From contig JAISET010000198.1 of the NCBI GenBank assembly GCA_031264015.1, forward strand, positions 1 through 64,000: a stretch of 64,000 nt of DNA, read 5' to 3'. Below are positions 1 through 64,000 of this stretch, piece by piece. The stretch comes from Deltaproteobacteria bacterium. Its GTDB lineage: Bacteria > Desulfobacterota > Desulfarculia > Adiutricales > Adiutricaceae. The notes under the pieces are model-generated. The model was not told where the DNA came from. It ran no database searches and saw only the letters and a program-made list of their open reading frames with translations. Position numbers and translations under genes: made by a program. Every line of letters begins with the position of its first letter. Positions within the stretch are counted from its first letter, which is position 1.

Positions 1-978
1 AGACAAAAATGTGGACTTCTCTGATTTTGGGAACAAAATAGCCATGAACCACTGAACAGCAAAATAAGCATGCTTATCAGTAGTTCGTCGGCAAACAAAC
101 AAACTGCGATGTTAAGGAAAATATATTTATATCTTTCATATGGTAGTAAATAATATTACCAATATGAAAATTTAAAAGCAAATACAAGCTATTATAATCT
201 AATTAACAATTTTTCAATAATCATTATAAGCAACAATATATTTTTTATACAAAATTAACATAAATTTTTTAAATTAATACCTTAAATTAATCTTGAAAAA
301 TATTTTATAACATTTAATATCTAACCTATTCTCACGTATGCCAAAAGGCTACATTTTACTATTTTTAATCCACTATAGAGTCTCCTGTCTTCATCACCGC
401 CCCGACAGGCGGCCCGGTTTCCCTCAACAGGGAGGGGGCAGCCGACGTTTCCAAACAGGCCCGGCGGAAAAATCTGCCGGGAAAGAACGCCATGTCAAGG
501 GAACTAAAACAAGCCGACTTCTCTCAAAGTCGACATCTCGAAAAAACTGCCGACGATTTTTTTAAATCCGCTCTTGACCGCCGGCCGAACATTGACTAAG
601 ATGATAAATTAAAAGAAGTGTCGTCAAAAAAAATCAATGGCAAAAAAAATTTCAAAAAAAAAGAGGAAATGAAAATAGAGAAAGTTCAAGCAAAGCAAGA
701 AGCCTATATCCCTATCATAACAATGATAACACATCGGCAGTCGCTTGTCAAGGGGTAAACAAAAAAAATTTTTCACCTTTGTCTTTTCCATTTGAATTAA
801 ATAATCTATTAATAAACTGATATAAATATAAGTACAATAAAATTTTATTATTTAAAAGCTATTTTAAAATTGTGTAAACTAATTATTTAACTAATTAAAG
901 GTGACATAACAAATAATATAATTATATTTTAAAAATTTATACATAACTATATCACTTTACACTAACTGAAACTAATCT
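1..978. other. AT-rich region without a recognisable gene
   Basis: This stretch is very AT-rich apart from a GC-rich island near 380-600. The only open frame of any length (338-565, +) has no recognisable domain, no convincing ribosome binding site and an arginine-rich shadow-like composition. It borders a broken transposase, so it may be the debris of a mobile-element landing site. Confidence 0.6.
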
Positions 979-1676
979 TCAAATCCATAAAGGCGATTGA
1001 ACTAAAAGGCCGTCAAAATAAATTTCGAGCCGCACCCCACAGCTCATATTTCGCTTGGCTCGAGTGACAAAGTTGATCCCCTTCTTGGTCCAAAAAGCAA
1101 ACATTGCGAAGTCAACGTGGCCGCGGTCAAGGCAAACGTAAGAGCCGCGACGAAGACCGCTTACTGGATCGACGGTCTTCATAACCTTTTGATCATGGTC
1201 CGCGGCATTAGAAACGCGAGCGCGCGTCGGCAGGCATACATTGCGCTCCGGCAGCAAGCGGACATTGATTCCGCCTTTGTCCTTCCGTGCTCGGCCCGGT
1301 CATACAAAGAATGACAAAGGTCAGTCGTGGACGAATCAAAGTTGTAAACATTTCCCTTTAGCATAAAATTCAGTTCCGGCTTTCCGCGCGGGGAAGCTTC
1401 GCGCGTCCTGCTTACTAAAGGGATCAACGCATGGAAGATCTTTTCAAAGACTTCATAACTACGGCGCTCGTTGGCGCGGGCTAAGGTGGAACGAGCCGGG
1501 AGACGTTTCAAGCCAAAATGATTAATTCCGCCGCGGAAGACATCCATACAGTTAATAAGTTCGCGCAACGAAGAAACGCCCTGCATCCGGGCGTACAACA
1601 TGACCACTAACTGCCGATTAGTAAAGAATTCCTTAAAGTACTTGTCAGATCCGCAGTCTTCGATGATTTTAATCAT
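979..1676 (-). pseudogene. IS4-family transposase remnant (DUF4372-type N-terminus), frameshifted and truncated
   Basis: The first frame (from 1676 leftwards) reads like the N-terminus of IS4-type transposases: FTNRQLVVMLYARMQG, then SSLRELINC, then the first catalytic region FDSSTTDLCHSLYDRAEHGRTK. Near 1275-1285 the homologous reading moves to the next frame, which continues GGINVRLLPE and later CLDRGHVDFAMFAFW, with FVTRAKRNM matching the central catalytic domain. The frame then stops at 979, well before the usual C-terminal DDE glutamate region. Two frames and a missing end mean it cannot make an active transposase. No terminal inverted repeats were found. Known of the family: IS4 elements move by cut-and-paste. 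Inferred: a dead, old insertion. Confidence 0.8.
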
Positions 1677-2435
1677 TGTCAGTCAATAGGAAAAGAGGCC
1701 GCGCGAATTGTCCGAACAAAGTGACATCACTTTTGACAGCATCTCTTGCTTGTTTGCCGTCGAATCGCGGCCCCTTAGCTTCACAGGGCGGCTCGGCCCA
1801 GGGGACGCCCAGCTGGCTTTAAGCGGTCAAACTTTCATCAGCCGGGGCGGGATCCTCCCATGAAAGTTTTTTTGTTATTTTTGGAGCCACACCCCAGATT
1901 TTAGAATTCAAAACTTGACCTCAAGCGTAATGGGACCTAAAATAAAACCGACAAAAATAAAGCGTGACGCTTGATCTCAATTTTTAAAATTTGACATCAG
2001 GACAAGGAGAACAGCAACGTCGATTATAAGGGGAGCCACCCCGTCAACTACCCGTGTCTCGGGGGGAGGCGCCATTTCCCAGGCGACGGCCTGCCCGTCG
2101 CCTAGACTCCCGGGCGAGGCTTTGCCGCGGGAGCCCGCCCGCCCCGACCGCCAACCACCCATCTTTGTGCCATCCGGGCCGTCTCCTCCTTGATCACACC
2201 TCCTCCAACCGGCCCCGGCGGGCGGAGGGTTTGAAAATGTTCCGTAAAAGCGCCTCCCCGAGGGCCATGCGCGACCTCGCGAGATTATGCCCGCGCCCGG
2301 CTGCCACGAGCCCGCCGAGGGCGTCAAATGGCTGGAAAAAAGCAAGGCCGGCCGCTTTTCCGAATAACATTCCTTTAGCAAGCGGCACTGAAAGTTATCA
2401 GTCAAGGCGCGAGGCTAGTTAAATTAGGACATAAA
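1677..2435. other. Spacer with no supported gene
   Basis: Between the transposase remnant and the zinc-ribbon gene I see only overlapping open frames on both strands (around 1977-2422), with arginine/proline/glycine-rich translations typical of GC-rich non-coding DNA. No domain, signal peptide or convincing start was recognised. The part from 1860 to 2030 is AT-rich and could carry the promoter of the gene at 2436. Confidence 0.5.
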
Positions 2436-3230
2436 ATGATCGTAACTTGCCCGAATTGTTTAACTAAAGCTAAAGCTAACATGCCCGCCACAAGTAAGAA
2501 GCCCGCAAAAGGTTTCTGGGGAAAATGCCCAAAATGCGCCGAAAGATTTTTTATCCCGGCCATGGATTTAAATTCAATCTTATCAGCTCCTCAAGACCCT
2601 CCGGCTCGCGCTACTCGAAAACCGTCTCGCCCAGGGACCATGGTGGCCGAAGATTATGTCGACCTTTATATCCCGATAATTTCTCCAAGCGAAGGGGCGC
2701 ACCGAGCAGCTTATGTTTTTGTCATTTTGGGTGTGGCCGGACTGCTGATCGCTTTGTTCGTGTTTTACAACAGGGCAACGGAAGCTAACTTGGAAGAACT
2801 CTCGCCGCCGCCCTCGCCTGTTGTCAGCCACTCTGAGTATGACTTTCCGCAAGTTAAGGCAGATTTGCTGTCTCTGCGTCGCCAATTGTTCTCCTACGAG
2901 CGGGTCAAGCGGAGAATAGACTACAAGGGATCGGAATCAAGGGTTTTTAAATATTTGCAGGCCCAGCTTAACCTTGATTCCTGCCAGGAAATAGTCGCCT
3001 TAGACATGGAATCCCAGGCAGGAAACCATGGTTTCATTCTCAAATCTGTCTGCCTGAGAAGGGAGCAAAAAACAGCGGAACTTAACTTTGCCTTCAAAGG
3101 CGGATGGGTGGTGGTCAGGGACAAAGAAACCGGACAGCAACTGGACGTGCCCTTATTACCTTCGGCCCAGAGAGCCTGGGACAGCGGACAGCGATTTTAC
3201 GTCCAGGAATCAGCTCAAGCTGAAAATTAA
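2436..3230 (+). CDS. Zinc-ribbon (MJ0042-type) single-pass membrane protein of unknown function
   Basis: The N-terminus holds two CxxC pairs (C5/C8 and C31/C34), as in the MJ0042/zinc_ribbon_5 family, so it should bind one zinc ion in the cytoplasm. A disordered proline-rich linker follows (about residues 50-85), then one hydrophobic membrane segment (about 91-112) and an exported domain of about 150 residues containing a probable coiled stretch (LLSLRRQLFSYERVKRR). The 264-residue length and architecture resemble zinc-ribbon membrane proteins common in Deltaproteobacteria whose function is not established. It lies upstream of the pilus genes in the same direction but more than 700 bp away, so a link to pili is only a guess. 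The ATG at 2436 is chosen because the CxxC motif begins four residues later. Confidence 0.75.
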   Translation: MIVTCPNCLTKAKANMPATSKKPAKGFWGKCPKCAERFFIPAMDLNSILSAPQDPPARATRKPSRPGTMVAEDYVDLYIPIISPSEGAHRAAYVFVILGVAGLLIALFVFYNRATEANLEELSPPPSPVVSHSEYDFPQVKADLLSLRRQLFSYERVKRRIDYKGSESRVFKYLQAQLNLDSCQEIVALDMESQAGNHGFILKSVCLRREQKTAELNFAFKGGWVVVRDKETGQQLDVPLLPSAQRAWDSGQRFYVQESAQAEN

Positions 3231-3948
3231 GAGGATCTTTAAGCCGGTATATTGGAACAGGATTTGCAAATAGTAAGTTTGGCGGTCAAGATTAAAACGA
3301 TTACTGGAAATGAGACAATTTAACCTGACCTTAGAAAGAATCGAAAGTTTTTGTCTAAGCACATACTAGAGACAGCAATTATTTGTCCAAGATAAGGAAC
3401 AACCCGCTCATAAGCGGTCCTTCTGTAGCCTGACAAATGTGTTCACCTTTGATTGCAACTATTGATTAAAAACATGTTATCTAAAAGCAAATAATTTTTA
3501 TTAATGACATAAGAAACACAATCAAAATTTTGCCTTTTTGAAAAATTATTCATTTCATAATAAAAAATATGCTTAAATAATAAAAAAAAACAAAATTTAT
3601 GCATAAAAGGCATTTTAAAACTAAGTCAGACTCTTTGGTCACTTGACTTGATTTTTTAGCACTATGATTAATTTTTGTCACCCTGAATTTTCTTTCTTCA
3701 AGCTGCCTTCTCCCCGGCCCTCTCGCCGCTTTAGTCGAAGAACAATTTATTATAAAGTGGCGCGGTTGTACCTGAAGCAAATTTCGAATGCGGCGTTCAT
3801 TTTATTGACCAGACCGGAACTAAACAAGTTCGGTAGCTGAACAGACCAATTTTGATTGGCGGCAGCCATAAGGGATTGGCCCAACATCCTGAAAAAACTC
3901 TTGTTTTTCAATTGTTAGGGCTAAGGGTCCATCTTTAAGGAGACAGTA
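3231..3948. other. AT-rich intergenic region upstream of the pilus genes
   Basis: No gene is supported here. The sequence is strongly AT-rich between 3470 and 3640 and probably contains the promoter of the pilW-fimT-pilV-pilX group. The last bases carry the pilW ribosome binding site (AAGGAG at 3937-3942). Confidence 0.5.
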
Positions 3949-5079
3949 GTGAACGTTCTTTCGGAACAAGCTTTTCCAGGAGCCTCCAGTGGTTCAAATG
4001 CCTGTCTGGCAACTTTAAACGGCCGAGACAAGCTGACAAACCTGTCCGGGCGCAAAATTGGCCTGACCTTGGTCGAGCTGATGGTGGCTTTATTGATTTC
4101 CATTATAATTATCGGCGCCACTTTTTTTATTTATCAGACACATTCTCGTTCTTATTTTCGGACGCAAGCTTTTTTGGAGCAGGATCAAAACCTTCGGACG
4201 GCTCTTCACATCATTTCCAGGGACATACGTATGGCGGGCAACGGATTTATGGTCATGGGAGTGTCCGTGGCCCAGCTTTACCAGCCCAATCCCAGCGGAG
4301 CGGGTGGCAAGTGGTTTGTCTACGAAACTGATTCCTCCGGAGGCACGGCCTCCAATCCCGGAGTAAGGGCAATTTTTGGTGTTGATAACGACGACAGACC
4401 GGACACGCTGACAATTTTTCGCGCTGACATTGAAAGCACCATTGGTTTCGGCCAACTTCGGAACGCCTTAACCGCCGGCGCCAGCCAGCTGACCTTGGCC
4501 GACGACGTCCCTGACAACATTGTTGGGAAAGGCGACGTGCTGGGAGTGGTCAATAATCAATCAGCAATTTTAGTCCAGGCCAATCCGGATGCCGATCCGG
4601 TCAGCGGCCCGAACATCACGCTGGGTCCTCTCTTCAGGCCGGAGTCCGCCTTGCCGTCCGGGGTGTCCTTTCCTGCCGGAAGCTTTGTCTATAACCTCCG
4701 CCGGATCAATCTGACCACCTATTGGGTGGACACCGAAAACCATAATCTTATGGCCAGCTACCACCATCTGGGCCAGCTGCCTTTTGACGATGAATTAGCG
4801 TCTTCAGTCATAGTGGCCCCAGGCATTGAAGATTTTCAGGTGCGCTACGTGCTTAACACCGAGGATCCCGGACCAGGCACAGACGGATTGTCACTTGGCG
4901 CCCTTGAGAACAACAGATGGGTGCGCGAGGTTAACATCGGACTGGTCTCGCGCTCAACCTGGCGTCAGCCGTACGGCAACTCTTCACCGGTGACCCTGTT
5001 TAATCACGCCCCCGCCTTTGTCAACGACGGGTTTTTCAGGCAAGTTATGACAAATATGGTCTATCTTCGTAATTACTGA
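3949..5079 (+). CDS. pilW: PilW-like minor pilin (type IV pilus assembly)
   Basis: The protein has a long leader and then a class III prepilin signal: cleavage is expected between G38 and L39, in the context GLTLVELMVALLISIIIIGA, with glutamate at mature position 5 (E43) and a hydrophobic helix of about 20 residues. The remaining 300 residues fit PilW, a minor pilin thought to sit in the tip complex with PilV, PilX, FimT and PilY1. The GTG start at 3949 is chosen because AAGGAG lies six bases upstream. It is the first gene of a co-directional group. In Pseudomonas the usual order is fimU-pilV-pilW-pilX-pilY1, so pilW in first place is a rearranged order. Confidence 0.88.
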   Translation: MNVLSEQAFPGASSGSNACLATLNGRDKLTNLSGRKIGLTLVELMVALLISIIIIGATFFIYQTHSRSYFRTQAFLEQDQNLRTALHIISRDIRMAGNGFMVMGVSVAQLYQPNPSGAGGKWFVYETDSSGGTASNPGVRAIFGVDNDDRPDTLTIFRADIESTIGFGQLRNALTAGASQLTLADDVPDNIVGKGDVLGVVNNQSAILVQANPDADPVSGPNITLGPLFRPESALPSGVSFPAGSFVYNLRRINLTTYWVDTENHNLMASYHHLGQLPFDDELASSVIVAPGIEDFQVRYVLNTEDPGPGTDGLSLGALENNRWVREVNIGLVSRSTWRQPYGNSSPVTLFNHAPAFVNDGFFRQVMTNMVYLRNY

Positions 5080-5167
5080 GTTTCTCAAATTATCTCGCTG
5101 GCTGGCCGAACCGTTACGCCGGCTGCCGGCGAGCGACAAAGTCTGGTCCCGACCTTTCGGCCGGAAA

Positions 5168-5803
5168 ATGTATTGGAGATTAAACTTGTTTAAGACACAT
5201 AACATTTTTGAGACGACCAATCAGCGCCGCGCCAAGGCCTCGCGCCAAAAGACCGGCTTTTCCCTGATTGAGCTGTTGGTGGTCATAGGCATTTTAGGGC
5301 TGATAGCCGCCATGGGCGTGCCGTCATTACGCACCCACGTCCCTGCGACCAGACTCAACTCCGAGGCCAGGCACCTGGCCACCTTTCTTCGTCAGGCCAG
5401 GCTCAAAGCGGCCAACACCCAAAAACCTATCCGGGTCTCCATCAACTGCATGGATCATTTTACGATCGCGGACAGCCCCGCCTGCATAGCTTTGATGGAA
5501 ACAGCCATCTTCGCTGATGGAATTATGACCGGCTGGTCAATCCTTCGCGAAGGCCGGTTGATTTTACATGACCTTATCCACGTCGGCGCCCGCGACAAAG
5601 ACTGGCTGAAGGTGCAGGGAAGCAGTCTGCACGAAAACCTGATTTGGCTGGTCTTTATGCCTACCAGTCAGATTACCTCTTCCTTCGGTCCGCCTATCAA
5701 CCTGACCCTGTGGCACGGGGACAATCCTGAAGACGCCATGGCCTGGGCCGTGACCCTGAACCCCGCCTCAGGACGCGTGACTGTTTCCAACCGCAATTCC
5801 TAA
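5168..5803 (+). CDS. fimT: FimT/GspH-type pseudopilin
   Basis: The prepilin signal TGFSLIELLVVIGILGLIAAMG gives cleavage at G30/F31 and glutamate 35 at mature position 5. The FimT/GspH-like part follows, with the usual SEARHLATFLRQARLKAANT helix that packs behind the N-terminal helix. At 211 residues it is slightly longer than average. FimT proteins are minor pilins of the tip complex, and some bind DNA during uptake; that role is not shown here. It sits 88 bp after pilW and 25 bp before pilV, so cotranscription is likely. The leader before the cleavage site is unusually long (30 residues), so a later internal start cannot be excluded, but no other ATG lies close to the signal. Confidence 0.85.
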   Translation: MYWRLNLFKTHNIFETTNQRRAKASRQKTGFSLIELLVVIGILGLIAAMGVPSLRTHVPATRLNSEARHLATFLRQARLKAANTQKPIRVSINCMDHFTIADSPACIALMETAIFADGIMTGWSILREGRLILHDLIHVGARDKDWLKVQGSSLHENLIWLVFMPTSQITSSFGPPINLTLWHGDNPEDAMAWAVTLNPASGRVTVSNRNS

Positions 5804-5828
5804 GATATGAGCCAACGAGGACTTAATT

Positions 5829-6296
5829 TTGAGCGTTGACACCAAAACCAAACTTCCATCCCATAGCCCCGCCAGTTTGACAGGATTCACGCTGGTTGAA
5901 CTCTTGGTCTGCGTGGTTATTTTGGCCGTCGCCCTGGTCTCAACCATGTCGCTTCAAATAGCGTCAACCAGGAGCGCCAACCAGGCCATGAACATGACTG
6001 TCGCCTCAGTGCTGGCCGAGTCTGAAATTGAGCGGCTGAAGACATTCACCAATTTTAACGAGATTGAGGACGCCATCCCCTCAGGCGCGGAACATCTCTC
6101 GCGCGAAGGCGTCGCCTGCGTAAGCGGCGCCCCAGGCTGCGTGTTCACTCGAAACACGGTGTTAGTTTCAGGAGAGCCGACATCCCGCAGTCATAATATT
6201 GAGGTTACCATCTCTTGGTCCAGCCTGACCGGCACCCAGAGTTTGACATACAACGCCGTGCTGACTGACTACAACCTCGGCAACAGCACGATTTAA
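5829..6296 (+). CDS. pilV: PilV-like minor pilin
   Basis: The TTG start at 5829 follows GAGGA at a suitable distance and gives a short leader ending at G19/F20 (TGFTLVELLVCVVILAVALVS, with E24 at mature position 5). The next section, ASTRSANQAMNMTVASVLAESEIERLKTF, is the typical PilV continuation. The 155 residues fit the family. PilV works with PilW, PilX and PilY1 in priming type IV pilus assembly in the inner membrane. The gene is tightly placed between fimT and pilX in one probable transcript. Confidence 0.87.
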   Translation: MSVDTKTKLPSHSPASLTGFTLVELLVCVVILAVALVSTMSLQIASTRSANQAMNMTVASVLAESEIERLKTFTNFNEIEDAIPSGAEHLSREGVACVSGAPGCVFTRNTVLVSGEPTSRSHNIEVTISWSSLTGTQSLTYNAVLTDYNLGNSTI

Positions 6297-6313
6297 ATTC
6301 CGCGAGGCCTCTC

Positions 6314-7060
6314 ATGTCCATATCAGCAACGGCAGCTCCCGGAGCCCAAATTTCAGACCCCAAACCTGGGTTCTCTTTAGCCTGCGGCCAGAAAAGGGGC
6401 GCGATCATGATCCTGGTCATGCTTCTGGTCCTCCTCATGGCCATGATGGTCATAGCCGTCTCCGTCAACACCACCAGCGAGCTGTCAATCTCCTCGAATA
6501 CCAACTACGGCCGCCAGGCTTTCATCCAGGCCGACTCGGCTCTGAGGATGAGCGTCATGATATCGCGGATTATGCTCTTCCCAGGCTATGAGGATCTGTC
6601 GAATTTTTTGCCCAGCAGTTCCAGCGATCTTGAAATTGAAGTCAACTCCGACGATTTTGACATTGCTCTGATGCGCTGGAACGCCGATCTAAACTCTAAT
6701 GAAAATCGCTATTTGCGGGCCGGCGGCAGAACTACCGGCATCACCATGGACGGCGGCTCAACCGGCACCCCGCTTATAATTTTCAAGAAAAAGCATTCTT
6801 CCGACGCCACAAAAAGTGTGGTGGTCGCCACTTCGGCGGTGACCCTCGATTACTCCGAGGAATCACTGACTGGCACAAGCCTGGAAGCCACCTCCTATGC
6901 CGATTCAAGCACCGGCAAGCGAACTATCTTTGTCATCACCACCGACGGAAGAGTGCCGGTAGGCGATGACAGTTCCTCCAGCGAGGAGGCCGCCTTTTTC
7001 GACGGTTCAGCCGACACTACCCATGCTATTTTGACCACCGCATTCCAGGAGGTCCAATAG
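6314..7060 (+). CDS. pilX: PilX-like minor pilin
   Basis: The N-terminal region GQKRGAIMILVMLLVLLMAMMVIAVSV matches the PilX_N pattern, in which a short basic leader runs into a hydrophobic helix. Next comes TTSELSISSNTNYGRQAFIQADSALR, the usual 'AG..AF..AE.ALR'-like stretch of PilX proteins. There is no clear glutamate at mature position 5. The C-terminal part is serine- and aspartate-rich (DDSSSSEEAAFFDGSAD). It begins 17 bp after pilV, so the four minor pilin genes form one compact unit. The TAG stop is followed by a gap of about 570 bp before pilY1. Confidence 0.82.
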   Translation: MSISATAAPGAQISDPKPGFSLACGQKRGAIMILVMLLVLLMAMMVIAVSVNTTSELSISSNTNYGRQAFIQADSALRMSVMISRIMLFPGYEDLSNFLPSSSSDLEIEVNSDDFDIALMRWNADLNSNENRYLRAGGRTTGITMDGGSTGTPLIIFKKKHSSDATKSVVVATSAVTLDYSEESLTGTSLEATSYADSSTGKRTIFVITTDGRVPVGDDSSSSEEAAFFDGSADTTHAILTTAFQEVQ

Positions 7061-7632
7061 CCGCAGTCATGTCAAGTCAATCACATCAGTGGTTTTTCCA
7101 ATGGCGACATAAATGTCAAAAAAAATTGTCTTTGTTTATTTTAAGCATGCTTGGTGGCCGCTCTATCACGCACCTGAAGATTCTGACAAGCGACAAAATT
7201 ATTTCTTAGACCAACTAAAAGAAATATTTGACATTGCGGCGGTTGACCTAATGTTGGATATTATCTGGATCATGCACCACATTCGACACGCCATGTTATA
7301 AATCTAATGGATTTGGCATATTTGGACATTGCGCACAGCGGATCACCAGACAATTCAACAGACAAATCCACCTTCCGGGACACGTCAGATAGAGGGCGTA
7401 ATAAAAAAGAAAGGGAAAAAAAATACTGAGCGGAGGCAGCTTCCCGCCTGCCGACGGAAAAAGCTCGAGACAAAAAGTTTCGTAAAAAATTAGAGGACGG
7501 GGATTTGATTGAGGCGGCATGAACCGACAACCCTGTCGACTAAATTTTGCGTTTATTGTTAATTTCAGTTCTATCAAGTATTCAATGTTTTTTGTTGTCT
7601 AATAATACAGACAAAAATGAGGGAACGGAATA
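7061..7632. other. Spacer between pilX and pilY1
   Basis: The region is AT-rich with no supported gene. A 62-codon frame at 7113-7301 lacks a domain and a good ribosome binding site. Because spacing inside the pilus group is otherwise under 90 bp, a separate promoter for pilY1 probably lies here. The last bases (GAGGGAACGGAATA before the ATG at 7633) supply the pilY1 ribosome binding site. Confidence 0.5.
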
Positions 7633-10600
7633 ATGTCCAAATTTGCAGCTATCTTAGTTAGCCTTCTTTTCACTGTGTTTGCCTTTCAAGTCTTCCCGAC
7701 CGCTGTTCAGGCCCAACACGTCGACTATGTTGCTGACATTGAGCAGTACAAGTCCGAACCCTTTCTAAAATTTATTGCCTCCATCCCGCAGGTCATGATT
7801 GTTCTGGAAAGAGACTGGAAGATATTCTATCCGGCATACAACAACCTTGAGGATCTTAACGGAGATGGATCTATTGATAACGGATTTAACCCGTCAATCG
7901 CTTATTTTGGCTATTTTGACGTTGACTCGTGCTACACCAACGACGGGTCAAAGTTTGTCCGCGCCCAGGCGACTGTTCCCCAAACCCAGGAACAAATAGA
8001 AGCTATGAGGCCGGGTGTGCTCAAGAACAATATTCCCAGCCCCGCCTCGTCCCATGGAGTATGCCCCGGAACCTCGGCCAACGGGCAGGGCGCCGCGGCT
8101 CTGTGGGCTGGCAACTGGCTTAACTACATTGCGACCAGCCGTATGGACGCTATCCGCAAGGTCCTCTATGGTGGCAAACGCAGGGTCGACACGACCACCA
8201 CCACGGTTCTTGAGCCCTCATACGTTCCCTCAACCGGCATAGTCTGGGGAGCGGAGATAGTCTCAGATAATTTATGGAACGACTACGCCCCCGACTCGCC
8301 ATGGTTCCCGGCCGAACTCTATATCGGTTTTGCCAGGCCCATTGGCAATTTCATGCATTTCTTCGCGCGCGTTGACCACGCCGGCTTCGGCATCCACGAC
8401 CCTCGCGCGGCATCGCCGCTTATGAAGGTCAAAATTAACGTGGACTCCACCTTTCCTCACCCGGTGGCCAAAACACCCATCCGCTACTGGGACTGGGTCT
8501 ACGCGTCCGGGACCATCCCGGATGACAGCAAACTCCCCGTCGCCCCATATGCGGTTCCCTCAACCTTTACTCTGCCGGTCTTGGTCGAGGTCTGCAAACC
8601 TGGCAACAACAGCCCCACTGAAGGTTGCTGGCAGTATGGCAGTAGTTTCAAACCAGTGGGCCTGATGCAGCAGTACGGCGAGCGTAGCAACATGCAATTT
8701 GGCCTGATCACCTCAACTCTGACCACCGGCGGTAAAAATGAGATAGGCTGCACCAACCCGGATTTAGACGCTAACTTCGCGGAATGGCGCTGCAATGACA
8801 AAGGCGGAGTTTTAAGGCACCACATTGACAGTCTTCCTGGAAAGGCCCTGAACAGCACCACAGGAGCGTTCATGGCTGGCGGTATCATTGATACCATGAA
8901 TAAATTCGAAATAACCGAGTATGTCGACTCAATATATCCGCCGCCTACCGGCATCTCTATTTCCGGCAACTTCCAAGAAAATCGCTTCATTTCCGGTATC
9001 AATACAGGAAACCCCGTAGGCGAGATGACTATGGAGGCTTTAAGATACCTGGCCGGCGCCACGTCCGGCCTCCCGGCATACGCCCCCGCAGGCGCGGAAA
9101 ATCTTGGGCTGACCAGGGCCAATTGGAACAGTCGCCCGACTAATCTCAAGGCCGATTGTATCAAGCCTTTTATATTAGTCATCAGCTCGACTTACCCGTC
9201 TTATGACGGTGATCAATTCCCCACCGCGGCCCAGCTTAGCCGCCCGAGACTTTCCCATCTCAACACTTCCGCTGTTCCTGCCAACTGGTCGGTGCCCTCA
9301 TATCTTAATATGATCACAGATCTCGAGGGATACCGCACTTCAGGAGCCCAGTACTACTTTCCCAAGACGAGTCAGCTCAACTCCGTCCGCGGAGTATGCA
9401 CGGCTAAAAATTTCGACGCCGCGGTCTCGCTGTCCAATATTAGCGGATTTTGCCCCTCCGAGCCCGGTCTTGGCGGGAGCTACAGCTTGGCGGCCGCCGC
9501 CTATTACGGGCGAACCCACGATTTCAGCACAAACGACAGTGACGCTCCGGCTGAGTTTTTTATGGTGGGCCTCTCCCCAAGCATACCACACGCGGTAATA
9601 ACAGACGGAAAAGGACACCAAGCCAACATCGTGCCCACCGCGGTTGTGTCGCAAGGCGTGGTCTGGTCTGATTTTCCTCAATACTTACTCCCCTTTAAAG
9701 CTCTCCCGTCCGGCAGAACCATGGTTCATTTCATCATGAAGAGAGCTCAGTCCGACGTGAACGGCGTGAACTTTCGCATGAATTTATTGGCTCACTTCGG
9801 ATCAACCCTTGAGCCAAACGAATCCTGGGGGCGCGAGTTCCAAAACGAGGCCGATATCGCCCTGCTCACCACCAGCGCCACCCCGCCTCAATACCGCGAA
9901 AGCAAGCCTTTTTATATAAACACCGGGCCGTTTAGATCCACCGCAAACGTGATGACCTACTGCCCCGCCATCCCGGCTAACCAAATCCCGCAGGTTACTT
10001 GCGAGAACTATCCGCAAGGCAACGCCTATTACGCCTTCAAGAACCCTGATGATCCCAATGACCACCTTGACGTGACCGACTGGAATATTGTGGGGCTGGT
10101 CGTCGTCACTAATGCCGTCGGTTCCGAAAGTGGCTGGTCGGCCGGGCTGGGTTACACAATCAACGGAGTGGAATACAGCGGCGTCTATTTGGACACGGCT
10201 AATATGGGCCACGACGCCGGGGTGACGCCCGGCAGTAACGCATACCCTTACGCCAAGAACGGGGTCACCAGAGCCGGGATCCCCAACGGCTTCTCGCATC
10301 CCAATATTTCCTACGACGCCCTCATGACCCCGTGGGAATGCCCATACGCCGGTTTCAACGGTGCTAATGCCGTCAATCTTTGCGGAGAGGGCACCGCGCT
10401 CGCTCCTGCAGCCGGCAACATCAACAACTATCCTGCCGGAATAGTAGGCCGTTTCACAGGGACCTACGCTTTCCGCTCAGTGCCTAATTTGATGCGCTAC
10501 ATCCAAGTTCGTTCCTTTAAATTCGACGAACAACCGGTCGCCCAGCAGCCGAGGAACCTCCCCAACCCGTTATGGCTGGCGGCCAAATATGGCGGTTTTA

Positions 10601-13600
10601 AGGACAACAACAAAAATGGCGTTCCTGATGACGGCGAATGGGATTCCGTCAGAGTTGGCTATCCGGACAATTATTTCGAAGTGGCCAACTTAGGCGAACT
10701 TCCAGGCAAGCTCTCGGCTGCCTTCGACCGCATCTCCAAGGCCACCGAGGCGGTCACCGCCACCTCTGACTCCATCACTTCAGTTTTGGGCGGCGGTTTG
10801 GCCATTCAAACATCCTACGTGCCCGATTACACTTCCAATCTGGATACTTCATTACCTGATGAGAACAAAGTCAGGGTCAAGTGGGTGGGAAACATCTTCA
10901 GCCTCTTTATTGACCAGTGGGGCAACCTCAGGGAGGACACTAACAAGAACGAGAAGCTTGACGTCATCTCCGGCGATTCTAGCGATCTTAAAGGGGATCT
11001 GGTTGTCAAATTCGAAAATCGCTCCGATTCCGACAATTCCCGTATAACTCTGTGGTCTGACGAAAGAGGCACAAACGAGCTTGAGCAAGCAGCCAGTCGT
11101 CCCTCAGTTGATTCGCTTTATGAACTGAACTCTGTTTGGGACACCAATAAATTATTAAGCCAAATTCCCAACGACAATTTAAATAATCCAAGGCCATTTG
11201 ATTCTATCGCGTTAGGCAGGCGGATTTACTCATACACAGGCAAGACACCCAGCGCGACTTCCGGTTTTACCTCCGGAGTTCCGCTCAGCAACTTTCTCTT
11301 CACTAAGGACAACGCCGACGACTTGGCTCCCTTTATTGCTCAAGGCTTTACTGTCGCGGCTCCCGTGATATTCACCGGGACGGAAGTCTGCGACGAAACG
11401 GCCAGGCTTAAGTGTGGCGCCGAATCAGTAGTCTGCAAAGAGCTTAACGTTTCTGCGGTAGGGACACCTCCGCATGGAATGACCGGCATCAGGTTGCAAA
11501 TTACCAATGAAGTTGCGGCCGGCCAGGTGTCCGTCGGCCCCCAGCTGCCAGGCGGGATACTGAACTTAAGGGTCGGCCGGACCACGGCCAAAGGCGTGGT
11601 GACAGCTCTCAATGATTTCATATACGACAATCATGTGGAACATTTAGTCAGGGCCCACCTCAACACCGGCGACACCGGAGCCTGGGTGCCAAACCTAGAC
11701 ACCAAAATACTTCCGACCACCTACAGCCCTACAGAAAAGATCAGCACAACCTCCGATATTATAAAATATGTCAGCGGCCAGGACATTAAAGGCTGGAGGT
11801 CGAGAACTGTTTGCACTCCCTGGGACACCACCACAAAGAAAACCTGGCGCATGGGCGATATTATCAACTCCAAACCAGTCATCGTCGGCGAGCCGGTTGC
11901 TTCCTACGATCTGCTTTATGGTGATTACTCATATTCGCGCTTTAAGAAAAATCTTCCCTCCCATACGGCCAGCCCGGGAACCAGAAGTCGGCGCATGATG
12001 GCTTACTTTGGATCCAATGACGGACTTCTCCACGCCATCAACCTCGGTTTTTACGGGTCTTTAGACGACGGTACTATCGGGTACTCCAAAACCAGCTTCA
12101 TCACAGGCGTCACCTATCCGGCCCACCCGCTTGGCTCGGAGTTATGGGCCTACATTCCCACCTCCGTGCTGCCCCACCTGACATGGTCGGTTGATCCTGG
12201 CTATTCCCACAGTTATTACGTCGATCTTGAGCCCATGATCGTCGACATCAAAAATACCTCCGGCTCCGACCAGTCGCTTGGCGGCGGCAAGGTGTGGAAA
12301 ATTGGAGAATGGAAGACTGTCCTTATCGGAGGCCTAAGACTTGGCGGCCGTTCGATAGAACTCGACAACGCCGACGCTCCTGAAAAATATCTCTACTCGG
12401 AGTATTTTGCTCTTGACGTGACCAACCCTGATGAAGAGCCGACCCTGCTATGGCGTTTCACCCATCCCAACTTAGGTCTGACAGTGACCAAGCCGGCTTT
12501 GGTTTCCAGCGCTGACGGCTGGCACGTCATCGCCGCCAGCGGACCGACCACCGACGTGGAACGGGTTGTCGAGATCAATAACGTTTCCACATTGGTCAAG
12601 TGTCCTGTGGGTAACGGCGGCGAACAGGCTTATAATGGGGTAAGCAACCAAAAGGCCAGTTTGTTTGTCATAAACGCCTACACTGGGGCCCTCCAGCGGG
12701 AACTGGGCGGGGAGGCAGACTTAGGAGTGCCAACGGGTCAGTCTATTCCACCGAATTCCTTTTTTAATGACTCCTTTGTCGTGTCGGCGGTGGGCCCCGG
12801 CTCGCAAAATCTCCTGACGGTCGGCTTAAACCCAGGCGACGTCGACTGGCATAACGCCATCGCCTATTTCGGATTGACGGAAAGCCGCGACGCCGCGCGT
12901 CTTGACAAGGGCGCTCTTTTTAGGCTTAAGATGGTTGACAACGCCGGAAATCCCGCGAACGTCAGCGAATGGCAGCTGACGACCATGTACAAAACCGACC
13001 GCCCGGTGACGGGCGCGGTCAACGCCACCTTCGATTCCATCGGCAACCTTTGGGTGACCTTCGGCACCGGTCGGCTGTGGGGCGAGGAAGACCGCTCTCC
13101 CTTTTGCTCTCTTCTGCCTTCAGCCCAAGCCGCCGCCTGCGAGGCAAACCACGTCAACTATCTCTATGGTCTCAAGGAGCCCATGGTAAACGGTGTGCTG
13201 ACCTTTGACGAGCTCAGGGAGACTTCCCAAAAGCGTATTGCCGATGTGACTAAAGCCAGAGTCTTTGGCGACGGCTCGGTTACCGGCTACAATGGTGAAA
13301 TTAACCCGATAAACTATTCAGAAGTCCTCAATAGGATGTATTCTGACGACTATCTTGGCTACAAGCGCGGCCTTAATATTAATTCTTACATCAGTTCTGG
13401 CGTGACAGCCAACACGTACGAAATGATCCTCACCCAGCCCAAAATAAACGCCTTGCCCAACGGACGCTCCAACCTGGCGGTCACCACTTACCAGCCATCA
13501 GTCGAGCTGTGCGATCCGGAAGGCTTCTCCTTCCTCTACCTTGTGGATACTTTCACAGGTATTCCCTCACCTGAATCCAGCAGATATAATTTCGACGAAG

Positions 13601-13890
13601 CTATTACCGGTCCTATCACCCTTGCGGGCTCCGATGGCAAGACTTACAACCAAATCACCGGCTATTTGGCCGCCGGAAAAGGTCAGTCGACCGAAGCCTG
13701 GATACTTAGAAGCTCCAATGGCGTGAAATACGGGACCACCGGAGCCAACCAGACGCCCTATGAAGTCAATGTCGAAAAACCAGACGCTGACGCCGTGGTC
13801 ACCGGAACTGTCTGGTGGCGGGAAGTGATGGACATGGGCATGAGCCTGGAGCCCGAGGATCTCACCAAGGGCCTGCCCGGCGCTCCATGA
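7633..13890 (+). CDS. pilY1: PilY1-like tip adhesin of the type IV pilus (2085 residues)
   Basis: A Sec signal peptide (about residues 1-27, ending FPTAVQAQ) leads into a very large exported protein. Around residue 507 the segment PFILVISSTYPSYDGD resembles the von Willebrand-like region of PilY1 proteins. From about residue 1455, MMAYFGSNDGLLHAIN is the hallmark of the C-terminal beta-propeller (Neisseria PilC/PilY1 domain). Two aspartate/asparagine loops look like calcium sites: DNNKNGVPDDGEWD near residue 992 and DTNKNEKLD near 1102; the second fits the EF-hand-like calcium loop known in PilY1. At 2085 residues it is much longer than Pseudomonas PilY1 (about 1160), with most of the extra length N-terminal. 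It caps the pilus group and ends before a strong terminator. It probably sits at the pilus tip for surface adhesion or calcium-controlled retraction. Confidence 0.92.
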   Translation: MSKFAAILVSLLFTVFAFQVFPTAVQAQHVDYVADIEQYKSEPFLKFIASIPQVMIVLERDWKIFYPAYNNLEDLNGDGSIDNGFNPSIAYFGYFDVDSCYTNDGSKFVRAQATVPQTQEQIEAMRPGVLKNNIPSPASSHGVCPGTSANGQGAAALWAGNWLNYIATSRMDAIRKVLYGGKRRVDTTTTTVLEPSYVPSTGIVWGAEIVSDNLWNDYAPDSPWFPAELYIGFARPIGNFMHFFARVDHAGFGIHDPRAASPLMKVKINVDSTFPHPVAKTPIRYWDWVYASGTIPDDSKLPVAPYAVPSTFTLPVLVEVCKPGNNSPTEGCWQYGSSFKPVGLMQQYGERSNMQFGLITSTLTTGGKNEIGCTNPDLDANFAEWRCNDKGGVLRHHIDSLPGKALNSTTGAFMAGGIIDTMNKFEITEYVDSIYPPPTGISISGNFQENRFISGINTGNPVGEMTMEALRYLAGATSGLPAYAPAGAENLGLTRANWNSRPTNLKADCIKPFILVISSTYPSYDGDQFPTAAQLSRPRLSHLNTSAVPANWSVPSYLNMITDLEGYRTSGAQYYFPKTSQLNSVRGVCTAKNFDAAVSLSNISGFCPSEPGLGGSYSLAAAAYYGRTHDFSTNDSDAPAEFFMVGLSPSIPHAVITDGKGHQANIVPTAVVSQGVVWSDFPQYLLPFKALPSGRTMVHFIMKRAQSDVNGVNFRMNLLAHFGSTLEPNESWGREFQNEADIALLTTSATPPQYRESKPFYINTGPFRSTANVMTYCPAIPANQIPQVTCENYPQGNAYYAFKNPDDPNDHLDVTDWNIVGLVVVTNAVGSESGWSAGLGYTINGVEYSGVYLDTANMGHDAGVTPGSNAYPYAKNGVTRAGIPNGFSHPNISYDALMTPWECPYAGFNGANAVNLCGEGTALAPAAGNINNYPAGIVGRFTGTYAFRSVPNLMRYIQVRSFKFDEQPVAQQPRNLPNPLWLAAKYGGFKDNNKNGVPDDGEWDSVRVGYPDNYFEVANLGELPGKLSAAFDRISKATEAVTATSDSITSVLGGGLAIQTSYVPDYTSNLDTSLPDENKVRVKWVGNIFSLFIDQWGNLREDTNKNEKLDVISGDSSDLKGDLVVKFENRSDSDNSRITLWSDERGTNELEQAASRPSVDSLYELNSVWDTNKLLSQIPNDNLNNPRPFDSIALGRRIYSYTGKTPSATSGFTSGVPLSNFLFTKDNADDLAPFIAQGFTVAAPVIFTGTEVCDETARLKCGAESVVCKELNVSAVGTPPHGMTGIRLQITNEVAAGQVSVGPQLPGGILNLRVGRTTAKGVVTALNDFIYDNHVEHLVRAHLNTGDTGAWVPNLDTKILPTTYSPTEKISTTSDIIKYVSGQDIKGWRSRTVCTPWDTTTKKTWRMGDIINSKPVIVGEPVASYDLLYGDYSYSRFKKNLPSHTASPGTRSRRMMAYFGSNDGLLHAINLGFYGSLDDGTIGYSKTSFITGVTYPAHPLGSELWAYIPTSVLPHLTWSVDPGYSHSYYVDLEPMIVDIKNTSGSDQSLGGGKVWKIGEWKTVLIGGLRLGGRSIELDNADAPEKYLYSEYFALDVTNPDEEPTLLWRFTHPNLGLTVTKPALVSSADGWHVIAASGPTTDVERVVEINNVSTLVKCPVGNGGEQAYNGVSNQKASLFVINAYTGALQRELGGEADLGVPTGQSIPPNSFFNDSFVVSAVGPGSQNLLTVGLNPGDVDWHNAIAYFGLTESRDAARLDKGALFRLKMVDNAGNPANVSEWQLTTMYKTDRPVTGAVNATFDSIGNLWVTFGTGRLWGEEDRSPFCSLLPSAQAAACEANHVNYLYGLKEPMVNGVLTFDELRETSQKRIADVTKARVFGDGSVTGYNGEINPINYSEVLNRMYSDDYLGYKRGLNINSYISSGVTANTYEMILTQPKINALPNGRSNLAVTTYQPSVELCDPEGFSFLYLVDTFTGIPSPESSRYNFDEAITGPITLAGSDGKTYNQITGYLAAGKGQSTEAWILRSSNGVKYGTTGANQTPYEVNVEKPDADAVVTGTVWWREVMDMGMSLEPEDLTKGLPGAP

Positions 13891-13959
13891 CCAACCGTTT
13901 CGGCCGGTCGGTTTCAAACCGATCGGCCGTCAAGCCCGTCTTTTTAGTTATTTTGAACG

Positions 13960-13996
13960 GAGCCCGGCGGAATTTAAACCGCCGGGCTCTTTTGAT
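13960..13996 (+). terminator. Rho-independent terminator after pilY1
   Basis: GAGCCCGGCGG (13960-13970) pairs perfectly with CCGCCGGGCTC (13979-13989) around the 8-base loop AATTTAAA, and TTTT-rich sequence follows. It lies about 70 bp after the pilY1 stop. Confidence 0.92.
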
Positions 13997-14300
13997 TTTC
14001 CGGCAGTCGCGGGCATTGGCTTGAGCGGCTAAAAGTCGGCGCGAGACTCGAGGCGGGCGACAGCGGCTGAAACCGAGGGTGGCTGCCGCGAGGGGGGGTC
14101 GAAAGAACCGGGGCAGACGCCGGGCCTGACGAGCGGAAATATCGCATAATGAGGACAAAAACAGGCAAGCTCGCAAAACTAAGCAAAGCAAAGTCCGACG
14201 CCAAGCGTATTTTGTGACATAAATGGCCCCGGAAACCCGAGACGCCAGTCCCTGGTGCCGACTTGCCGGCGGACGGGGGCGGATTCCATCCCGCCGGGTC

Positions 14301-15779
14301 TCAGGAACAAGCGGACAGATCGAGGAAGCTGGTGGCCACGCGCCCCACGAATGCCTGGTCGTGCTCGATGACGACCAGGGTGGGGGAGCTTGAGACGATC
14401 ATGTCCTCGATCTGCCTGCGGCTGAAGACGTCCATGTAGTCCAGGGGCTCGTCCCACAGATAGAGGTGCGCCGACTGGGCCAGGCTCAGCGACAACAGAA
14501 GCTTGCGCCACTGGCCCTGGCTCAGGTCCCTGACGTCCGCCTCCAAATCCTCCGACCCGAACCCCAGGTAGTGGAGCATGGTCTTGACCCTGGACTGCTC
14601 CAGACCGCGGTTCCGGCACAGGCCCGCTATCTTGCCCTCCGGCCTGGGGGCCGACTGGGGCACATGGGAGACGATAAGATTTCTGGGGCCTGCCAGCTCC
14701 CCTCCCAGCCTTCTCCCGCCGACCCCCGCCAAAAACGACAAAAGCAATGATTTTCCGCTCCCGTTCGCCCCCCTGACGGCCAGCCTCTCGCCCGCGTCGA
14801 GAGTGAGGTTGACGCCGCTCAACACCGGCTTTTCGGTGTAGCCCAACTGTAAGTCCCGGGCCAGAAGAAGTCTTTTTTGGGGACAGGCCAGAGGGGCGAG
14901 CGTCATGGGCGGGCTGATCTCCTCGGTGCGGAGCATGGCTTTCTTTTCCTCGTGGGCGGCCGCCCTCCGTTTAGAGACGTTTTTGGCCTTGCTGGCCATC
15001 TTGGCGGACTTGTGCCCGATAAACCCCCTGTCCACCGGGCCGCCTCCATATTTGGAGCCCTCGGTTCGCCTGGCCCAGGCGGCCGCCCGCTCGCCGGCCC
15101 TCCCCAGCCTGTCGATTTCGGAGGACAGCCTGTCGGCCAGCCTCGCCTCCTCCAGGGACTTTTTTTGATAGTCGGCCCAGTAGGAGTCAAAATTTCCCCT
15201 GTGGAGGACGGGGCCGTGTCTGCCGATTGCCAGGATATGATCGCAGGCATAATTTAAAATGAAACGGTCGTGCGAGACCAAGACAAAGCCCCTCTTCCTC
15301 GCGAGATAAGCGGCCACCTGCCCGCGGCCGGCCTCGTCAAGCCCGCCGGCGGGCTCGTCCAGGAGGGCCAGCCCCGGATCCCTGGAAAAGAGGACGGCCA
15401 GCAGAAGCTTGGTGTTCTCCCCGGGGCTCAAGTCACCCAGGGGCCTGGCCAGGGCGCCGGGGTCCAGTCCTATCCTGCCGGCCTCGGACTCCAGCAGATG
15501 GGGCGGAATCTGAGGGAACAACTCCCCGGCAGCCTCCATGGCGCTTTTCCCGACCTCGGACAGGGAAAAAGGAAAATAGAGCGCGTCCGGCGGGACGCCG
15601 ACCACCCCGGAGGCCTGCAGCTCCCCCGCGAGTATTTTAAGCAGGGTCGTCTTGCCCCTCCCGTTGCGGCCAATCAGACCCAGGCGCCAGTCGGAGGAAA
15701 AGCTAAGGGAAAAATCTTTAAAGACGTCGTCATGGCCATGGTAGCCAAAAGACATGTTGGAGATCGCGACGGTGCTCAA
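14301..15779 (-). CDS. ABC-F ATPase, ribosomal-protection type (Lsa/Msr-like)
   Basis: There are two ABC ATPase domains in one soluble chain and no membrane segments. Walker A motifs are GRNGRGKTT (37-45) and GANGSGKS (337-344). The first signature is LSPGE (117-121) and the second LSQGQ. Walker B motifs end LALLDEP (137-143) and LYLWDEP. The linker (about 205-285) is charged and contains the ERAAAWARR and DRGFIGHKSAKM stretches typical of antibiotic-resistance ABC-F proteins. These proteins enter the ribosomal E site and displace antibiotics such as lincosamides, streptogramins or pleuromutilins; the drug cannot be told from sequence. The TTG start at 15779 is supported by GGAGGG a few bases upstream. 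A decayed partial copy lies about 1.1 kb upstream. Confidence 0.88.
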   Translation of the reverse strand: MSTVAISNMSFGYHGHDDVFKDFSLSFSSDWRLGLIGRNGRGKTTLLKILAGELQASGVVGVPPDALYFPFSLSEVGKSAMEAAGELFPQIPPHLLESEAGRIGLDPGALARPLGDLSPGENTKLLLAVLFSRDPGLALLDEPAGGLDEAGRGQVAAYLARKRGFVLVSHDRFILNYACDHILAIGRHGPVLHRGNFDSYWADYQKKSLEEARLADRLSSEIDRLGRAGERAAAWARRTEGSKYGGGPVDRGFIGHKSAKMASKAKNVSKRRAAAHEEKKAMLRTEEISPPMTLAPLACPQKRLLLARDLQLGYTEKPVLSGVNLTLDAGERLAVRGANGSGKSLLLSFLAGVGGRRLGGELAGPRNLIVSHVPQSAPRPEGKIAGLCRNRGLEQSRVKTMLHYLGFGSEDLEADVRDLSQGQWRKLLLSLSLAQSAHLYLWDEPLDYMDVFSRRQIEDMIVSSSPTLVVIEHDQAFVGRVATSFLDLSACS

Positions 15780-16456
15780 GCTTCCCTCCCCATGACAGCC
15801 GTCGTCGGACCCGGCGAAACCAAGTTTAACTTTGGCGGTCAGCCTTGGGAAAACAACGGTTCAAAAAGTATTCAATTGTTTTATTGATAATTAAGAGACC
15901 GCATTGCCGACGCCGAGCTTATTTGGCCTCAAAGGTGCCAAACAAACGGTCGCCGGCGGGCGGCGTCACGGACGAGCGCCCGGGAGACGGGCATTATTAG
16001 GCGAGATTATATCTTCACTGGAGGGACACCTGGTGAAAAGTGTGGAAAAGAAGCTGCAAAAAAAATAAAAACTGAAAAAATTCGCAACGTCGCCGGGAAT
16101 TGAAGAACAATGAGAATTAAAACTTCAAACCGGCGGCCGGACATTAAAAAAAAGCCGCGATAAATTCATGGTCATAATACGCCGGTTGGAAAAATTGTCA
16201 AGCATGCGGGCTTCACAACTTCATGCGGTCTTCGAATCGGCGGTCGGTCCCGGTTGTCCCGTCTGGCCGCCGTCATACGCGCCAGTCAGACGGACTAATT
16301 TTCGGCCGGGCTTCTCCGCGGCGAACCGCCAAAATTACTCCTTGACGACGACATGACCGCGGCTTACGTTCCCGTTCCCTGGAGGAAGAATTGTAAGCGT
16401 TCGCGGGGGCGGCCCGCCTTGGTTCCGGGGCCCGCTTTAATCGTCGGCCCAATCCG
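15780..16456. other. Upstream region of the ABC-F gene, partly duplicated further right
   Basis: No gene is supported. AT-rich sequence at 15865-15895 and 16000-16180 probably holds the promoter of the ABC-F gene. The part from about 15870 to 16010 resembles 17305-17455 (for example, both carry a TGCCGAC...GC(G)GCT(T)ATTTGG stretch). This suggests that the duplication which produced the decayed ABC-F copy also included promoter DNA. Confidence 0.5.
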
Positions 16457-16702
16457 TCACCAGGCCCGGGCGACAGGGTCCGGTTTTAAATAATCGGCAT
16501 GCGGCAAGCCGGGCGGCGCCTTCTTGTCAGGCTCTCCGGCAGGCTCTTTTTTAGTGGTCCTCTTCCCTGCCGGCTCCTTCTTGTCAGGCTCCCCGGCAGG
16601 CTTTTTCTCTGAGGCCTCCGCCACGACGGCCTTTTCCTTGCTTTCCTTAAGTAGTTTCTCTCGTGTTTGGGCCATCTCGGCCTTTCTCGTCCTCCTCGCC
16701 AT
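16457..16702 (-). CDS. Small lysine-rich ORF, doubtful (possible TetR N-terminal remnant)
   Basis: The 81-residue translation begins MARRTRKAEMAQTREKLLKE, which resembles the first helix of TetR-family regulators. It then turns into a low-complexity Lys/Glu/Pro/Ala stretch with two copies of an AGEPDKKxPAG-like unit, encoded by an imperfect DNA repeat 56 bp apart. There is no HTH recognition helix and no ligand domain. It sits between the intact ABC-F gene and its decayed copy. It could be a remnant regulator of the resistance gene overgrown by repeats, a small real protein, or not a gene. The ribosome binding site is weak. Confidence 0.25.
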   Translation of the reverse strand: MARRTRKAEMAQTREKLLKESKEKAVVAEASEKKPAGEPDKKEPAGKRTTKKEPAGEPDKKAPPGLPHADYLKPDPVARAW

Positions 16703-16923
16703 CCTGTTGCCATCGTCGAAGGTGATAAATTAACCATGGGGACAGAAATCTTGACGGCAATTTTCATCCCGGGGAAGGTCCTGGACTCGGGTCCGGCCCC
16801 AACCCTGGCAGGGGTCACCAGGGACCCCGTGAACGCTTGCTTATGGCGGCACCCTTTTGTGCAGCTTTTTTTTTAATGGATGGCATACTTTTGGCGCGGC
16901 AAAGCGAGCCATAATGGCAACCT

Positions 16924-17290
16924 TTTTTCATAGCATTTCCAAGCTCGTCCGGGAGGGCCGGACCCGGCTCCATGGAAAAAAGGACGGTCGGCGGAGGCCT
17001 GGTGTTCTCGACAGGGCCCAAGCCCCCCGAGGGTCCGGCCGGGGCTTCCGGGTCCAAGCCCGACCCGTCCGCCCCGGACGCCGACGGATGCCGCCAAGTT
17101 CCGGGGAAAGGACTCCCCGCGGGCCTCCGGGGCGCTTTTCCCGACCCCGGGCGGGGAAAAAGGGAAACGGACGGCGTCTGGCAGGACGGCGGCAGCCCCG
17201 GAGGCCCGGAGACAGCCCGCCGGAATTTTGAGCGGTGTCGCCCCGCCCGTTGCGGCCGAATTTAAAATCAGCCGTCCGCCCGCCGCAAAA
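16924..17290 (-). pseudogene. Decayed partial duplicate of the ABC-F gene (first ATPase domain)
   Basis: In the frame running left from 17304, the translation aligns with residues about 32-150 of the intact ABC-F protein. GGATPLKIPAGCLRASG matches GRGKTTLLKILAGELQASG, AVRFPFSPPGVGKSAPEA matches ALYFPFSLSEVGKSAMEA, and GRVGLGPGSPGRTLGGLGP matches GRIGLDPGALARPLGDLSP. The Walker A lysine and threonines are lost, the signature is destroyed, and only a fragment of the ATPase domain remains. The copy is in the same orientation, about 1.5 kb away. This is direct sequence evidence of a tandem segmental duplication followed by decay. GC content stayed high while coding sense was lost. Confidence 0.75.
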
Positions 17291-17523
17291 CGACAGCCAA
17301 ACAAAGTGTTATATTGTGTAATTGAAGAAAAAATTGCCTGCCGACAGCGCGGCTATTTTGGCGCGAAGCGACAAGGCGATCGGCGGGAGGAGGGCGAAAC
17401 CAGTGACAGGCAGGCCGGGGGAGGGCGTTATAGGGCGGGCTTTATAGACGAGATTATTTCCTAGCGAGAACGTTCCTTATGAAAAATGTCGCGGACCGCT
17501 GAAAGGCGAGACTAAATCGACGT

Positions 17524-17559
17524 AAAAAAACCCTTGAAAACGGCTGCTTTCAAGGGTTT
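17524..17559 (-). terminator. Terminator downstream of tRNA-Asn
   Basis: AAACCCTTGAAA (17528-17539) and TTTCAAGGGTTT (17548-17559) form a 12-bp stem with an 8-base loop. On the minus strand the stem is followed by a T run (the A run at 17524-17530 on the plus strand). It lies about 45 bp past the 3' end of the tRNA. Confidence 0.9.
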
Positions 17560-17603
17560 GGAATATTTTTTGCCGGTCTTGGCCAAACGTTTCAAAATGT
17601 TAA

Positions 17604-17679
<76 letters not shown>

Positions 17680-17876
17680 ACTAAAGTCGGTTAAAAAATT
17701 CTCCGCCCGGCCGCGCGCCCCCGGTCTCGCCGGGGCTCTGGCCAAACAACCAAAGAATTTTAAACCTGGCCGCAGGGTTTGTCAAGTTTTTTTTGGAGGC
17801 CTTTTTCCGGCCTGCCGCCGCCCTCCCCGACCCGCCGGTCGGAGGCCGGTCCGGGAGGGCGGCCGGGCGGACCCGG

Positions 17877-19088
17877 CTAGGAGCCGACGATTTCCTGGAG
17901 AGCCTCGGCGTTGGTCTCCAGCCAGTTGAGGCCCCTGAGAAAGTGGGTCAGGTACGACAAGGCCTCGTAACTGTTGATGTTGTCGGCGTCCAGGTAGTAC
18001 CAAAGCTCGGTCAGCCAATAGATGAGGTAGAAGTGGGCCCCGGCCAGCATGCGGACGAAGACGCGCCTCTCCACCGGGCTCAGGGCCAGGGCCGGCGCGT
18101 CCTTGAGAACCCCGTTGTAGCCCCGCACGAAGTTTCGGCAGTCCTCCAGGCGCAGGGCCCCGTCGTTCTCCATGTCCCAGGAGCCGCAGCAGTAGACCAG
18201 GCCGAGGCAGACGTCGAAGATCCTGGCGTCGACCTTGGACCAGTCGAAGTCGAACAGGCCCACGGTCTCCTCGCCGTCGAACTTGACGTTGCCGGCGTGG
18301 TAATCCCCGTGGACCGGGACCTCCAGAAGCGCCCCGTACTCCTCGGGCGAGACGGCGAACCGCTCCATGTAGCCCAGGATCGCGGGCAGGACGGCGTTGA
18401 AGTTGGCGTGGAAGAGGGTCTCCAGGGGCTGGGCGGCCCGCTGCTTGAAGATCCTGACGAAGTCCGGGATGAGCGCCCTGACCTTGGGCTCGGTCTTGCG
18501 CTGGTCGTCGGCGGGGACGAAGGTGGCCGCGGCCTTGTGGTAGCGGGCCAGGAGGGCGCCGAGGTTGACGAACTCCCGGGGCGTGCTCTTGTTCTCGATC
18601 CAGGTGTACTTGTCGAGGCCCCGCAAAAAACGGTAGACGGTGAAGACGCGGCTGACGGTCTTGCCGTTTTTCAGCTCGTTGAGCCTGACGAAGGTGCGCC
18701 CGTCCGCCGTCGGATAGATGCCCGCCGCCTCCTCGAAGCCGTTGGCCAGGACGTGGGCGATCAGGGCGTGCTCCATGGCCACGTCGTTGTCGGTGGCCTC
18801 GGCCTTGTACTTGCGGACAAAATAGTCGGTCCTCTGGCCGTCGCGCTCGATGAGCACGCCGAAGCTGCGGTTGGTGTAGCCGCCGAAAACCTCGTGGATC
18901 TCCTGGATCTGCCCCAGATGGCCGAAATGTTGGTCGAACAGCTCGTAGATCTGGTTGTTGAGGACCTGGGACTCCACGGCGGCGTAGGTCTCCTCCAAAA
19001 CCTTCCTTCCTTTGACCAAATAATCGCGGCACTCCTCGAACTGGTGGGGGCTGACCCTCACTATTTGTTTCATCTTACTAACGTCCAT
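17877..19088 (-). CDS. Choline/ethanolamine kinase-like phosphotransferase (APH/LicA-like fold), paralogue B
   Basis: The protein has 403 residues. The ATG at 19088 is preceded by AGGAGG (19095-19100) six bases away. The catalytic loop VPVHGDYHAGNVKF and the metal-binding GLFDFDWSKVD are the Brenner and DFG-equivalent motifs of the aminoglycoside/choline kinase superfamily. An N-terminal lobe with GGYTNRSFGV and FVRKYKAE (nucleotide loop and lysine) precedes them, and a helical extension of about 70 residues sits in front of the kinase fold. It is clearly paralogous to the kinase at 23114-24352: both share FGGYxNRSFGV, FVRKYKA and FDFDWSK motifs. Substrate is inferred, not shown: position among amine-methyltransferase genes and next to the eut locus favours an aminoalcohol such as choline or ethanolamine. 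Homoserine or sugar kinases share the fold. Confidence 0.7.
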   Translation of the reverse strand: MDVSKMKQIVRVSPHQFEECRDYLVKGRKVLEETYAAVESQVLNNQIYELFDQHFGHLGQIQEIHEVFGGYTNRSFGVLIERDGQRTDYFVRKYKAEATDNDVAMEHALIAHVLANGFEEAAGIYPTADGRTFVRLNELKNGKTVSRVFTVYRFLRGLDKYTWIENKSTPREFVNLGALLARYHKAAATFVPADDQRKTEPKVRALIPDFVRIFKQRAAQPLETLFHANFNAVLPAILGYMERFAVSPEEYGALLEVPVHGDYHAGNVKFDGEETVGLFDFDWSKVDARIFDVCLGLVYCCGSWDMENDGALRLEDCRNFVRGYNGVLKDAPALALSPVERRVFVRMLAGAHFYLIYWLTELWYYLDADNINSYEALSYLTHFLRGLNWLETNAEALQEIVGS

Positions 19089-19719
19089 GGGCAACCTCCT
19101 GGTTTGGCGGGCCTGCGGCGGATGGCCGCGGCTCTCAAAAGGAAAAAGGGTTGTCCTCTATTTAACGCCCTGATGGCCGCTGCCTCCTTAAGCGGTCTCC
19201 AACAAGTTATGGACAAAGAGGATTGGTTTCTGAACGCCGCCCGGACGAGGGAGGCCGGCCGTTCGCGTCGGCGGCCCGGGGGCGCTCAAGACGACTGAAG
19301 CGTGTTCGCGGCGGTTTCGTTGATATGGAGAGCGAAAAAATAAAAAATAAAAAACTCGAGACGCGCCGAAAAAGAGAAAGGCCGTCCCGCATGGACACTA
19401 ATCGACCCGGGGGCGATCTTTGGACAAATATTCGGGCGGCCTGGACGAGCCGAAAGCCGCCGCGGCGACTATAGTCGTATTATACAAGAAAAATGAGGAC
19501 AAGTCCAGCCGTTTGCCGAACGCTGGCCGACAGCCGCCCTACGACGGGCGCCGGACCGCGGCGGGGCGCCAATTTATCAGCCCGGCCTCCAGCGAACCGG
19601 CCGCCGGGGCCTGTTTTCCCGGGCGCCCCTCGGAAACATCCGGCGGGCCGCGCCCCCCGGGCCGCCTTTTGGGCGACCCGGGGGCGGGCTAAAAATCGGC
19701 GGCCGGCCTGGCGCCGGAA
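19089..19719. other. Spacer with no supported gene
   Basis: This 630-bp GC-rich gap lies between the kinase and the MttB-like gene. Open frames on both strands have arginine/proline-rich translations, no domains and no start signals. A short AT-rich patch near 19325-19365 could hold the kinase promoter. Confidence 0.5.
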
Positions 19720-21156
19720 CTACTCGTACCAGACGGCGTCCCCGGCGGGCAGGCCGGAGATGTGCTCCCTGACCTTCCTGTCGATGTCGGCGGCCAGGAC
19801 GTTGGGATTCGGCTTTGTCAGAATCTTCTTGGCCAGGGCGGCGGCCTGGTCGGCGGCGTTGGGCTTGCCGTCGTTGAGCCACTTGCTCCTGAAGCCGCGC
19901 ACCCCGATGCTCGGGTAGTGGGTGACCTTGCGCAGGTTTTTGGCGGTGTGGGGCAGGACCATGTAGTTGCCGCCGGGGCCGGTCTTGTTGATGAGCTCCA
20001 GACAGAAGTCGTTGGCGTCGTAGGGGATGCCCTTCTTGAGGTGCTTGAGATTCAAGGCGATCTCGTTGTCGATGACGGCCTTGGCGAAATCGAAGGCCAT
20101 CAGGCCGCCCAGAAGCCCGCCCATGTTGAACAGGTCGCTGCCGGCCATCAGCGCGGCGGCCGTGTTGAGGCTGGTCTCCCAGCCGTTCTGGACGTCGTTG
20201 GACTGCGAGTTGGTGAGACCTATGTAGCCTCCGGAGGGCACGTTGTAGTAGCGGGCCATCTCGGAGTGGCCCATCTGCAGGATGCCGGTCTCGATGGCCC
20301 CGGGGGCGTAGTCGCCGTTGCGCATGTCGCCCACGGTGGAGAGGACGGCGTAGATGACCTCGGAGCCGGGCCTGATGGCCTGCATCAGAAACGTCAGCGA
20401 CAGGAACTCGGCGTTCCCCAAGGCCAGGGTGCCCAGCAGGCTCATGGGGGAGGTCATGCCGGCGTTGGGGACGATGGTCCCGTAGACCGGCAGGCCCATC
20501 TTGGCCAGGTGAACCACCGAGGCGGTGGACTCGACGTCGTAGGTCAGAGGCGAGATGACCGGACAGTAGTGGTGGTTGATGAAGGGCCTCTTGAAGTAGG
20601 CCTCCTTCCCGCCGGCGATGGTGTAGCCCAGGTCCAGGACCTTCTCGAGGTCGGGGATGGTCGGGGTGTTGGAGCGCACCGGCTTCTTGCAGTTCTTCAG
20701 GGCCGGGTAGAAGCGGTACAGCGACCTCATGTCGGGCGGGGCGTCGTCGGCCAGAATGGAGATGGAGAAGACGTCGAAGCCCTTGAGCTCGTTGATGAGG
20801 TAGGCGATGTTGGCCACGTCGAGGCTGGTGCCCCGGCGCTCCTCGCCGGTGACCGGGTCGACCACGTTGGGGGCCGAGGAGCCGGTGACGACGACCGGCC
20901 GGTCGCCGGGCAGGGTGACGTCGAACTCGGGGATCTGGGCGGTGAAGGTGTAGGTCGGGGGGACCGACTTCATCTTCTCCTCGACGGTCTTCCGGGGGAA
21001 TCTGATCCTGCTGCCGTCGGCCTTGCAGCCGTGCTTTATGAAAATCTCCAAAGCCTCCGGGTTTTTGACCACCATGCCCGTTTCCTCAAGGATGGTCAGG
21101 GACGCCTCGTGGATGTTTTTTTTCTGTTCCTGGGTGAAGAAATTATAAAAATCCAT
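19720..21156 (-). CDS. MttB-superfamily corrinoid methyltransferase without pyrrolysine (COG5598)
   Basis: The 478-residue protein starts MDFYNFFTQEQKKNIHEASL, a typical MttB-family N-terminus, and continues with ILEETGMVV, FPRKTVEEKMK and the TIM-barrel core. It aligns with the pyrrolysine MttB at 25689-27203 throughout. The segment VPSGGYIGLTNSQSNDVQNG covers the pyrrolysine site, which is replaced by an ordinary residue (Gly or a neighbour), and the frame is uninterrupted. Such proteins demethylate quaternary amines such as glycine betaine, proline betaine, carnitine or butyrobetaine and methylate a corrinoid protein. The substrate here is unknown; the neighbours make a choline-type compound attractive. 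The ATG at 21156 is chosen by family alignment; its ribosome binding site is weak. The gene probably has its own promoter in the 525-bp gap upstream, which contains a perfect inverted repeat. Confidence 0.87.
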   Translation of the reverse strand: MDFYNFFTQEQKKNIHEASLTILEETGMVVKNPEALEIFIKHGCKADGSRIRFPRKTVEEKMKSVPPTYTFTAQIPEFDVTLPGDRPVVVTGSSAPNVVDPVTGEERRGTSLDVANIAYLINELKGFDVFSISILADDAPPDMRSLYRFYPALKNCKKPVRSNTPTIPDLEKVLDLGYTIAGGKEAYFKRPFINHHYCPVISPLTYDVESTASVVHLAKMGLPVYGTIVPNAGMTSPMSLLGTLALGNAEFLSLTFLMQAIRPGSEVIYAVLSTVGDMRNGDYAPGAIETGILQMGHSEMARYYNVPSGGYIGLTNSQSNDVQNGWETSLNTAAALMAGSDLFNMGGLLGGLMAFDFAKAVIDNEIALNLKHLKKGIPYDANDFCLELINKTGPGGNYMVLPHTAKNLRKVTHYPSIGVRGFRSKWLNDGKPNAADQAAALAKKILTKPNPNVLAADIDRKVREHISGLPAGDAVWYE

Positions 21157-21374
21157 AATGATTAAACCCGGCGCGCGCCGAGCTGGCGCGTGAAGCCGGC
21201 CTCCTTTCAATGATGTGATGTGATGTGCGGCGCCCCGCTTCCCCGCCGACGTCAAAAAGGACCGGATGTCTGGTGTCGTCATGGTCCGCCCATGATGACG
21301 CCCCGGGGATGCTGATCGGCTCTCGGGCGCCGCCCGACGGTAATTATAACCTCCCTTGTCGCTATGAAGTGGGA

Positions 21375-21398
21375 AATTTAAGTGCGCTCACTTAAATT
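21375..21398. promoter_or_regulatory. Perfect inverted repeat, candidate operator upstream of the MttB-like gene
   Basis: AATTTAAGTG (21375-21384) and CACTTAAATT (21389-21398) are exact reverse complements separated by CGCT. The site lies in the AT-rich gap about 220 bp upstream of the MttB-like start on the minus strand. No T run follows on either strand, which speaks for a protein-binding site rather than a terminator. The binding protein is unknown. Confidence 0.55.
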
Positions 21399-21554
21399 GG
21401 CATGAAAAGAAAACTTGCTCAAGAAAAAGGCGAAAATCTCGATAAAATTCGTCGTCCCGGCAGGCTTTGTCCCTAAAAAATAGGAAACTAAAGTTCGTTA
21501 GTCAGGATAAAAGGAAAAAAAACAGCCGAGGAAGACTATTCGCCCCCCCCCTCC

Positions 21555-21582
21555 CCCGTCCGCGGAACCGGCCGCGGACGGG
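21555..21582 (-). terminator. Strong GC hairpin after the winged-helix-like gene, possible terminator
   Basis: CCCGTCCGCGG (21555-21565) pairs perfectly with CCGCGGACGGG (21572-21582) around AACCGG. It lies about 100 bp after the stop of the small gene at 21681. No U tract follows directly, so Rho-independent termination is not assured. It may instead separate the transporter/kinase transcript from the MttB-like gene. Confidence 0.4.
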
Positions 21583-21680
21583 ATTGTCGGCCCGGCGGGA
21601 CGTCGGCCGCCCGCCGGGGAGAGAGGCTGCCGGGCGCCCCGGCGTCCGCGGAGCGCGGGACGCCGAGGCGCGCGGGGCGG

Positions 21681-21962
21681 CTAGAGGATCTTGGGCAGGT
21701 ACTTGGTCCTGTCCTTGCCGGTGGGGGTGATGACGTACTGGTAGCGGGCCTCGCCGAACTCGTCGAAATAGGGGTCGACGGCGTCGATCAGGCCCACGGC
21801 CTTGATGCTCATCAGATGGTCCTCCATCAGCTCGAAGCTGAACTGGCCCTCGCCCTCGTACTCCGCGAAGAGCTCGCGGTAGATGTCGTTGGCCTTGACG
21901 GGCTTGCCGTCGGCCTGGTTGATCAGATGGAGGATCCTAAAACGCAAAGGTAAAACGGCCAT
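21681..21962 (-). CDS. Small winged-helix-like protein of unknown function
   Basis: The 93-residue protein starts at an ATG with AAGGAAGG six bases upstream, which is convincing. The pattern of helices followed by a short hairpin (RFRILHLINQADGKPVKANDIYRELFAEYEG, then LMEDHLMSIKAVGLIDAV, then YQYVITPTGKDRTKYL) looks like a winged-helix fold of the PadR/archaeal type: 'nDIyreL', a second helix, 'glI', and a terminal 'yviTptGk' wing. It may be a transcription factor, or a small subunit-type protein. It starts 16 bp after the transporter stop and probably shares its transcript. A role as regulator of the neighbouring palindrome is only a suggestion. Confidence 0.6.
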   Translation of the reverse strand: MAVLPLRFRILHLINQADGKPVKANDIYRELFAEYEGEGQFSFELMEDHLMSIKAVGLIDAVDPYFDEFGEARYQYVITPTGKDRTKYLPKIL

Positions 21963-21978
21963 TCAACACCTTCCTTGG

Positions 21979-23043
21979 CTAGACGTTGCGGAGCTTGAAC
22001 AGCTCGCGGGGGTTGGCGGAAACCAGGATGGCACCAAGGGCGATGGCGGCGGCTCCCATGTACAAGTAGACCGTGGGCTCCAAAGTGGTGAACAAGGCGC
22101 CGAACAGCACGCCCCACAAGGCGTACGTGACGTTCAGGGCCATGGCCCGGGCCACGCCGGTCATGTTCAGGGCCCTGTACCAATAGACGTAGGAGAACCC
22201 GCCTAGGAAGCCCGCGAGACAGTAGATGGAAAAGGCCGACGTCCTGGTGGCGGAGGTGAACAGCTCCCAAACGGGGGCCAGGCCGAAGTGGGTGGACATG
22301 TAGAGAACGACGATGGGAATGACGAAAATAAAATAGGCCACCGCGCTGACAGCCTCGCGGATGCCCAGGGCGATGTCGGGATCGATCATGTCCATGCCGT
22401 AGGTGGACAGAAGGCCCTCGGAGGCCCAGCCCAGACAGGCCAGGGTGGAGAGGACCATGCCGATGGTGAAATAGACGTCCTTCTCGACGTCCTCGCCCAG
22501 CGGCGCGTAATAGACCAAAAACGACCCGAGGATGCAGAGGACGACCCCGACCCAGACGCGGGCGGGGTTGCGCTCCTTAAATAAGATGGTCGCCAGGACG
22601 GCCGCCAAAGCAGGATAGGCCGCCGTGATGGGCAGGGCGTAGGCGGCGTTGACGAAGGTGATGCCCAGCAGATAGCCGCTCATGCCGATGGGGCCGCCCA
22701 GGATGGCCCCGATGCAGACCATCTTGCCGGGCTTGGTCCGCAGCGTGCGGCCGTACTCCTTGAACTTGCCGGCCCTGATGTTGTGGACGGCCACCCAGAT
22801 CGACGCGAACATGTCGTGCATCAGCGCCCCGCAGAGGGAGAAGGCGACCAGCATGGCGATGCCGGTCCGGAACTCCATCGACGAGGTGTCGTAGCGGGTG
22901 AAAGGCTCGTAGTTCAAGGCCAGGTATAAAACAGTTCCCGAAGCCCCCCAGAGCACGCCGGAAAGGACTCCGGCCAGGATTCCTTTTTTGGCGTGCTTAA
23001 GCTGCTTCTCGTCCAACACTTCCTGCGCGGTTTTTTCGCTCAT
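21979..23043 (-). CDS. EamA/DMT-family transporter (LicB-like)
   Basis: The 354-residue protein carries about ten hydrophobic segments in two EamA repeats (for example GILAGVLSGVLWGASGTVLYLAL near the start and ALPITAAYPALAAVLATILFKER at the end of repeat one). AGGAGGTAATTC precedes the ATG. In lic loci a DMT-family permease (LicB) brings choline into the cell next to the LicA choline kinase, and the same pairing appears here with a kinase gene 70 bp upstream on the same strand. The substrate is therefore likely a choline- or ethanolamine-type cation, by context only. The gene lies between the kinase (23114-24352) and the winged-helix-like gene in a compact three-gene unit. Confidence 0.82.
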   Translation of the reverse strand: MSEKTAQEVLDEKQLKHAKKGILAGVLSGVLWGASGTVLYLALNYEPFTRYDTSSMEFRTGIAMLVAFSLCGALMHDMFASIWVAVHNIRAGKFKEYGRTLRTKPGKMVCIGAILGGPIGMSGYLLGITFVNAAYALPITAAYPALAAVLATILFKERNPARVWVGVVLCILGSFLVYYAPLGEDVEKDVYFTIGMVLSTLACLGWASEGLLSTYGMDMIDPDIALGIREAVSAVAYFIFVIPIVVLYMSTHFGLAPVWELFTSATRTSAFSIYCLAGFLGGFSYVYWYRALNMTGVARAMALNVTYALWGVLFGALFTTLEPTVYLYMGAAAIALGAILVSANPRELFKLRNV

Positions 23044-23113
23044 GAATTACCTCCTAAAGAGTGCGAGCAAAGTACCATTCGGCTCACGAGGGACCCGAAC
23101 CAGGCCCCGGAGC

Positions 23114-24352
23114 TCAAATGCCCTCGACCACTTTGGCAAGATCGGCCTTGTGGGCTTCAATCCAATCCATGAGCCTAGTGATGTGGAGCAAGTAATAGAG
23201 AGCCTCATAGTCGTTGACCAGTTCGGGGTCCTCATAGAAATACAAGGCGGTGCACCAGTTGATCAGATACTGGCAGCCGGCCGCCATCATCATGGGGAAA
23301 TATTTTTTCTCGGTCTCGTTCAAGGGCTCCAGGCCCGAGAGAGACTTGAGCTGGTTGTTGTAGCCCTCCAGGAAGCAGCGGCAGTCGTCGAGACGCAGCT
23401 GGCCGTCCGTCTCCGGGCGCCAGGAGGAGCAGCAGTAAATCAGAGCGAAGGCGATGTCGAAGAGCCGGACCTCGATCTTGGACCAGTCGAAGTCGAAGAT
23501 GCCGGTGCAGTCCTCGCCGACCCACTTGACGTTCCCGGCGTGCAGGTCGCTGTGGATGGGGGTCTCGGGCATCTTGGCGAAGGCCTCGGCGGGGATCTGG
23601 TTCTTCTTGATGGTCTCGAGGATGGAGGCCAGCTTGGAGTTGAAGAAGGCGTGGAAGATGGAGTCGGGCAGGTTCCTGGCGGCCAGCTTGGAGAAGAGGT
23701 CGACGAAGGACGGCAGCAGGAACTGGATCTTGGGCTCGGCCTTGGCCAGCTTGCCCGGCTTAAAGTCGCGGCCGTAGAAGTGGAACCTGGCCGTCAGGGC
23801 GCCGATGTTGCGGAACTCGGTGGGGCTGTTCTCGTTGTTGACCCAGGTCCACTTGTCCTCGCCCTCGAGGTAGTCGTAGACGGCGAAGTAGCGCTTCAGG
23901 GTCTTGCCGGTCTCGTCCTTGTCCTGCAGGCTGACCATGGTGGTGCCGTTTTTGGACGTGAAGACCTTGGCGGCCTCCTTCAGGCCGTTCGCCAGACAAT
24001 AGTTGATCAGGTTGTGCTCGTAGAGGATGTCGTCGGGGTTGGCCTCGGAGTTGAACTTGGCCTTGTACTTCCGCACGAAGTACTCCTCCTCGCGGCCGTC
24101 CTTGACGGTGACCACGCCGAAGCTGCGGTTGACGTAGCCGCCGAAGATCTCGTAGACCTCCTTGACCTCGCCCAAGTCGTAATACTTCTCCACAACCTCC
24201 TTGATCTGCGCCCGGATGAAAGCGCCGTCGCTCTCCTCGTAGTTGCTCTTGGCCAGCTTGTACAGCGAGGCGGCCTCGATAAGCCGGTCGTTGCAAATGG
24301 CGGCGTCGGCCGCCTTGAAGTGAAGCATTTTGGAGGTGTCCATCTTTGCCAT
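23114..24352 (-). CDS. Choline/ethanolamine kinase-like phosphotransferase (APH/LicA-like fold), paralogue A
   Basis: The 412-residue protein starts at an ATG at 24352 with GGGAG eight bases upstream. It has an N-terminal helical region of about 75 residues, the nucleotide-binding section FGGYVNRSFGV and YFVRKYKA, the catalytic loop TPIHSDLHAGNVKW, and the metal motif GIFDFDWSKIE. These define the APH/choline kinase superfamily. It is a paralogue of the protein at 17877-19088 with the same N-terminal extension. The EamA transporter follows 70 bp downstream, recalling the licA-licB pair, in which imported choline is trapped as phosphocholine. The phosphorylated product here could enter lipids, surface decoration or the neighbouring amine pathway. 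The substrate is not provable from sequence. Confidence 0.72.
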   Translation of the reverse strand: MAKMDTSKMLHFKAADAAICNDRLIEAASLYKLAKSNYEESDGAFIRAQIKEVVEKYYDLGEVKEVYEIFGGYVNRSFGVVTVKDGREEEYFVRKYKAKFNSEANPDDILYEHNLINYCLANGLKEAAKVFTSKNGTTMVSLQDKDETGKTLKRYFAVYDYLEGEDKWTWVNNENSPTEFRNIGALTARFHFYGRDFKPGKLAKAEPKIQFLLPSFVDLFSKLAARNLPDSIFHAFFNSKLASILETIKKNQIPAEAFAKMPETPIHSDLHAGNVKWVGEDCTGIFDFDWSKIEVRLFDIAFALIYCCSSWRPETDGQLRLDDCRCFLEGYNNQLKSLSGLEPLNETEKKYFPMMMAAGCQYLINWCTALYFYEDPELVNDYEALYYLLHITRLMDWIEAHKADLAKVVEGI

Positions 24353-24859
24353 CTGAAAAACTCCCTGGGCAAAAACCCATCTAAGGTTTGTTCTATCCGC
24401 GGTGAGGCGGGCAATCTTCCGGCCCCGACTCGGACGGGCCACTATGGCGCCGCCTGGCGGGACCGGTGAAAATATGAATTCTGACTGGCTCCCCAAGGCC
24501 TCCCGCCCGCCCGAAGGCGCGGGCCAGCAGCCTTGTCGCCGCCGCCCCGGTTTTTTTTCGTTTCCGGGCGGACTGAGAAACGTCTTGTCTTCTGTTCTGG
24601 AAATGGAAAGAGCGCGCGCTTGCTTTTCAAACCGCCGTCCTGGCGGGACGGCCCGGACTTGCCGCCCCGCTTTGGGGCGCCGCAAAATTCCACCGGCGCC
24701 GTTCAAGCCGGCCGCCGCCGCCAAAACCAGGCGACGCCGGCCGAGCCCGGGGACGCCGGCCGGACCCTGGTTCCGGGCGGGCCGGAAGCGGGTCCGGGAC
24801 GGGTCCGCGGCGGGCCCGAAATTATCGCCTCCGACAGGCGGCCCCTCCCGACTCCCCGG
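24353..24859. other. GC-rich spacer with no supported gene
   Basis: This 507-bp gap is between the HAD phosphatase and the kinase. Long open frames exist on the plus strand, but their translations are arginine/proline-rich and antisense to real genes. Low-complexity GGNCCGG-type sequence dominates 24700-24840. Confidence 0.5.
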
Positions 24860-25501
24860 CTACGGGAAGCAGGAGAGAACTTCCGCGAGCTTGTCGCCGG
24901 TCCTCCAGGCGCCCAGGGCGGCCAGCTCCTCCTTGGAGTGCCCGCCGGTGCTCATGGCGAATGTCTTGACCCCGGCCGCCTCCGCGGCCAGCAGGTCCCC
25001 CTTGGAGTCGCAGACGTACAGCGTCTCCGAGGGTCCGGCGCCCATGAGCTCCATGGCCTTCAAAATCATGTCCGGGGCGGGCTTGACGTTCTCGACGTCC
25101 AGCTGGCCCACTATGGCCTGGAAGAAGTCCGCCACCCCCAGGATTTTCAGGGGTTTGACGGGCGTGTCCCGGTTCGAGGCCAGGCCCAGGCCGACGCCTT
25201 TGGCCCTCAGGGCCTCCAGGGTCTCCAGGCCGCCGGGAAACAGCTCCATGGCCAGGTACTCCGGCTCGGTCAGATGGTCCGCGTAGGCCAGGTACCACTT
25301 GTGGTCGTAGCTCCCCCACAGCTGGGTCCAGAGCTTCTCGAAGGTGCAGTTGGGGACGGAGACCTCCGCCAGATAGACCTCGTCGTAGGTGACCTCCCTG
25401 AGCCCGAACTCGGCCGCCAGCAAATTGGCGCTTTTCATGAGGGGCTTGATGGAGTCGACCAAGGTCATGTCGAAATCAAAGATGGCATACTTCAGGGTCA
25501 T
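24860..25501 (-). CDS. HAD-superfamily hydrolase (phosphoglycolate phosphatase-like)
   Basis: The 213-residue protein has all four HAD motifs: I, FDFDMTLVDS with the nucleophile aspartate and general acid (D9 and D11); II, LASNRD; III, the lysine in NVKPAPDM; IV, YVCDSKGD. A C1 cap sits between motifs I and II. The family hydrolyses small phosphomonoesters or phosphonates; the specific substrate cannot be read. Its place between the pyrrolysine mttB and the kinase/transporter unit suggests a phosphorylated aminoalcohol (phosphocholine or phosphoethanolamine), which would make it the counterpart of the kinases. That is inference. The start has only a weak ribosome binding site. It ends in an ordinary stop and lies 188 bp after mttB on the same strand. 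Confidence 0.82.
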   Translation of the reverse strand: MTLKYAIFDFDMTLVDSIKPLMKSANLLAAEFGLREVTYDEVYLAEVSVPNCTFEKLWTQLWGSYDHKWYLAYADHLTEPEYLAMELFPGGLETLEALRAKGVGLGLASNRDTPVKPLKILGVADFFQAIVGQLDVENVKPAPDMILKAMELMGAGPSETLYVCDSKGDLLAAEAAGVKTFAMSTGGHSKEELAALGAWRTGDKLAEVLSCFP

Positions 25502-25688
25502 GTCCGTCCCGAAAATCCTCTAAAAATTATTCCGCCCCTCCGGGCCCGCCCCGCCTGTGTCGCGGGCAGCCGTCGCCGGGAGGGCGCGGGTGTCGGTTGC
25601 CCGACGGTCTTTTCCCGCGGTCCCGCCGGGCGGGCCCGATCGTGAGGACGGGCCGCGCGGCCGGGGCCGGGGGGGCGATGGGAAAGCT

Positions 25689-27203
25689 TTAGACCAGGCT
25701 GCCCTTGGTCGGGTCGAAGCCGGGGGTCTTGATCGGCACCCCCAGCTCCTTCTCGGCCTCGACGACGAAGCGCCTGACGTCGTCGGCGACGGAGGCGGAA
25801 AGCGGCTCGACCTTGTGGTTCTGCAGGAGGTCCCTGGCCTTGTTCAGGGCCACCTGGTAGCAGTCGGGGCTGCCCTGCTTCTTCCAGGACTCCATGTTCA
25901 TCCTGTCGAAGAACTTGGGGCGGCTCTGGCTGCGCATGAGCTTGCGGGTGAGCTTGCTCATCATGTAGTTGCCGTGGGGGCCGATCTGGTGGATTTCCTC
26001 GAGGTCCAAATTCTCCTCCGTCACCTCTTCTCCTCGAAGAAGGAACAGAACCATTTGGAGCATGTCGGAGTCCAGAAGAAGCTGCCCGTAGTCGACCGTC
26101 ATGCCGCATTCCAGCATGCCCGCGCCGTAGATGACGTTGGACCCTGCCAACCCAGCCAGCAACGCGGTCAAGGTTTTCTCGTGGCCGGCTTGGGCGCCGC
26201 CCGGGATCTTGCTGTCAGTCTACGTGCCGCCCGTCCAGGAGGGCACCCCGTGGAACTGGGCGATCTGCGCGTTCATGGCGGCCATCATGGCCATCTCGGG
26301 GGAGCCCACGGAGGCGTCGCCCTTCTTCATGTCCAGCTGGGTGGAGGTCCCGCTGCGGAAGATGGGGGCGCCCTTGCTGACGGCCTGGCTCAGAACGGCG
26401 CAGGCCATGAACTCGGCGTTCTGGACGGCCATGGTGCCGACCATGGTGATGGGGCTGGTGCTGCCGGACAGGGCCATGGTGGTGAAGCGGACGGGGATGC
26501 GGTGGCGGGCTCCGTGGATGGCTATCTCGCAACACTCGCTGACGAGACGCAGGGGGCTCACCGGACACGTGCTGATGACCATCAGGGGCTCCAGGCTCAG
26601 GGAGTCCTTGTCGCCCCTGACCATGGCGGCCAGCTGGATCATCTTGTCGACCAGATAGCCGTTGCCGCCGCCCAGGGAGATGGGCTTGGTGGTGTTGTGG
26701 ATCATGGCCTCGAAATTATGCAGCGGGTAGGACTGTGGGGCGACGTCCTGGGAGGCCACGGCGCGGTGGATGATGTCGAACTCGTCTATCCAGTCGGACA
26801 GGCGGGTGATGGCGGCCAGGTCCATCTTGGTGGAGTCCCTCTGCTCGCCGGTGTAGAGGTCGTTGACCCTGACGCCCTCGCCGAAGGGGGTGAAGCTGAC
26901 CCTCTTGCCGCCGACGCGCAGGGCCCTCTCCGGGTCGCGGCCCCTGACGATGAACTGGGAGGGGGCGCTGTCCAGGGCCGCCTCGACCAGATGCGCGGGA
27001 ATGCGCACCCGCTTGATGCCCTTGTCCACCACGCAGCCGATGGAATGAAATATCTCCAGGGCCTCGGCGGAATCGACAAAGACGCCTGTTTTGGCCAGGA
27101 TCTCAAGTCCGGCGTAATGGGTTTCCTTAACCTCGTCCGGCGTCAGTAGGGTGAGCCCGCAGCCTTTCTGCAGCAGCATCCCCGTTTGCACGGCTCTCTT
27201 CAT
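25689..27203 (-). CDS. mttB: Trimethylamine methyltransferase MttB with pyrrolysine at residue 328 (amber readthrough)
   Basis: Two open frames in the same reading frame are joined by a single TAG (minus strand, 26222-26220). Upstream the protein reads FHGVPSWTGGT, and after the TAG it continues TDSKIPGGAQAGHEKTLTAL and then AGSNVIYGAGMLE, the conserved sequence around pyrrolysine in MttB. Full length is 504 residues with Pyl328, close to the roughly 495 residues and position 334 in Methanosarcina. The ATG at 27203 has AAGGAGA seven bases upstream. MttB moves a methyl group from trimethylamine to the corrinoid protein MttC, and pyrrolysine positions and activates the amine. Neither mttC nor pylT/S/B/C/D lies in this window, so they must be elsewhere. 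It is the first gene of the minus-strand amine cluster, divergent from the eut locus. Confidence 0.93.
26220..26222 (-). other. In-frame amber (TAG) codon predicted to encode pyrrolysine
   Basis: The codon is flanked on both sides by conserved MttB coding sequence in one frame, and codon usage looks the same before and after. TAG also serves as a true stop in this genome (for example eutB and the kinase at 17877), so amber readthrough must depend on context or be incomplete. Confidence 0.9.
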
Positions 27204-27342
27204 AATCAACTCTCCTTATAAGAAGCGCTCGAGGCAATTTCTGTTCCGACGGTTCGCCTGCCCGGCTCGTCGGGTTGGGTTCCGGTCAAAGCCCCCGCCC
27301 GGGGCCCGAAATCGCGCCGCCCGGGCAAGTGATATATAGTCA

Positions 27343-27356
27343 AGTCATCTATACGA
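27343..27356. promoter_or_regulatory. 14-bp direct repeat, copy 1 (candidate regulator site)
   Basis: AGTCATCTATACGA occurs here and again at 27449-27462, exactly 106 bp apart (about ten helical turns), each followed by a T-rich tail. The two copies lie 140-260 bp upstream of the mttB start in AT-rich DNA. Placement on one face of the helix suggests a DNA-binding protein that loops, or two binding sites; the protein is unknown. Confidence 0.45.
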
Positions 27357-27448
27357 ATTTTTCGGAAACTCAACCCCCGCGCGGGACCAAAGCCTCTATT
27401 CTCGGTGCCGAGAGACAAACCGTCGGTCGCGGGGGCCTAAAGTATTTT

Positions 27449-27462
27449 AGTCATCTATACGA
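27449..27462. promoter_or_regulatory. 14-bp direct repeat, copy 2
   Basis: Second exact copy of AGTCATCTATACGA, preceded by TTTT and followed by CTTTTGATTTTTGAC. See copy 1 at 27343-27356. Confidence 0.45.
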
Positions 27463-27971
27463 CTTTTGATTTTTGACAAAGTCAACTAATCTACCTTGGG
27501 TACAAGTTTAACCCGCGCGCGACGTCAAGTCAAGATAAAAATACAGTCTGCCTCCCGCCCCTATAATATGTCAATTTTTCGGGACGGTAAAGAGCCGGCC
27601 GCCGGCCGCCGGGCCCGGACAAACGAGTCAATTAGCCAAAACAAAAGGTTTTTTTCCCCGGGCCCGCCTCCCGGGCCCTCCCCTGGGCGCCGTTTTTTAT
27701 GCCTGAATTTATTGACACATTTCCCGTCGTCCCGGCCGGTACAGTTTTTTTCCCGGCCCGGGCGGCAATTATTTTTGACAGCCGCGGGCGGTTTCGCGCC
27801 CCCGCCCGCATGCCGCGGGACCAAGGCGCCCCGGGCCTCGCGGACGGGCGGCCCGAGACGTCCCTCAAATAAAAACTCAAGCATTTCAAGCGTTTGCGGC
27901 AACGAAGGCGGCGAGACAAAATTAGTCAAATTCTCCACAGTTATTAAAATTAACCGCTCGTTACTTGCGCA

Positions 27972-28000
27972 TTACAAACTTTTTAAAGAACGTATATAAA
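27972..28000 (+). promoter_or_regulatory. Possible sigma-70 promoter for the eut locus
   Basis: TTACAA (27972-27977) and TATAAA (27995-28000) are separated by 17 bp in an AT-rich patch facing eutS. The -10 is good and the -35 poor, so an activator may be needed. Transcription would start near 28007 and leave a leader of about 260 bases. Confidence 0.3.
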
Positions 28001-28267
28001 CCAGTCTATCTTTCGACTCTCACATCCAAGAGAAAAATTTCCCTCTTTTCGTTTGCCAAACGGAAAAAAATGGTTTAAGCTAAAAAACTAACCGGCCCCC
28101 CGGAGCCCCGGGCCGGACCCGAAAAAGCGGCCGGCCCCCTTGATTTTTCGTTTCCGCCCGCCCGGAATTCCGACCGCCGACCGCCCGCCGACCGGGGCGC
28201 CCCGCCGGGGCCGAACCGAGGCAAAAAAATTTCACCGGGGCCCGCCGGGACCCGACGAAAGCGAGCC

Positions 28268-28609
28268 ATGACGCCCGAGAAGCCAAGGCAGATACACGAG
28301 TACGTCCCGGGCAAGCAGGCCACCCTGGCCCACATGATCGCCCATCCCAGCCCGGAACTCTGCCGCCAGATAGGCGTCGAGGACAGCGGGGCCATCGGGC
28401 TCATGACCATCACCCCGGGCGAGGGCGCCATCATCGCCGCCGACGCCGCGGACAAGACCGGCCTGATCAAACTGGAGTTCGTCGACCGCTTCACCGGCTG
28501 CCTGGTCTTCACCGGGGACGTCTCCTCCGTGGAGAGCGCGCTCGACGGGGCGGTCCGCGCCCTGACCGAGGTCCTGGGCTTCTCCCCGGCCCCCGTCACC
28601 AAGACCTGA
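28268..28609 (+). CDS. eutS: EutS, microcompartment shell protein (bent BMC-H type)
   Basis: The 113-residue protein matches EutS closely. The N-terminus contains IHEYVPGKQATLAHMIAHPSP, and the BMC fold follows with GAIGLMTITPGEGAIIAADAA and IKLEFVDRFTGCLVFTGDVSSVESAL. EutS is a circularly permuted single-domain BMC hexamer whose bent shape is thought to help form edges of the ethanolamine microcompartment shell. It is the first gene of the locus, and eutP begins one base after its stop, so translation may be coupled. The ribosome binding site is weak. Confidence 0.95.
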   Translation: MTPEKPRQIHEYVPGKQATLAHMIAHPSPELCRQIGVEDSGAIGLMTITPGEGAIIAADAADKTGLIKLEFVDRFTGCLVFTGDVSSVESALDGAVRALTEVLGFSPAPVTKT

Positions 28610-28610
28610 C

Positions 28611-29156
28611 ATGCCCGCCGCCGCCAGGTCCCCCGACGGCCCGCGGGCCCCGCTCATGGTCATCGGCCCCGTCGCCTCCGGCAAGAGCACGCTTCTGGCC
28701 GCCCTGGGCCTGGGCCCCGGCGGGATCAAAAAGACCGAGGCGCTGACCTACAACGGGGGCATGTCCATCGACACACCCGGGGAGATGCTGGCCATCCCCA
28801 GGTTCTACAACGCCCTGATCCTCAACTCCGGGCGGGCGTCGGTGGTTTTATTGCTCATGGACGGCCGCAAGCCCATGTGGCTGCCGGCCAAAATCTGCCT
28901 GGCCCTCAGGGCCAGGGTGGCCGGAGTGGTCACCAAGACCGACGTCGCCGAGCCGGGGGGCCTCGGCCGGGCCGAGACGGCCCTGACCGCCGCTGGCGTC
29001 GACAAGATCTTTAAAATTTCCTCCGTCACCGGACAGGGGCTTGAGGAACTGAGGGAGTGGCTGGCCGCCAACGGCTGCGCCCTGCCGGACCAAAACGCCG
29101 GGGACGGGGGCGGCGACGGTCAAAACGCCGGCGACGATCCCGACGTCGACAACTAA
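28611..29156 (+). CDS. eutP: EutP/PduV-family P-loop protein
   Basis: The P-loop GPVASGKS (19-26) lies in a short N-terminal strand-loop-helix, followed by MSIDTPGEML (G3-like), VTKTDV (NKxD-like) and ISSVTGQGLEEL (G5-like). This is the EutP/PduV family of small GTPase-like proteins. EutP of Salmonella has been reported to have acetate kinase activity, and PduV is linked to microcompartment positioning; either role would fit. The C-terminal 25 residues are acidic and glycine/asparagine-rich (DQNAGDGGGDGQNAGDD) and look like a low-complexity extension. It directly follows eutS. Confidence 0.9.
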   Translation: MPAAARSPDGPRAPLMVIGPVASGKSTLLAALGLGPGGIKKTEALTYNGGMSIDTPGEMLAIPRFYNALILNSGRASVVLLLMDGRKPMWLPAKICLALRARVAGVVTKTDVAEPGGLGRAETALTAAGVDKIFKISSVTGQGLEELREWLAANGCALPDQNAGDGGGDGQNAGDDPDVDN

Positions 29157-29651
29157 GACAATAACGACGCCTCCTCCGGGGACTAAAAATTTTCGCTTTT
29201 TTCTTTTTGCTCTTTGCTCTTTGCTTTCGCCCTTTTTAAACGTCCGCTCCTAACCGACGGTCGCGCGCGGAAAACAACCAAAAACAACGACGACTGACTC
29301 ATACTTATTTTTTCCAGTTTTCGCCTCCGGCGGGGCCGCCTTGGCAAACTTCCCGTCAAGGGCCGCTTTTTTAATCCGACATGTCTTGGGAAAAAAGGAT
29401 GGGATCCTTTCTTGGCCTTTTGTTTTTTGTTTCAAAGTGATCTATATCAATTTACTCTGGATGATTTATCGCTCCCCGCGCGGGCCCCGTCGACTTGTCG
29501 ACCCGGACCGTCGAACGAGCCGGACGCGCCCGAGCGGCGCCCCCGGCCCGCGGCCCCGGGAGGCCCCGGCCCCCGCCCCTTTTTTTGAGCAGGAGGAGAC
29601 GGCCGCCGGGGAAGGCCTCGGCCCGATACCGTCCGCATCGGAGGTAGTTTT
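29157..29651. other. Long spacer between eutP and eutB
   Basis: No gene is supported in these 495 bp. A TTTGCTC-type tandem stretch is at 29205-29226. AAAGGAT-GGG-ATCCTTT (29394-29410) is a small perfect hairpin followed within a few bases by a T-rich segment, which could act as an attenuator. Next comes an FNR/CRP-like site (29437-29450) and then the eutB start with GGAGGT upstream. Together these suggest a second regulated promoter inside the locus. Confidence 0.5.
29437..29450 (+). promoter_or_regulatory. FNR/CRP-family-like operator upstream of eutB
   Basis: GTGATCTATATCAA differs by one base from the FNR consensus TTGAT-N4-ATCAA. It lies about 200 bp upstream of the eutB GTG and has AT-rich DNA on both sides. 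FNR-family regulators are common in anaerobes, so oxygen, redox or cAMP-type control of the catalytic genes is possible. It is a single-site match by eye. Confidence 0.4.
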
Positions 29652-31016
29652 GTGATATTAAAGACCAAACTGGCCGGACAGGTGTACGCCTTCAAGAACC
29701 TGACCGACGTCATGGCCAAGGCCAACGACGAGAAGTCCGGGGACGTCCTCCTGGACAGGGCCGCCAAGACCGTCACCGAAAGGACGGCCGCCAAAATCGT
29801 CCTCTCCAGGGTGACCCTCGCGGACATCTACGAGAACCCTCTGCTGGCCCCCGAGAAGGACGAGGTCAGCCGGGTCTTGAAGGAGGACCTCTCGCAGGGG
29901 ATCTACGCCAAGATCAAAAGCTGGACCGTGGGCGAGCTCAGGGACTGGCTGCTCAAAAACGAGACCAGGGGCGAGGACATCGTCCGCGTCTCCCGGGGGA
30001 TCGAGGCCGAGGCCGCGGCGGCCGTGACCAAGCTCATGACCGCCATGGACCTGGTGACGGCGGCGTCCAAAATCAGCGTGCCCACCACCTGCGCCACGAC
30101 CATCGGGCTCCCCGGGACGCTCTCCTACCGCAACCAGCCCAACCACCCGGCCGACGACCTGGAGGGCATCAAGGCCTCCCTGTGCGAGGGCCTGAGCTAC
30201 GGGTCCGGCGACGCCGTCCTCGGGGTCAACCCGGTCGAGGACACGGTGGACAACACCCTGGCCATCATGAACATGCTGCACGACTTCATGGACAAGTGGG
30301 AGCTGCCCACCCAGAACTGCGTGCTGGCCCACGTGACCACCCAGATGAAGGCGGTGGAGAAGGGGGCCCGGGTCTGCTGCCTGTTCCAGTCCCTGGCCGG
30401 CACCCAGCCCGCCAACGACGGCTTCGGGGTCACGGCGGCCATCCTCGACGAGGCCTACGACTGCATCCACCGTTTCGGCACCGCCCCGGGCCCGAACCTT
30501 TTGTACTTCGAGACCGGCCAGGGCTCCGAGCAGTCCATCGACGCCGACTGCGGGGTGGACCTGATGACTTTGGAGGCGCGCTGCTACGGGCTGGCCCGCA
30601 AGTACCGCCCCTTCATGCTCAACAACGTCTCCGGCTTCATCGGCCCGGAGACTTTGTACGACGGGCGCCAGATCATCAGGGCCTCCCTCGAGGACCACTT
30701 CATGGGCAAGCTCCTGGGCATCCCCATGGGCATGGCCCCCTGCTACACCAACCACACCAAGATCAACCAGGACGACCAGGAGATGGCCACCATGCTGCTG
30801 GCCATGGCCGGCGCCAACTACTTCATGGGGGTGCCCGTGGGCGACGACGTCATGCTGGCCTACCAGGACACCAGCTTCCACGACGACGCCGGCCTGCGCG
30901 AGCTGCTGGGCCGCACCCCGGCCCCGGAGTTCTTCGCCTGGATGAGAAAGTTGGACCTGATGGACGAGAGGGGCCGCCTGACCGCCAGGGCCGGCGACGC
31001 CTCGATCTTCTATTAG
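29652..31016 (+). CDS. eutB: Ethanolamine ammonia-lyase large subunit EutB
   Basis: The 454-residue protein has the length and content of EutB (453 in E. coli). Family stretches include GLPGTLSYRNQPNHPADD, SLCEGLSYGSGDAVLGVNPVED, QNCVLAHVTTQM, DGFGVTAAILDEAYD, FETGQGSEQS and GIPMGMAPCYTNHTKINQDD. EutB forms the TIM-barrel active site where adenosylcobalamin-generated radicals convert ethanolamine to acetaldehyde and ammonia, with EutC completing the B12 site. The GTG start at 29652 is supported by GGAGGT just upstream. The gene ends in TAG, here a true stop since the family ends at this point. EutC follows after 245 bp. Confidence 0.97.
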   Translation: MILKTKLAGQVYAFKNLTDVMAKANDEKSGDVLLDRAAKTVTERTAAKIVLSRVTLADIYENPLLAPEKDEVSRVLKEDLSQGIYAKIKSWTVGELRDWLLKNETRGEDIVRVSRGIEAEAAAAVTKLMTAMDLVTAASKISVPTTCATTIGLPGTLSYRNQPNHPADDLEGIKASLCEGLSYGSGDAVLGVNPVEDTVDNTLAIMNMLHDFMDKWELPTQNCVLAHVTTQMKAVEKGARVCCLFQSLAGTQPANDGFGVTAAILDEAYDCIHRFGTAPGPNLLYFETGQGSEQSIDADCGVDLMTLEARCYGLARKYRPFMLNNVSGFIGPETLYDGRQIIRASLEDHFMGKLLGIPMGMAPCYTNHTKINQDDQEMATMLLAMAGANYFMGVPVGDDVMLAYQDTSFHDDAGLRELLGRTPAPEFFAWMRKLDLMDERGRLTARAGDASIFY

Positions 31017-31261
31017 GCGGCGCCCCGCCCTTCCACTGACAGACAATGACAAAGGGCCGGACCGGCCGGACCGGCGGGAACGGCGGTCGGGAGCGGCGGT
31101 CGGGAACGCCAGCCGCCTGTCGCCGCCCCGCGGCAATGTCGGGCGCCGACCCGGCCCTTGCCCGCGCCGTCGCCCGGGTCCTTTGGTTAAAAAATATTCG
31201 GGCCGCCGCCTCGGCCCTTAGGCCTGCTTTTCATCGACCGACCTGACAGGGGGGTTTCATA

Positions 31262-32149
31262 ATGGTTTCGGAGACCGACATCAAACAGTACGTGGCCCAG
31301 ATCCTCAGCGAGATGGCCGCCTCGGGGTCGCTCGCCCAACCGGGCCCGGGCCGGCCCGCGACGGGGCCCGCCCCCGGGGGCGACGAGGGCGTCTGGCCGG
31401 ACATCCTGGAGGAGGATCTCTCCTTGGAGATCAACGTGCCCAACCCGCACAACCCGGAGGCCCTGCGCGCGATCAAAAAGGCCACCCCGGCCCGCATCGG
31501 GGTCTGGCGGGCGGGCAACCGCTACCTGACCAAGACCCTCCTGCGCTTCCGGGCCGACCACGCCGTGGCCATGGACGCCGTCTTCACCGACGTCTCCGAC
31601 GAGTGGGTCGCGGGCAACAAGCTGCCCAAGTTCAAGACCAAGTGCGAGAACAAGGACGTCTACCTGACCCGCCCCGACCTGGGCCGCCGCTTCGACCCCG
31701 AGGAGGCCGCCAAGATCAAGGCCCTGGTGGGCTCGCAGAACAAGGTGGTCGTCTTCATCGCCGACGGGCTCTCCACCACGGCCGTGACCGCCAACGCCAT
31801 GGACACGCTCAAGAGCATGACCGCCGGCCTGGCCGCCTCCGGCATCAAGACCTCGCCCCCCTTCTTCGTCCAGTACGGCCGGGTGGGCTCCGAGGACTCC
31901 GTCAGCGAGATCACCGGGGCCGAGGTGGTCGTCTGCCTGATCGGCGAGCGGCCCGGGCTGGTCACCAGCGAGAGCATGTCGGCCTACTGCTGCTACAAGG
32001 CCTATCTGGACATCCCCGAGGCCAAGCGCACCGTCGTCTCCAACATCCACCGGGGCGGCACCCCCTCCGTGGAGGCCGGCAGCTACCTGGCCGACCTGGT
32101 GCGCATGATGCTGGAAAAGAAGGCCAGCGGCCTCGACTTGAAGCTCTAG
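31262..32149 (+). CDS. eutC: Ethanolamine ammonia-lyase small subunit EutC
   Basis: At 295 residues this is the EutC length. The N-terminal helix VSETDIKQYVAQILSEMAAS is separated from the catalytic body by a Pro/Gly-rich linker (LAQPGPGRPATGPAPGG), the layout of an encapsulation peptide that targets the enzyme to the shell lumen. The body contains ARIGVWRAGNRYLTKTLLRFRADHA, VVVFIADGLSTTAV, CLIGERPGL and YLADLVRMMLEKKASG. EutC binds adenosylcobalamin with EutB. The ATG is chosen because it follows GGGGGG and gives the targeting helix. Confidence 0.96.
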   Translation: MVSETDIKQYVAQILSEMAASGSLAQPGPGRPATGPAPGGDEGVWPDILEEDLSLEINVPNPHNPEALRAIKKATPARIGVWRAGNRYLTKTLLRFRADHAVAMDAVFTDVSDEWVAGNKLPKFKTKCENKDVYLTRPDLGRRFDPEEAAKIKALVGSQNKVVVFIADGLSTTAVTANAMDTLKSMTAGLAASGIKTSPPFFVQYGRVGSEDSVSEITGAEVVVCLIGERPGLVTSESMSAYCCYKAYLDIPEAKRTVVSNIHRGGTPSVEAGSYLADLVRMMLEKKASGLDLKL

Positions 32150-32281
32150 GCCGGACCGCCGCCGCCCGCCGGAAAACAACAAGTTTTTTAACCTGTCCCC
32201 CGCCCGCCCGCGCCGGCCGCGCCCGTCCGACGGCCCGGGGGAGCCCCGCGACTCATATCTTCCACAGGAGAGGCCGGTAAA

Positions 32282-32938
32282 ATGGCAAAGAACGACCCTT
32301 TGAAGACCAACATTTTGGCCGCCAAAATCATACCCAACGTCAGCCCCGACCTGGCCAGGGAGCTCAACCTGGCGCCGGGACAAAGAAGCCTGGCCCTGGT
32401 GACCACGGACTGCGACGACGTCACCTACACGGCCCTGGACGAGGCCACCAAGATGGCCGACGTCGAGGTGGTCTACGCCAAGAGCTTCTACGGCGGCGCC
32501 GCCAACGCCAACACCAAGCTGGCGGGCGAGATCCTGGGCGTCCTGGCCGGCCCCAACCCGGCCGAGGTCCGCTCCGGCCTCAACGCCCTCAAGGCCTTCA
32601 TCGAGAACGAGGCCTGGTTCGTCTCGGCCAACGAGGAGAACTCCATCATCTATTACGCCCACACCATCTCCCGCTCCGGCAGCTACCTGAGCAAGGTCGC
32701 GGGCGTGGCCGCCGGCGAGTCGCTGAGCTACCTGATCGCCCCCCCGCTCGAGGCCGTCTACGCCCTGGACGCGGCCATCAAGGCGGCGGACGTCAGCATG
32801 GTCGCCTTCTACGGGCCGCCCTCGGAAACCAACTTCGGCGGGGGCCTTCTGACAGGGAGCCAGTCGGCCTGCAAGGCGGCCTGCGACGCCTTCGGGGCGG
32901 CCGTGCAGTACGTGGCCGACAACCCGACGGTCTTCTAA
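32282..32938 (+). CDS. eutL: EutL, trimeric tandem-BMC shell protein
   Basis: The 218-residue protein is EutL-like: two permuted BMC domains with LGPNPAEVRSGL-type and GSYLSKVAGVAAGESLSYLIAPPLEA segments and the final VADNPTVF. EutL trimers have a central pore that opens and closes and can pass large cofactors such as cobalamin; ethanolamine binding keeps it closed in characterised homologues. AGGAGAGG precedes the ATG. It lies between eutC and the aldehyde dehydrogenase. Confidence 0.95.
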   Translation: MAKNDPLKTNILAAKIIPNVSPDLARELNLAPGQRSLALVTTDCDDVTYTALDEATKMADVEVVYAKSFYGGAANANTKLAGEILGVLAGPNPAEVRSGLNALKAFIENEAWFVSANEENSIIYYAHTISRSGSYLSKVAGVAAGESLSYLIAPPLEAVYALDAAIKAADVSMVAFYGPPSETNFGGGLLTGSQSACKAACDAFGAAVQYVADNPTVF

Positions 32939-32963
32939 ACCCCGTCTCAGCGGACGTGACACC

Positions 32964-34484
32964 ATGACAGTGGAAGTGAACGACAGGGACCTGGTCTCCG
33001 TCCAGGAGGCCAGAAACCTGGTCAGGCGGGCGACCGCCGCCCAGCTGGCCTACGCCGGGCTCGACCAGGCCGCTGTGGACCGGGCCGTCGGGGAGGCGGC
33101 CCTGGCCTGCCGCGCCCAGGCCGTCCGGCTGGCCCGGCTGGCCCACGAGGAGACCGGCTTCGGGCGGGCGGAGGACAAGGTCGTCAAAAACCTCTTCGCC
33201 TCCGACGCGGTCTACGAGCACATCAAAAACATGAGGACGGTGGGCGTCATCGAGGACGACCCGGCGCGGCGGGTCTTCTCAGTGGGGGTGCCCGTCGGGC
33301 TGGTCGCGGCCCTGATCCCCTCCACCAACCCGACCTCGACCACGATCTTCAAAGCCCTCATCTCGCTCAAGGCGGGCTGCGCCGTCGTCTTCTCGCCGCA
33401 CCCCGGGGCCAAAAACTGCATCCTGGAGACCGTCGCGGTCATCCGGGGGGCCTTGGGCTCGGCGGGCTTTCCCGAGGACCTGGTCACCTGCCTGACCGTC
33501 CCCACCAAGGAGGCCACCGACGCCTTGATGCGCCACAAAGGGACGAGCCTGATCCTGGCCACCGGCGGCAACGCCATGGTCCAGGCCGCCTACAGCTCGG
33601 GCACCCCGGCCATCGGCGTGGGCCCGGGCAACGGGCCCGCCTACATCGAGAAAAGCGCCGACATCCCCCTGGCGGTCAAGAGGATCCTCGACTCCAAGAC
33701 CTTCGACAACGGGACCATCTGCGCCTCCGAGCAGTCCGTGGTCACCGAGACCTCCGTTAGAAAACAGGTCATGGAGGAGATCGTCAGGCAGGGCGGCTAT
33801 TTTCTGCCCCCCGGCGACTCCGAGCGGGTGGAGCGGGTGCTCATGGGCCCGGGCGGCACCATGAACGCCAAGCTGGTCGGCCGCCCCGTCGAGCACATCG
33901 CCCGCGAGGCCGGCGTGACCGTCCCCCCGGGAGCCAGGGTGCTCCTGGGCCAGGAGACCCGGGTCGGGGAGAAGTTCCCGTACTCCCGGGAGAAGCTCAT
34001 GCCCGTGCTGGGCTTCTTCGTGGAGGAAAACTGGGAGAAGGCCTGCCATAAGTGCATCGAGATACTGTCCCTCGAGGGCGCCGGCCACACCATGACCATC
34101 CACTCCCGCGACGAGGCCGTCATCCGCGAGTTCGGTCTGAAAAAGCCCGTCTCGAGGCTGATCGTCAACGCCCCCGCCGCCCTGGCCGCCATCGGGGCCG
34201 CCTCCGCCCTGGCGCCGTCCCTGACCCTGGGCTGCGGGGCCGTCGGCCGCAACAGCACCTCCGACAACGTGGGCCCCCTGAACCTGATCAACATCCGCCG
34301 GGTGGCCTACGGGCTCAGGGAGCTCGAGGACCTGAGGCCCAAAAACCTCCCGGGCGCGCCGTCGTCGGCGGCCGCCCCGTCCCCGGCCAAGCCGCCGCCC
34401 TCCCCGGCCCCGGGCGGGCCCGACTCCGACCCGGCCTTCGAGGAGCTGGTCAGACGGGTCATGGAGAGACTGGCGACGCTCTGA
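32964..34484 (+). CDS. eutE: Acetaldehyde dehydrogenase (CoA-acylating) EutE
   Basis: The 506-residue aldehyde dehydrogenase carries the catalytic cysteine in DNGTICASEQ (C253), the glycine motif around IGVGPGNGPAYIEKSADI, and the substrate-channel segment PSTNPTSTTIFKALISLK. It converts acetaldehyde, CoA and NAD+ to acetyl-CoA and NADH inside the shell. After the catalytic domain there is a linker rich in alanine, serine and proline, and then a short amphipathic helix FEELVRRVMERLATL at the very C-terminus, which looks like a C-terminal encapsulation peptide. EutE of enterics carries its targeting peptide at the N-terminus; here the N-terminus also has a helical start. The start follows a weak ribosome binding site 26 bp after eutL. 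Confidence 0.95.
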   Translation: MTVEVNDRDLVSVQEARNLVRRATAAQLAYAGLDQAAVDRAVGEAALACRAQAVRLARLAHEETGFGRAEDKVVKNLFASDAVYEHIKNMRTVGVIEDDPARRVFSVGVPVGLVAALIPSTNPTSTTIFKALISLKAGCAVVFSPHPGAKNCILETVAVIRGALGSAGFPEDLVTCLTVPTKEATDALMRHKGTSLILATGGNAMVQAAYSSGTPAIGVGPGNGPAYIEKSADIPLAVKRILDSKTFDNGTICASEQSVVTETSVRKQVMEEIVRQGGYFLPPGDSERVERVLMGPGGTMNAKLVGRPVEHIAREAGVTVPPGARVLLGQETRVGEKFPYSREKLMPVLGFFVEENWEKACHKCIEILSLEGAGHTMTIHSRDEAVIREFGLKKPVSRLIVNAPAALAAIGAASALAPSLTLGCGAVGRNSTSDNVGPLNLINIRRVAYGLRELEDLRPKNLPGAPSSAAAPSPAKPPPSPAPGGPDSDPAFEELVRRVMERLATL

Positions 34485-34935
34485 GCAAAGGTCGGGCCCG
34501 CCTTGGGCGCGGCCAGGCCGCAGGCAGGGCCCGCCCCGGTCCCGAATCTGTCCCGCCCCGGTCCCAAATCGGTCCCGAACCGGGCCCGCCCGGGCCCGAA
34601 AGCGGCCGCCGGCCAGGACGCCCTCCAGTTTTGACCGGCGCCCGCGCCGCGAAGTTTTCACAGCCAGCCGTTCCGCGCGCCGCGGATTACAGCCGCGCGC
34701 GGCCGGAGGCGGGACTAAAACCCCGGCCTCCCCGCCCCCAACCAAACAGCCGGAAACCCCGGGCCGTCGCCCGCCTGAACGCCAGGCGGCCTTGGCCCGG
34801 CCGGGGAAATAAATTACAATAACCATGGGTCAGCGCCCCAAAATCAAGGCCCCGAAAAAGAGGCCCCCAGCCCAGGGCGAGAAGGTCGAGGCTCCCGCCG
34901 AGCCGCCCGTCCCGACCCCGTCTAGGAGAGAAGAA
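34485..34935. other. Spacer between eutE and the first eutM
   Basis: No gene is supported. The DNA is GC-rich with near-repeats of the type GGTCCCGAAxC/GGCCCGAAAGC around 34530-34600. An in-frame extension upstream of the eutM start (34825-34935) would add a Lys/Pro-rich leader, but the ribosome binding site at 34924-34930 favours the later ATG. Confidence 0.5.
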
Positions 34936-35238
34936 ATGGCAACCAACAATCAGCAAGCCCTGGGCTTGATCGAAACCAAAGGCCTGGTCGGCGCCATCGA
35001 GGCGGCCGACGCCATGGTCAAGGCCGCCAACGTGACCCTGACCGGCAAGGTCCTGGTCGGCGGCGGACTGGTGACCGTCATGGTCAGGGGCGACGTGGGC
35101 GCGGTCAAGGCCGCCACCGACGCCGGGGCCGCCGCGGCGGGCAGGGTGGGCGAGCTCAAGAGCGTCCACGTCATCCCCAGGCCCCACCAGGACGTCGAGA
35201 CCATCCTGCCCGCGCCCGAGGCCCCGGCCAAATCCTGA
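34936..35238 (+). CDS. eutM: EutM-like hexameric shell protein (BMC-H), copy 1
   Basis: The 100-residue single BMC domain starts [26 protein letters not shown] and contains [31 protein letters not shown] and [19 protein letters not shown] hexamers tile the flat facets of the shell. The start at 34936 is chosen because AGGAGAG lies five bases upstream and because it gives the usual BMC-H length. A near-copy follows 126 bp downstream; the two differ at a handful of residues and in the tail (PAPEAPAKS here). Confidence 0.95.
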
Positions 35239-35364
35239 CCCCCGGCCTTTGTCCCGCGCTCCCTTTATAAGGGCGCCTCCCCCGCGGCCGACAACGCGGC
35301 CGCGAAAATTCCAACTCCCCCCCCGTCCGAGCCGCGACGGGGCGGCGACAACGAGGATAGTGTT

Positions 35365-35652
35365 ATGGCCAATGATTCCCGGGCCTTGGGCCTGATCGAA
35401 ACCAAGGGGCTGGTGGGCGCCATCGAGGCGGCCGACGCCATGGTCAAGGCCGCCAACGTGAGCTTAGCGGGCAAGGTCCAGGTGGGCGGGGGGCTGGTCA
35501 CCGTCCTGGTCAGGGGCGACGTGGGGGCCGTCAAGGCCGCCACCGACGCCGGGGCCGCCGCCGCCGGAAGGGTGGGGGAGCTTTTAAGCGTCCACGTCAT
35601 CCCCAGGCCCCACCCCGAGGTGGAGCTCATCCTGCCCAAGCCCGCGGTCTAG
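35365..35652 (+). CDS. eutM: EutM-like hexameric shell protein (BMC-H), copy 2
   Basis: The 95-residue BMC-H protein is nearly identical to the preceding one, including long stretches of identical DNA (for example the ATCGAGGCGGCCGACGCCAT region), which indicates a recent tandem duplication or gene conversion. The pore-side stretch is [23 protein letters not shown], and the tail is shorter. GAGGAT precedes the ATG. Two facet proteins can mix in one shell and tune pores or stiffness. eutJ begins 42 bp after the stop. Confidence 0.95.
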
Positions 35653-35694
35653 GGACCAGGCGCCGGGGAATGACTTCCCGGGCGCGGCCCCCCG

Positions 35695-36552
35695 ATGCCC
35701 CCTCCCGACCGCCCCACGGCCGGCCTGCCGACGGCCGCCTACCTGGAGGCCCTGCTCGACAGGCTCAAACGCCCCGTCCGGCCCGCGGACGGCGTCGTCC
35801 GGGTCGGGCTGGACCTGGGCACGGCCTCCGTCGTCCTGACTGTCCTGGCCTCCGACGGCGCCCCCCTGGCCCTGGCCCGGGAGGAGGCGACTGTCGTGCG
35901 GGACGGCCTGGTGCTGGACTACGCCGGGGCCAGGCAGATCTGCCAGAGGCTCAGAAAAAATCTCGAGGACAAGCTGGGGCTGAGACTGGACAGGACGACC
36001 ATCGCCGTCCCCTCGGGCACGGGGGAGCGCGACGCCGCCACCCACCGCTACGTCAGCGAGGCGGCGGGCCTGGAGGTGGAGGCCGTCCTCGACGAGCCGG
36101 TGGCCGCCAACCTGCTTTTGGGCATGGCCGACGGGGCCCTGGCCGACCTGGGCGGCGGGACCACGGGCGCCGCGGCCTTCAAGGACGGGCGGCTGGTCAT
36201 GTCCTTCGACGAGCCCACCGGGGGCCGGCATCTGAGCCTGGTCATCGCCGGGAACATGGGCGTGCCCCTGGAGAAGGCCGAGGCCTATAAAATCGACCCC
36301 GGGAACGCCAGGACCGTGGGCGCTCTGGTGGCCCCGGTCTTAAGCAAGATGGGCGGCATCCTGAAAAAGGGCCTCCGAGACGCCGACGTCAAAGAGATGT
36401 GGGTGGTCGGCGGCACGGCCCTGGCCCCCGGCGCCCAGGCCGTTTTGGCCCGGGAGACCGGCTTCGACGTTTTCATCCCGCCCCATCCGGACCTGGTCAC
36501 CCCGGCCGGAATCGCCCTGGGCTGCCGGCCCTACAAGGCCGAGGCGTTGTGA
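35695..36552 (+). CDS. eutJ: EutJ, actin/Hsp70-fold protein of the eut locus
   Basis: The 285-residue protein has an actin/Hsp70-type ATPase layout: phosphate-1 GLDLGTASVVLTVL, phosphate-2 LADLGGGTTGAAAF, and adenosine motif WVVGGTALAPGA. It has the compact EutJ size and lies beside the shell genes as usual. EutJ is proposed to be a chaperonin-like factor for the locus, with no firmly established reaction. It differs from EutA (also actin-like) in length and in lacking the EutA C-terminal part. Confidence 0.9.
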   Translation: MPPPDRPTAGLPTAAYLEALLDRLKRPVRPADGVVRVGLDLGTASVVLTVLASDGAPLALAREEATVVRDGLVLDYAGARQICQRLRKNLEDKLGLRLDRTTIAVPSGTGERDAATHRYVSEAAGLEVEAVLDEPVAANLLLGMADGALADLGGGTTGAAAFKDGRLVMSFDEPTGGRHLSLVIAGNMGVPLEKAEAYKIDPGNARTVGALVAPVLSKMGGILKKGLRDADVKEMWVVGGTALAPGAQAVLARETGFDVFIPPHPDLVTPAGIALGCRPYKAEAL

Positions 36553-36561
36553 GGCGGCCGC

Positions 36562-36678
36562 AAAGACCAGCCGCGATGACCAGCCGCGATGACTAGGCGC
36601 GATGACTAGCCGCGATGACTAGGCGCGACGACTAGGCGCGATGACTAGGCGCGATGACTAGGCGCGATGATCCGGCGA
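36562..36678. repeat. Tandem repeat of a 13-bp unit, about eight to nine copies
   Basis: The unit is GATGACTAGGCGC with small variants (GATGACCAGCCGC, GACGACTAGGCGC). Copies start at about 36562, 36575, 36588, 36601, 36614, 36627, 36640, 36653 and 36666 with no spacers. It fills most of the gap between eutJ and the next gene. It could vary in copy number by slippage. Confidence 0.9.
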
Positions 36679-36804
36679 GTTTTTGAGGAAATTAGCAAAA
36701 CGATCGGACCGGGCAGTTTTCCCAACAACTCGCAACATTCGCCAACTTTTCAACGGGGGCGCCCTCGGCCGCCCCGGTCGGAATAATCTTTCGGGAGCGA
36801 CACC

Positions 36805-37524
36805 GTGTTCATAGATGAGGCTCTGGTCGTCAAAGTCACCAACGAGATCGTCAGGCGCATGACCGCGGGCGCCGCGGGTCCTCAAGCCGCCGCCCGCGGG
36901 GTCCTCCTGCTGGCGGGCCCGACGGGGAGCCTGACCCCGGCCTGCCTGGACCGACTGTCCAAGTCCCTCGACATCCGCCAGCTCTCCGGCCTGGACGCCG
37001 CCTCCTGGCCCAAGGCCCCGCTTCTGGTGACCCGGCTGGGCCTGCAGGCGCTGGTCCAGGTCGCCTCCGGCGACGAGGGCTGCACCACCGAGGGCCGGGC
37101 GCTGCTGCATGCCCTTTTGGAGGGCCGCCCCGCCCTGGCCCTGAAAAGCGGGATCGCCTGGAGGTCCCTGCCGCCGGCGGCGCCAAGGGTCTTTCTGACC
37201 ATTTATCAGACGGCCGAGACGACCTTGAAAAACGCCGGCCTGAAGATCGTCGACGAGGGCGAGATCGCCGCCGCCCTGGCGGCCGGACAAAATCCGTTCG
37301 TCCAGACGGGGCCCGCCCAGTCTTTCAACTCCTGCGCCCGCGGGGGCCCGGTCCCGCCGTCCGGGCCCGCCGGGTCCGGAAAGGTCTACGCGGAGTCCCT
37401 GGTGGCGGCGATGTTTCCGGCCGGCTCGGCCGGGTCTCTGACCCTGCGCCCCGGCGACATTCTCACGCCCCTGGCCCGCGACTACCTGGCGGCCAACAAA
37501 ATTCCCGTCGACAGGCAGTCGTGA
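36805..37524 (+). CDS. Ethanolamine-locus conserved hypothetical protein (eut_hyp type)
   Basis: The 239-residue protein begins MFIDEALVVKVTNEIVRRM and continues with an alternating strand-helix pattern (GVLLLAGPTGSLTPACL, KAPLLVTRLGLQALVQVASG, GRALLHALLEGRPALALKSGIAWR). It resembles the hypothetical protein encoded next to eutN in Firmicutes-type eut operons (the TIGR02536-like group). A C-terminal part (VLTPLARDYLAANKIPVDR-like) repeats the ending seen in EutT-type or flavoprotein-like 'dpa' domains; that likeness is weak. No activity is known. The GTG at 36805 has GGGAGC six bases upstream. eutN follows after 10 bp. Confidence 0.7.
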   Translation: MFIDEALVVKVTNEIVRRMTAGAAGPQAAARGVLLLAGPTGSLTPACLDRLSKSLDIRQLSGLDAASWPKAPLLVTRLGLQALVQVASGDEGCTTEGRALLHALLEGRPALALKSGIAWRSLPPAAPRVFLTIYQTAETTLKNAGLKIVDEGEIAAALAAGQNPFVQTGPAQSFNSCARGGPVPPSGPAGSGKVYAESLVAAMFPAGSAGSLTLRPGDILTPLARDYLAANKIPVDRQS

Positions 37525-37534
37525 GGAGGCGCCC

Positions 37535-37807
37535 ATGATCATCGCCAAAGTTATCGGAACGGTCTGGGCCACCAAGAAGGTCCCCACCCTGGAGGGCTGG
37601 AAGCTTCTGGTGGTCAGGACCACCTCCTCGGGCGGCCCCGAGACGCTGGTGGCCGCCGACCAGATCGGGGCCGGCGTCGGGGAGGACGTGCTGATCACCA
37701 AGGGCAGCGTCTCCCGCGCCGCCGTCCAGGGGCCCCCCAGCCCCATCGACGCCGTGGTGGTGGGCATCATCGACAGCCTGGAGGTCGAGCGCGGCCTGCT
37801 GGAGTAG
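37535..37807 (+). CDS. eutN: EutN/CcmL pentameric vertex protein (BMC-P)
   Basis: The 90-residue beta-barrel protein begins MIIAKVIGTVWATKKVPTLEGWKLLVVR, the typical EutN/CcmL opening, with LVAADQIGAGVGEDVLITKGS and DAVVVGIIDSLEVE later. Pentamers cap the vertices and close the shell. GAGGAGG precedes the ATG. It is the only vertex gene in the window, so the shell set (EutS, EutL, EutM twice, EutN, PduT) is complete in principle. Confidence 0.96.
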   Translation: MIIAKVIGTVWATKKVPTLEGWKLLVVRTTSSGGPETLVAADQIGAGVGEDVLITKGSVSRAAVQGPPSPIDAVVVGIIDSLEVERGLLE

Positions 37808-37977
37808 CGGACATTAATCCGGCGGACCGCCCGCCCGCCGGAGCCGACCGGCCGGACCGCCGGCCCGGACTTTTCAACAAACCAAGGCGGACCGGCGCGC
37901 AGGCGCCCCGCCGGAAGACGCGCGACCCGCGCCCGCCGGAAATTTTCCCGGACGCGCGGGGGGAGGGGGAGGAACCG

Positions 37978-38430
37978 ATGGCCGACGTCGACAGGAAAGA
38001 GCTGGAGAGCCTGGTCAGGAAAATCATCGCCGAACACATGGCCGCCGGGACGACGCCTCCCTGGAAGACGGTGGACCCGAGCGGGGTCATGTCGGTCAGG
38101 ACCGCCCAGGTGCGCCCCGAGCCCTTCGACACGGGCAAGGAGGGCGACAAGGTCTTTTTAAAGGACATCTCCGAGCTCTCCGAGAGCCCCAGGCTGGGCT
38201 TCGGGGTCATGGAGATGGACCGCTCGGTCTTCAAGTGGACCCTGAACTACGACGAGGCCGACTACATTATCGAGGGGACCCTGGAGATCCTCATCGACGG
38301 GCGCAAGGTGGTCGGCAACGCCGGGGACGTCGTCTTCATCCCGGCCCGCTCCACCATCGAGTTCTCGGCCCCGGGCTTCGTCAGGTTCTTCTACTGCGTC
38401 TACCCGGCCAACTGGCAGGACTGCGTCTGA
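37978..38430 (+). CDS. eutQ: EutQ-like cupin (reported acetate kinase of the eut pathway)
   Basis: The 150-residue protein has a cupin core (DYIIEGTLEILIDGRKVVGNAGDVVFIPARSTIEFSAPGFVRFFYCVYP) matching the C-terminal domain of EutQ. The N-terminal helix DRKELESLVRKIIAEHM, followed by a linker with glycine, threonine and proline, looks like an encapsulation peptide. EutQ of Salmonella was reported to act as acetate kinase in place of an Ack enzyme and to be needed under anaerobic conditions. GAGGAACCG precedes the ATG. It is shorter than enteric EutQ (about 230), as in Firmicutes. Confidence 0.9.
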   Translation: MADVDRKELESLVRKIIAEHMAAGTTPPWKTVDPSGVMSVRTAQVRPEPFDTGKEGDKVFLKDISELSESPRLGFGVMEMDRSVFKWTLNYDEADYIIEGTLEILIDGRKVVGNAGDVVFIPARSTIEFSAPGFVRFFYCVYPANWQDCV

Positions 38431-38566
38431 GAAAACGGCCCCCGGCCCGCCCGGCCCGCCCGGCCCGCCCGGCCGTCCGTCCGGCCGCGGACCCCGGCGA
38501 AAATTTCACCGCCGCCGCCCCCGCGGACGCCGCCCCCGTCCCGCTGGTTTCAGGGGAGACAAACCC

Positions 38567-39319
38567 ATGCCCGTTCTGACCGAAACCGAGCTCAGGCGCA
38601 GCCTCATGGACCGGACCGTCGCCACCTGGACGATCCCCCGGGGGACCGTGCCGACGCCCGCCGCCCTGGACTTTCTCAAAGAAAGAGGGATAACCCCGGT
38701 CTACGCCCCGGCCGAGACCGTCAAGGACGCCCGCTTCCGGGAGCTGCCCCCGGGCTCGTTCGTCGGGCCCGGCGGCGAGACCCTGGACCGCAAGCCCGAG
38801 TCCATGACGCATCTGTCCGGCCGGCGGCTGGTCTCCAAAAACCATCCGGTCATCGCTTTCCGGGGCAAACTGGACAGCCTCTGCGCGCAGATCGTCTCGG
38901 CGCAGCTTCTGGGCTCGCAGCTGGGCCGGGAGGACTTCGTCGCGGACCTGGGGGAGGTTTCCGAGTTCGTCAGACGCCTTCTGCCCTGCGAGCTGAGGGG
39001 CGAGCCGGTCCCGCCCATGCTGCTGTGCGGCTGGGACGCGGCGGCGGTCAAAGAGAGAAGCCACCACCCGCAGAAGTATTTCGGCGTCGGGCACATGAAG
39101 TCCGCCCTCGGGATGGGGGCCCTCTCCGTCTCGCTGAACGTCCTGCGCGCCCAGGCCCGGGAGACCGAGCTGGCCGCGGCCAGGGCCTTCGTCGACGACC
39201 GGGGCGAATCGGCCCGCGAGGACCTCGTCACGGCCCTGAACCGGCTTTCGAGCCTCCTCTACGTTCTCATGTACAAGTACCTCCCGGCGGGCTTCGTCCC
39301 CGAGGGGGCCGGAATCTAG
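38567..39319 (+). CDS. eutT: EutT, corrinoid adenosyltransferase of the ethanolamine pathway
   Basis: The 250-residue protein shows the EutT features MTHLSGRRLVSKNHPVIAFRGKLDSLCAQIVSAQLLGSQLG followed by DLGEVSEFVRRLLPCEL, a PduO-like helical core with YFGVGHM. EutT transfers the adenosyl group of ATP to reduced cobalamin and so supplies the cofactor for EutBC. I do not see the HX11CCXXC metal motif of Salmonella EutT as such; only single cysteines (in SLCAQI and LLPCEL) occur in that region. GGGGAG lies before the ATG. eutA starts 12 bp after its stop. Confidence 0.88.
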   Translation: MPVLTETELRRSLMDRTVATWTIPRGTVPTPAALDFLKERGITPVYAPAETVKDARFRELPPGSFVGPGGETLDRKPESMTHLSGRRLVSKNHPVIAFRGKLDSLCAQIVSAQLLGSQLGREDFVADLGEVSEFVRRLLPCELRGEPVPPMLLCGWDAAAVKERSHHPQKYFGVGHMKSALGMGALSVSLNVLRAQARETELAAARAFVDDRGESAREDLVTALNRLSSLLYVLMYKYLPAGFVPEGAGI

Positions 39320-39331
39320 GGGGGGGGCGGC

Positions 39332-40786
39332 TTGGCCGAGAGCCTGACAAGCGTCGGGATCGACCTGGGCACCACCACCACCCAGGTGGTCTTCAGCCGG
39401 CTGACCGTCGAGAACACGGCCGGCGCGGCCTCGGTGCCCCGCGTCCAGATCGTCGAAAAAAAGATCATCCACCAGGGCGGCATCCACTTCACCCCGCTTT
39501 TGGGCCCCTCCGTCATCGACGCCGAGGGGGTGCTGGCCCTGGTGGAGGGCGAGTACCGGGACGCCGGGCTCAAGCCCTCGGACGTCTCCGCCGGCGCCGT
39601 CATCATCACCGGGGAGACGGCCCGCAAGGAGAACAGCGAGAAGGTCCTGCGAACCCTGAGCGGCCTGGCGGGCGACTTCGTGGTGGCCACGGCCGGGAGC
39701 GACCTCGAGTCCATCCTGGCGGGCCGCGGGGCCGGCACCGCCCGGATGAGCAAAAACTCGCCCGGCCGGGCCCTGGCCAACCTCGACATCGGCGGCGGGA
39801 CCACCAACATCGCCGTCTTTTTGGACGGCCTGCCCGTCGAGACCTCGTGCCTGGACATAGGCGGCCGCCAGATCATGGTCGACGGCCCGAAAGGCTTTTA
39901 CGGCCGGGTCTCCCCCAAGTACGCGGAGCTGGGCGCCGGACTGGGCCTCAGGTTCGAGGAGGGGGGCCGGGTCGACCGGGGGGACCTGGACCGTCTCTGC
40001 GGGCGCCTGGCCGAGATCCTGGCCCTGTCCCTGGGCCTCGCGCCCGTCTCGGACCGGGACCGGCGGGACCTCGAGCTGATGATCACCGCCCACCCGCTGG
40101 CGGGGGCGACGCCCGTCCGGGGGCTGACCTTCTCCGGCGGGGTGGCCGACTGCGTCTACGGCGCCGGGCCCGCCGACCCTTTTCTGTACGGGGACGTCGG
40201 CCCTCTTTTGGGGAGGGCCGTGGCCCGCTGCCCCATGTTCCGGGACGCGGAGATCCTCAGACCCCTGGAGACCATCAGGGCCACCGTGGTGGGGGCCGGC
40301 TCCAACTCCCTGGAGCTCTCCGGCTCCACGGTCACCGTCAGCCACCCGGACGTCCTGCCCCTGAAGAACGTCCCCATCCTGAAGCTCGCCGCCGAGGACG
40401 AGGCCGACGACCACCGGTATCTGAGCTCCCGGCTGGCCGAGAAGGTCTCCTGGTTCCGGGAGGGCGAGGACGGCGGCCACCAGACCCTGGCCGTGGCCTT
40501 GAAGGGCCCCCGGAACCCAACTTACGAAAAAGTGGTGGGACTCGGGGACAAGCTGGTCGAAGGTCTGGACTACTATCTCTCCGACAATGACGTCCTGATC
40601 GTCGTGGTGGAGAACGACCTGGCCAAGAGCCTCGGGCAGGCTTTGTCCGCGGCCCTGCCCGACAAGAAGATCGTCTCCCTGGACACCGTCATGGTCGAGA
40701 ACGGCGACTACATCGACATCGGCCTCCCCGTGGCCGGCGGCAGGGTGGTCCCCGTGGTCGTCAAGACCCTGGTCTTCGGCAGATGA
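39332..40786 (+). CDS. eutA: EutA, reactivating factor for ethanolamine ammonia-lyase
   Basis: The 484-residue actin/Hsp70-fold protein has SVGIDLGTTTTQVVFSRL as phosphate loop 1, LANLDIGGGTTNIAVFLDG as loop 2, and EutA-type ITGETARKENSEKVLRTLSGLAGDFVVATAGSD. It removes damaged cobalamin from EutBC in exchange for fresh adenosylcobalamin with ATP. The TTG start at 39332 is preceded by a run of G that can act as ribosome binding site, and it lies 12 bp after eutT, so translation is probably coupled. It is well separated (about 224 bp) from pduS downstream. Confidence 0.93.
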   Translation: MAESLTSVGIDLGTTTTQVVFSRLTVENTAGAASVPRVQIVEKKIIHQGGIHFTPLLGPSVIDAEGVLALVEGEYRDAGLKPSDVSAGAVIITGETARKENSEKVLRTLSGLAGDFVVATAGSDLESILAGRGAGTARMSKNSPGRALANLDIGGGTTNIAVFLDGLPVETSCLDIGGRQIMVDGPKGFYGRVSPKYAELGAGLGLRFEEGGRVDRGDLDRLCGRLAEILALSLGLAPVSDRDRRDLELMITAHPLAGATPVRGLTFSGGVADCVYGAGPADPFLYGDVGPLLGRAVARCPMFRDAEILRPLETIRATVVGAGSNSLELSGSTVTVSHPDVLPLKNVPILKLAAEDEADDHRYLSSRLAEKVSWFREGEDGGHQTLAVALKGPRNPTYEKVVGLGDKLVEGLDYYLSDNDVLIVVVENDLAKSLGQALSAALPDKKIVSLDTVMVENGDYIDIGLPVAGGRVVPVVVKTLVFGR

Positions 40787-41010
40787 GGGGAGTTGTCCGG
40801 CGGTTCGGCGTCTTATGTCTGACGTTGTCATATTGACGACAATTTTTCTTCATTTCTTGTTTCGCATGCGCGTCCGACGGTCGGTCGGTCGGTTGTTTAT
40901 TTAGCGGCCGGTCAGTTTTCTTTCGTTTGGCCACAATTTTTCCCCAGGCCTCGGTCCCGCCCGGCGGGCCCGACAATTTATACGGCCGAGCCTGCCGGCC
41001 GCGGATTTTC

Positions 41011-42348
41011 ATGGACAAGGATCAACTTATATCGCTGGTCGCCGGCGCGGGCGTGGTCGGGGCCGGCGGGGCGGGATTCCCGACCGCGGTGAAACTCGCG
41101 GCCAGCCCCGAGTACGTCCTGGTCAACGGGGCCGAGTGCGAGCCTCTTTTGCGGGTCGACCAGCAGCTGGCCCGGGAGCGGGCGGGGGACCTGGCCGAGG
41201 CCCTGGAGGCCGTGGTCGGGGCCCTGGGCGCCAAAGAGGGGATCCTGGCCTTTAAGGAGAAATATCACGGGGCCGTCGACGCCCTGGGGGGCAGGATCAA
41301 GAACAAGCCGAGCCTGAGCCTCCGGCCCCTGGGCAACTACTACCCCATGGGCGACGAGCAGGTCCTGGTCTACGAGGTCCTGGGCCGCGTCGTCCCGGAG
41401 GGCGGGCTGCCCCTGGCCTGCGGGGCCCTGGTCATGAACGTCGAGAGCCTTTTGAACGTTTATGACGCCCTCAGCGTCAAAAAGCCCGTCACCGAGACCT
41501 GGCTGACCGTCGCCGGCGCCGTGGCCCGGCCCGCCACCTACAAGGTCCCGGTGGGGGTCTCCATGCGCGAGGTGGTCGACTTCTCGGGGGGGGCCTTGGT
41601 CCCCGACCCCGTCGTCATCAACGGCGGCCCCATGATGGGCAGGCTCGAGGAGGATTTGTCCGCCCCCGTGACCAAGCTGACCAAGGGCCTGATAGTGCTG
41701 GGCCGGGACCACCCGCGGGCCGTCTCGAAAATGAGGCGCCTCGGGCAGATGATGCGGATCGCCAGGACCGCCTGCTGCCACTGCATGTTCTGCACGGACC
41801 TCTGCCCCCGCTATCTGCTGGGCCACCGCCTGCATCCCGACAAGGTCATGCGCCTGGCCTCCTACGGGCGCGCGGGGCTGCCCGCGGACAGGGCCGGGGA
41901 GGTCTTCCTCTGCTGCGAGTGCGGCCTCTGCGAGCAGGCCTGCGTCATGGGCCTGCAGCCCTGGCGGCTCAACCGCGAGCTCAAAGGCGAGCTGGGCCCG
42001 GCCGTCTCCAAGAGTTTTCAGCGTCGGACCCCGGCTTCGGTCAACCGTTTCCGCTCCATGCGGCGCTACCCCATCCCCAAGCTGGTCCAAAGGCTGGGCC
42101 TCTCCCAGTTTGAGAGGATCGAGGCGCCCCTGGCCGACTTCACCATGACCCCGGCTTCCGTCAGACTCCTGCTCAAGCAGCACCTGGGCGCCCCCGCGGC
42201 GCCCGGAGTCTCGCCGGGGGACCATGTCTCCCGAGGGGACGTCGTGGCCGCCCCGCCCGAGGGCGCCCTGGGGGCCGCGGTCCACGCCAGCGTCTCCGGG
42301 GTGGTCAGAAGCGTCGACCAGACGGCGATAGTCGTCGACGCGGGATGA
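41011..42348 (+). CDS. pduS: PduS-like cobalamin reductase (RnfC-like flavo-iron-sulfur protein)
   Basis: The 445-residue protein begins MDKDQLISLVAGAGVVGAGGAGFPTAVKL, the RnfC/PduS nucleotide region, followed by GAECEPLLRVDQQL and the soluble-ligand-binding domain. Two [4Fe-4S] motifs are complete: CCHCMFCTDLC (residues 255-265) and CCECGLCEQAC (301-311). The C-terminus resembles a biotinyl/RnfC-type domain. PduS uses NADH and FMN to reduce cobalamin so that an adenosyltransferase can act, and it binds PduT in the propanediol shell. Its presence behind eutA in an ethanolamine locus suggests an analogous role with EutT and the PduT-like protein that follows. The ATG at 41011 is chosen by the glycine-rich N-terminus; its ribosome binding site is weak. 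Confidence 0.9.
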   Translation: MDKDQLISLVAGAGVVGAGGAGFPTAVKLAASPEYVLVNGAECEPLLRVDQQLARERAGDLAEALEAVVGALGAKEGILAFKEKYHGAVDALGGRIKNKPSLSLRPLGNYYPMGDEQVLVYEVLGRVVPEGGLPLACGALVMNVESLLNVYDALSVKKPVTETWLTVAGAVARPATYKVPVGVSMREVVDFSGGALVPDPVVINGGPMMGRLEEDLSAPVTKLTKGLIVLGRDHPRAVSKMRRLGQMMRIARTACCHCMFCTDLCPRYLLGHRLHPDKVMRLASYGRAGLPADRAGEVFLCCECGLCEQACVMGLQPWRLNRELKGELGPAVSKSFQRRTPASVNRFRSMRRYPIPKLVQRLGLSQFERIEAPLADFTMTPASVRLLLKQHLGAPAAPGVSPGDHVSRGDVVAAPPEGALGAAVHASVSGVVRSVDQTAIVVDAG

Positions 42349-42549
42349 CGATGACGGTGACGACGACGACGGCGACGACGGCGGGGGATAAACAAACGAC
42401 CGGTTTGATTTGGACGGGCGTCAACTTTAATTTGGGCTGGCGTCAGCCGCGCGGACGGGCCGGAGACGCCGGCCGGCCGTTATTTTGGAACTAAAAGAAC
42501 GCTTTAAGCACGCTTTGGTTTTGGCAGGACATGAGGGTTTGGGTAGGAT

Positions 42550-43098
42550 ATGAGCACAGCTCTCGGACTAGTCGAGTTTAAAACCGTCCCGGTTGGTCTG
42601 GAGGCCACCGACGAAATGCTCAAGGCCGCGGAGGTCGTCCTGGTTTTGGCGACGCCGATCTGCCCTGGCAAGTTCGTCACCGTGGTCTCCGGCCAGGTGG
42701 CCAACGTGACCACCTCGGTCAACAAGGCCGTCGACCGGGCGGGCCATTTCCTGGTGGAGTCCCACGTCCTGACCAACGTCGACGACGCCGTCCTGCCCGC
42801 CCTCTCCGGCACGACGGAGCCGTCGCGGCTGGAGTCCCTGGGCGTCGTCGAGACCTTCGCCGCCGTCACCGCCGTCAGGGCCGGGGACACCGTGGCCAAG
42901 GCCGCCAACGTCGTCCTGCTGGACATCCGCCTGGCCCGCGGCCTGGGCGGCAAGGGCGAGGTCATCTTCACCGGCGAGCTGGGCCAGGTCGAGGCCGCCC
43001 GCAAGGCCGTCGAGGAGAGGCTGGGCCAGGACGGCGGGCTGGTCAGCTCCGTGGTCATCGCCAGGCCCCACAAGGACCTCTGGGCGGCCGTCGTCTAG
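42550..43098 (+). CDS. pduT: PduT-like trimeric shell protein with [4Fe-4S] pore cysteine
   Basis: The 182-residue protein is a tandem BMC (two domains: ALGLVEFKTVPVGLEATDEMLKAAEV and LGVVETFAAVTAVRAGDTVAKAANV). The segment ICPGKF puts a cysteine at residue 38, the position at which PduT trimers bind a [4Fe-4S] cluster in the central pore, and RPHKDLWAAV matches the PduT ending. It therefore probably conducts electrons across the shell, in partnership with PduS. It is the last gene of the locus, 201 bp after pduS, and is followed by a terminator. Confidence 0.93.
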   Translation: MSTALGLVEFKTVPVGLEATDEMLKAAEVVLVLATPICPGKFVTVVSGQVANVTTSVNKAVDRAGHFLVESHVLTNVDDAVLPALSGTTEPSRLESLGVVETFAAVTAVRAGDTVAKAANVVLLDIRLARGLGGKGEVIFTGELGQVEAARKAVEERLGQDGGLVSSVVIARPHKDLWAAVV

Positions 43099-43134
43099 GG
43101 CGGGACCTGGGGAACGCGCAGGCCCGACGCCATT

Positions 43135-43161
43135 AAAAAAGCCCTCTCGCCGGGGCTTTTT
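43135..43161 (+). terminator. Terminator at the end of the eut/pdu locus
   Basis: AAAAAAGCCC (43135-43144) pairs with GGGCTTTTT (43153-43161) around TCTCGCCG, giving a G/C stem flanked by A and U tracts. It lies about 37 bp after the pduT stop. Confidence 0.8.
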
Positions 43162-43267
43162 CATTCCGCGGACTGAAATTTCCCAAGACGGCCGTCACCG
43201 CCTTATCCGACGTCCCCGCCTTGTCCGACCTCCCCGCCTTGCCCGAGACGCTCCGGGGTCCGGAAAC

Positions 43268-43301
43268 AAAAAACCCTCGGGAGCGGGAATTCCCAAGGGT
43301 T
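43268..43301 (-). terminator. Terminator downstream of tRNA-Lys
   Basis: AACCCTCGGGA (43272-43282) pairs with TCCCAAGGGTT (43291-43301) with a single mismatch. On the minus strand the stem is followed by a T run (A run at 43268-43273 on the plus strand). It ends about 30 bp past the tRNA 3' end. Confidence 0.78.
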
Positions 43302-43330
43302 CTTCCAAAAGCGTCCGCTTTTTTAATTTT

Positions 43331-43405
43331 TGGTGCGCCATGAAGGACTCGAACCTTCAGCCTAATGATTAAGAGTCATTTGCTCTACCATTGAGCTAAT
43401 GGCGC
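43331..43405 (-). tRNA. tRNA-Lys (CUU)
   Basis: The acceptor GCGCCAT pairs with ATGGCGC, the discriminator is A and CCA is encoded (43331-43333). The D arm AGCTCAATGGTAGAGC, the anticodon loop CTCTTAA with CUU, and the T arm GGTTCGAGTCC are all present. The anticodon CUU reads AAG lysine codons. Confidence 0.96.
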
Positions 43406-43677
43406 GACTCTGAATTTCCCTTTATATCAGCCGGCGTTTTTTTTGTCAAGAAAAAAATTAGAAATGATTAGAAATAAAAAACGTCCGCAACCGCCACCTT
43501 TTACCGACTGTCAGGGCCTCGCCCGGGAAGCCGGCGTCAGGCCCCGCCCCCGCGGCCTGCCAGCTTTATGCTATAATTGCCGGGTGGCTGGAAACTGACT
43601 CCGGAAACTGACTTGGGAGCCCTTTGGCCAGAACTTATATGCCGGGTCCCGGACTTTGCGGCCCCGCGGGCGCCGTC

Positions 43678-43745
43678 CCGTCTTGTTCGTCTTGTTCGTC
43701 TTGTTCGTCTTGTTTGTTTTGTTCGTCTTGTTTGTTTTGTTTGTT
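43678..43745. repeat. Tandem repeat of a 9-bp unit
   Basis: CGTCTTGTT repeats about seven times with T-for-C variants (TGTTTTGTT), directly adjacent and without spacers. It lies about 175 bp upstream of the Kef-type gene, downstream of the tRNA-Lys promoter. A microsatellite at this place could vary and affect spacing. Confidence 0.88.
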
Positions 43746-43921
43746 CTTAATTGCCTGTCAGTTTCAACTGGCCTTGAAAGCGCTAATTTTTTAAAAATAT
43801 GACCTGTTTGTAACATAAATTCATCAGGGCCGTCGCACACTTTTTCGCCAGCGCGTTTTTTCGAGCCCGAGCCCGCCGCCGCCCTTTCTCCACCATTCAA
43901 ACGTCTAATAATGGAAGCCCC

Positions 43922-45619
43922 ATGCCGGAAATCGACGCCACCCTGCTCCAGATACTGATCCTCCTGTTCCTCTCGATCGTGCTGATCTATTTCGGGCTGA
44001 AGCTCAACATGCCTCCCATCGTGGGATTTTTGGTCACCGGCGTCCTGATGGGCCAGGTCGCGGGCGAGGGGTTCGACCAGCACTCGCCGCAGCTGGAGTT
44101 CCTCTCGGAGCTGGGGGTGGTGCTCCTCTTGTTCACCATCGGGCTCGAGTTTTCCGTCCAGAAACTATTGCAGATAAAAAAGCTCGTCCTTTTGGGCGGG
44201 TCCCTGCAGATGCTCGCCGGGATCGTCATCATCACCCCGATCGCCAAGATCTGGTTCTCCTGGAACCTGTCGCTGGCCTGGGCCATCTTTTTCACCCTGT
44301 CGTCGACGGCCATCGTCTTGAAGATCTTCCAGGACCGGGGGGAGATGGACTCGGCCCACGGGCGCGGGGCCTTCGCCATCCTCATCTTCCAGGACCTGGC
44401 CGTGGTGCCCCTGATGGTCATCATGCCCCTTCTGGCCGGGGCCCAGCTCCAGGAGCCGGTCTGGAGGATGTTTTTAAACGTGGTGGGCGTCTTCGCCCTG
44501 GTCTTCGTGGCCTCGATCTGGGTGGTCCCGTTTTTGATGCGCCTGATCGCCACCACCAAAAGCAACGAGCTCTTTCTCTTCACCGTGATTCTCCTGTGCC
44601 TGGGGACGGCCTTTCTGACCAACCGGGCCGGGCTCTCCATGGCCCTGGGCGCCTTCCTGGCGGGCATGGTCCTGGCCAGCTCCCCCTACGCCTACCAGGC
44701 CATCGGCTCGGTCATGCCGATGCGGGACATTTTCACCAGTCTCTTCTTCGTCTCCATCGGGCTGAAGATGGACATCGGCCTCCTGTTCCGGGCCCCCTTG
44801 CTGACCATCGGCCTGGCCGTGGCCGTCATGCTGGTCAACACGGCGGCCACCACCCTGGGCATGAAGATCCTGGGGCTGACCACCAGGGTCTCCCTTTTGG
44901 TCGGCTTCTCCCTGTGCCAGGTGGGCGAGTTCGCCTTCGTCCTGGCCAAGCAGGCCGAGGAGAACAGCTTCTTCTCCGGGGACGACCTGCCCATGTTCCT
45001 AAACGTGGCCGTTTTGTCCATGGCCATGACGCCGCTGGCCCTGGCCCTGGGCCGCAAATTAAGCGGCAAGGTCTCGGGCCTGGGCCTCGACAAGGACGAG
45101 GCCCAGGGGCCCCCCTTGGAATACCGCGACCACGCCATCGTCGTGGGCTTCGGGGTGGCCGGGCAGAGCGTGGCCAGGGCCTGCAGGCTGACGGGCCGCC
45201 AGTACGCCGTCATCGACATGAACCCCCTCTCGGTGGCCTCCTTCCAGAAGCTCGGCGAGCCCATCATCTTCGGGGACGCCGTCAACGAGCACGTTTTGGA
45301 GCACGTGGGCGTCCACCACGCCTCCATGCTCATCGTGAGCATCCCCGACACCCTGGCCACCAGGCGCATCATCGTCCTGGCCAAGACTTTGAACCCCAAG
45401 ATCCACGTCGTCGCCCGCACCAGGTTCCTTTTGACCAAGGAGATCCTGGGCCGCCTGGGGGCCGACTCCGTGGTCACCGAGGAGTTCGAGGCGGCCATCG
45501 AGGTCTTCGACCGGGTGCTGACCTACTTCAAGCTCCCCGAGGAGGAGAAACACCGCCGCATCCACGAGGCCCGCGCCGCCGGACCCATCGACTTCCGGGA
45601 CCCCGACCCAAAGGGCTGA
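43922..45619 (+). CDS. Kef/CPA2-type K+ or Na+:H+ antiporter with RCK (TrkA-N) domain
   Basis: The 565-residue membrane protein has about twelve hydrophobic segments of the sodium/hydrogen exchanger fold (for example LLQILILLFLSIVLIYFGL at the start, LSSTAIVLKIFQDRGEM and FSIGLKMDIGLL-type segments). After that a cytoplasmic RCK/TrkA-N domain begins at HAIVVGFGVAGQSVARAC, with a Rossmann glycine motif and GDAVNEHVLEHVGVHHASMLIVSIPDT. It resembles YbaL/KefB proteins, which exchange potassium or sodium for protons and sense nucleotide or glutathione adducts. The 9-bp tandem repeat and AT-rich DNA lie upstream. A strong hairpin follows its stop. Confidence 0.88.
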   Translation: MPEIDATLLQILILLFLSIVLIYFGLKLNMPPIVGFLVTGVLMGQVAGEGFDQHSPQLEFLSELGVVLLLFTIGLEFSVQKLLQIKKLVLLGGSLQMLAGIVIITPIAKIWFSWNLSLAWAIFFTLSSTAIVLKIFQDRGEMDSAHGRGAFAILIFQDLAVVPLMVIMPLLAGAQLQEPVWRMFLNVVGVFALVFVASIWVVPFLMRLIATTKSNELFLFTVILLCLGTAFLTNRAGLSMALGAFLAGMVLASSPYAYQAIGSVMPMRDIFTSLFFVSIGLKMDIGLLFRAPLLTIGLAVAVMLVNTAATTLGMKILGLTTRVSLLVGFSLCQVGEFAFVLAKQAEENSFFSGDDLPMFLNVAVLSMAMTPLALALGRKLSGKVSGLGLDKDEAQGPPLEYRDHAIVVGFGVAGQSVARACRLTGRQYAVIDMNPLSVASFQKLGEPIIFGDAVNEHVLEHVGVHHASMLIVSIPDTLATRRIIVLAKTLNPKIHVVARTRFLLTKEILGRLGADSVVTEEFEAAIEVFDRVLTYFKLPEEEKHRRIHEARAAGPIDFRDPDPKG

Positions 45620-45620
45620 C

Positions 45621-45668
45621 GGCCGGACGGGGGGCGGCCCGCGCCCGACTTCCTCCCCCCGTCCGGCC
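45621..45668 (+). terminator. Long perfect hairpin directly after the antiporter gene
   Basis: GGCCGGACGGGGGG (45621-45634) pairs perfectly over 14 bp with CCCCCCGTCCGGCC (45655-45668), loop of 20 bases. It starts two bases after the TGA. No U tract follows, so it may act as a Rho-type or pause hairpin or protect the 3' end. Confidence 0.45.
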
Positions 45669-46293
45669 CCTCGGCGCCTCGGCGCCCGGCCGGCCGCGGA
45701 CAACCTGGCCGGCCTGGCGCCATCCGGACGCCCGTCAAATGAATGTTTTTCAAGGGGACGTTTTTCCAGGGGACGTTTTTCCAGGGGACGCTTTTCGGGG
45801 AAAATTTGACTTTAAATTAAGTTTGCCTTATCCTGGAATGGTGGTTGACCATCGTTGGGCCGCCCCCCGGGACGGCTGAAAAACGCCCCGGCGCCGGCGA
45901 GATTATTATCTTCGCGCCTACTGTGAACCACAATTGCAAAACTTTTTGTTCCTTTGGAGCTGAAATGTCCTTTTCCCCCTCAACCCGATGTCGCCTGATC
46001 TGCTCTTGCCCCAAGGGGCAGTGAAAACGTCGGGCCGCCTTTCTCCCGCCTTGTCTTTCCCTGCCCCTTGACCGAGCCCCCGTCCTTTGGTCGTCAAAAA
46101 CCGTCTTCGCGCCAACGTCAGTCACAATAATTTTTCATCCGCCGGGACGAGTCGTTTTCGCGTTCCGACGACAGCCGGAAGCCGACCCCGCGGGGAGGCG
46201 CGTTTCCCGAACGGGGAACGGCCGCCGCCCGAGGCCGCCCCCGGCGCGGACGGGCAACCAAGCCAGACTTGAGTTTAAACAAACAGAGGCATT
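45669..46293. other. Spacer with a 15-bp tandem repeat, no supported gene
   Basis: GTTTTTCCAGGGGAC-type units repeat three to four times at 45745-45804 (first unit has CAAGG, the last diverges to GCTTTTCGGGG). AT-rich sequence at 45805-45835 and 46115-46135 may hold the promoter of the serine acetyltransferase. Open frames here have no recognisable domain. Confidence 0.55.
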
Positions 46294-47268
<975 letters not shown>

Positions 47269-47884
47269 GACCGGGCCAAGACCGCGCCAAATTTACCGTT
47301 TAGTCCGGCCAAGCCATGTCTAGGCCCCGGCGGGGACCGCGCCCCGACAGGTCCGGGCGGCGCCTGATCCGGCGGGCCCGCCTCCAGGGCCCGCCCCCAG
47401 GGCCCGCCCTCTTTTTCCCGGCCCCGCGGGCTGCCCCCGACGCCGCCCCCCTCCCCCCATTTTCCGGAAACCAGCGCCGGGGAACGACCCTCCCCGGCGC
47501 GGGGCCCAGGCCCCGCCAAAACCGGGACTTCCCCGCCAGCCGGGCGTCATAATTTGATTTTTTCGCCGTCCAAAGTATAATTGTGACAGCATGCCCTCCC
47601 AGCCTCGGCGGGCGGGGCGGGCCGTCCGCGCCCCGGACGGGAGGCCGCCTTTTCGCGGGCCCGATGTCCCCGGGGCTTTTGCCCCGGGCGTGTCGCCTGG
47701 ACGTCGAGGACGATTTACTTTCACGCTCAATAATTAAAAATTATCTCAAATTACTTTAAATTGACCGGAATTATACTCCTTAAGAATATTTTTTTCTCCT
47801 GTCAACCGAAGGCCGACCGGGCCGCCTCCGGCGCCGCCAGGCCTCCGGGAGCCTTGTTGACCGGGGGGATTCCACGGAGGACAG
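47269..47884. other. Spacer with no supported gene
   Basis: GC-rich to about 47700 with CCAGGGCCCGCC-type near-repeats (47390-47430), then an AT-rich promoter-like stretch at 47720-47800 before the PilZ gene. Frames on both strands lack domains and start signals. Confidence 0.5.
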
Positions 47885-48268
47885 ATGGCCAGCAGCATCA
47901 TCTTGAGCGAGAAAAGGCGGCTGCAAAGGCGCGAGCTCATCTACTATCTGAAAGTCAGCGAGCTTCTGACCAGCTCGGAGCTGGGCAGGCTGATCGACGT
48001 GCACGCCAACGGCCTCCTGCTGATAGGCAGCCAGGGGCTCACCCTGAACAAGGAATATCTCATCGGGATCGAGCTGCCCCGGGCCCTGGCCGACAGGGGC
48101 CTGCCCCAGGTGGGGGCCAAGGCCAAGTGCGTCTGGATCAAGCCCAGCCAGACCAAGCCGTTCACCGAGAGCGGACTGATGTTTTTAGAAACCAGCGAGG
48201 AGGCCAGGCGGACCATCGGCATGATGATCGACCTCTTCGCCATCTCCGACCCGAACCCCAAGGCCTGA
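47885..48268 (+). CDS. Small PilZ-domain protein (c-di-GMP receptor-like)
   Basis: The 127-residue protein has the PilZ layout: KRRLQRRELIYYL carries the RxxxR motif, and GRLIDVHANGLLLIG takes the place of (D/N)xSxxG, with histidine where serine is usual. The remaining strands (LGIELPRALADRG, AKAKCVWIKPS, FTESGLMFLE) complete the barrel. It should bind cyclic di-GMP if the altered motif allows. GGAGGACAG precedes the ATG. The larger PilZ gene begins 11 bp after its stop, so the two probably work together. Nearby pilus genes make control of surface behaviour plausible, without proof. Confidence 0.8.
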   Translation: MASSIILSEKRRLQRRELIYYLKVSELLTSSELGRLIDVHANGLLLIGSQGLTLNKEYLIGIELPRALADRGLPQVGAKAKCVWIKPSQTKPFTESGLMFLETSEEARRTIGMMIDLFAISDPNPKA

Positions 48269-48278
48269 CTGACTCATC

Positions 48279-49421
48279 ATGACGACTTTCAACACTTCGG
48301 GCGGCCTGATCCTCAGGGCGGCCAACTCCACCGAGAAGCTCGGCGAGCTCCAGGCCGGGCTGACGGCCCCGACCACCATCTCGCCCGCCAACATGGAATA
48401 CATCCTCATAGTCGCCGGGGCGGTGGCGCTGGTCGTCCTGGCCGGCGCCCTGCTGCACTGGCGGAAAAAGCGCGGCAGGGTCAACAAGGGCTGGTCCTCC
48501 ATCACCAACGGCCAGATCATCTGGGAGATCCTCTCCAAGGCCGTCTCCCGCCAGGCCCACTTCTCCCTCGACGTCTACGAGTCCACCAGGACCAACAACC
48601 TCAAGGGCACCCTGGCCGGCCTGGACGAGGAGGGGCGCCTGATCCTCTCCCTGGCCGAGTCGCCCCCCGCCGACGCCGACTTCGCCGAGCTGCCGGGCCT
48701 GATCCACATCAACTACAAGCCCGCCGTCAAGGAGCCCACCGAGCACTACCAGTTCGCCACCAAGATCGTCGTCACCCGGTTCGTCAAAAACAAGGACTGG
48801 CGCGAGGCCCAGATCCTCATCCCCATCCCCAAGGTGGTCACCAGCGCCCAGCGCCGCAACTTCCTGCGCCTGGAGCCCAGCGGCCAGTTTTTAATCGACT
48901 GCAGCCTCCACGACGTCCCCGAGGGCAGCATCCCCGACCTCAGCTCCCTGGAGACCGTCTGCCGGGGCGAGATCATGGACATCAGCATCGGCGGCGCCCA
49001 GATCAAACTCGAGGGCAGCGTGGCCCTCCGGGAGACCCAGCGCTTCGTCGGCGTCATGAGCCTGCCCACCCAGGACCTCAACGTCGAGCTCTCGGAAGCG
49101 ACCCTGGTGGTCCTGATCCAGCTCCTCTCCCAGGAGTACGTCGCCCATCCCGCCGGCCAGGGCCGGCCCCAGGGAGGCAACAACATTTTAAGGGTGCGGT
49201 TCCTGGGCCGCTACCTCAAGGACAAAATCCAGAAGATCTGGACCTACCACGGCGTCACCCAGACCTCCCTCGAGGACCTCTCCTACTGGATGCAGGCCTA
49301 CCAGCGCTACCTGATCAAAAAGAAACTCTACCTGCTGCCCCCCCAGGAAAACCGACGCCCCCCCAACATGTTTCCCAGCATGCCGCCCAAACGGCCCCCC
49401 CTGCGGGGCGACGACGACTGA
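48279..49421 (+). CDS. Membrane-anchored PilZ-domain protein
   Basis: The 380-residue protein has one membrane helix near residues 40-58 (YILIVAGAVALVVLAGALLHW), a YcgR-like N-terminal barrel (residues about 75-185) and a PilZ domain starting at SAQRRNFLRLEPSG with the RxxxR motif, then MDISIGGAQIKLEG with the complete DxSxxG. The tail is Pro- and Arg-rich. The layout resembles flagellar-brake or pilus-control proteins that respond to cyclic di-GMP at the membrane. The partner small PilZ gene lies upstream. The start lacks a strong ribosome binding site, so translation may be coupled; a later start would lose the Thr/Ser-rich leader but keep the membrane helix. Confidence 0.82.
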   Translation: MTTFNTSGGLILRAANSTEKLGELQAGLTAPTTISPANMEYILIVAGAVALVVLAGALLHWRKKRGRVNKGWSSITNGQIIWEILSKAVSRQAHFSLDVYESTRTNNLKGTLAGLDEEGRLILSLAESPPADADFAELPGLIHINYKPAVKEPTEHYQFATKIVVTRFVKNKDWREAQILIPIPKVVTSAQRRNFLRLEPSGQFLIDCSLHDVPEGSIPDLSSLETVCRGEIMDISIGGAQIKLEGSVALRETQRFVGVMSLPTQDLNVELSEATLVVLIQLLSQEYVAHPAGQGRPQGGNNILRVRFLGRYLKDKIQKIWTYHGVTQTSLEDLSYWMQAYQRYLIKKKLYLLPPQENRRPPNMFPSMPPKRPPLRGDDD

Positions 49422-49975
49422 GGGAGGACTGTCCGGCCCGGGTCCGTCCGACCGGGGGGCGGGCGGGGACGGAAACGGGCGGGGATCGGAACGGTCGAGC
49501 GCGAAGAAAAATTATGCGCCTCGGATCAGACTTTTACTTTTAACTGCTTATAATTATCAATTCAGGACTTTCACCGCCAAATTACAATTTTTATCTTTGA
49601 TCGACTCTTTCACTTCCCAAACAGAATCATGACGAACATTTAGATCTTATTTATAGCGGGCGGCGCCGTCGTCTTGTCAAATTTCAGCCCGGGCGCGCGG
49701 CCGGGCCCGGAAACGTCGGGCCAGGAAACGTCGGGCCCGGACTTTGGGCGGGTCCGGGCCGCGTCGTCCCGGCTCCTTGAAATTCGGGCCCGTTCCAGAG
49801 TAAAGTCTCCCCTGGACCGTCGGCGCCCCGGACGCGCGGGCCGGGCGGCTCCGGCCGGCGGGACTTTTTGAATCTCGTCTCGGCCGCGGCCGGTCTTTTT
49901 TGAGCTTCATAGGTCTTTTTAAGCTTTTTGGATCTTTTTGAGCCTTCAGAGTAATTTTTGAGGAGGGTCCGGCCC
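49422..49975. other. Spacer upstream of the rdgC pair, with two short repeats
   Basis: No gene is supported. GGAAACGTCGGGCC-type units occur at 49705-49740. T-rich units of about 19 bp (GGTCTTTTTxAGCTT...) repeat three times at 49892-49948 directly upstream of the ribosome binding site of the RdgC gene. AT-rich DNA at 49510-49650 probably holds its promoter. Confidence 0.6.
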
Positions 49976-50590
49976 ATGGGTTTTTGCAAAGGTTCCGCGA
50001 CGCTGTCCCGCTACAGGGTCATGGAGGAGCCGGAGGCCGGCCTCACGGTCGACTTTGTGCGGGAGAGGCTGGTCGCGAACGCCTTCATGGACATCGAGGA
50101 CACCTCCGAGGAGTCCAGCGTCGGCTGGGTGGAGCTGATGAACCACCTCTCCGGGGGGTTTTCCGAGGAGACCTTCCATTTCGGCGAGATCCACGCCTTC
50201 AACCTGCGCCAGGACGAGAGGCGTCTCTCCGGGAAAATTCTGGGCCGCTACGTCGGGCTCTGGGAGGCCAAGTTCGCCGCCCAGACGGGCAGAAAGCCCA
50301 ACGCCCCCAAAAGGCGCGAGATGAAGGAGACGATCCGGCTGGACCTGCTGCGCAGGTCGCTTTTGGACACCAAGCTCATGGAGGTCCTCTGGCTGGCCGA
50401 GGCCAACGAGGTCTGGCTGGGGGCGGCGGGGGAGAAGAACCGCGCCGTCTTCGAGGATCTCTGGAGCCGCACCTTCGGGCTGGGACTCAAGCTGCTGGTC
50501 CCGGTGGCGGTCGGGCTGGAGCTCCTCTCCGACGCCAAGAGAAAGCAGCTTCTTAACTTGGACGGCCGTCCGTTTTTTGAAGGCGAGTAG
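49976..50590 (+). CDS. rdgC: RdgC-like recombination-associated protein, N-terminal half
   Basis: The 204-residue protein begins MGFCKGSATLSRYRV, the usual RdgC opening, and contains VGWVELMNHLSGGF, KRREMKETIRLDLLRRSLLDTK and VLWLAEANEVWLGAAGEKN, which match conserved parts of RdgC. E. coli RdgC (303 residues) forms a ring around DNA and modulates RecA. Here the chain ends after the first part, and a second gene starting two bases later carries the rest. The ATG at 49976 has AGGAGG nine bases upstream and starts exactly at the family's opening motif; an earlier in-frame ATG at 49958 is unlikely. Confidence 0.8.
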   Translation: MGFCKGSATLSRYRVMEEPEAGLTVDFVRERLVANAFMDIEDTSEESSVGWVELMNHLSGGFSEETFHFGEIHAFNLRQDERRLSGKILGRYVGLWEAKFAAQTGRKPNAPKRREMKETIRLDLLRRSLLDTKLMEVLWLAEANEVWLGAAGEKNRAVFEDLWSRTFGLGLKLLVPVAVGLELLSDAKRKQLLNLDGRPFFEGE

Positions 50591-50592
50591 AC

Positions 50593-51198
50593 ATGCCCAG
50601 GCGTTACGATTTGGAGCGGGATGATTTTTTGGAGTTGTGGCAGGAGAAGATGTTTCTCGGCCAGGAGTTTCTGACGTGGCTGTGGCTGGCCTCGGAGGCG
50701 GACAACAATTTCGTCCTCAAAGACGGCGCCGAGCTGACCGTCTTCTTCGACGGCTCCCTGAAGCTGGAAAGGGGCCTGGGCGACTTCAAGCAGAGCCTGA
50801 CCAGCCAGCCCCCCAGGCGGCCCGACAGCCAGGCCTGGACCGAGGCCTTCATCGGGGCGGCCCGCAACAAGCAGGTGGCCAGCGCCAAGCTCAGGGTCGC
50901 CTGCCGGGAGAGGGAGTGGTCCCTCAGCCTGCCCGCCGACACCCTCTGCCCCAGGGGCGTCAGGATCATGGCCGCGGGGGACGCCGACAAGGAGGCCGAG
51001 GAGGACGGGGCCCTGGCCCGGATCGGGGCTCTGCTGGACCGGGCGAGCCTTCTCTCCGAATTGAACGACCACCTGGAGGGGCTGCTGACGTCCTTTCTGG
51101 AGCTGCGGCTCTCGCAAAAGTGGGAGGGCGAGGAGCTGCCCCGCCTGCGCCAGTGGGTCAGACGCTGGGTCAAGGAAGGGAGCAAGGCGGCCTCCTAA
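50593..51198 (+). CDS. RdgC-like companion protein, second half (LGxEFLTWLW motif)
   Basis: The 201-residue protein starts two bases after the previous stop and contains FLGQEFLTWLWLASEADNN, the motif that follows the RdgC N-terminal part in Deltaproteobacterial RdgC-type proteins, then a strand-rich region (AELTVFFDGSLKLERGLGD) and a helical C-terminus (LLSELNDHLEGLLTSFLELRLSQKW). It looks like the second component of a two-gene RdgC system rather than an unrelated gene, since the first frame ends exactly where this part begins. The two could form one complex on DNA. Alternatively a recent frameshift split one gene; both frames look intact, with normal composition. Confidence 0.65.
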   Translation: MPRRYDLERDDFLELWQEKMFLGQEFLTWLWLASEADNNFVLKDGAELTVFFDGSLKLERGLGDFKQSLTSQPPRRPDSQAWTEAFIGAARNKQVASAKLRVACREREWSLSLPADTLCPRGVRIMAAGDADKEAEEDGALARIGALLDRASLLSELNDHLEGLLTSFLELRLSQKWEGEELPRLRQWVRRWVKEGSKAAS

Positions 51199-51199
51199 G

Positions 51200-51931
51200 A
51201 TGAGAAAGACACTCTTCGGACTGTGGTACCTGCCCGTCTTCACCGTCCTGACCGTCCTGGCCGCCTGCGTCTGCCTGGTCGCCAGCATTTTTTCCAAGGA
51301 CCTGGCCAGGAGGCTCACCTCCCAGACCTGGGCCAGCATCGTCCTGGCCCCCGCCCGCATCAAGGTCCTGGTGCCCGGCGGCCGCGGCAGCCTGCCCGCC
51401 CGCGGCTCCGGGGGCTTCATCATCTACGCGAACCACCGGTCGCTTCTGGACATCCCCGTCGTGACCAGGGCCACCCGGCTGAGCATCTCCTGGGTGGCCA
51501 AGGCGGCCCTGGGCCGGATCCCCTTCTTCGGCTGGGGCCTGAAAAGAGTCCACATGCTGGTGGACCGGGGCGGCAGCGTCGAGGCGGCCAGGCAGATGCT
51601 GGGCGAGGCCAGCCGCCGTCTGCAAAACGGCGAGATCATGGCCATCTTCCCCGAGGGCACCCGCAACAAGACCCCCGAGCCCATCCTCCCCTTCAAAAAA
51701 GGCGCCTTCATCCTGGCCAAGCACACCGGGGTCCCCCTGGTCCCGGTGGCCATCCTGCACTCGGGCGAGCTCTGGCCCAGCGGCAGCCTGGTCCCCAAGC
51801 CCGGGACCGTCAAGGTGGCCGTGGGCGAGCCCATCAGCCCCAAGGCCGGCGAGTCTCTGAGCAAGCTGGCCCAGAACGCCGAGGAGGCCCTGAGGAACCT
51901 TTATCTGGGTCTGGAGAAAGAGGAGGCCTAG
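51200..51931 (+). CDS. plsC: 1-acyl-sn-glycerol-3-phosphate acyltransferase (PlsC family)
   Basis: The 243-residue protein has an N-terminal membrane helix (LPVFTVLTVLAACVCLVASIF), the catalytic NHRSLLD (HX4D) motif and FPEGTRNK, the substrate-binding motif of PlsC acyltransferases, then PLVPVAILHSGELW. It makes phosphatidic acid from lysophosphatidic acid at the inner membrane. It begins two bases after the RdgC companion stop, so the three genes are probably cotranscribed, although their functions are unrelated as far as known. Confidence 0.92.
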   Translation: MRKTLFGLWYLPVFTVLTVLAACVCLVASIFSKDLARRLTSQTWASIVLAPARIKVLVPGGRGSLPARGSGGFIIYANHRSLLDIPVVTRATRLSISWVAKAALGRIPFFGWGLKRVHMLVDRGGSVEAARQMLGEASRRLQNGEIMAIFPEGTRNKTPEPILPFKKGAFILAKHTGVPLVPVAILHSGELWPSGSLVPKPGTVKVAVGEPISPKAGESLSKLAQNAEEALRNLYLGLEKEEA

Positions 51932-52040
51932 AGGCAAGAAGAGAAAGGGGCGCCGTCCGCCAGTCCGGGGAAATTATCAGGCGAAAGCAGGCTTTTTTCC
52001 GCCGCGCCAAAAACAAACATAAAGCCTTGAGCCAGAGCAA

Positions 52041-52568
52041 TTAGAATTTAAATTTCAGAAGTCTTAGCATTTTAAAAAGATCCATATGTGACGCCTTAAA
52101 ATGATCAGCAATAATAGGAATTTTAGGTTCGGATGCTTGACCCGGGAAAGAACCGGGTTTATTTGGCCTTTCAAATGTGACAATTATAGAATCATGAGCC
52201 ATTGCCGTGGCAACGAGCCATTTATCTGCTATTTCTTGACGAACCCACTTGCTTGCTCCTTTTTCTTTGTATAACCTGCAATTTACAATATAATCAAGTA
52301 TTCTTGCAACATTATTAACCACCTCCATGTCTCCCAGACTTTCTATAACTTTGTCTTTATATTTTGGCAACCATTCTTGAAGTTCATCCTTATGATCATT
52401 TCCAACAATTTCAGCATAAACTGAACTGAGTATCTTTATCTTGCCGCTGATAATATTTTGCCCCATAAAATCCCAGAAAGGTCGCGCAAAATCAAAGGGA
52501 TAATATGCATTAGAAGGTGTGATAAACACATTTGTATCTATTAAAAAAACTGATCCTAATTCAGTCAT
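52041..52568 (-). CDS. DUF4411-type PIN-domain protein (probable toxin RNase)
   Basis: The 175-residue protein starts at an ATG that overlaps the stop of the upstream gene by eight bases (ATGACTGA). It carries FLIDTNVFITPS with the first PIN aspartate and asparagine, an acidic residue in VYAEIVGND, and DKWLVATAMAHDSIIVTFE with the later acidic residues, as in the DUF4411/PIN-like family. PIN domains are metal-dependent RNases and many act as toxins. Translation coupling with an ImmA/IrrE-type peptidase is a recurring module. The DNA is much more AT-rich than the rest of the window, indicating recent acquisition. Confidence 0.8.
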   Translation of the reverse strand: MTELGSVFLIDTNVFITPSNAYYPFDFARPFWDFMGQNIISGKIKILSSVYAEIVGNDHKDELQEWLPKYKDKVIESLGDMEVVNNVARILDYIVNCRLYKEKGASKWVRQEIADKWLVATAMAHDSIIVTFERPNKPGSFPGQASEPKIPIIADHFKASHMDLFKMLRLLKFKF

Positions 52569-53715
52569 CCAAGCCACCATGAACCGTTCGAACAAGCTCA
52601 AAAAAAGAAGTTCTATTGGTGTTAGAAAGAAGACATGCGTCCCTCAAAAATGTTTTCCCCTCTTTCACGCTGTTATATAAAGCCAGAAGAAAGTATTTAT
52701 CAATACGAGCCGCGGCTGTTTTATAATAATCTCCTCCTCTTTTATCTTTTAGTATAGCGACTAATTTTTTTGCCTCGCTTATCAGTTTTTTATAAATTTC
52801 ACTATTGATAAAATGACAATCAAAGGCCCTACGAGCAATAACAGTCTGGCTGCACTTAAAATAAGCGCTTAATTGAGATATTTTTACGCTCAGCTCATTT
52901 TTATTTTCATTCCATTTTTCTTTAAAAATATCCACAGGAACTAAGATTTCCGCAGCAACACCATTACAAAATATTTCAATCGGATTATAAAATTTAGCGA
53001 CATCATGCTCCACATTGTGCAAATTGTTTGCTCCGACAACAATATGGACAAACTCATGCAAAATGGAGAATATTTTTCCTTCAATAGAGTCCTTTCCATT
53101 TATGAATATTAGAGGGGCATACTTATCCACAAGAGCAAAAGCGCGAAATTCTTCAACATTTAGAGCGCGTCTAGCGTTATTGCCAACAATTCCACTCGTC
53201 ATAACAACCACGCCAATTTCGCTCATGCAATCTCTTAAATATTTAAAAGCCTGAATTTTATCAAAACACCTGTCACTCTTAAACCAAGTCTTCTCAATTT
53301 TCAAATGGCCTCTAACTATGACAGCCGCCTCACAAATAGGAAAATCCTGATCAATGGAGCCGACGAAAAGTTTTTCACCATCTTCATTATCAAAATGATA
53401 ACCGCGCATCCACTCTTGAATGTCAGTCATATTACAAGAAACATCAAAAAGGTTCCGGCTCATCTTTTGAATTTCAACGCTGTTGACAGTCCTATATTCA
53501 AGTAAACTATAATCCTCACGAGGTGGTCTTTTGAGAAGAAAATATGCAAACGGCACATGAATCTTCTTGCCAAATTTTTCAAGTTGTTTCAGAGTTGGTG
53601 TTTTGTCATGATCAATCCAGGGTTTCGCCTGGGCGGCCAACTCATCGCTTAGATCAGTAGCATCGAGAATCCAAGTCCAAATGTCAGGAGACACTTCCCA
53701 TTTTACCGTTTTCAT
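52561..53715 (-). CDS. ImmA/IrrE-family metallopeptidase with N-terminal DNA-binding-like domain
   Basis: The 384-residue protein starts at an ATG with AAGGAGG eight bases upstream. The first 70 residues (AAQAKPWIDHDKTPTLKQLEKFGKKIHVPFAYFLLKRPPRE) form the HTH-like segment common to XRE-ImmA fusions, and the peptidase domain has the zinc motif HEFVH (H220, E221, H224) in ILHEFVHIVVG. Such proteins often cleave repressors or act as the antitoxin-side partner of the PIN-type toxin encoded right behind (eight-base overlap). The gene is AT-rich (about as AT-rich as its partner), unlike its GC-rich decayed relative at 54031-54375. It probably came in by horizontal transfer as one module. Confidence 0.85.
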   Translation of the reverse strand: MKTVKWEVSPDIWTWILDATDLSDELAAQAKPWIDHDKTPTLKQLEKFGKKIHVPFAYFLLKRPPREDYSLLEYRTVNSVEIQKMSRNLFDVSCNMTDIQEWMRGYHFDNEDGEKLFVGSIDQDFPICEAAVIVRGHLKIEKTWFKSDRCFDKIQAFKYLRDCMSEIGVVVMTSGIVGNNARRALNVEEFRAFALVDKYAPLIFINGKDSIEGKIFSILHEFVHIVVGANNLHNVEHDVAKFYNPIEIFCNGVAAEILVPVDIFKEKWNENKNELSVKISQLSAYFKCSQTVIARRAFDCHFINSEIYKKLISEAKKLVAILKDKRGGDYYKTAAARIDKYFLLALYNSVKEGKTFLRDACLLSNTNRTSFFELVRTVHGGLDD

Positions 53716-54030
53716 GATAAACGCCTCCTTATCCAATTTAGCGCTAGATGGACAAAAAGTCACACGTCAAAATTATCATAACATACAACATCCTAAAAAC
53801 GACATTTTTTTCTGGCATTCCTAAAGTGGGTGAATTTAACTGACGACAATCACAAAACGAAGACAACAATACGGAACTAATTATGCAAAATGTTTAGAAA
53901 TTATCAATATATGATCTAAACCGGCACAAAACATACTAACATTCAGTCATATAATTATTGCCAATAGTGATTATTGAAATAACTTGTTGATAATAATACA
54001 TAATTTCATATTGTAATTCCAGCCTTGCCG
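53716..54030. other. AT-rich upstream region of the ImmA/IrrE gene
   Basis: No gene is supported. The DNA is strongly AT-rich and should contain the promoter of the peptidase-PIN pair on the minus strand. The ribosome binding site is at 53724-53730. The right part merges into the tail of the decayed copy. Confidence 0.5.
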
Positions 54031-54375
54031 ACATGCGTCCAGGGCCCTGCGGGCGACTACCGACAGCCCGCATTTAAAATAGGCGCGCTGCCGGTCGACT
54101 CTCCGCGCGCCCCCGCCTTTATTTTCCCTCCGCTTGTCTTTGAACAGGCCGGTCGGAACCATGACCTCGGCGGCGACGGCACCGCGGAAAGTCTCGAGAG
54201 GCGGGGTCGGCCCGACCAAGCCCAGGCGGTTGTCGCGCGGGGTGACCGTCCCCGTCGCGACATGGACAAACCCGCGCGACAGGGGGAACATCATGTCGTC
54301 GGACGAGTCGCTGCCGTTGATAAATATCAGCGGGGCGTATTCGTCCGGGAGAACGAAGGAGCGGAATTCGGCCGC
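54031..54375 (-). pseudogene. Decayed GC-rich copy of the ImmA/IrrE peptidase gene
   Basis: The translation in the frame running left from 54432 contains AAEFRSFVLPDEYAPLIFINGSDSSDD, matching VEEFRAFALVDKYAPLIFINGKDSIEG in the intact neighbour, then AAEVMVPTGLFKDKRREN against AAEILVPVDIFKEKWNEN, and RAYFKCGLSVVARRALDA against SAYFKCSQTVIARRAFD. The zinc motif HEFVH has become RGFVH, losing the first histidine and the glutamate. The N-terminal half is gone. The copy is GC-rich while the intact gene is AT-rich, so either they were acquired separately or this one has drifted to the host composition. Confidence 0.8.
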
Positions 54376-54601
54376 AAGGAGTCCCCGGACGACGGTAACA
54401 GGTCCTCCCCGCCCGGGGCCCTTCCCGGGCATGAAAATCTAAGGCAATCAGAGGGAAACGGGGAGTCGGCAGGATACGGACAGGACGCGGGGACTAGGGC
54501 AAAAAGAGAACGGCCTGCGGAAAATTAGAAAATTAACTCAGTTATGGAATCTGCTAAAGCAAGGGCGGCTGTTAAAAAACCTGCCCTGGCGCCGCCCGGA
54601 C

Positions 54602-57511
<2,910 letters not shown>

Positions 57512-57655
57512 CTGTCCGTCTTCCCTCGTTCCCGGGGGTCGCCCCGGCGCCGGGCGCGCGGGGCCGGCCGCCGGCCGTCCTTGACCGCGGCGGCGGGGCG
57601 GGGCCGTCCCGCCCCGTCCGCCGCCCCGCGGCAAAAGCGGGCGTCCCCGGCCGGC

Positions 57656-57696
57656 CGGAAAAACGCCCGAAAAAACGTCCGAAAAAACGCCCCCGA
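57656..57696. repeat. Short 12-bp tandem repeat between kinase and pepF
   Basis: CGCCCGAAAAAA-type units (AAAAACGCCCG, AAAAAACGTCCG, AAAAAACGCCCCC) repeat about three times in the gap after the pepF stop. Confidence 0.6.
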
Positions 57697-57741
57697 CGGC
57701 GGTCCCGCCCGGCGGGGCCGGCCCGGGACCGGGCGGAAGCC

Positions 57742-59547
57742 CTACTCCCCGCCCGCCAGGCCGTCGATGACGTCGAAGCCGTAGGACCAGAAGTCGTCGT
57801 CCAGGGGCCCGAAGCCGGCCTCCCCGAGAATGACCTCGGGGGACTCGGAGCCGCCCCTGGCCAGGATGGACTTGAGCCTGGGGACGAAGCTCCCGCCCTC
57901 CTCCTCGTAGCGGCGCCAGAGGTTGTAGACCAGGAGCTGCCCGAAGCTGTAGGCGTAGACGTAGAAGGGGGAGTGGAAGAAGTGGGGGATGCCCGCCCAC
58001 TCCCAGCGAAACTCCCCGCCCACGTCGACGGAGTCCCCGAACTGCTCCCGGAGGTTTCGCAGATAGGCCTCCGAGAGCTCGTCGGCGGTGGCCCCCCCCA
58101 GGATCATCTCGTGGGCCTCGGCCTCGAAGACGGAGAAGAAGGCCTGGCGCCCGACGGTGGCGTAGGCGTCGTCCAGGAGGCCGAAGCGCAGCTCGTCCCT
58201 GGCCTCCTCGCCGGGGGCGGCGTCGAGCAGGGCCCTGCTCAAAAGCATCTCGCCGAAGGTCGAGGCCGTCTCGGCCAGGGGCAGGGACGCGTGGAAATCG
58301 TAGACGTTGTGGCGGCGGGCCAGCTGGGAGTGGACGGCGTGCCCCAGCTCGTGGGCCAGGGTGAAGACGTCGCGCTGGTCGCCCAGGTAGGTCATGAGCA
58401 CCCAGGGCGTCTCGCCGGGGCGCCCCGAGGAGCAGAAGGCCCCGCTCCGCTTGGCTGGCGAGAAAGCGGCCGTCAGCCGCCCCTCCCGGGCCACCCGGGC
58501 CGCCAGGTCGGCGAACTCCCCGTCGAAGCCGCGGAAGGCCCGGTCGACCAGGGCCGTCCCCTCGGCGTAGGAGTAGCTTCTGGACTCCCCGCCCAGGGGG
58601 GCGTAGATGTCGCAGCGGTCCAGTTTTTTCAGCCCCAGCCTTTTGGCCTTGAGTCTGAAGAAGCGCCCGAAGACCTCGGGCCCCCTTTGGCGGCAGACGC
58701 GCAAAAGACTCCCCACCGTCTCGTCGGAGAGCTCGTTGCGCTTGTTCCGAGACGACCTGGGGGAGGCGTGCCCGCGCAGGAAACACTCCTCGTAGTACCA
58801 GTCCGTGGCCAGGGCCTGGTAGAACTGGGCCAGATGGGGCCCGTTCTCGCCGTAGACCCGCATGAGCTCCCGATAGGCCCCGCGCCTGACGGCCGGGACT
58901 GGGCTGCGAAAATAAAAGGCCAGCTGCTCGCGGTTCAAAAGCTCCGGCTCCCCGGACGCCCCCTCCGCCCCCCCCGGCTTTCCGTCCCCGGCGCCCGGCG
59001 GCTTGCGGAAGCGGAAGTCGTTGGTGATGGAGTCGTAGATGCGCGCCAGAAAGCTCCCGCCGGAGATGTCCTTGATGTTGACGATCTTCTCCTCGGCCTC
59101 GCTCAGGGTGTGCCGACGAAAAGACCTGGCCACCGTCAGCATGCGGCGGTAGCCGGGGGCGGCGTCCATCAGGGGCCCGGCCAGCTCGTCCGGGAGGCGC
59201 TTCCACCAGAGCATGAAAAACAGAGTCTTGTTGGTCTGGGCGCCGAGCCTCTCGACCCTGGCCTCGAGCGCCTGGGCCCTCTGGTCGGAGACGTCCTGGG
59301 CCGCCCGCAGGGAGGCGTACTCGGCCAGCTTGGACTCCAGAAGGACGATCTCGGTCATCTCGTCCAAGACGGTTAGGAAAACCTCGGCGGAGACGGTCTC
59401 CCCGATCTCGCCCGTCGGCGGGAAGAGCTCCCGGCGTCCGGCGAACTTCTCGACCAGCGCCTCGAATTTGGCCAGGTCCTCCTCGAGCGAGGCGGGGCCG
59501 GCCGGATAGAACTGGCCCAGGTCCCAGTGGGGAAGGTCTGCCGCCAT
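57742..59547 (-). CDS. pepF: Oligoendopeptidase F (M3B metallopeptidase)
   Basis: The 601-residue protein begins [25 protein letters not shown], the typical PepF opening. It has the zinc motif HELGHAVH (H399, E400, H403) followed by [16 protein letters not shown] with the third zinc ligand (E in AETAST). It cuts peptides of about 7-17 residues in the cytoplasm. [16 protein letters not shown] and [28 protein letters not shown] match the family. AGAGGAGA lies before the ATG at 59547. It is separated from the sensor kinase by 230 bp and may or may not be cotranscribed with it. Confidence 0.95.
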
Positions 59548-60199
59548 TTTTCTCCTCTGGGCCGCCCGGGGAGGCGGCCGTTAAAAAAACCTAAATTTAG
59601 ACCTAATAAGAAACTAACTAGTATAGTTAGAAATAATTCACAAGACTCTAGCATGCCACTTAAGAAAATACAAGTTTTATATAACTCAAGACAAATATAT
59701 TACGGTAAATTTAAAGAATATAAAGCTAATTCTTAGCCAGACATATAAAAATCAAAGTGTCAGCATCACAAAATTTTAATCAGAACATCCTGTTTAGGCA
59801 AGAAAGATACTTTTTCCAGTCTTTTTCAGCCGACCGTCGACATCCCCGGCCAAAAACTCCCGGAAAAACCAGGCCGGCCGGAAAAAACGTCCCGTCGCGC
59901 GGCCGCCGAAGAGAAAAAAAGGCCGGGCCGGACGTCCGGGGCCCATTTTAGCCCAAAAGCCGGGCGACCGCCAGACGGCGCGCCGGAAACCGGGCCGGGC
60001 GGCGCGGGGGCGAAAAGACCGCGGCCGGCCGGCGCCGGAAGGGGGGTCCGGCGGGACGGGCGAAAAAAGGCCGGCCACTGGCCGGGCCGGCCTTGACGAA
60101 AGCGGGGGGAGGGAAAAAAACATGGCGGGCGCCCGAACGGAACTCCCCCGGGCGCGGGCCGGTCATTCGCGGCGGGCCGGGGCCCCGGGCGCGGGCCGG
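59548..60199. other. Spacer with no supported gene
   Basis: AT-rich from 59580 to 59790 (probable pepF promoter), then GC-rich. Frames here encode arginine/proline-rich low-complexity translations on both strands. The terminator of the secreted-protein gene lies at 60063-60094. Confidence 0.55.
60063..60094 (-). terminator. Terminator of the secreted-protein gene
   Basis: AAGGCCGGCC (60067-60076) pairs perfectly with GGCCGGCCTT (60085-60094) around an 8-base loop. On the minus strand the stem runs into a T run (A63-A68 of the plus strand). It lies about 105 bp after the stop at 60200. Confidence 0.85.
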
Positions 60200-60934
60200 T
60201 CAGTTGCGGCGGGCCAGGGCCCCCAGGCACCTGACGTGGTAGAGGGGACGGTCGGAGCGGTACGAGACGCAGCCGACGGGGGCGATCTCGGGATGGGCGC
60301 GCCAGTCGTTCATGGCGTTGACGTAGCGCCTGACCTGGGTGACCTGCTCCCGGGGCAGCACGGGCCTCTTCTCGCTGATCCGCCGGTCGGCGTCCACCAT
60401 CAGGACGTACTCGGTTCTCCTGGGGTTGCGGGGCAGCGTCGGCGCCCCTCCCCCCTTGCGCCGCCTGGCGGGGTCGAGCACCTGGACGAACTCGTCGCCC
60501 GCGGGGATGGTGGTGATCATGGCGTAGGTCCGGGAGGGGGCGACGGTCCCGGAGGGGCGGGCGGCGGGGCGGGAGGAGGATCTTCCGGAGCCTCCCGCCA
60601 GCTCGATCCTGGCCTCGCCCTGGCCGGCGGGCCGGGCCACGGGGCTGGGCTCGCCGGGCAGGTTCTGGATCCTCTCGCCCTGGGGGGCGGCCGGGCCGTC
60701 CGAGAAGAGGCCGGTCAGATTGTCCTGCTGCGCCTGCTCGCCCGGAATGGCCAGCATCCCGGCCCCGCCCGTCTGGGAGGACTCGGGGCCCTGGCCGGCG
60801 CCCTGGCGGTCGAAGTCCAGCTCGTCGAACTGGAAGCTGTTCTGGGCCGCGGCCGGGGTGGCGGCGAGGGCCGCCGCGGCCATCAGGGCGGCCAGGAGAA
60901 CGGCCGCCGTCGTGAAGCGGTGATGTTTTGACAA
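60200..60934 (-). CDS. Secreted protein of unknown function
   Basis: The 244-residue protein begins at a TTG (60934) behind GAGGGGGG, and the first residues (MSKHHRFTTAAVLLAALMAA) plus ALAATPAAAQ give a clear Sec signal peptide of about 31 residues, cut after AQ. The middle (about 35-125) is low-complexity Gly/Pro/Ser-rich; the last 120 residues look folded (AMITTIPAGDEFVQVLDPARRR, then YVLMVDADRRISEKRPVLPREQVTQVRRYVNAMNDWRAHPEIAPVG, then two cysteines in VGCVSYRSDRPLYHVRCLG that could form a disulfide). No family was recognised. A longer start at 61117 is rejected because it puts 60 disordered residues before the signal peptide. Confidence 0.7.
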   Translation of the reverse strand: MSKHHRFTTAAVLLAALMAAAALAATPAAAQNSFQFDELDFDRQGAGQGPESSQTGGAGMLAIPGEQAQQDNLTGLFSDGPAAPQGERIQNLPGEPSPVARPAGQGEARIELAGGSGRSSSRPAARPSGTVAPSRTYAMITTIPAGDEFVQVLDPARRRKGGGAPTLPRNPRRTEYVLMVDADRRISEKRPVLPREQVTQVRRYVNAMNDWRAHPEIAPVGCVSYRSDRPLYHVRCLGALARRN

Positions 60935-61203
60935 GGAAAACCCCCCTCGGGCAAAATTCAGGCGTCGGCCGCCCCCCGGGCGTCCGGGCGTCCGGGGCGC
61001 GCTTCCGTCCTTTTGTGCGCGGGACCGGACGGAGCCGCCGGCATATGTTCCCTTAGGCCCCCCCGGAGACTCCCCCGGAGACTCCGGGCGTGTCTCTGCC
61101 GGCGGGGTGATGGTCATGACGCTTGATAATTATAAAATTTAGCTAAAATTTTGTCAAATATTATTTTCAGAAACATCAATATTCTGGGAATTCAGTTTAA
61201 CTT

Positions 61204-61220
61204 GACTCTATTTTAGAGTC
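61204..61220. promoter_or_regulatory. Perfect inverted repeat in the AT-rich gap upstream of the secreted-protein gene
   Basis: GACTCTA (61204-61210) and TAGAGTC (61214-61220) are exact reverse complements around TTT. No U run follows on either strand. It may be an operator for the gene ending at 60200 or a hairpin in the cheA 3' end. A second perfect GC hairpin, GGCCGCCC with GGGCGGCC, lies at 61256-61276. Confidence 0.35.
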
Positions 61221-61308
61221 CTCGGCGCCCGATTTAACCCGTCCTCATGACGAGAGGCCGCCCGGGGCGGGCGGCCCGGTCAAAACCCCGGGGCCCGCCG
61301 CGGGCCGC

Positions 61309-63489
61309 TCAGGAGTCCAAAAGCTTCTCGGAGTCCAGGATCAGGACCACCCGGCCGTCGCCCAGCAGGGTCAGCCCGTTGAAGTAGGGAAGCTTCCGAA
61401 AAGTCTCGAGCTCGAACTCCTTGATGACGATCTTCTGCTGGCCCAGGATCTCGTCGGCCCTGATGGACTGCCGCGAGTCCGTCTTGCCGCGCAGGATGAT
61501 GAAGATGGCGTTCTCCTTGACCCCGCTTTTGAGACCTTCCTCGCCGTCCAGGGGGATGTCCGCCGCGGCCGCCAGGTCCTCGTCGTCCGCCAGGCCCAGA
61601 AGGCCCTTGAGGTCGATCACGGAGATGACCATGTCCCGGTGCCGAAACACCGCGCCGTCCTTGTGGTGGTGGACGGCGTCCCCGGGCACGGTGACGATCT
61701 CGTTGACGAACTCCAGGGGCAGGCAGAAGGTCGACGAGCCCACCCGGAGCATGATGGCCTCCTTGGTCAGCAGCGTGTTGGTGACGGGCAGGCGCAGGCC
61801 GACGGAGAGGCCGCGGCCGGGGTGGTTGTCGACCAGGACGTCGCCGTTCCATTTTTTCAGGTTGGTCATGACCACGTCCATGCCGACGCCGCGGCCGGAG
61901 AGGTCGGTGGCCTGGTCCTTGGTGGAGAGGCCGGAGTTGAAGATGAGCATGGCGGCGTCCTTGTCCGAGAGGGACGGGAGCTGCTCCTCGGCGAGGACGC
62001 CCCGCTCCACGGCCTTGCTCTTGATCTTCTCGAGGTTGAGGCCCCGGCCGTCGTCGGCCACCTCGATGAAGATGGAGGCCTCCTCGGGGGTGACGCTGAT
62101 GTTGACCGTGCCCCGCCTGGGCTTGCCGGCCGCCTCGCGCTCCTCGGGCTTCTCCAGGCCGTGGTCGACGGCGTTGCGGACGATGTGCACCATGGCCTGC
62201 TCGACGTCGTCCAAAAGGCTCTTGTCGATGGGCACCCGCTCGCCGGTGATGACCATCTCGGCCTCCTTGCCGATCTTGTGGGAAATGTCCCTGACCAGGC
62301 GCGGAAACTTCTTCAAAATGTTGTTCATCTCCACCTGGCGCACCTCCATGATGGAGCGCTGCAGGTTGACGATGTCGTTGGAGATGGTCCTGGAGACGGT
62401 GGAGAAGTCGCGCAAAAGCCCGGTGTCGATGCCCGCCTGCCTGAAAGAGAACTGCAGGTGGTTCAAGATCTCCGACTTGGTGATCAGCTTGCCCACGGAG
62501 TCCAGGAACAGGTCGATCTTGGCCTCGTCCACCCTGATGGTCTTCACCTGGGGCTCCTTGGCCGAGGCCTGGCTCTTGGAGGGGCCCGAGGCCTTGACGG
62601 CGGGCGTCTCCACCTCGACGTGGAACTTCTCCTTGAGCTCTTGAAGCATGGCCGCGAAGAACTCCACCATCATCTGGTCCATCTCCAGCCCGCGCTCGGA
62701 GAACAGGGACAGGCCGTCGCCCAGCTCGGCGATCAGGCTCATGGCGTCCTCGGTGGCCACGTCGGCCAGGCTGTTGTAAAGGTGGTCGGCGGAGGCGACG
62801 AAGGCCCGGCCGTCCTCGGGCCCGGCCTTGCCGTCCTTAAACTTGGCCAGCATGTTCTCCATGGCCCTGACGTCGTCGGTCAGGTCGGCCCCGTTGTAAT
62901 TGAAGCGGATCTGGTTGGCGCCCTCCTCCTCCAGGGTGACGATGGCCAGGCCGTTGTTGAGCTCCTGGATGTCCTTTTTCAGGTGCTCGACCTCCGTCTC
63001 CTCCATGGAGGGGAGAAAGGCCTCGAGGTCCTCGACCAGCTTGCGGGCGGAGTCCACCAGCTGGGAGTCCCGGCGGTTGATCTTCTCTATCTGGGCCTGG
63101 ATCTCCCCCACGAAGGCCGCGTGGTCCGCGGTCATGGTGGTGTAGGAGATGTCGTCCTCAAGCTTGGCGATGATGTCTCGGAATATGTCGTTGCCCTTGA
63201 AGAGCAGGTCGATGATCTTGGGGTGCTTGGTCAGGATGGCGTTGTTCTTGTCGATCATCGACATCAGGTCCTCGAGGCGATGGGCGATGCCGGCGATGTT
63301 GTCGACGTTGAACATCTTCGACGAGCCCTTGAGCGAATGCATGTGCCTGAAGAGCGAGAAGATGGTCTCGCTGGAGGAGGGATCCTGCTCGATGGCCACC
63401 AGTTCGTTGTCGAGGGTGCCGATGGTCTCCCGGACCTCGTCCTTGTACTGCTCGAACAATTCGGCCAGGTTTTCGTCACTAACGCTCAT
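61309..63489 (-). CDS. cheA: CheA-type histidine kinase
   Basis: The 726-residue protein has an N-terminal HPt domain with H51 in FRHMHSLKGSSKMF, a second helical region of about 200 residues (possible extra HPt-like or linker domain, DVRAMENMLAKFKDGK), a P3 dimerisation segment (VDEAKIDLFLDSVGKLITKSEILNHL), the ATPase domain with VRNAVDHGLEKPEERE, VADDGRGLNLEK and SGRGVGMDVVMTNL, and a C-terminal CheW-like domain. GGAGGG six bases before the ATG supports the start. It would phosphorylate the CheY-like protein encoded upstream. No chemoreceptor, CheW or CheB/R is visible here, so the target could be motility, pili or another output. Confidence 0.94.
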   Translation of the reverse strand: MSVSDENLAELFEQYKDEVRETIGTLDNELVAIEQDPSSSETIFSLFRHMHSLKGSSKMFNVDNIAGIAHRLEDLMSMIDKNNAILTKHPKIIDLLFKGNDIFRDIIAKLEDDISYTTMTADHAAFVGEIQAQIEKINRRDSQLVDSARKLVEDLEAFLPSMEETEVEHLKKDIQELNNGLAIVTLEEEGANQIRFNYNGADLTDDVRAMENMLAKFKDGKAGPEDGRAFVASADHLYNSLADVATEDAMSLIAELGDGLSLFSERGLEMDQMMVEFFAAMLQELKEKFHVEVETPAVKASGPSKSQASAKEPQVKTIRVDEAKIDLFLDSVGKLITKSEILNHLQFSFRQAGIDTGLLRDFSTVSRTISNDIVNLQRSIMEVRQVEMNNILKKFPRLVRDISHKIGKEAEMVITGERVPIDKSLLDDVEQAMVHIVRNAVDHGLEKPEEREAAGKPRRGTVNISVTPEEASIFIEVADDGRGLNLEKIKSKAVERGVLAEEQLPSLSDKDAAMLIFNSGLSTKDQATDLSGRGVGMDVVMTNLKKWNGDVLVDNHPGRGLSVGLRLPVTNTLLTKEAIMLRVGSSTFCLPLEFVNEIVTVPGDAVHHHKDGAVFRHRDMVISVIDLKGLLGLADDEDLAAAADIPLDGEEGLKSGVKENAIFIILRGKTDSRQSIRADEILGQQKIVIKEFELETFRKLPYFNGLTLLGDGRVVLILDSEKLLDS

Positions 63490-63598
63490 TTAGTCCCTCC
63501 GAGGCTCCTTTTCGTCCCGCCGGTTGGTTTTCGGGACGGCTGAGGACCGGAAGATGGTCAGCCGCGACGCGGCCCGCGGGCGGAAAGCCCCGGGGCCG

Positions 63599-63976
63599 TC
63601 AGATGGCCAGGGCCTTTTTGACCGCGGCCATGACTTTCCCCTCGTCGTAGGGCTTGATGATGTACTGCCTGGCTCCGATCTTCAGACAGTGCATCACCGT
63701 CCTGGCGTCGGAGACGGAGGAGGCCATGATGATGCAGCTGTCGGGGTACTTGGCCATCAGTTGTTCCAGCACCTCCGTCCCCCGGATCTTGGGCATGACG
63801 ATGTCCAGAGTGGTCAAATTCGGCTTGTGAAGCTCAAAAAGGGACAGGGCCTCCTCGCCGTCGGCGGCCTGGCCGACGACCCGGAACCCCTCGCGTTCAA
63901 ACATCTTGTAGAGCATCTGTCGCATGACCGGGGAGTCGTCGACTATCAGCACGGTCTGACCGGAACCCAGAGGCAT
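63599..63976 (-). CDS. CheY-like single-domain response regulator
   Basis: The 125-residue receiver has the acidic pair DD (13-14) in LIVDDSPVMRQM, the phospho-acceptor D58 in TLDIVMPK, and the signalling MASSV and KPYDE (conserved lysine) segments. It has no output domain. The ATG at 63976 is preferred over the GTG at 63985 because GAGG lies eight bases before it. The gene lies 109 bp upstream of cheA on the same strand; the pair is a likely phosphorelay. The window ends about 24 bp past this gene, so other che genes may lie just outside. Confidence 0.93.
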   Translation of the reverse strand: MPLGSGQTVLIVDDSPVMRQMLYKMFEREGFRVVGQAADGEEALSLFELHKPNLTTLDIVMPKIRGTEVLEQLMAKYPDSCIIMASSVSDARTVMHCLKIGARQYIIKPYDEGKVMAAVKKALAI

Positions 63977-64000
63977 GATGTCCACCTCGCCACAATGTGC

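Follow-up and report, generated by a model that had tools for sequence, protein, structure and literature searches.

A TAG-bearing MttB subtype linked to choline-type and ethanolamine genes in the family Adiutricaceae

Introduction

When a bacterial mttB gene carries an in-frame TAG, is that codon read as pyrrolysine (Pyl), and if so, which amine does the enzyme act on? We address both questions for a gene in a 64,000-nucleotide stretch of a deltaproteobacterial genome of the Adiutrix group in the family Adiutricaceae (positions 1 to 64,000 of contig JAISET010000198.1, assembly GCA_031264015.1), which we refer to as the window. To our knowledge, the substrates of the pyrrolysine enzymes described so far are three simple methylamines, namely mono-, di- and trimethylamine (TMA). 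Pyl-decoding deltaproteobacteria with TAG-bearing mttB, dual Sec/Pyl marine ones, have been described before (PMC8318568), and because of this, Pyl decoding here is a further case of a known phenomenon. The organism studied here has in common with them the pyl genes, a TAG mttB and a deltaproteobacterial host, whereas it belongs to a termite-gut, putatively acetogenic family with two mttB subtypes. What is new is the gene subtype and its setting, as Pyl decoding itself was already known.

Results

The window mttB and its in-frame TAG

The gene and the codon in question are:

25689 to 27203, minus strand: MttB-type methyltransferase, very probably Pyl-encoding (the window type); 504 residues with TAG counted as Pyl, terminal TAA.
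26220 to 26222, minus strand: predicted pyrrolysine codon; an in-frame TAG that is codon 328 counted from the ATG, shared by 12 species genomes and aligned with Pyl334.

The gene lies on the minus strand, a point absent from the preliminary description of this DNA, and runs from an ATG at 27203-27201, with a ribosome-binding AAGGAG just 5′ of it, to the terminal TAA at 25689-25691. That description had placed a single in-frame TAG at codon 328, flanked by conserved MttB sequence. Translation with the TAG as O bears this out: no second in-frame TAG is present, the sequence on either side is that of MttB, and the read-through protein scores 564.7 bits against the NCBIfam equivalog TIGR02369 (trimeth_pyl, cut-off 525) and matches Pfam MTTB over its full length. 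The further claim, that the TAG sits at the known Pyl place of MttB, agrees with an alignment to Methanosarcina barkeri MttB (E 1e-103 against MttB in the PDB), in which the TAG falls opposite the modified residue X (Pyl334) of PDB 7xcl. The same structure is the best fold match of an AlphaFold model of the window protein, a model of modest quality and low-to-moderate confidence (pLDDT 62.8) from which we took nothing beyond the fold match and the order of strands. The catalytic residues Gly110, Met249, Pyl334, Tyr364 and Gly372 are all retained. Two of these, Gly110 and Tyr364, are fully conserved in Pyl MttB according to earlier work, which also assigned the catalytic residue roles (PMC9842639), and both are present in 12 of 12 window-type sequences.

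The same gene occurs in 11 other species genomes at 86-95% identity, each time with TAG at the same codon. The hosts are deltaproteobacterial MAGs from termite guts, a MAG assigned to Candidatus Adiutrix, and strain Smac51, which has a complete genome; for most of the MAGs, a termite-gut origin is indicated by isolate names and a termite study (PMC9137090). Among the 12 window-type genes, 69% of the differences 3′ of the TAG fall at third codon positions, and the codon differences there, summed over non-independent pairs, are 4217 synonymous and 1133 nonsynonymous. By these counts, the region after the TAG is evolving as protein. Since the same TAG recurs in 11 other species genomes and is followed by protein-like evolution, it does not reflect chance or a sequencing error.

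Pyl decoding machinery and other Pyl genes

The preliminary description proposed that the organism decodes TAG as pyrrolysine, and named pylT (CUA), pylS, pylB, pylC, pylD and mttC as genes to look for elsewhere in the genome. The pyl genes are all present, on contigs C258 and C19. ARAGORN identified a tRNA-Pyl (pylT) with anticodon CUA on C258 (L016:1564-1636), the fold of which has 1 base between the acceptor and D stems, a six-pair anticodon stem and a 3-nt variable loop. It is followed by pylSn and pylSc and, further along the contig, by pylB and pylC; pylD is on the separate contig C19. PylSn (TIGR03912, 100.7 bits), PylSc (TIGR02367, 226.2 bits), PylB (349.1 bits, cut-off 348.2) and PylD (154.7 bits, cut-off 150.05) all score over their cut-offs, and pylC, at 243.0 bits, is slightly below its cut-off of 248.3 but adjoins pylB. 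MttC/MtbC-type corrinoid proteins were found in the genome as well, none of them adjoining the window mttB.

A second copy of the pylSc end, 87% identical, is located some 2.5 kb downstream of the first (L016 2796-3047 and 5552-5806), and between the copies lies a PD-(D/E)XK transposase-family gene that separates pylS from pylB, which looks like an insertion with partial duplication. Two neighbouring PylB-like radical SAM matches on C114 (L018, 17072-18883) are below the PylB cut-off.

Two more genes of known Pyl families carry a TAG, both on contig C120: a classical TAG-mttB (649.7 bits) and, as the third Pyl gene of the genome, an mtbB for dimethylamine methyltransferase (L019 5839-7250, in-frame TAG at codon 349), which reaches 477.6 bits when read through (cut-off 369). 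A corrinoid protein gene lies near them on the same contig. Two MttB matches had been flagged for an inner TGA and were set aside: the TGA of C120:32722-34137 is read as the terminal stop, and for the match on C68 the TIGR02369 search gives no inner stop.

In the 37 family genomes compared, PylSc occurs together with a TAG-bearing MttB in 16, and both are missing from 19, with the gene alone in one (68% complete) and PylSc alone in one. Both are thus present in 16 of the 18 genomes with either (Fisher 2e-8, kinship ignored). The congener G005 (92% complete) has neither PylSc over the cut-off nor a window-type mttB. G023, in the same family, has PylSc, and no TAG-bearing MttB was found in it; either the draft assembly lacks the MttB gene or the organism uses Pyl elsewhere. 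Taken together, the Pyl cassette, the conserved TAG and the co-occurrence with PylSc support the proposal that the organism decodes TAG as pyrrolysine. We consider it very probable that the window TAG is read in this way, and infer that Pyl is actually inserted at codon 328.

TAG as both stop and Pyl codon

We ran a simple codon-usage gene caller on the window and on own-genome contigs L016-L025. The called genes number 127, and 51 of them end at TAG, including the three Pyl genes; the rest amount to about 39% true TAG stops. Window genes that stop at TAG include the lyase genes eutB and eutC, those for the HAD protein, the transporter and the non-Pyl MttB, and the kinase gene at 17877. The preliminary description had named eutB and this kinase, which reading the stops confirmed, and its view that TAG serves as both stop and Pyl codon is supported by the called genes. 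As TAG also ends many other genes, read-through must compete with release. For a GC-rich Pyl-decoding bacterium, the share of TAG stops appears high (own-genome contigs only).

When we scanned codon usage for more genes with TAG read-through, the three real Pyl genes came up together with five other cases, in each of which a TAG-ended gene is followed by the next gene in the same frame. We judged these to be chance adjacency: HAD then kinase, EutT then EutA, shikimate kinase/DHQ synthase then chorismate synthase, a case upstream of a non-Pyl MttB on C152, and a short ORF preceding the corrinoid gene.

A separate MttB subtype

In a phylogenetic tree, the window type forms its own branch (100/100) outside classical bacterial MttB and M. 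barkeri MttB, the rooting resting on long-branched non-Pyl MttB sequences and archaeal MttB being represented by one sequence. The window type does not group with characterised TMA MttB, its best matches beyond the family are only 41-45% identical (395 genomes of the phylum), and the clade was seen only in the termite-gut family Adiutricaceae. It shares with MttB (M. barkeri 7xcl; bacterial mttB, PMC8318568) the fold, the TAG site, Gly110, Met249, Tyr364 and Gly372. In contrast, it is 36-45% identical to classical MttB, has a one-residue insert after the Pyl motif (GGTOTDSKIPGG), and neighbours choline and ethanolamine genes instead of mttC or pyl genes. It also differs at residue 289, which is Tyr in 28 of 28 other sampled MttB sequences and Arg in 12 of 12 window-type sequences. 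Because this residue, by the strand order of the AlphaFold model, ends the barrel strand just before the strand running into the Pyl loop, it is plausible that Arg289 changes the substrate pocket. From these sequence comparisons, and given the classical TAG-mttB and TAG-mtbB on C120, the window gene is probably not the TMA enzyme of the genome, or not the only one, a point that the preliminary description missed.

One classical-type MttB on a long branch (L105, G030:C99:1161-2564) has lysine at the Pyl site in place of the TAG. This natural replacement of Pyl by Lys occurs in a genome, G030, that has pylS and a further TAG-mttB.

A choline-type gene cluster

Downstream of the window mttB, on the same strand, are the following genes:

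24860 to 25501, minus strand: HAD-family phosphatase-like protein; Pfam HAD_2 E 3e-32, conserved synteny beside the Pyl MttB.
23114 to 24724, minus strand: APH-family kinase, LicA-like, choline-kinase/MthK-like; Pfam APH, HSDLHAGN Brenner motif, synteny. The true start is probably near 24350, and the part upstream of it looks non-coding.
21979 to 23043, minus strand: EamA/DMT transporter; Pfam EamA, PDB 7b0k LicB E 7.6e-18.
19720 to 21282, minus strand: non-Pyl MttB superfamily protein, MthB/MtgB-like quaternary-amine methyltransferase; Pfam MTTB, no TAG. The start is probably near 21159.
17877 to 19094, minus strand: second APH-family kinase, MthK-like; Pfam APH, HGDYHAGN motif, TAG as true stop.

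The sole solved relative of the transporter is the choline permease LicB, and the solved proteins closest to the non-Pyl MttB are MtgB 2qne and 9yce. The order of Pyl MttB, HAD phosphatase, APH kinase, EamA transporter and non-Pyl MttB is fixed over four genera, with the second APH kinase on the same strand wherever the compared DNA reaches far enough. A divergent eut operon is present in the compared loci of three of the four genera; in the fourth, represented by Smac51, both EutB genes lie about 3-6 kb from the cluster on the opposite strand, beyond the compared stretch. No corrinoid or methyl-THF methyltransferase gene was found inside the cluster, and the extra gene in the Smac51 cluster is a CarboxypepD-reg protein, not a gene of either kind.

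A related system has been described in Eubacterium limosum by Jiang and colleagues (PMC12155760). There, choline is phosphorylated by MthK, and MthB, a homologue of MttB without Pyl, takes one methyl group off the phosphocholine; an EamA transporter is encoded between the genes, and growth ends at dimethylaminoethanol; such gene pairs were also reported in deltaproteobacteria and insect guts. As in that cluster, an MttB-superfamily gene, an MthK-like kinase and an EamA transporter are adjacent here, so that the non-Pyl MttB, the transporter and the choline-kinase-like gene are shared, the match being one of family and gene order only. Unlike the E. limosum system, which stops at dimethylaminoethanol and has MttB proteins without Pyl, the window cluster also includes genes for a Pyl MttB and for a HAD phosphatase, contains no mthA or mthC, and is linked to an ethanolamine microcompartment.

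The ethanolamine microcompartment and a variant EutB

The divergent eut operon comprises:

28268 to 29156, plus strand: microcompartment shell protein (28268-28609) and EutP/PduV-like protein (28611-29156), the start of the operon; Pfam BMC, PduV-EutP.
29652 to 31016, plus strand: EutB variant, ethanolamine ammonia-lyase large subunit; Pfam EutB E 1e-192, TAG-ended.
31262 to 32149, plus strand: EutC, ethanolamine ammonia-lyase small subunit; NF003971 294.8 bits, over cut-off, Pfam EutC, TAG-ended.
32964 to 34484, plus strand: acetylating acetaldehyde dehydrogenase, EutE-type; TIGR02518 685 bits, over cut-off.
32282 to 43098, plus strand: remainder of the operon, with shell proteins, EutJ-like, EutT, EutA, PduS/RnfC-like and a shell protein; Pfam and NCBIfam.

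The operon shares EutB, EutC, the acetylating aldehyde dehydrogenase, EutA, EutT and shell proteins with the Eut ethanolamine operon, but its EutB is altered at an active-site residue. We take Arg160, Gln162, Asn193, Glu287 and Asp362 (E. coli numbering) to be the EutB active-site residues, the letters of which match 3abo. Mapped to that structure, the window EutB keeps the first four and has Ala in place of Asp362. This Ala362 is present in 10 of 10 window-type genomes with a readable residue (loci including L131, L120, L121 and L132), and Asp362 in seven of seven family genomes that have EutB but no window-type MttB. Separate, canonical EutB copies occur in addition in four window-type genomes (G008, G011, G030 and G036). 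In E. coli EutB structures, Asp362 presumably contacts the substrate amino group, and its loss fits an N-methylated amine substrate.

Discussion

We hypothesize that the window MttB uses Pyl to demethylate a tertiary amine derived from choline, namely dimethylethanolamine or its phosphate, an assignment drawn from sequence and gene context to which we give about an even chance. Pyl methyltransferases are the type that handles tertiary amines, and here one is encoded at the very step for which the preceding demethylation would supply such an amine. The amber codon at position 328 would be read by tRNA-Pyl(CUA), onto which split PylSn/PylSc would load the Pyl supplied by PylB, PylC and PylD; the Pyl of the MttB-fold enzyme would form an adduct with the tertiary amine, and the methyl group would pass to a corrinoid protein encoded elsewhere. 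In the proposed route, the substrate and order of steps of which are our reading of the genes, choline would be taken up by the LicB-like transporter and phosphorylated by the APH kinase. The non-Pyl MttB would then remove the first methyl group, as E. limosum MthB does, the HAD enzyme would possibly dephosphorylate the product, and the Pyl MttB would remove the second methyl group. Finally, the D362A EutBC would cleave N-methylated or free ethanolamine to acetaldehyde in the microcompartment. Termite-gut Adiutricaceae have been described as putative acetogens (PMC9137090), which fits entry of the methyl groups into the Wood-Ljungdahl pathway. That the Pyl MttB (acting on dimethylethanolamine or its phosphate), the non-Pyl MttB and the Asp362-changed lyase together carry choline anaerobically all the way to acetaldehyde, by way of demethylated amino alcohols and with no release of TMA, is a more tentative proposal, somewhat short of an even chance. 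In a search of open-access papers, we found no description of a Pyl enzyme for dimethylaminoethanol or of one tied to ethanolamine ammonia-lyase.

Free TMA is most likely not the substrate of the window MttB, although the protein passes an NCBIfam model named for TMA methyltransferase. The main rival to the dimethylethanolamine reading draws on this score and places the lyase first. The D362A EutBC would be a B12-dependent lyase converting choline or dimethylethanolamine to acetaldehyde and TMA or dimethylamine, and the Pyl MttB a true TMA (or dimethylamine) methyltransferase that removes the amine. In its favour are the strict co-occurrence of Ala362 with the window-type MttB and the acetaldehyde-type aldehyde dehydrogenase, and no CutC choline TMA-lyase scores over the cut-off in the genome (best glycyl-radical match 467.6 bits, cut-off 1050). 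However, the EutB amine contacts Arg160, Gln162, Asn193 and Glu287 are unchanged and therefore leave little space for three methyl groups, the genome already has a classical TAG-mttB and an mtbB, and the non-Pyl MttB, kinases and phosphatase of the cluster would be left unexplained. We regard a lyase-first route as unlikely.

Still less probable, in our judgment, is an ordinary duplicate of the TMA methyltransferase with no shift in substrate, its neighbours serving general methylamine and amino-alcohol metabolism. The conserved catalytic residues and the equivalog score would suit such a duplicate, but the deep separate clade, the change of an otherwise invariant Tyr289 to Arg, and the fixed linkage with the EutB variant and choline-type genes argue against it. 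Finally, it is hardly credible that the TAG is a real stop, leaving a pseudogene or truncated protein, or that it encodes an amino acid other than Pyl: true TAG stops are common here, but this TAG and the protein downstream of it are conserved in 12 genomes, the genome has a pyl cassette and three TAG genes of known Pyl families, and congener G005 has neither pylSc over the cut-off nor the window-type mttB.

Because about 39% of called genes use TAG as a stop, this genome is a good test case for how UAG read-through and termination coexist. If the dimethylethanolamine reading is true, it would widen the use of the 22nd amino acid, through a conserved Pyl enzyme tied to an ethanolamine microcompartment and to the uptake and phosphorylation of choline. 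This would also account for how gut bacteria that are putatively acetogenic might use choline beyond dimethylethanolamine and make no TMA.
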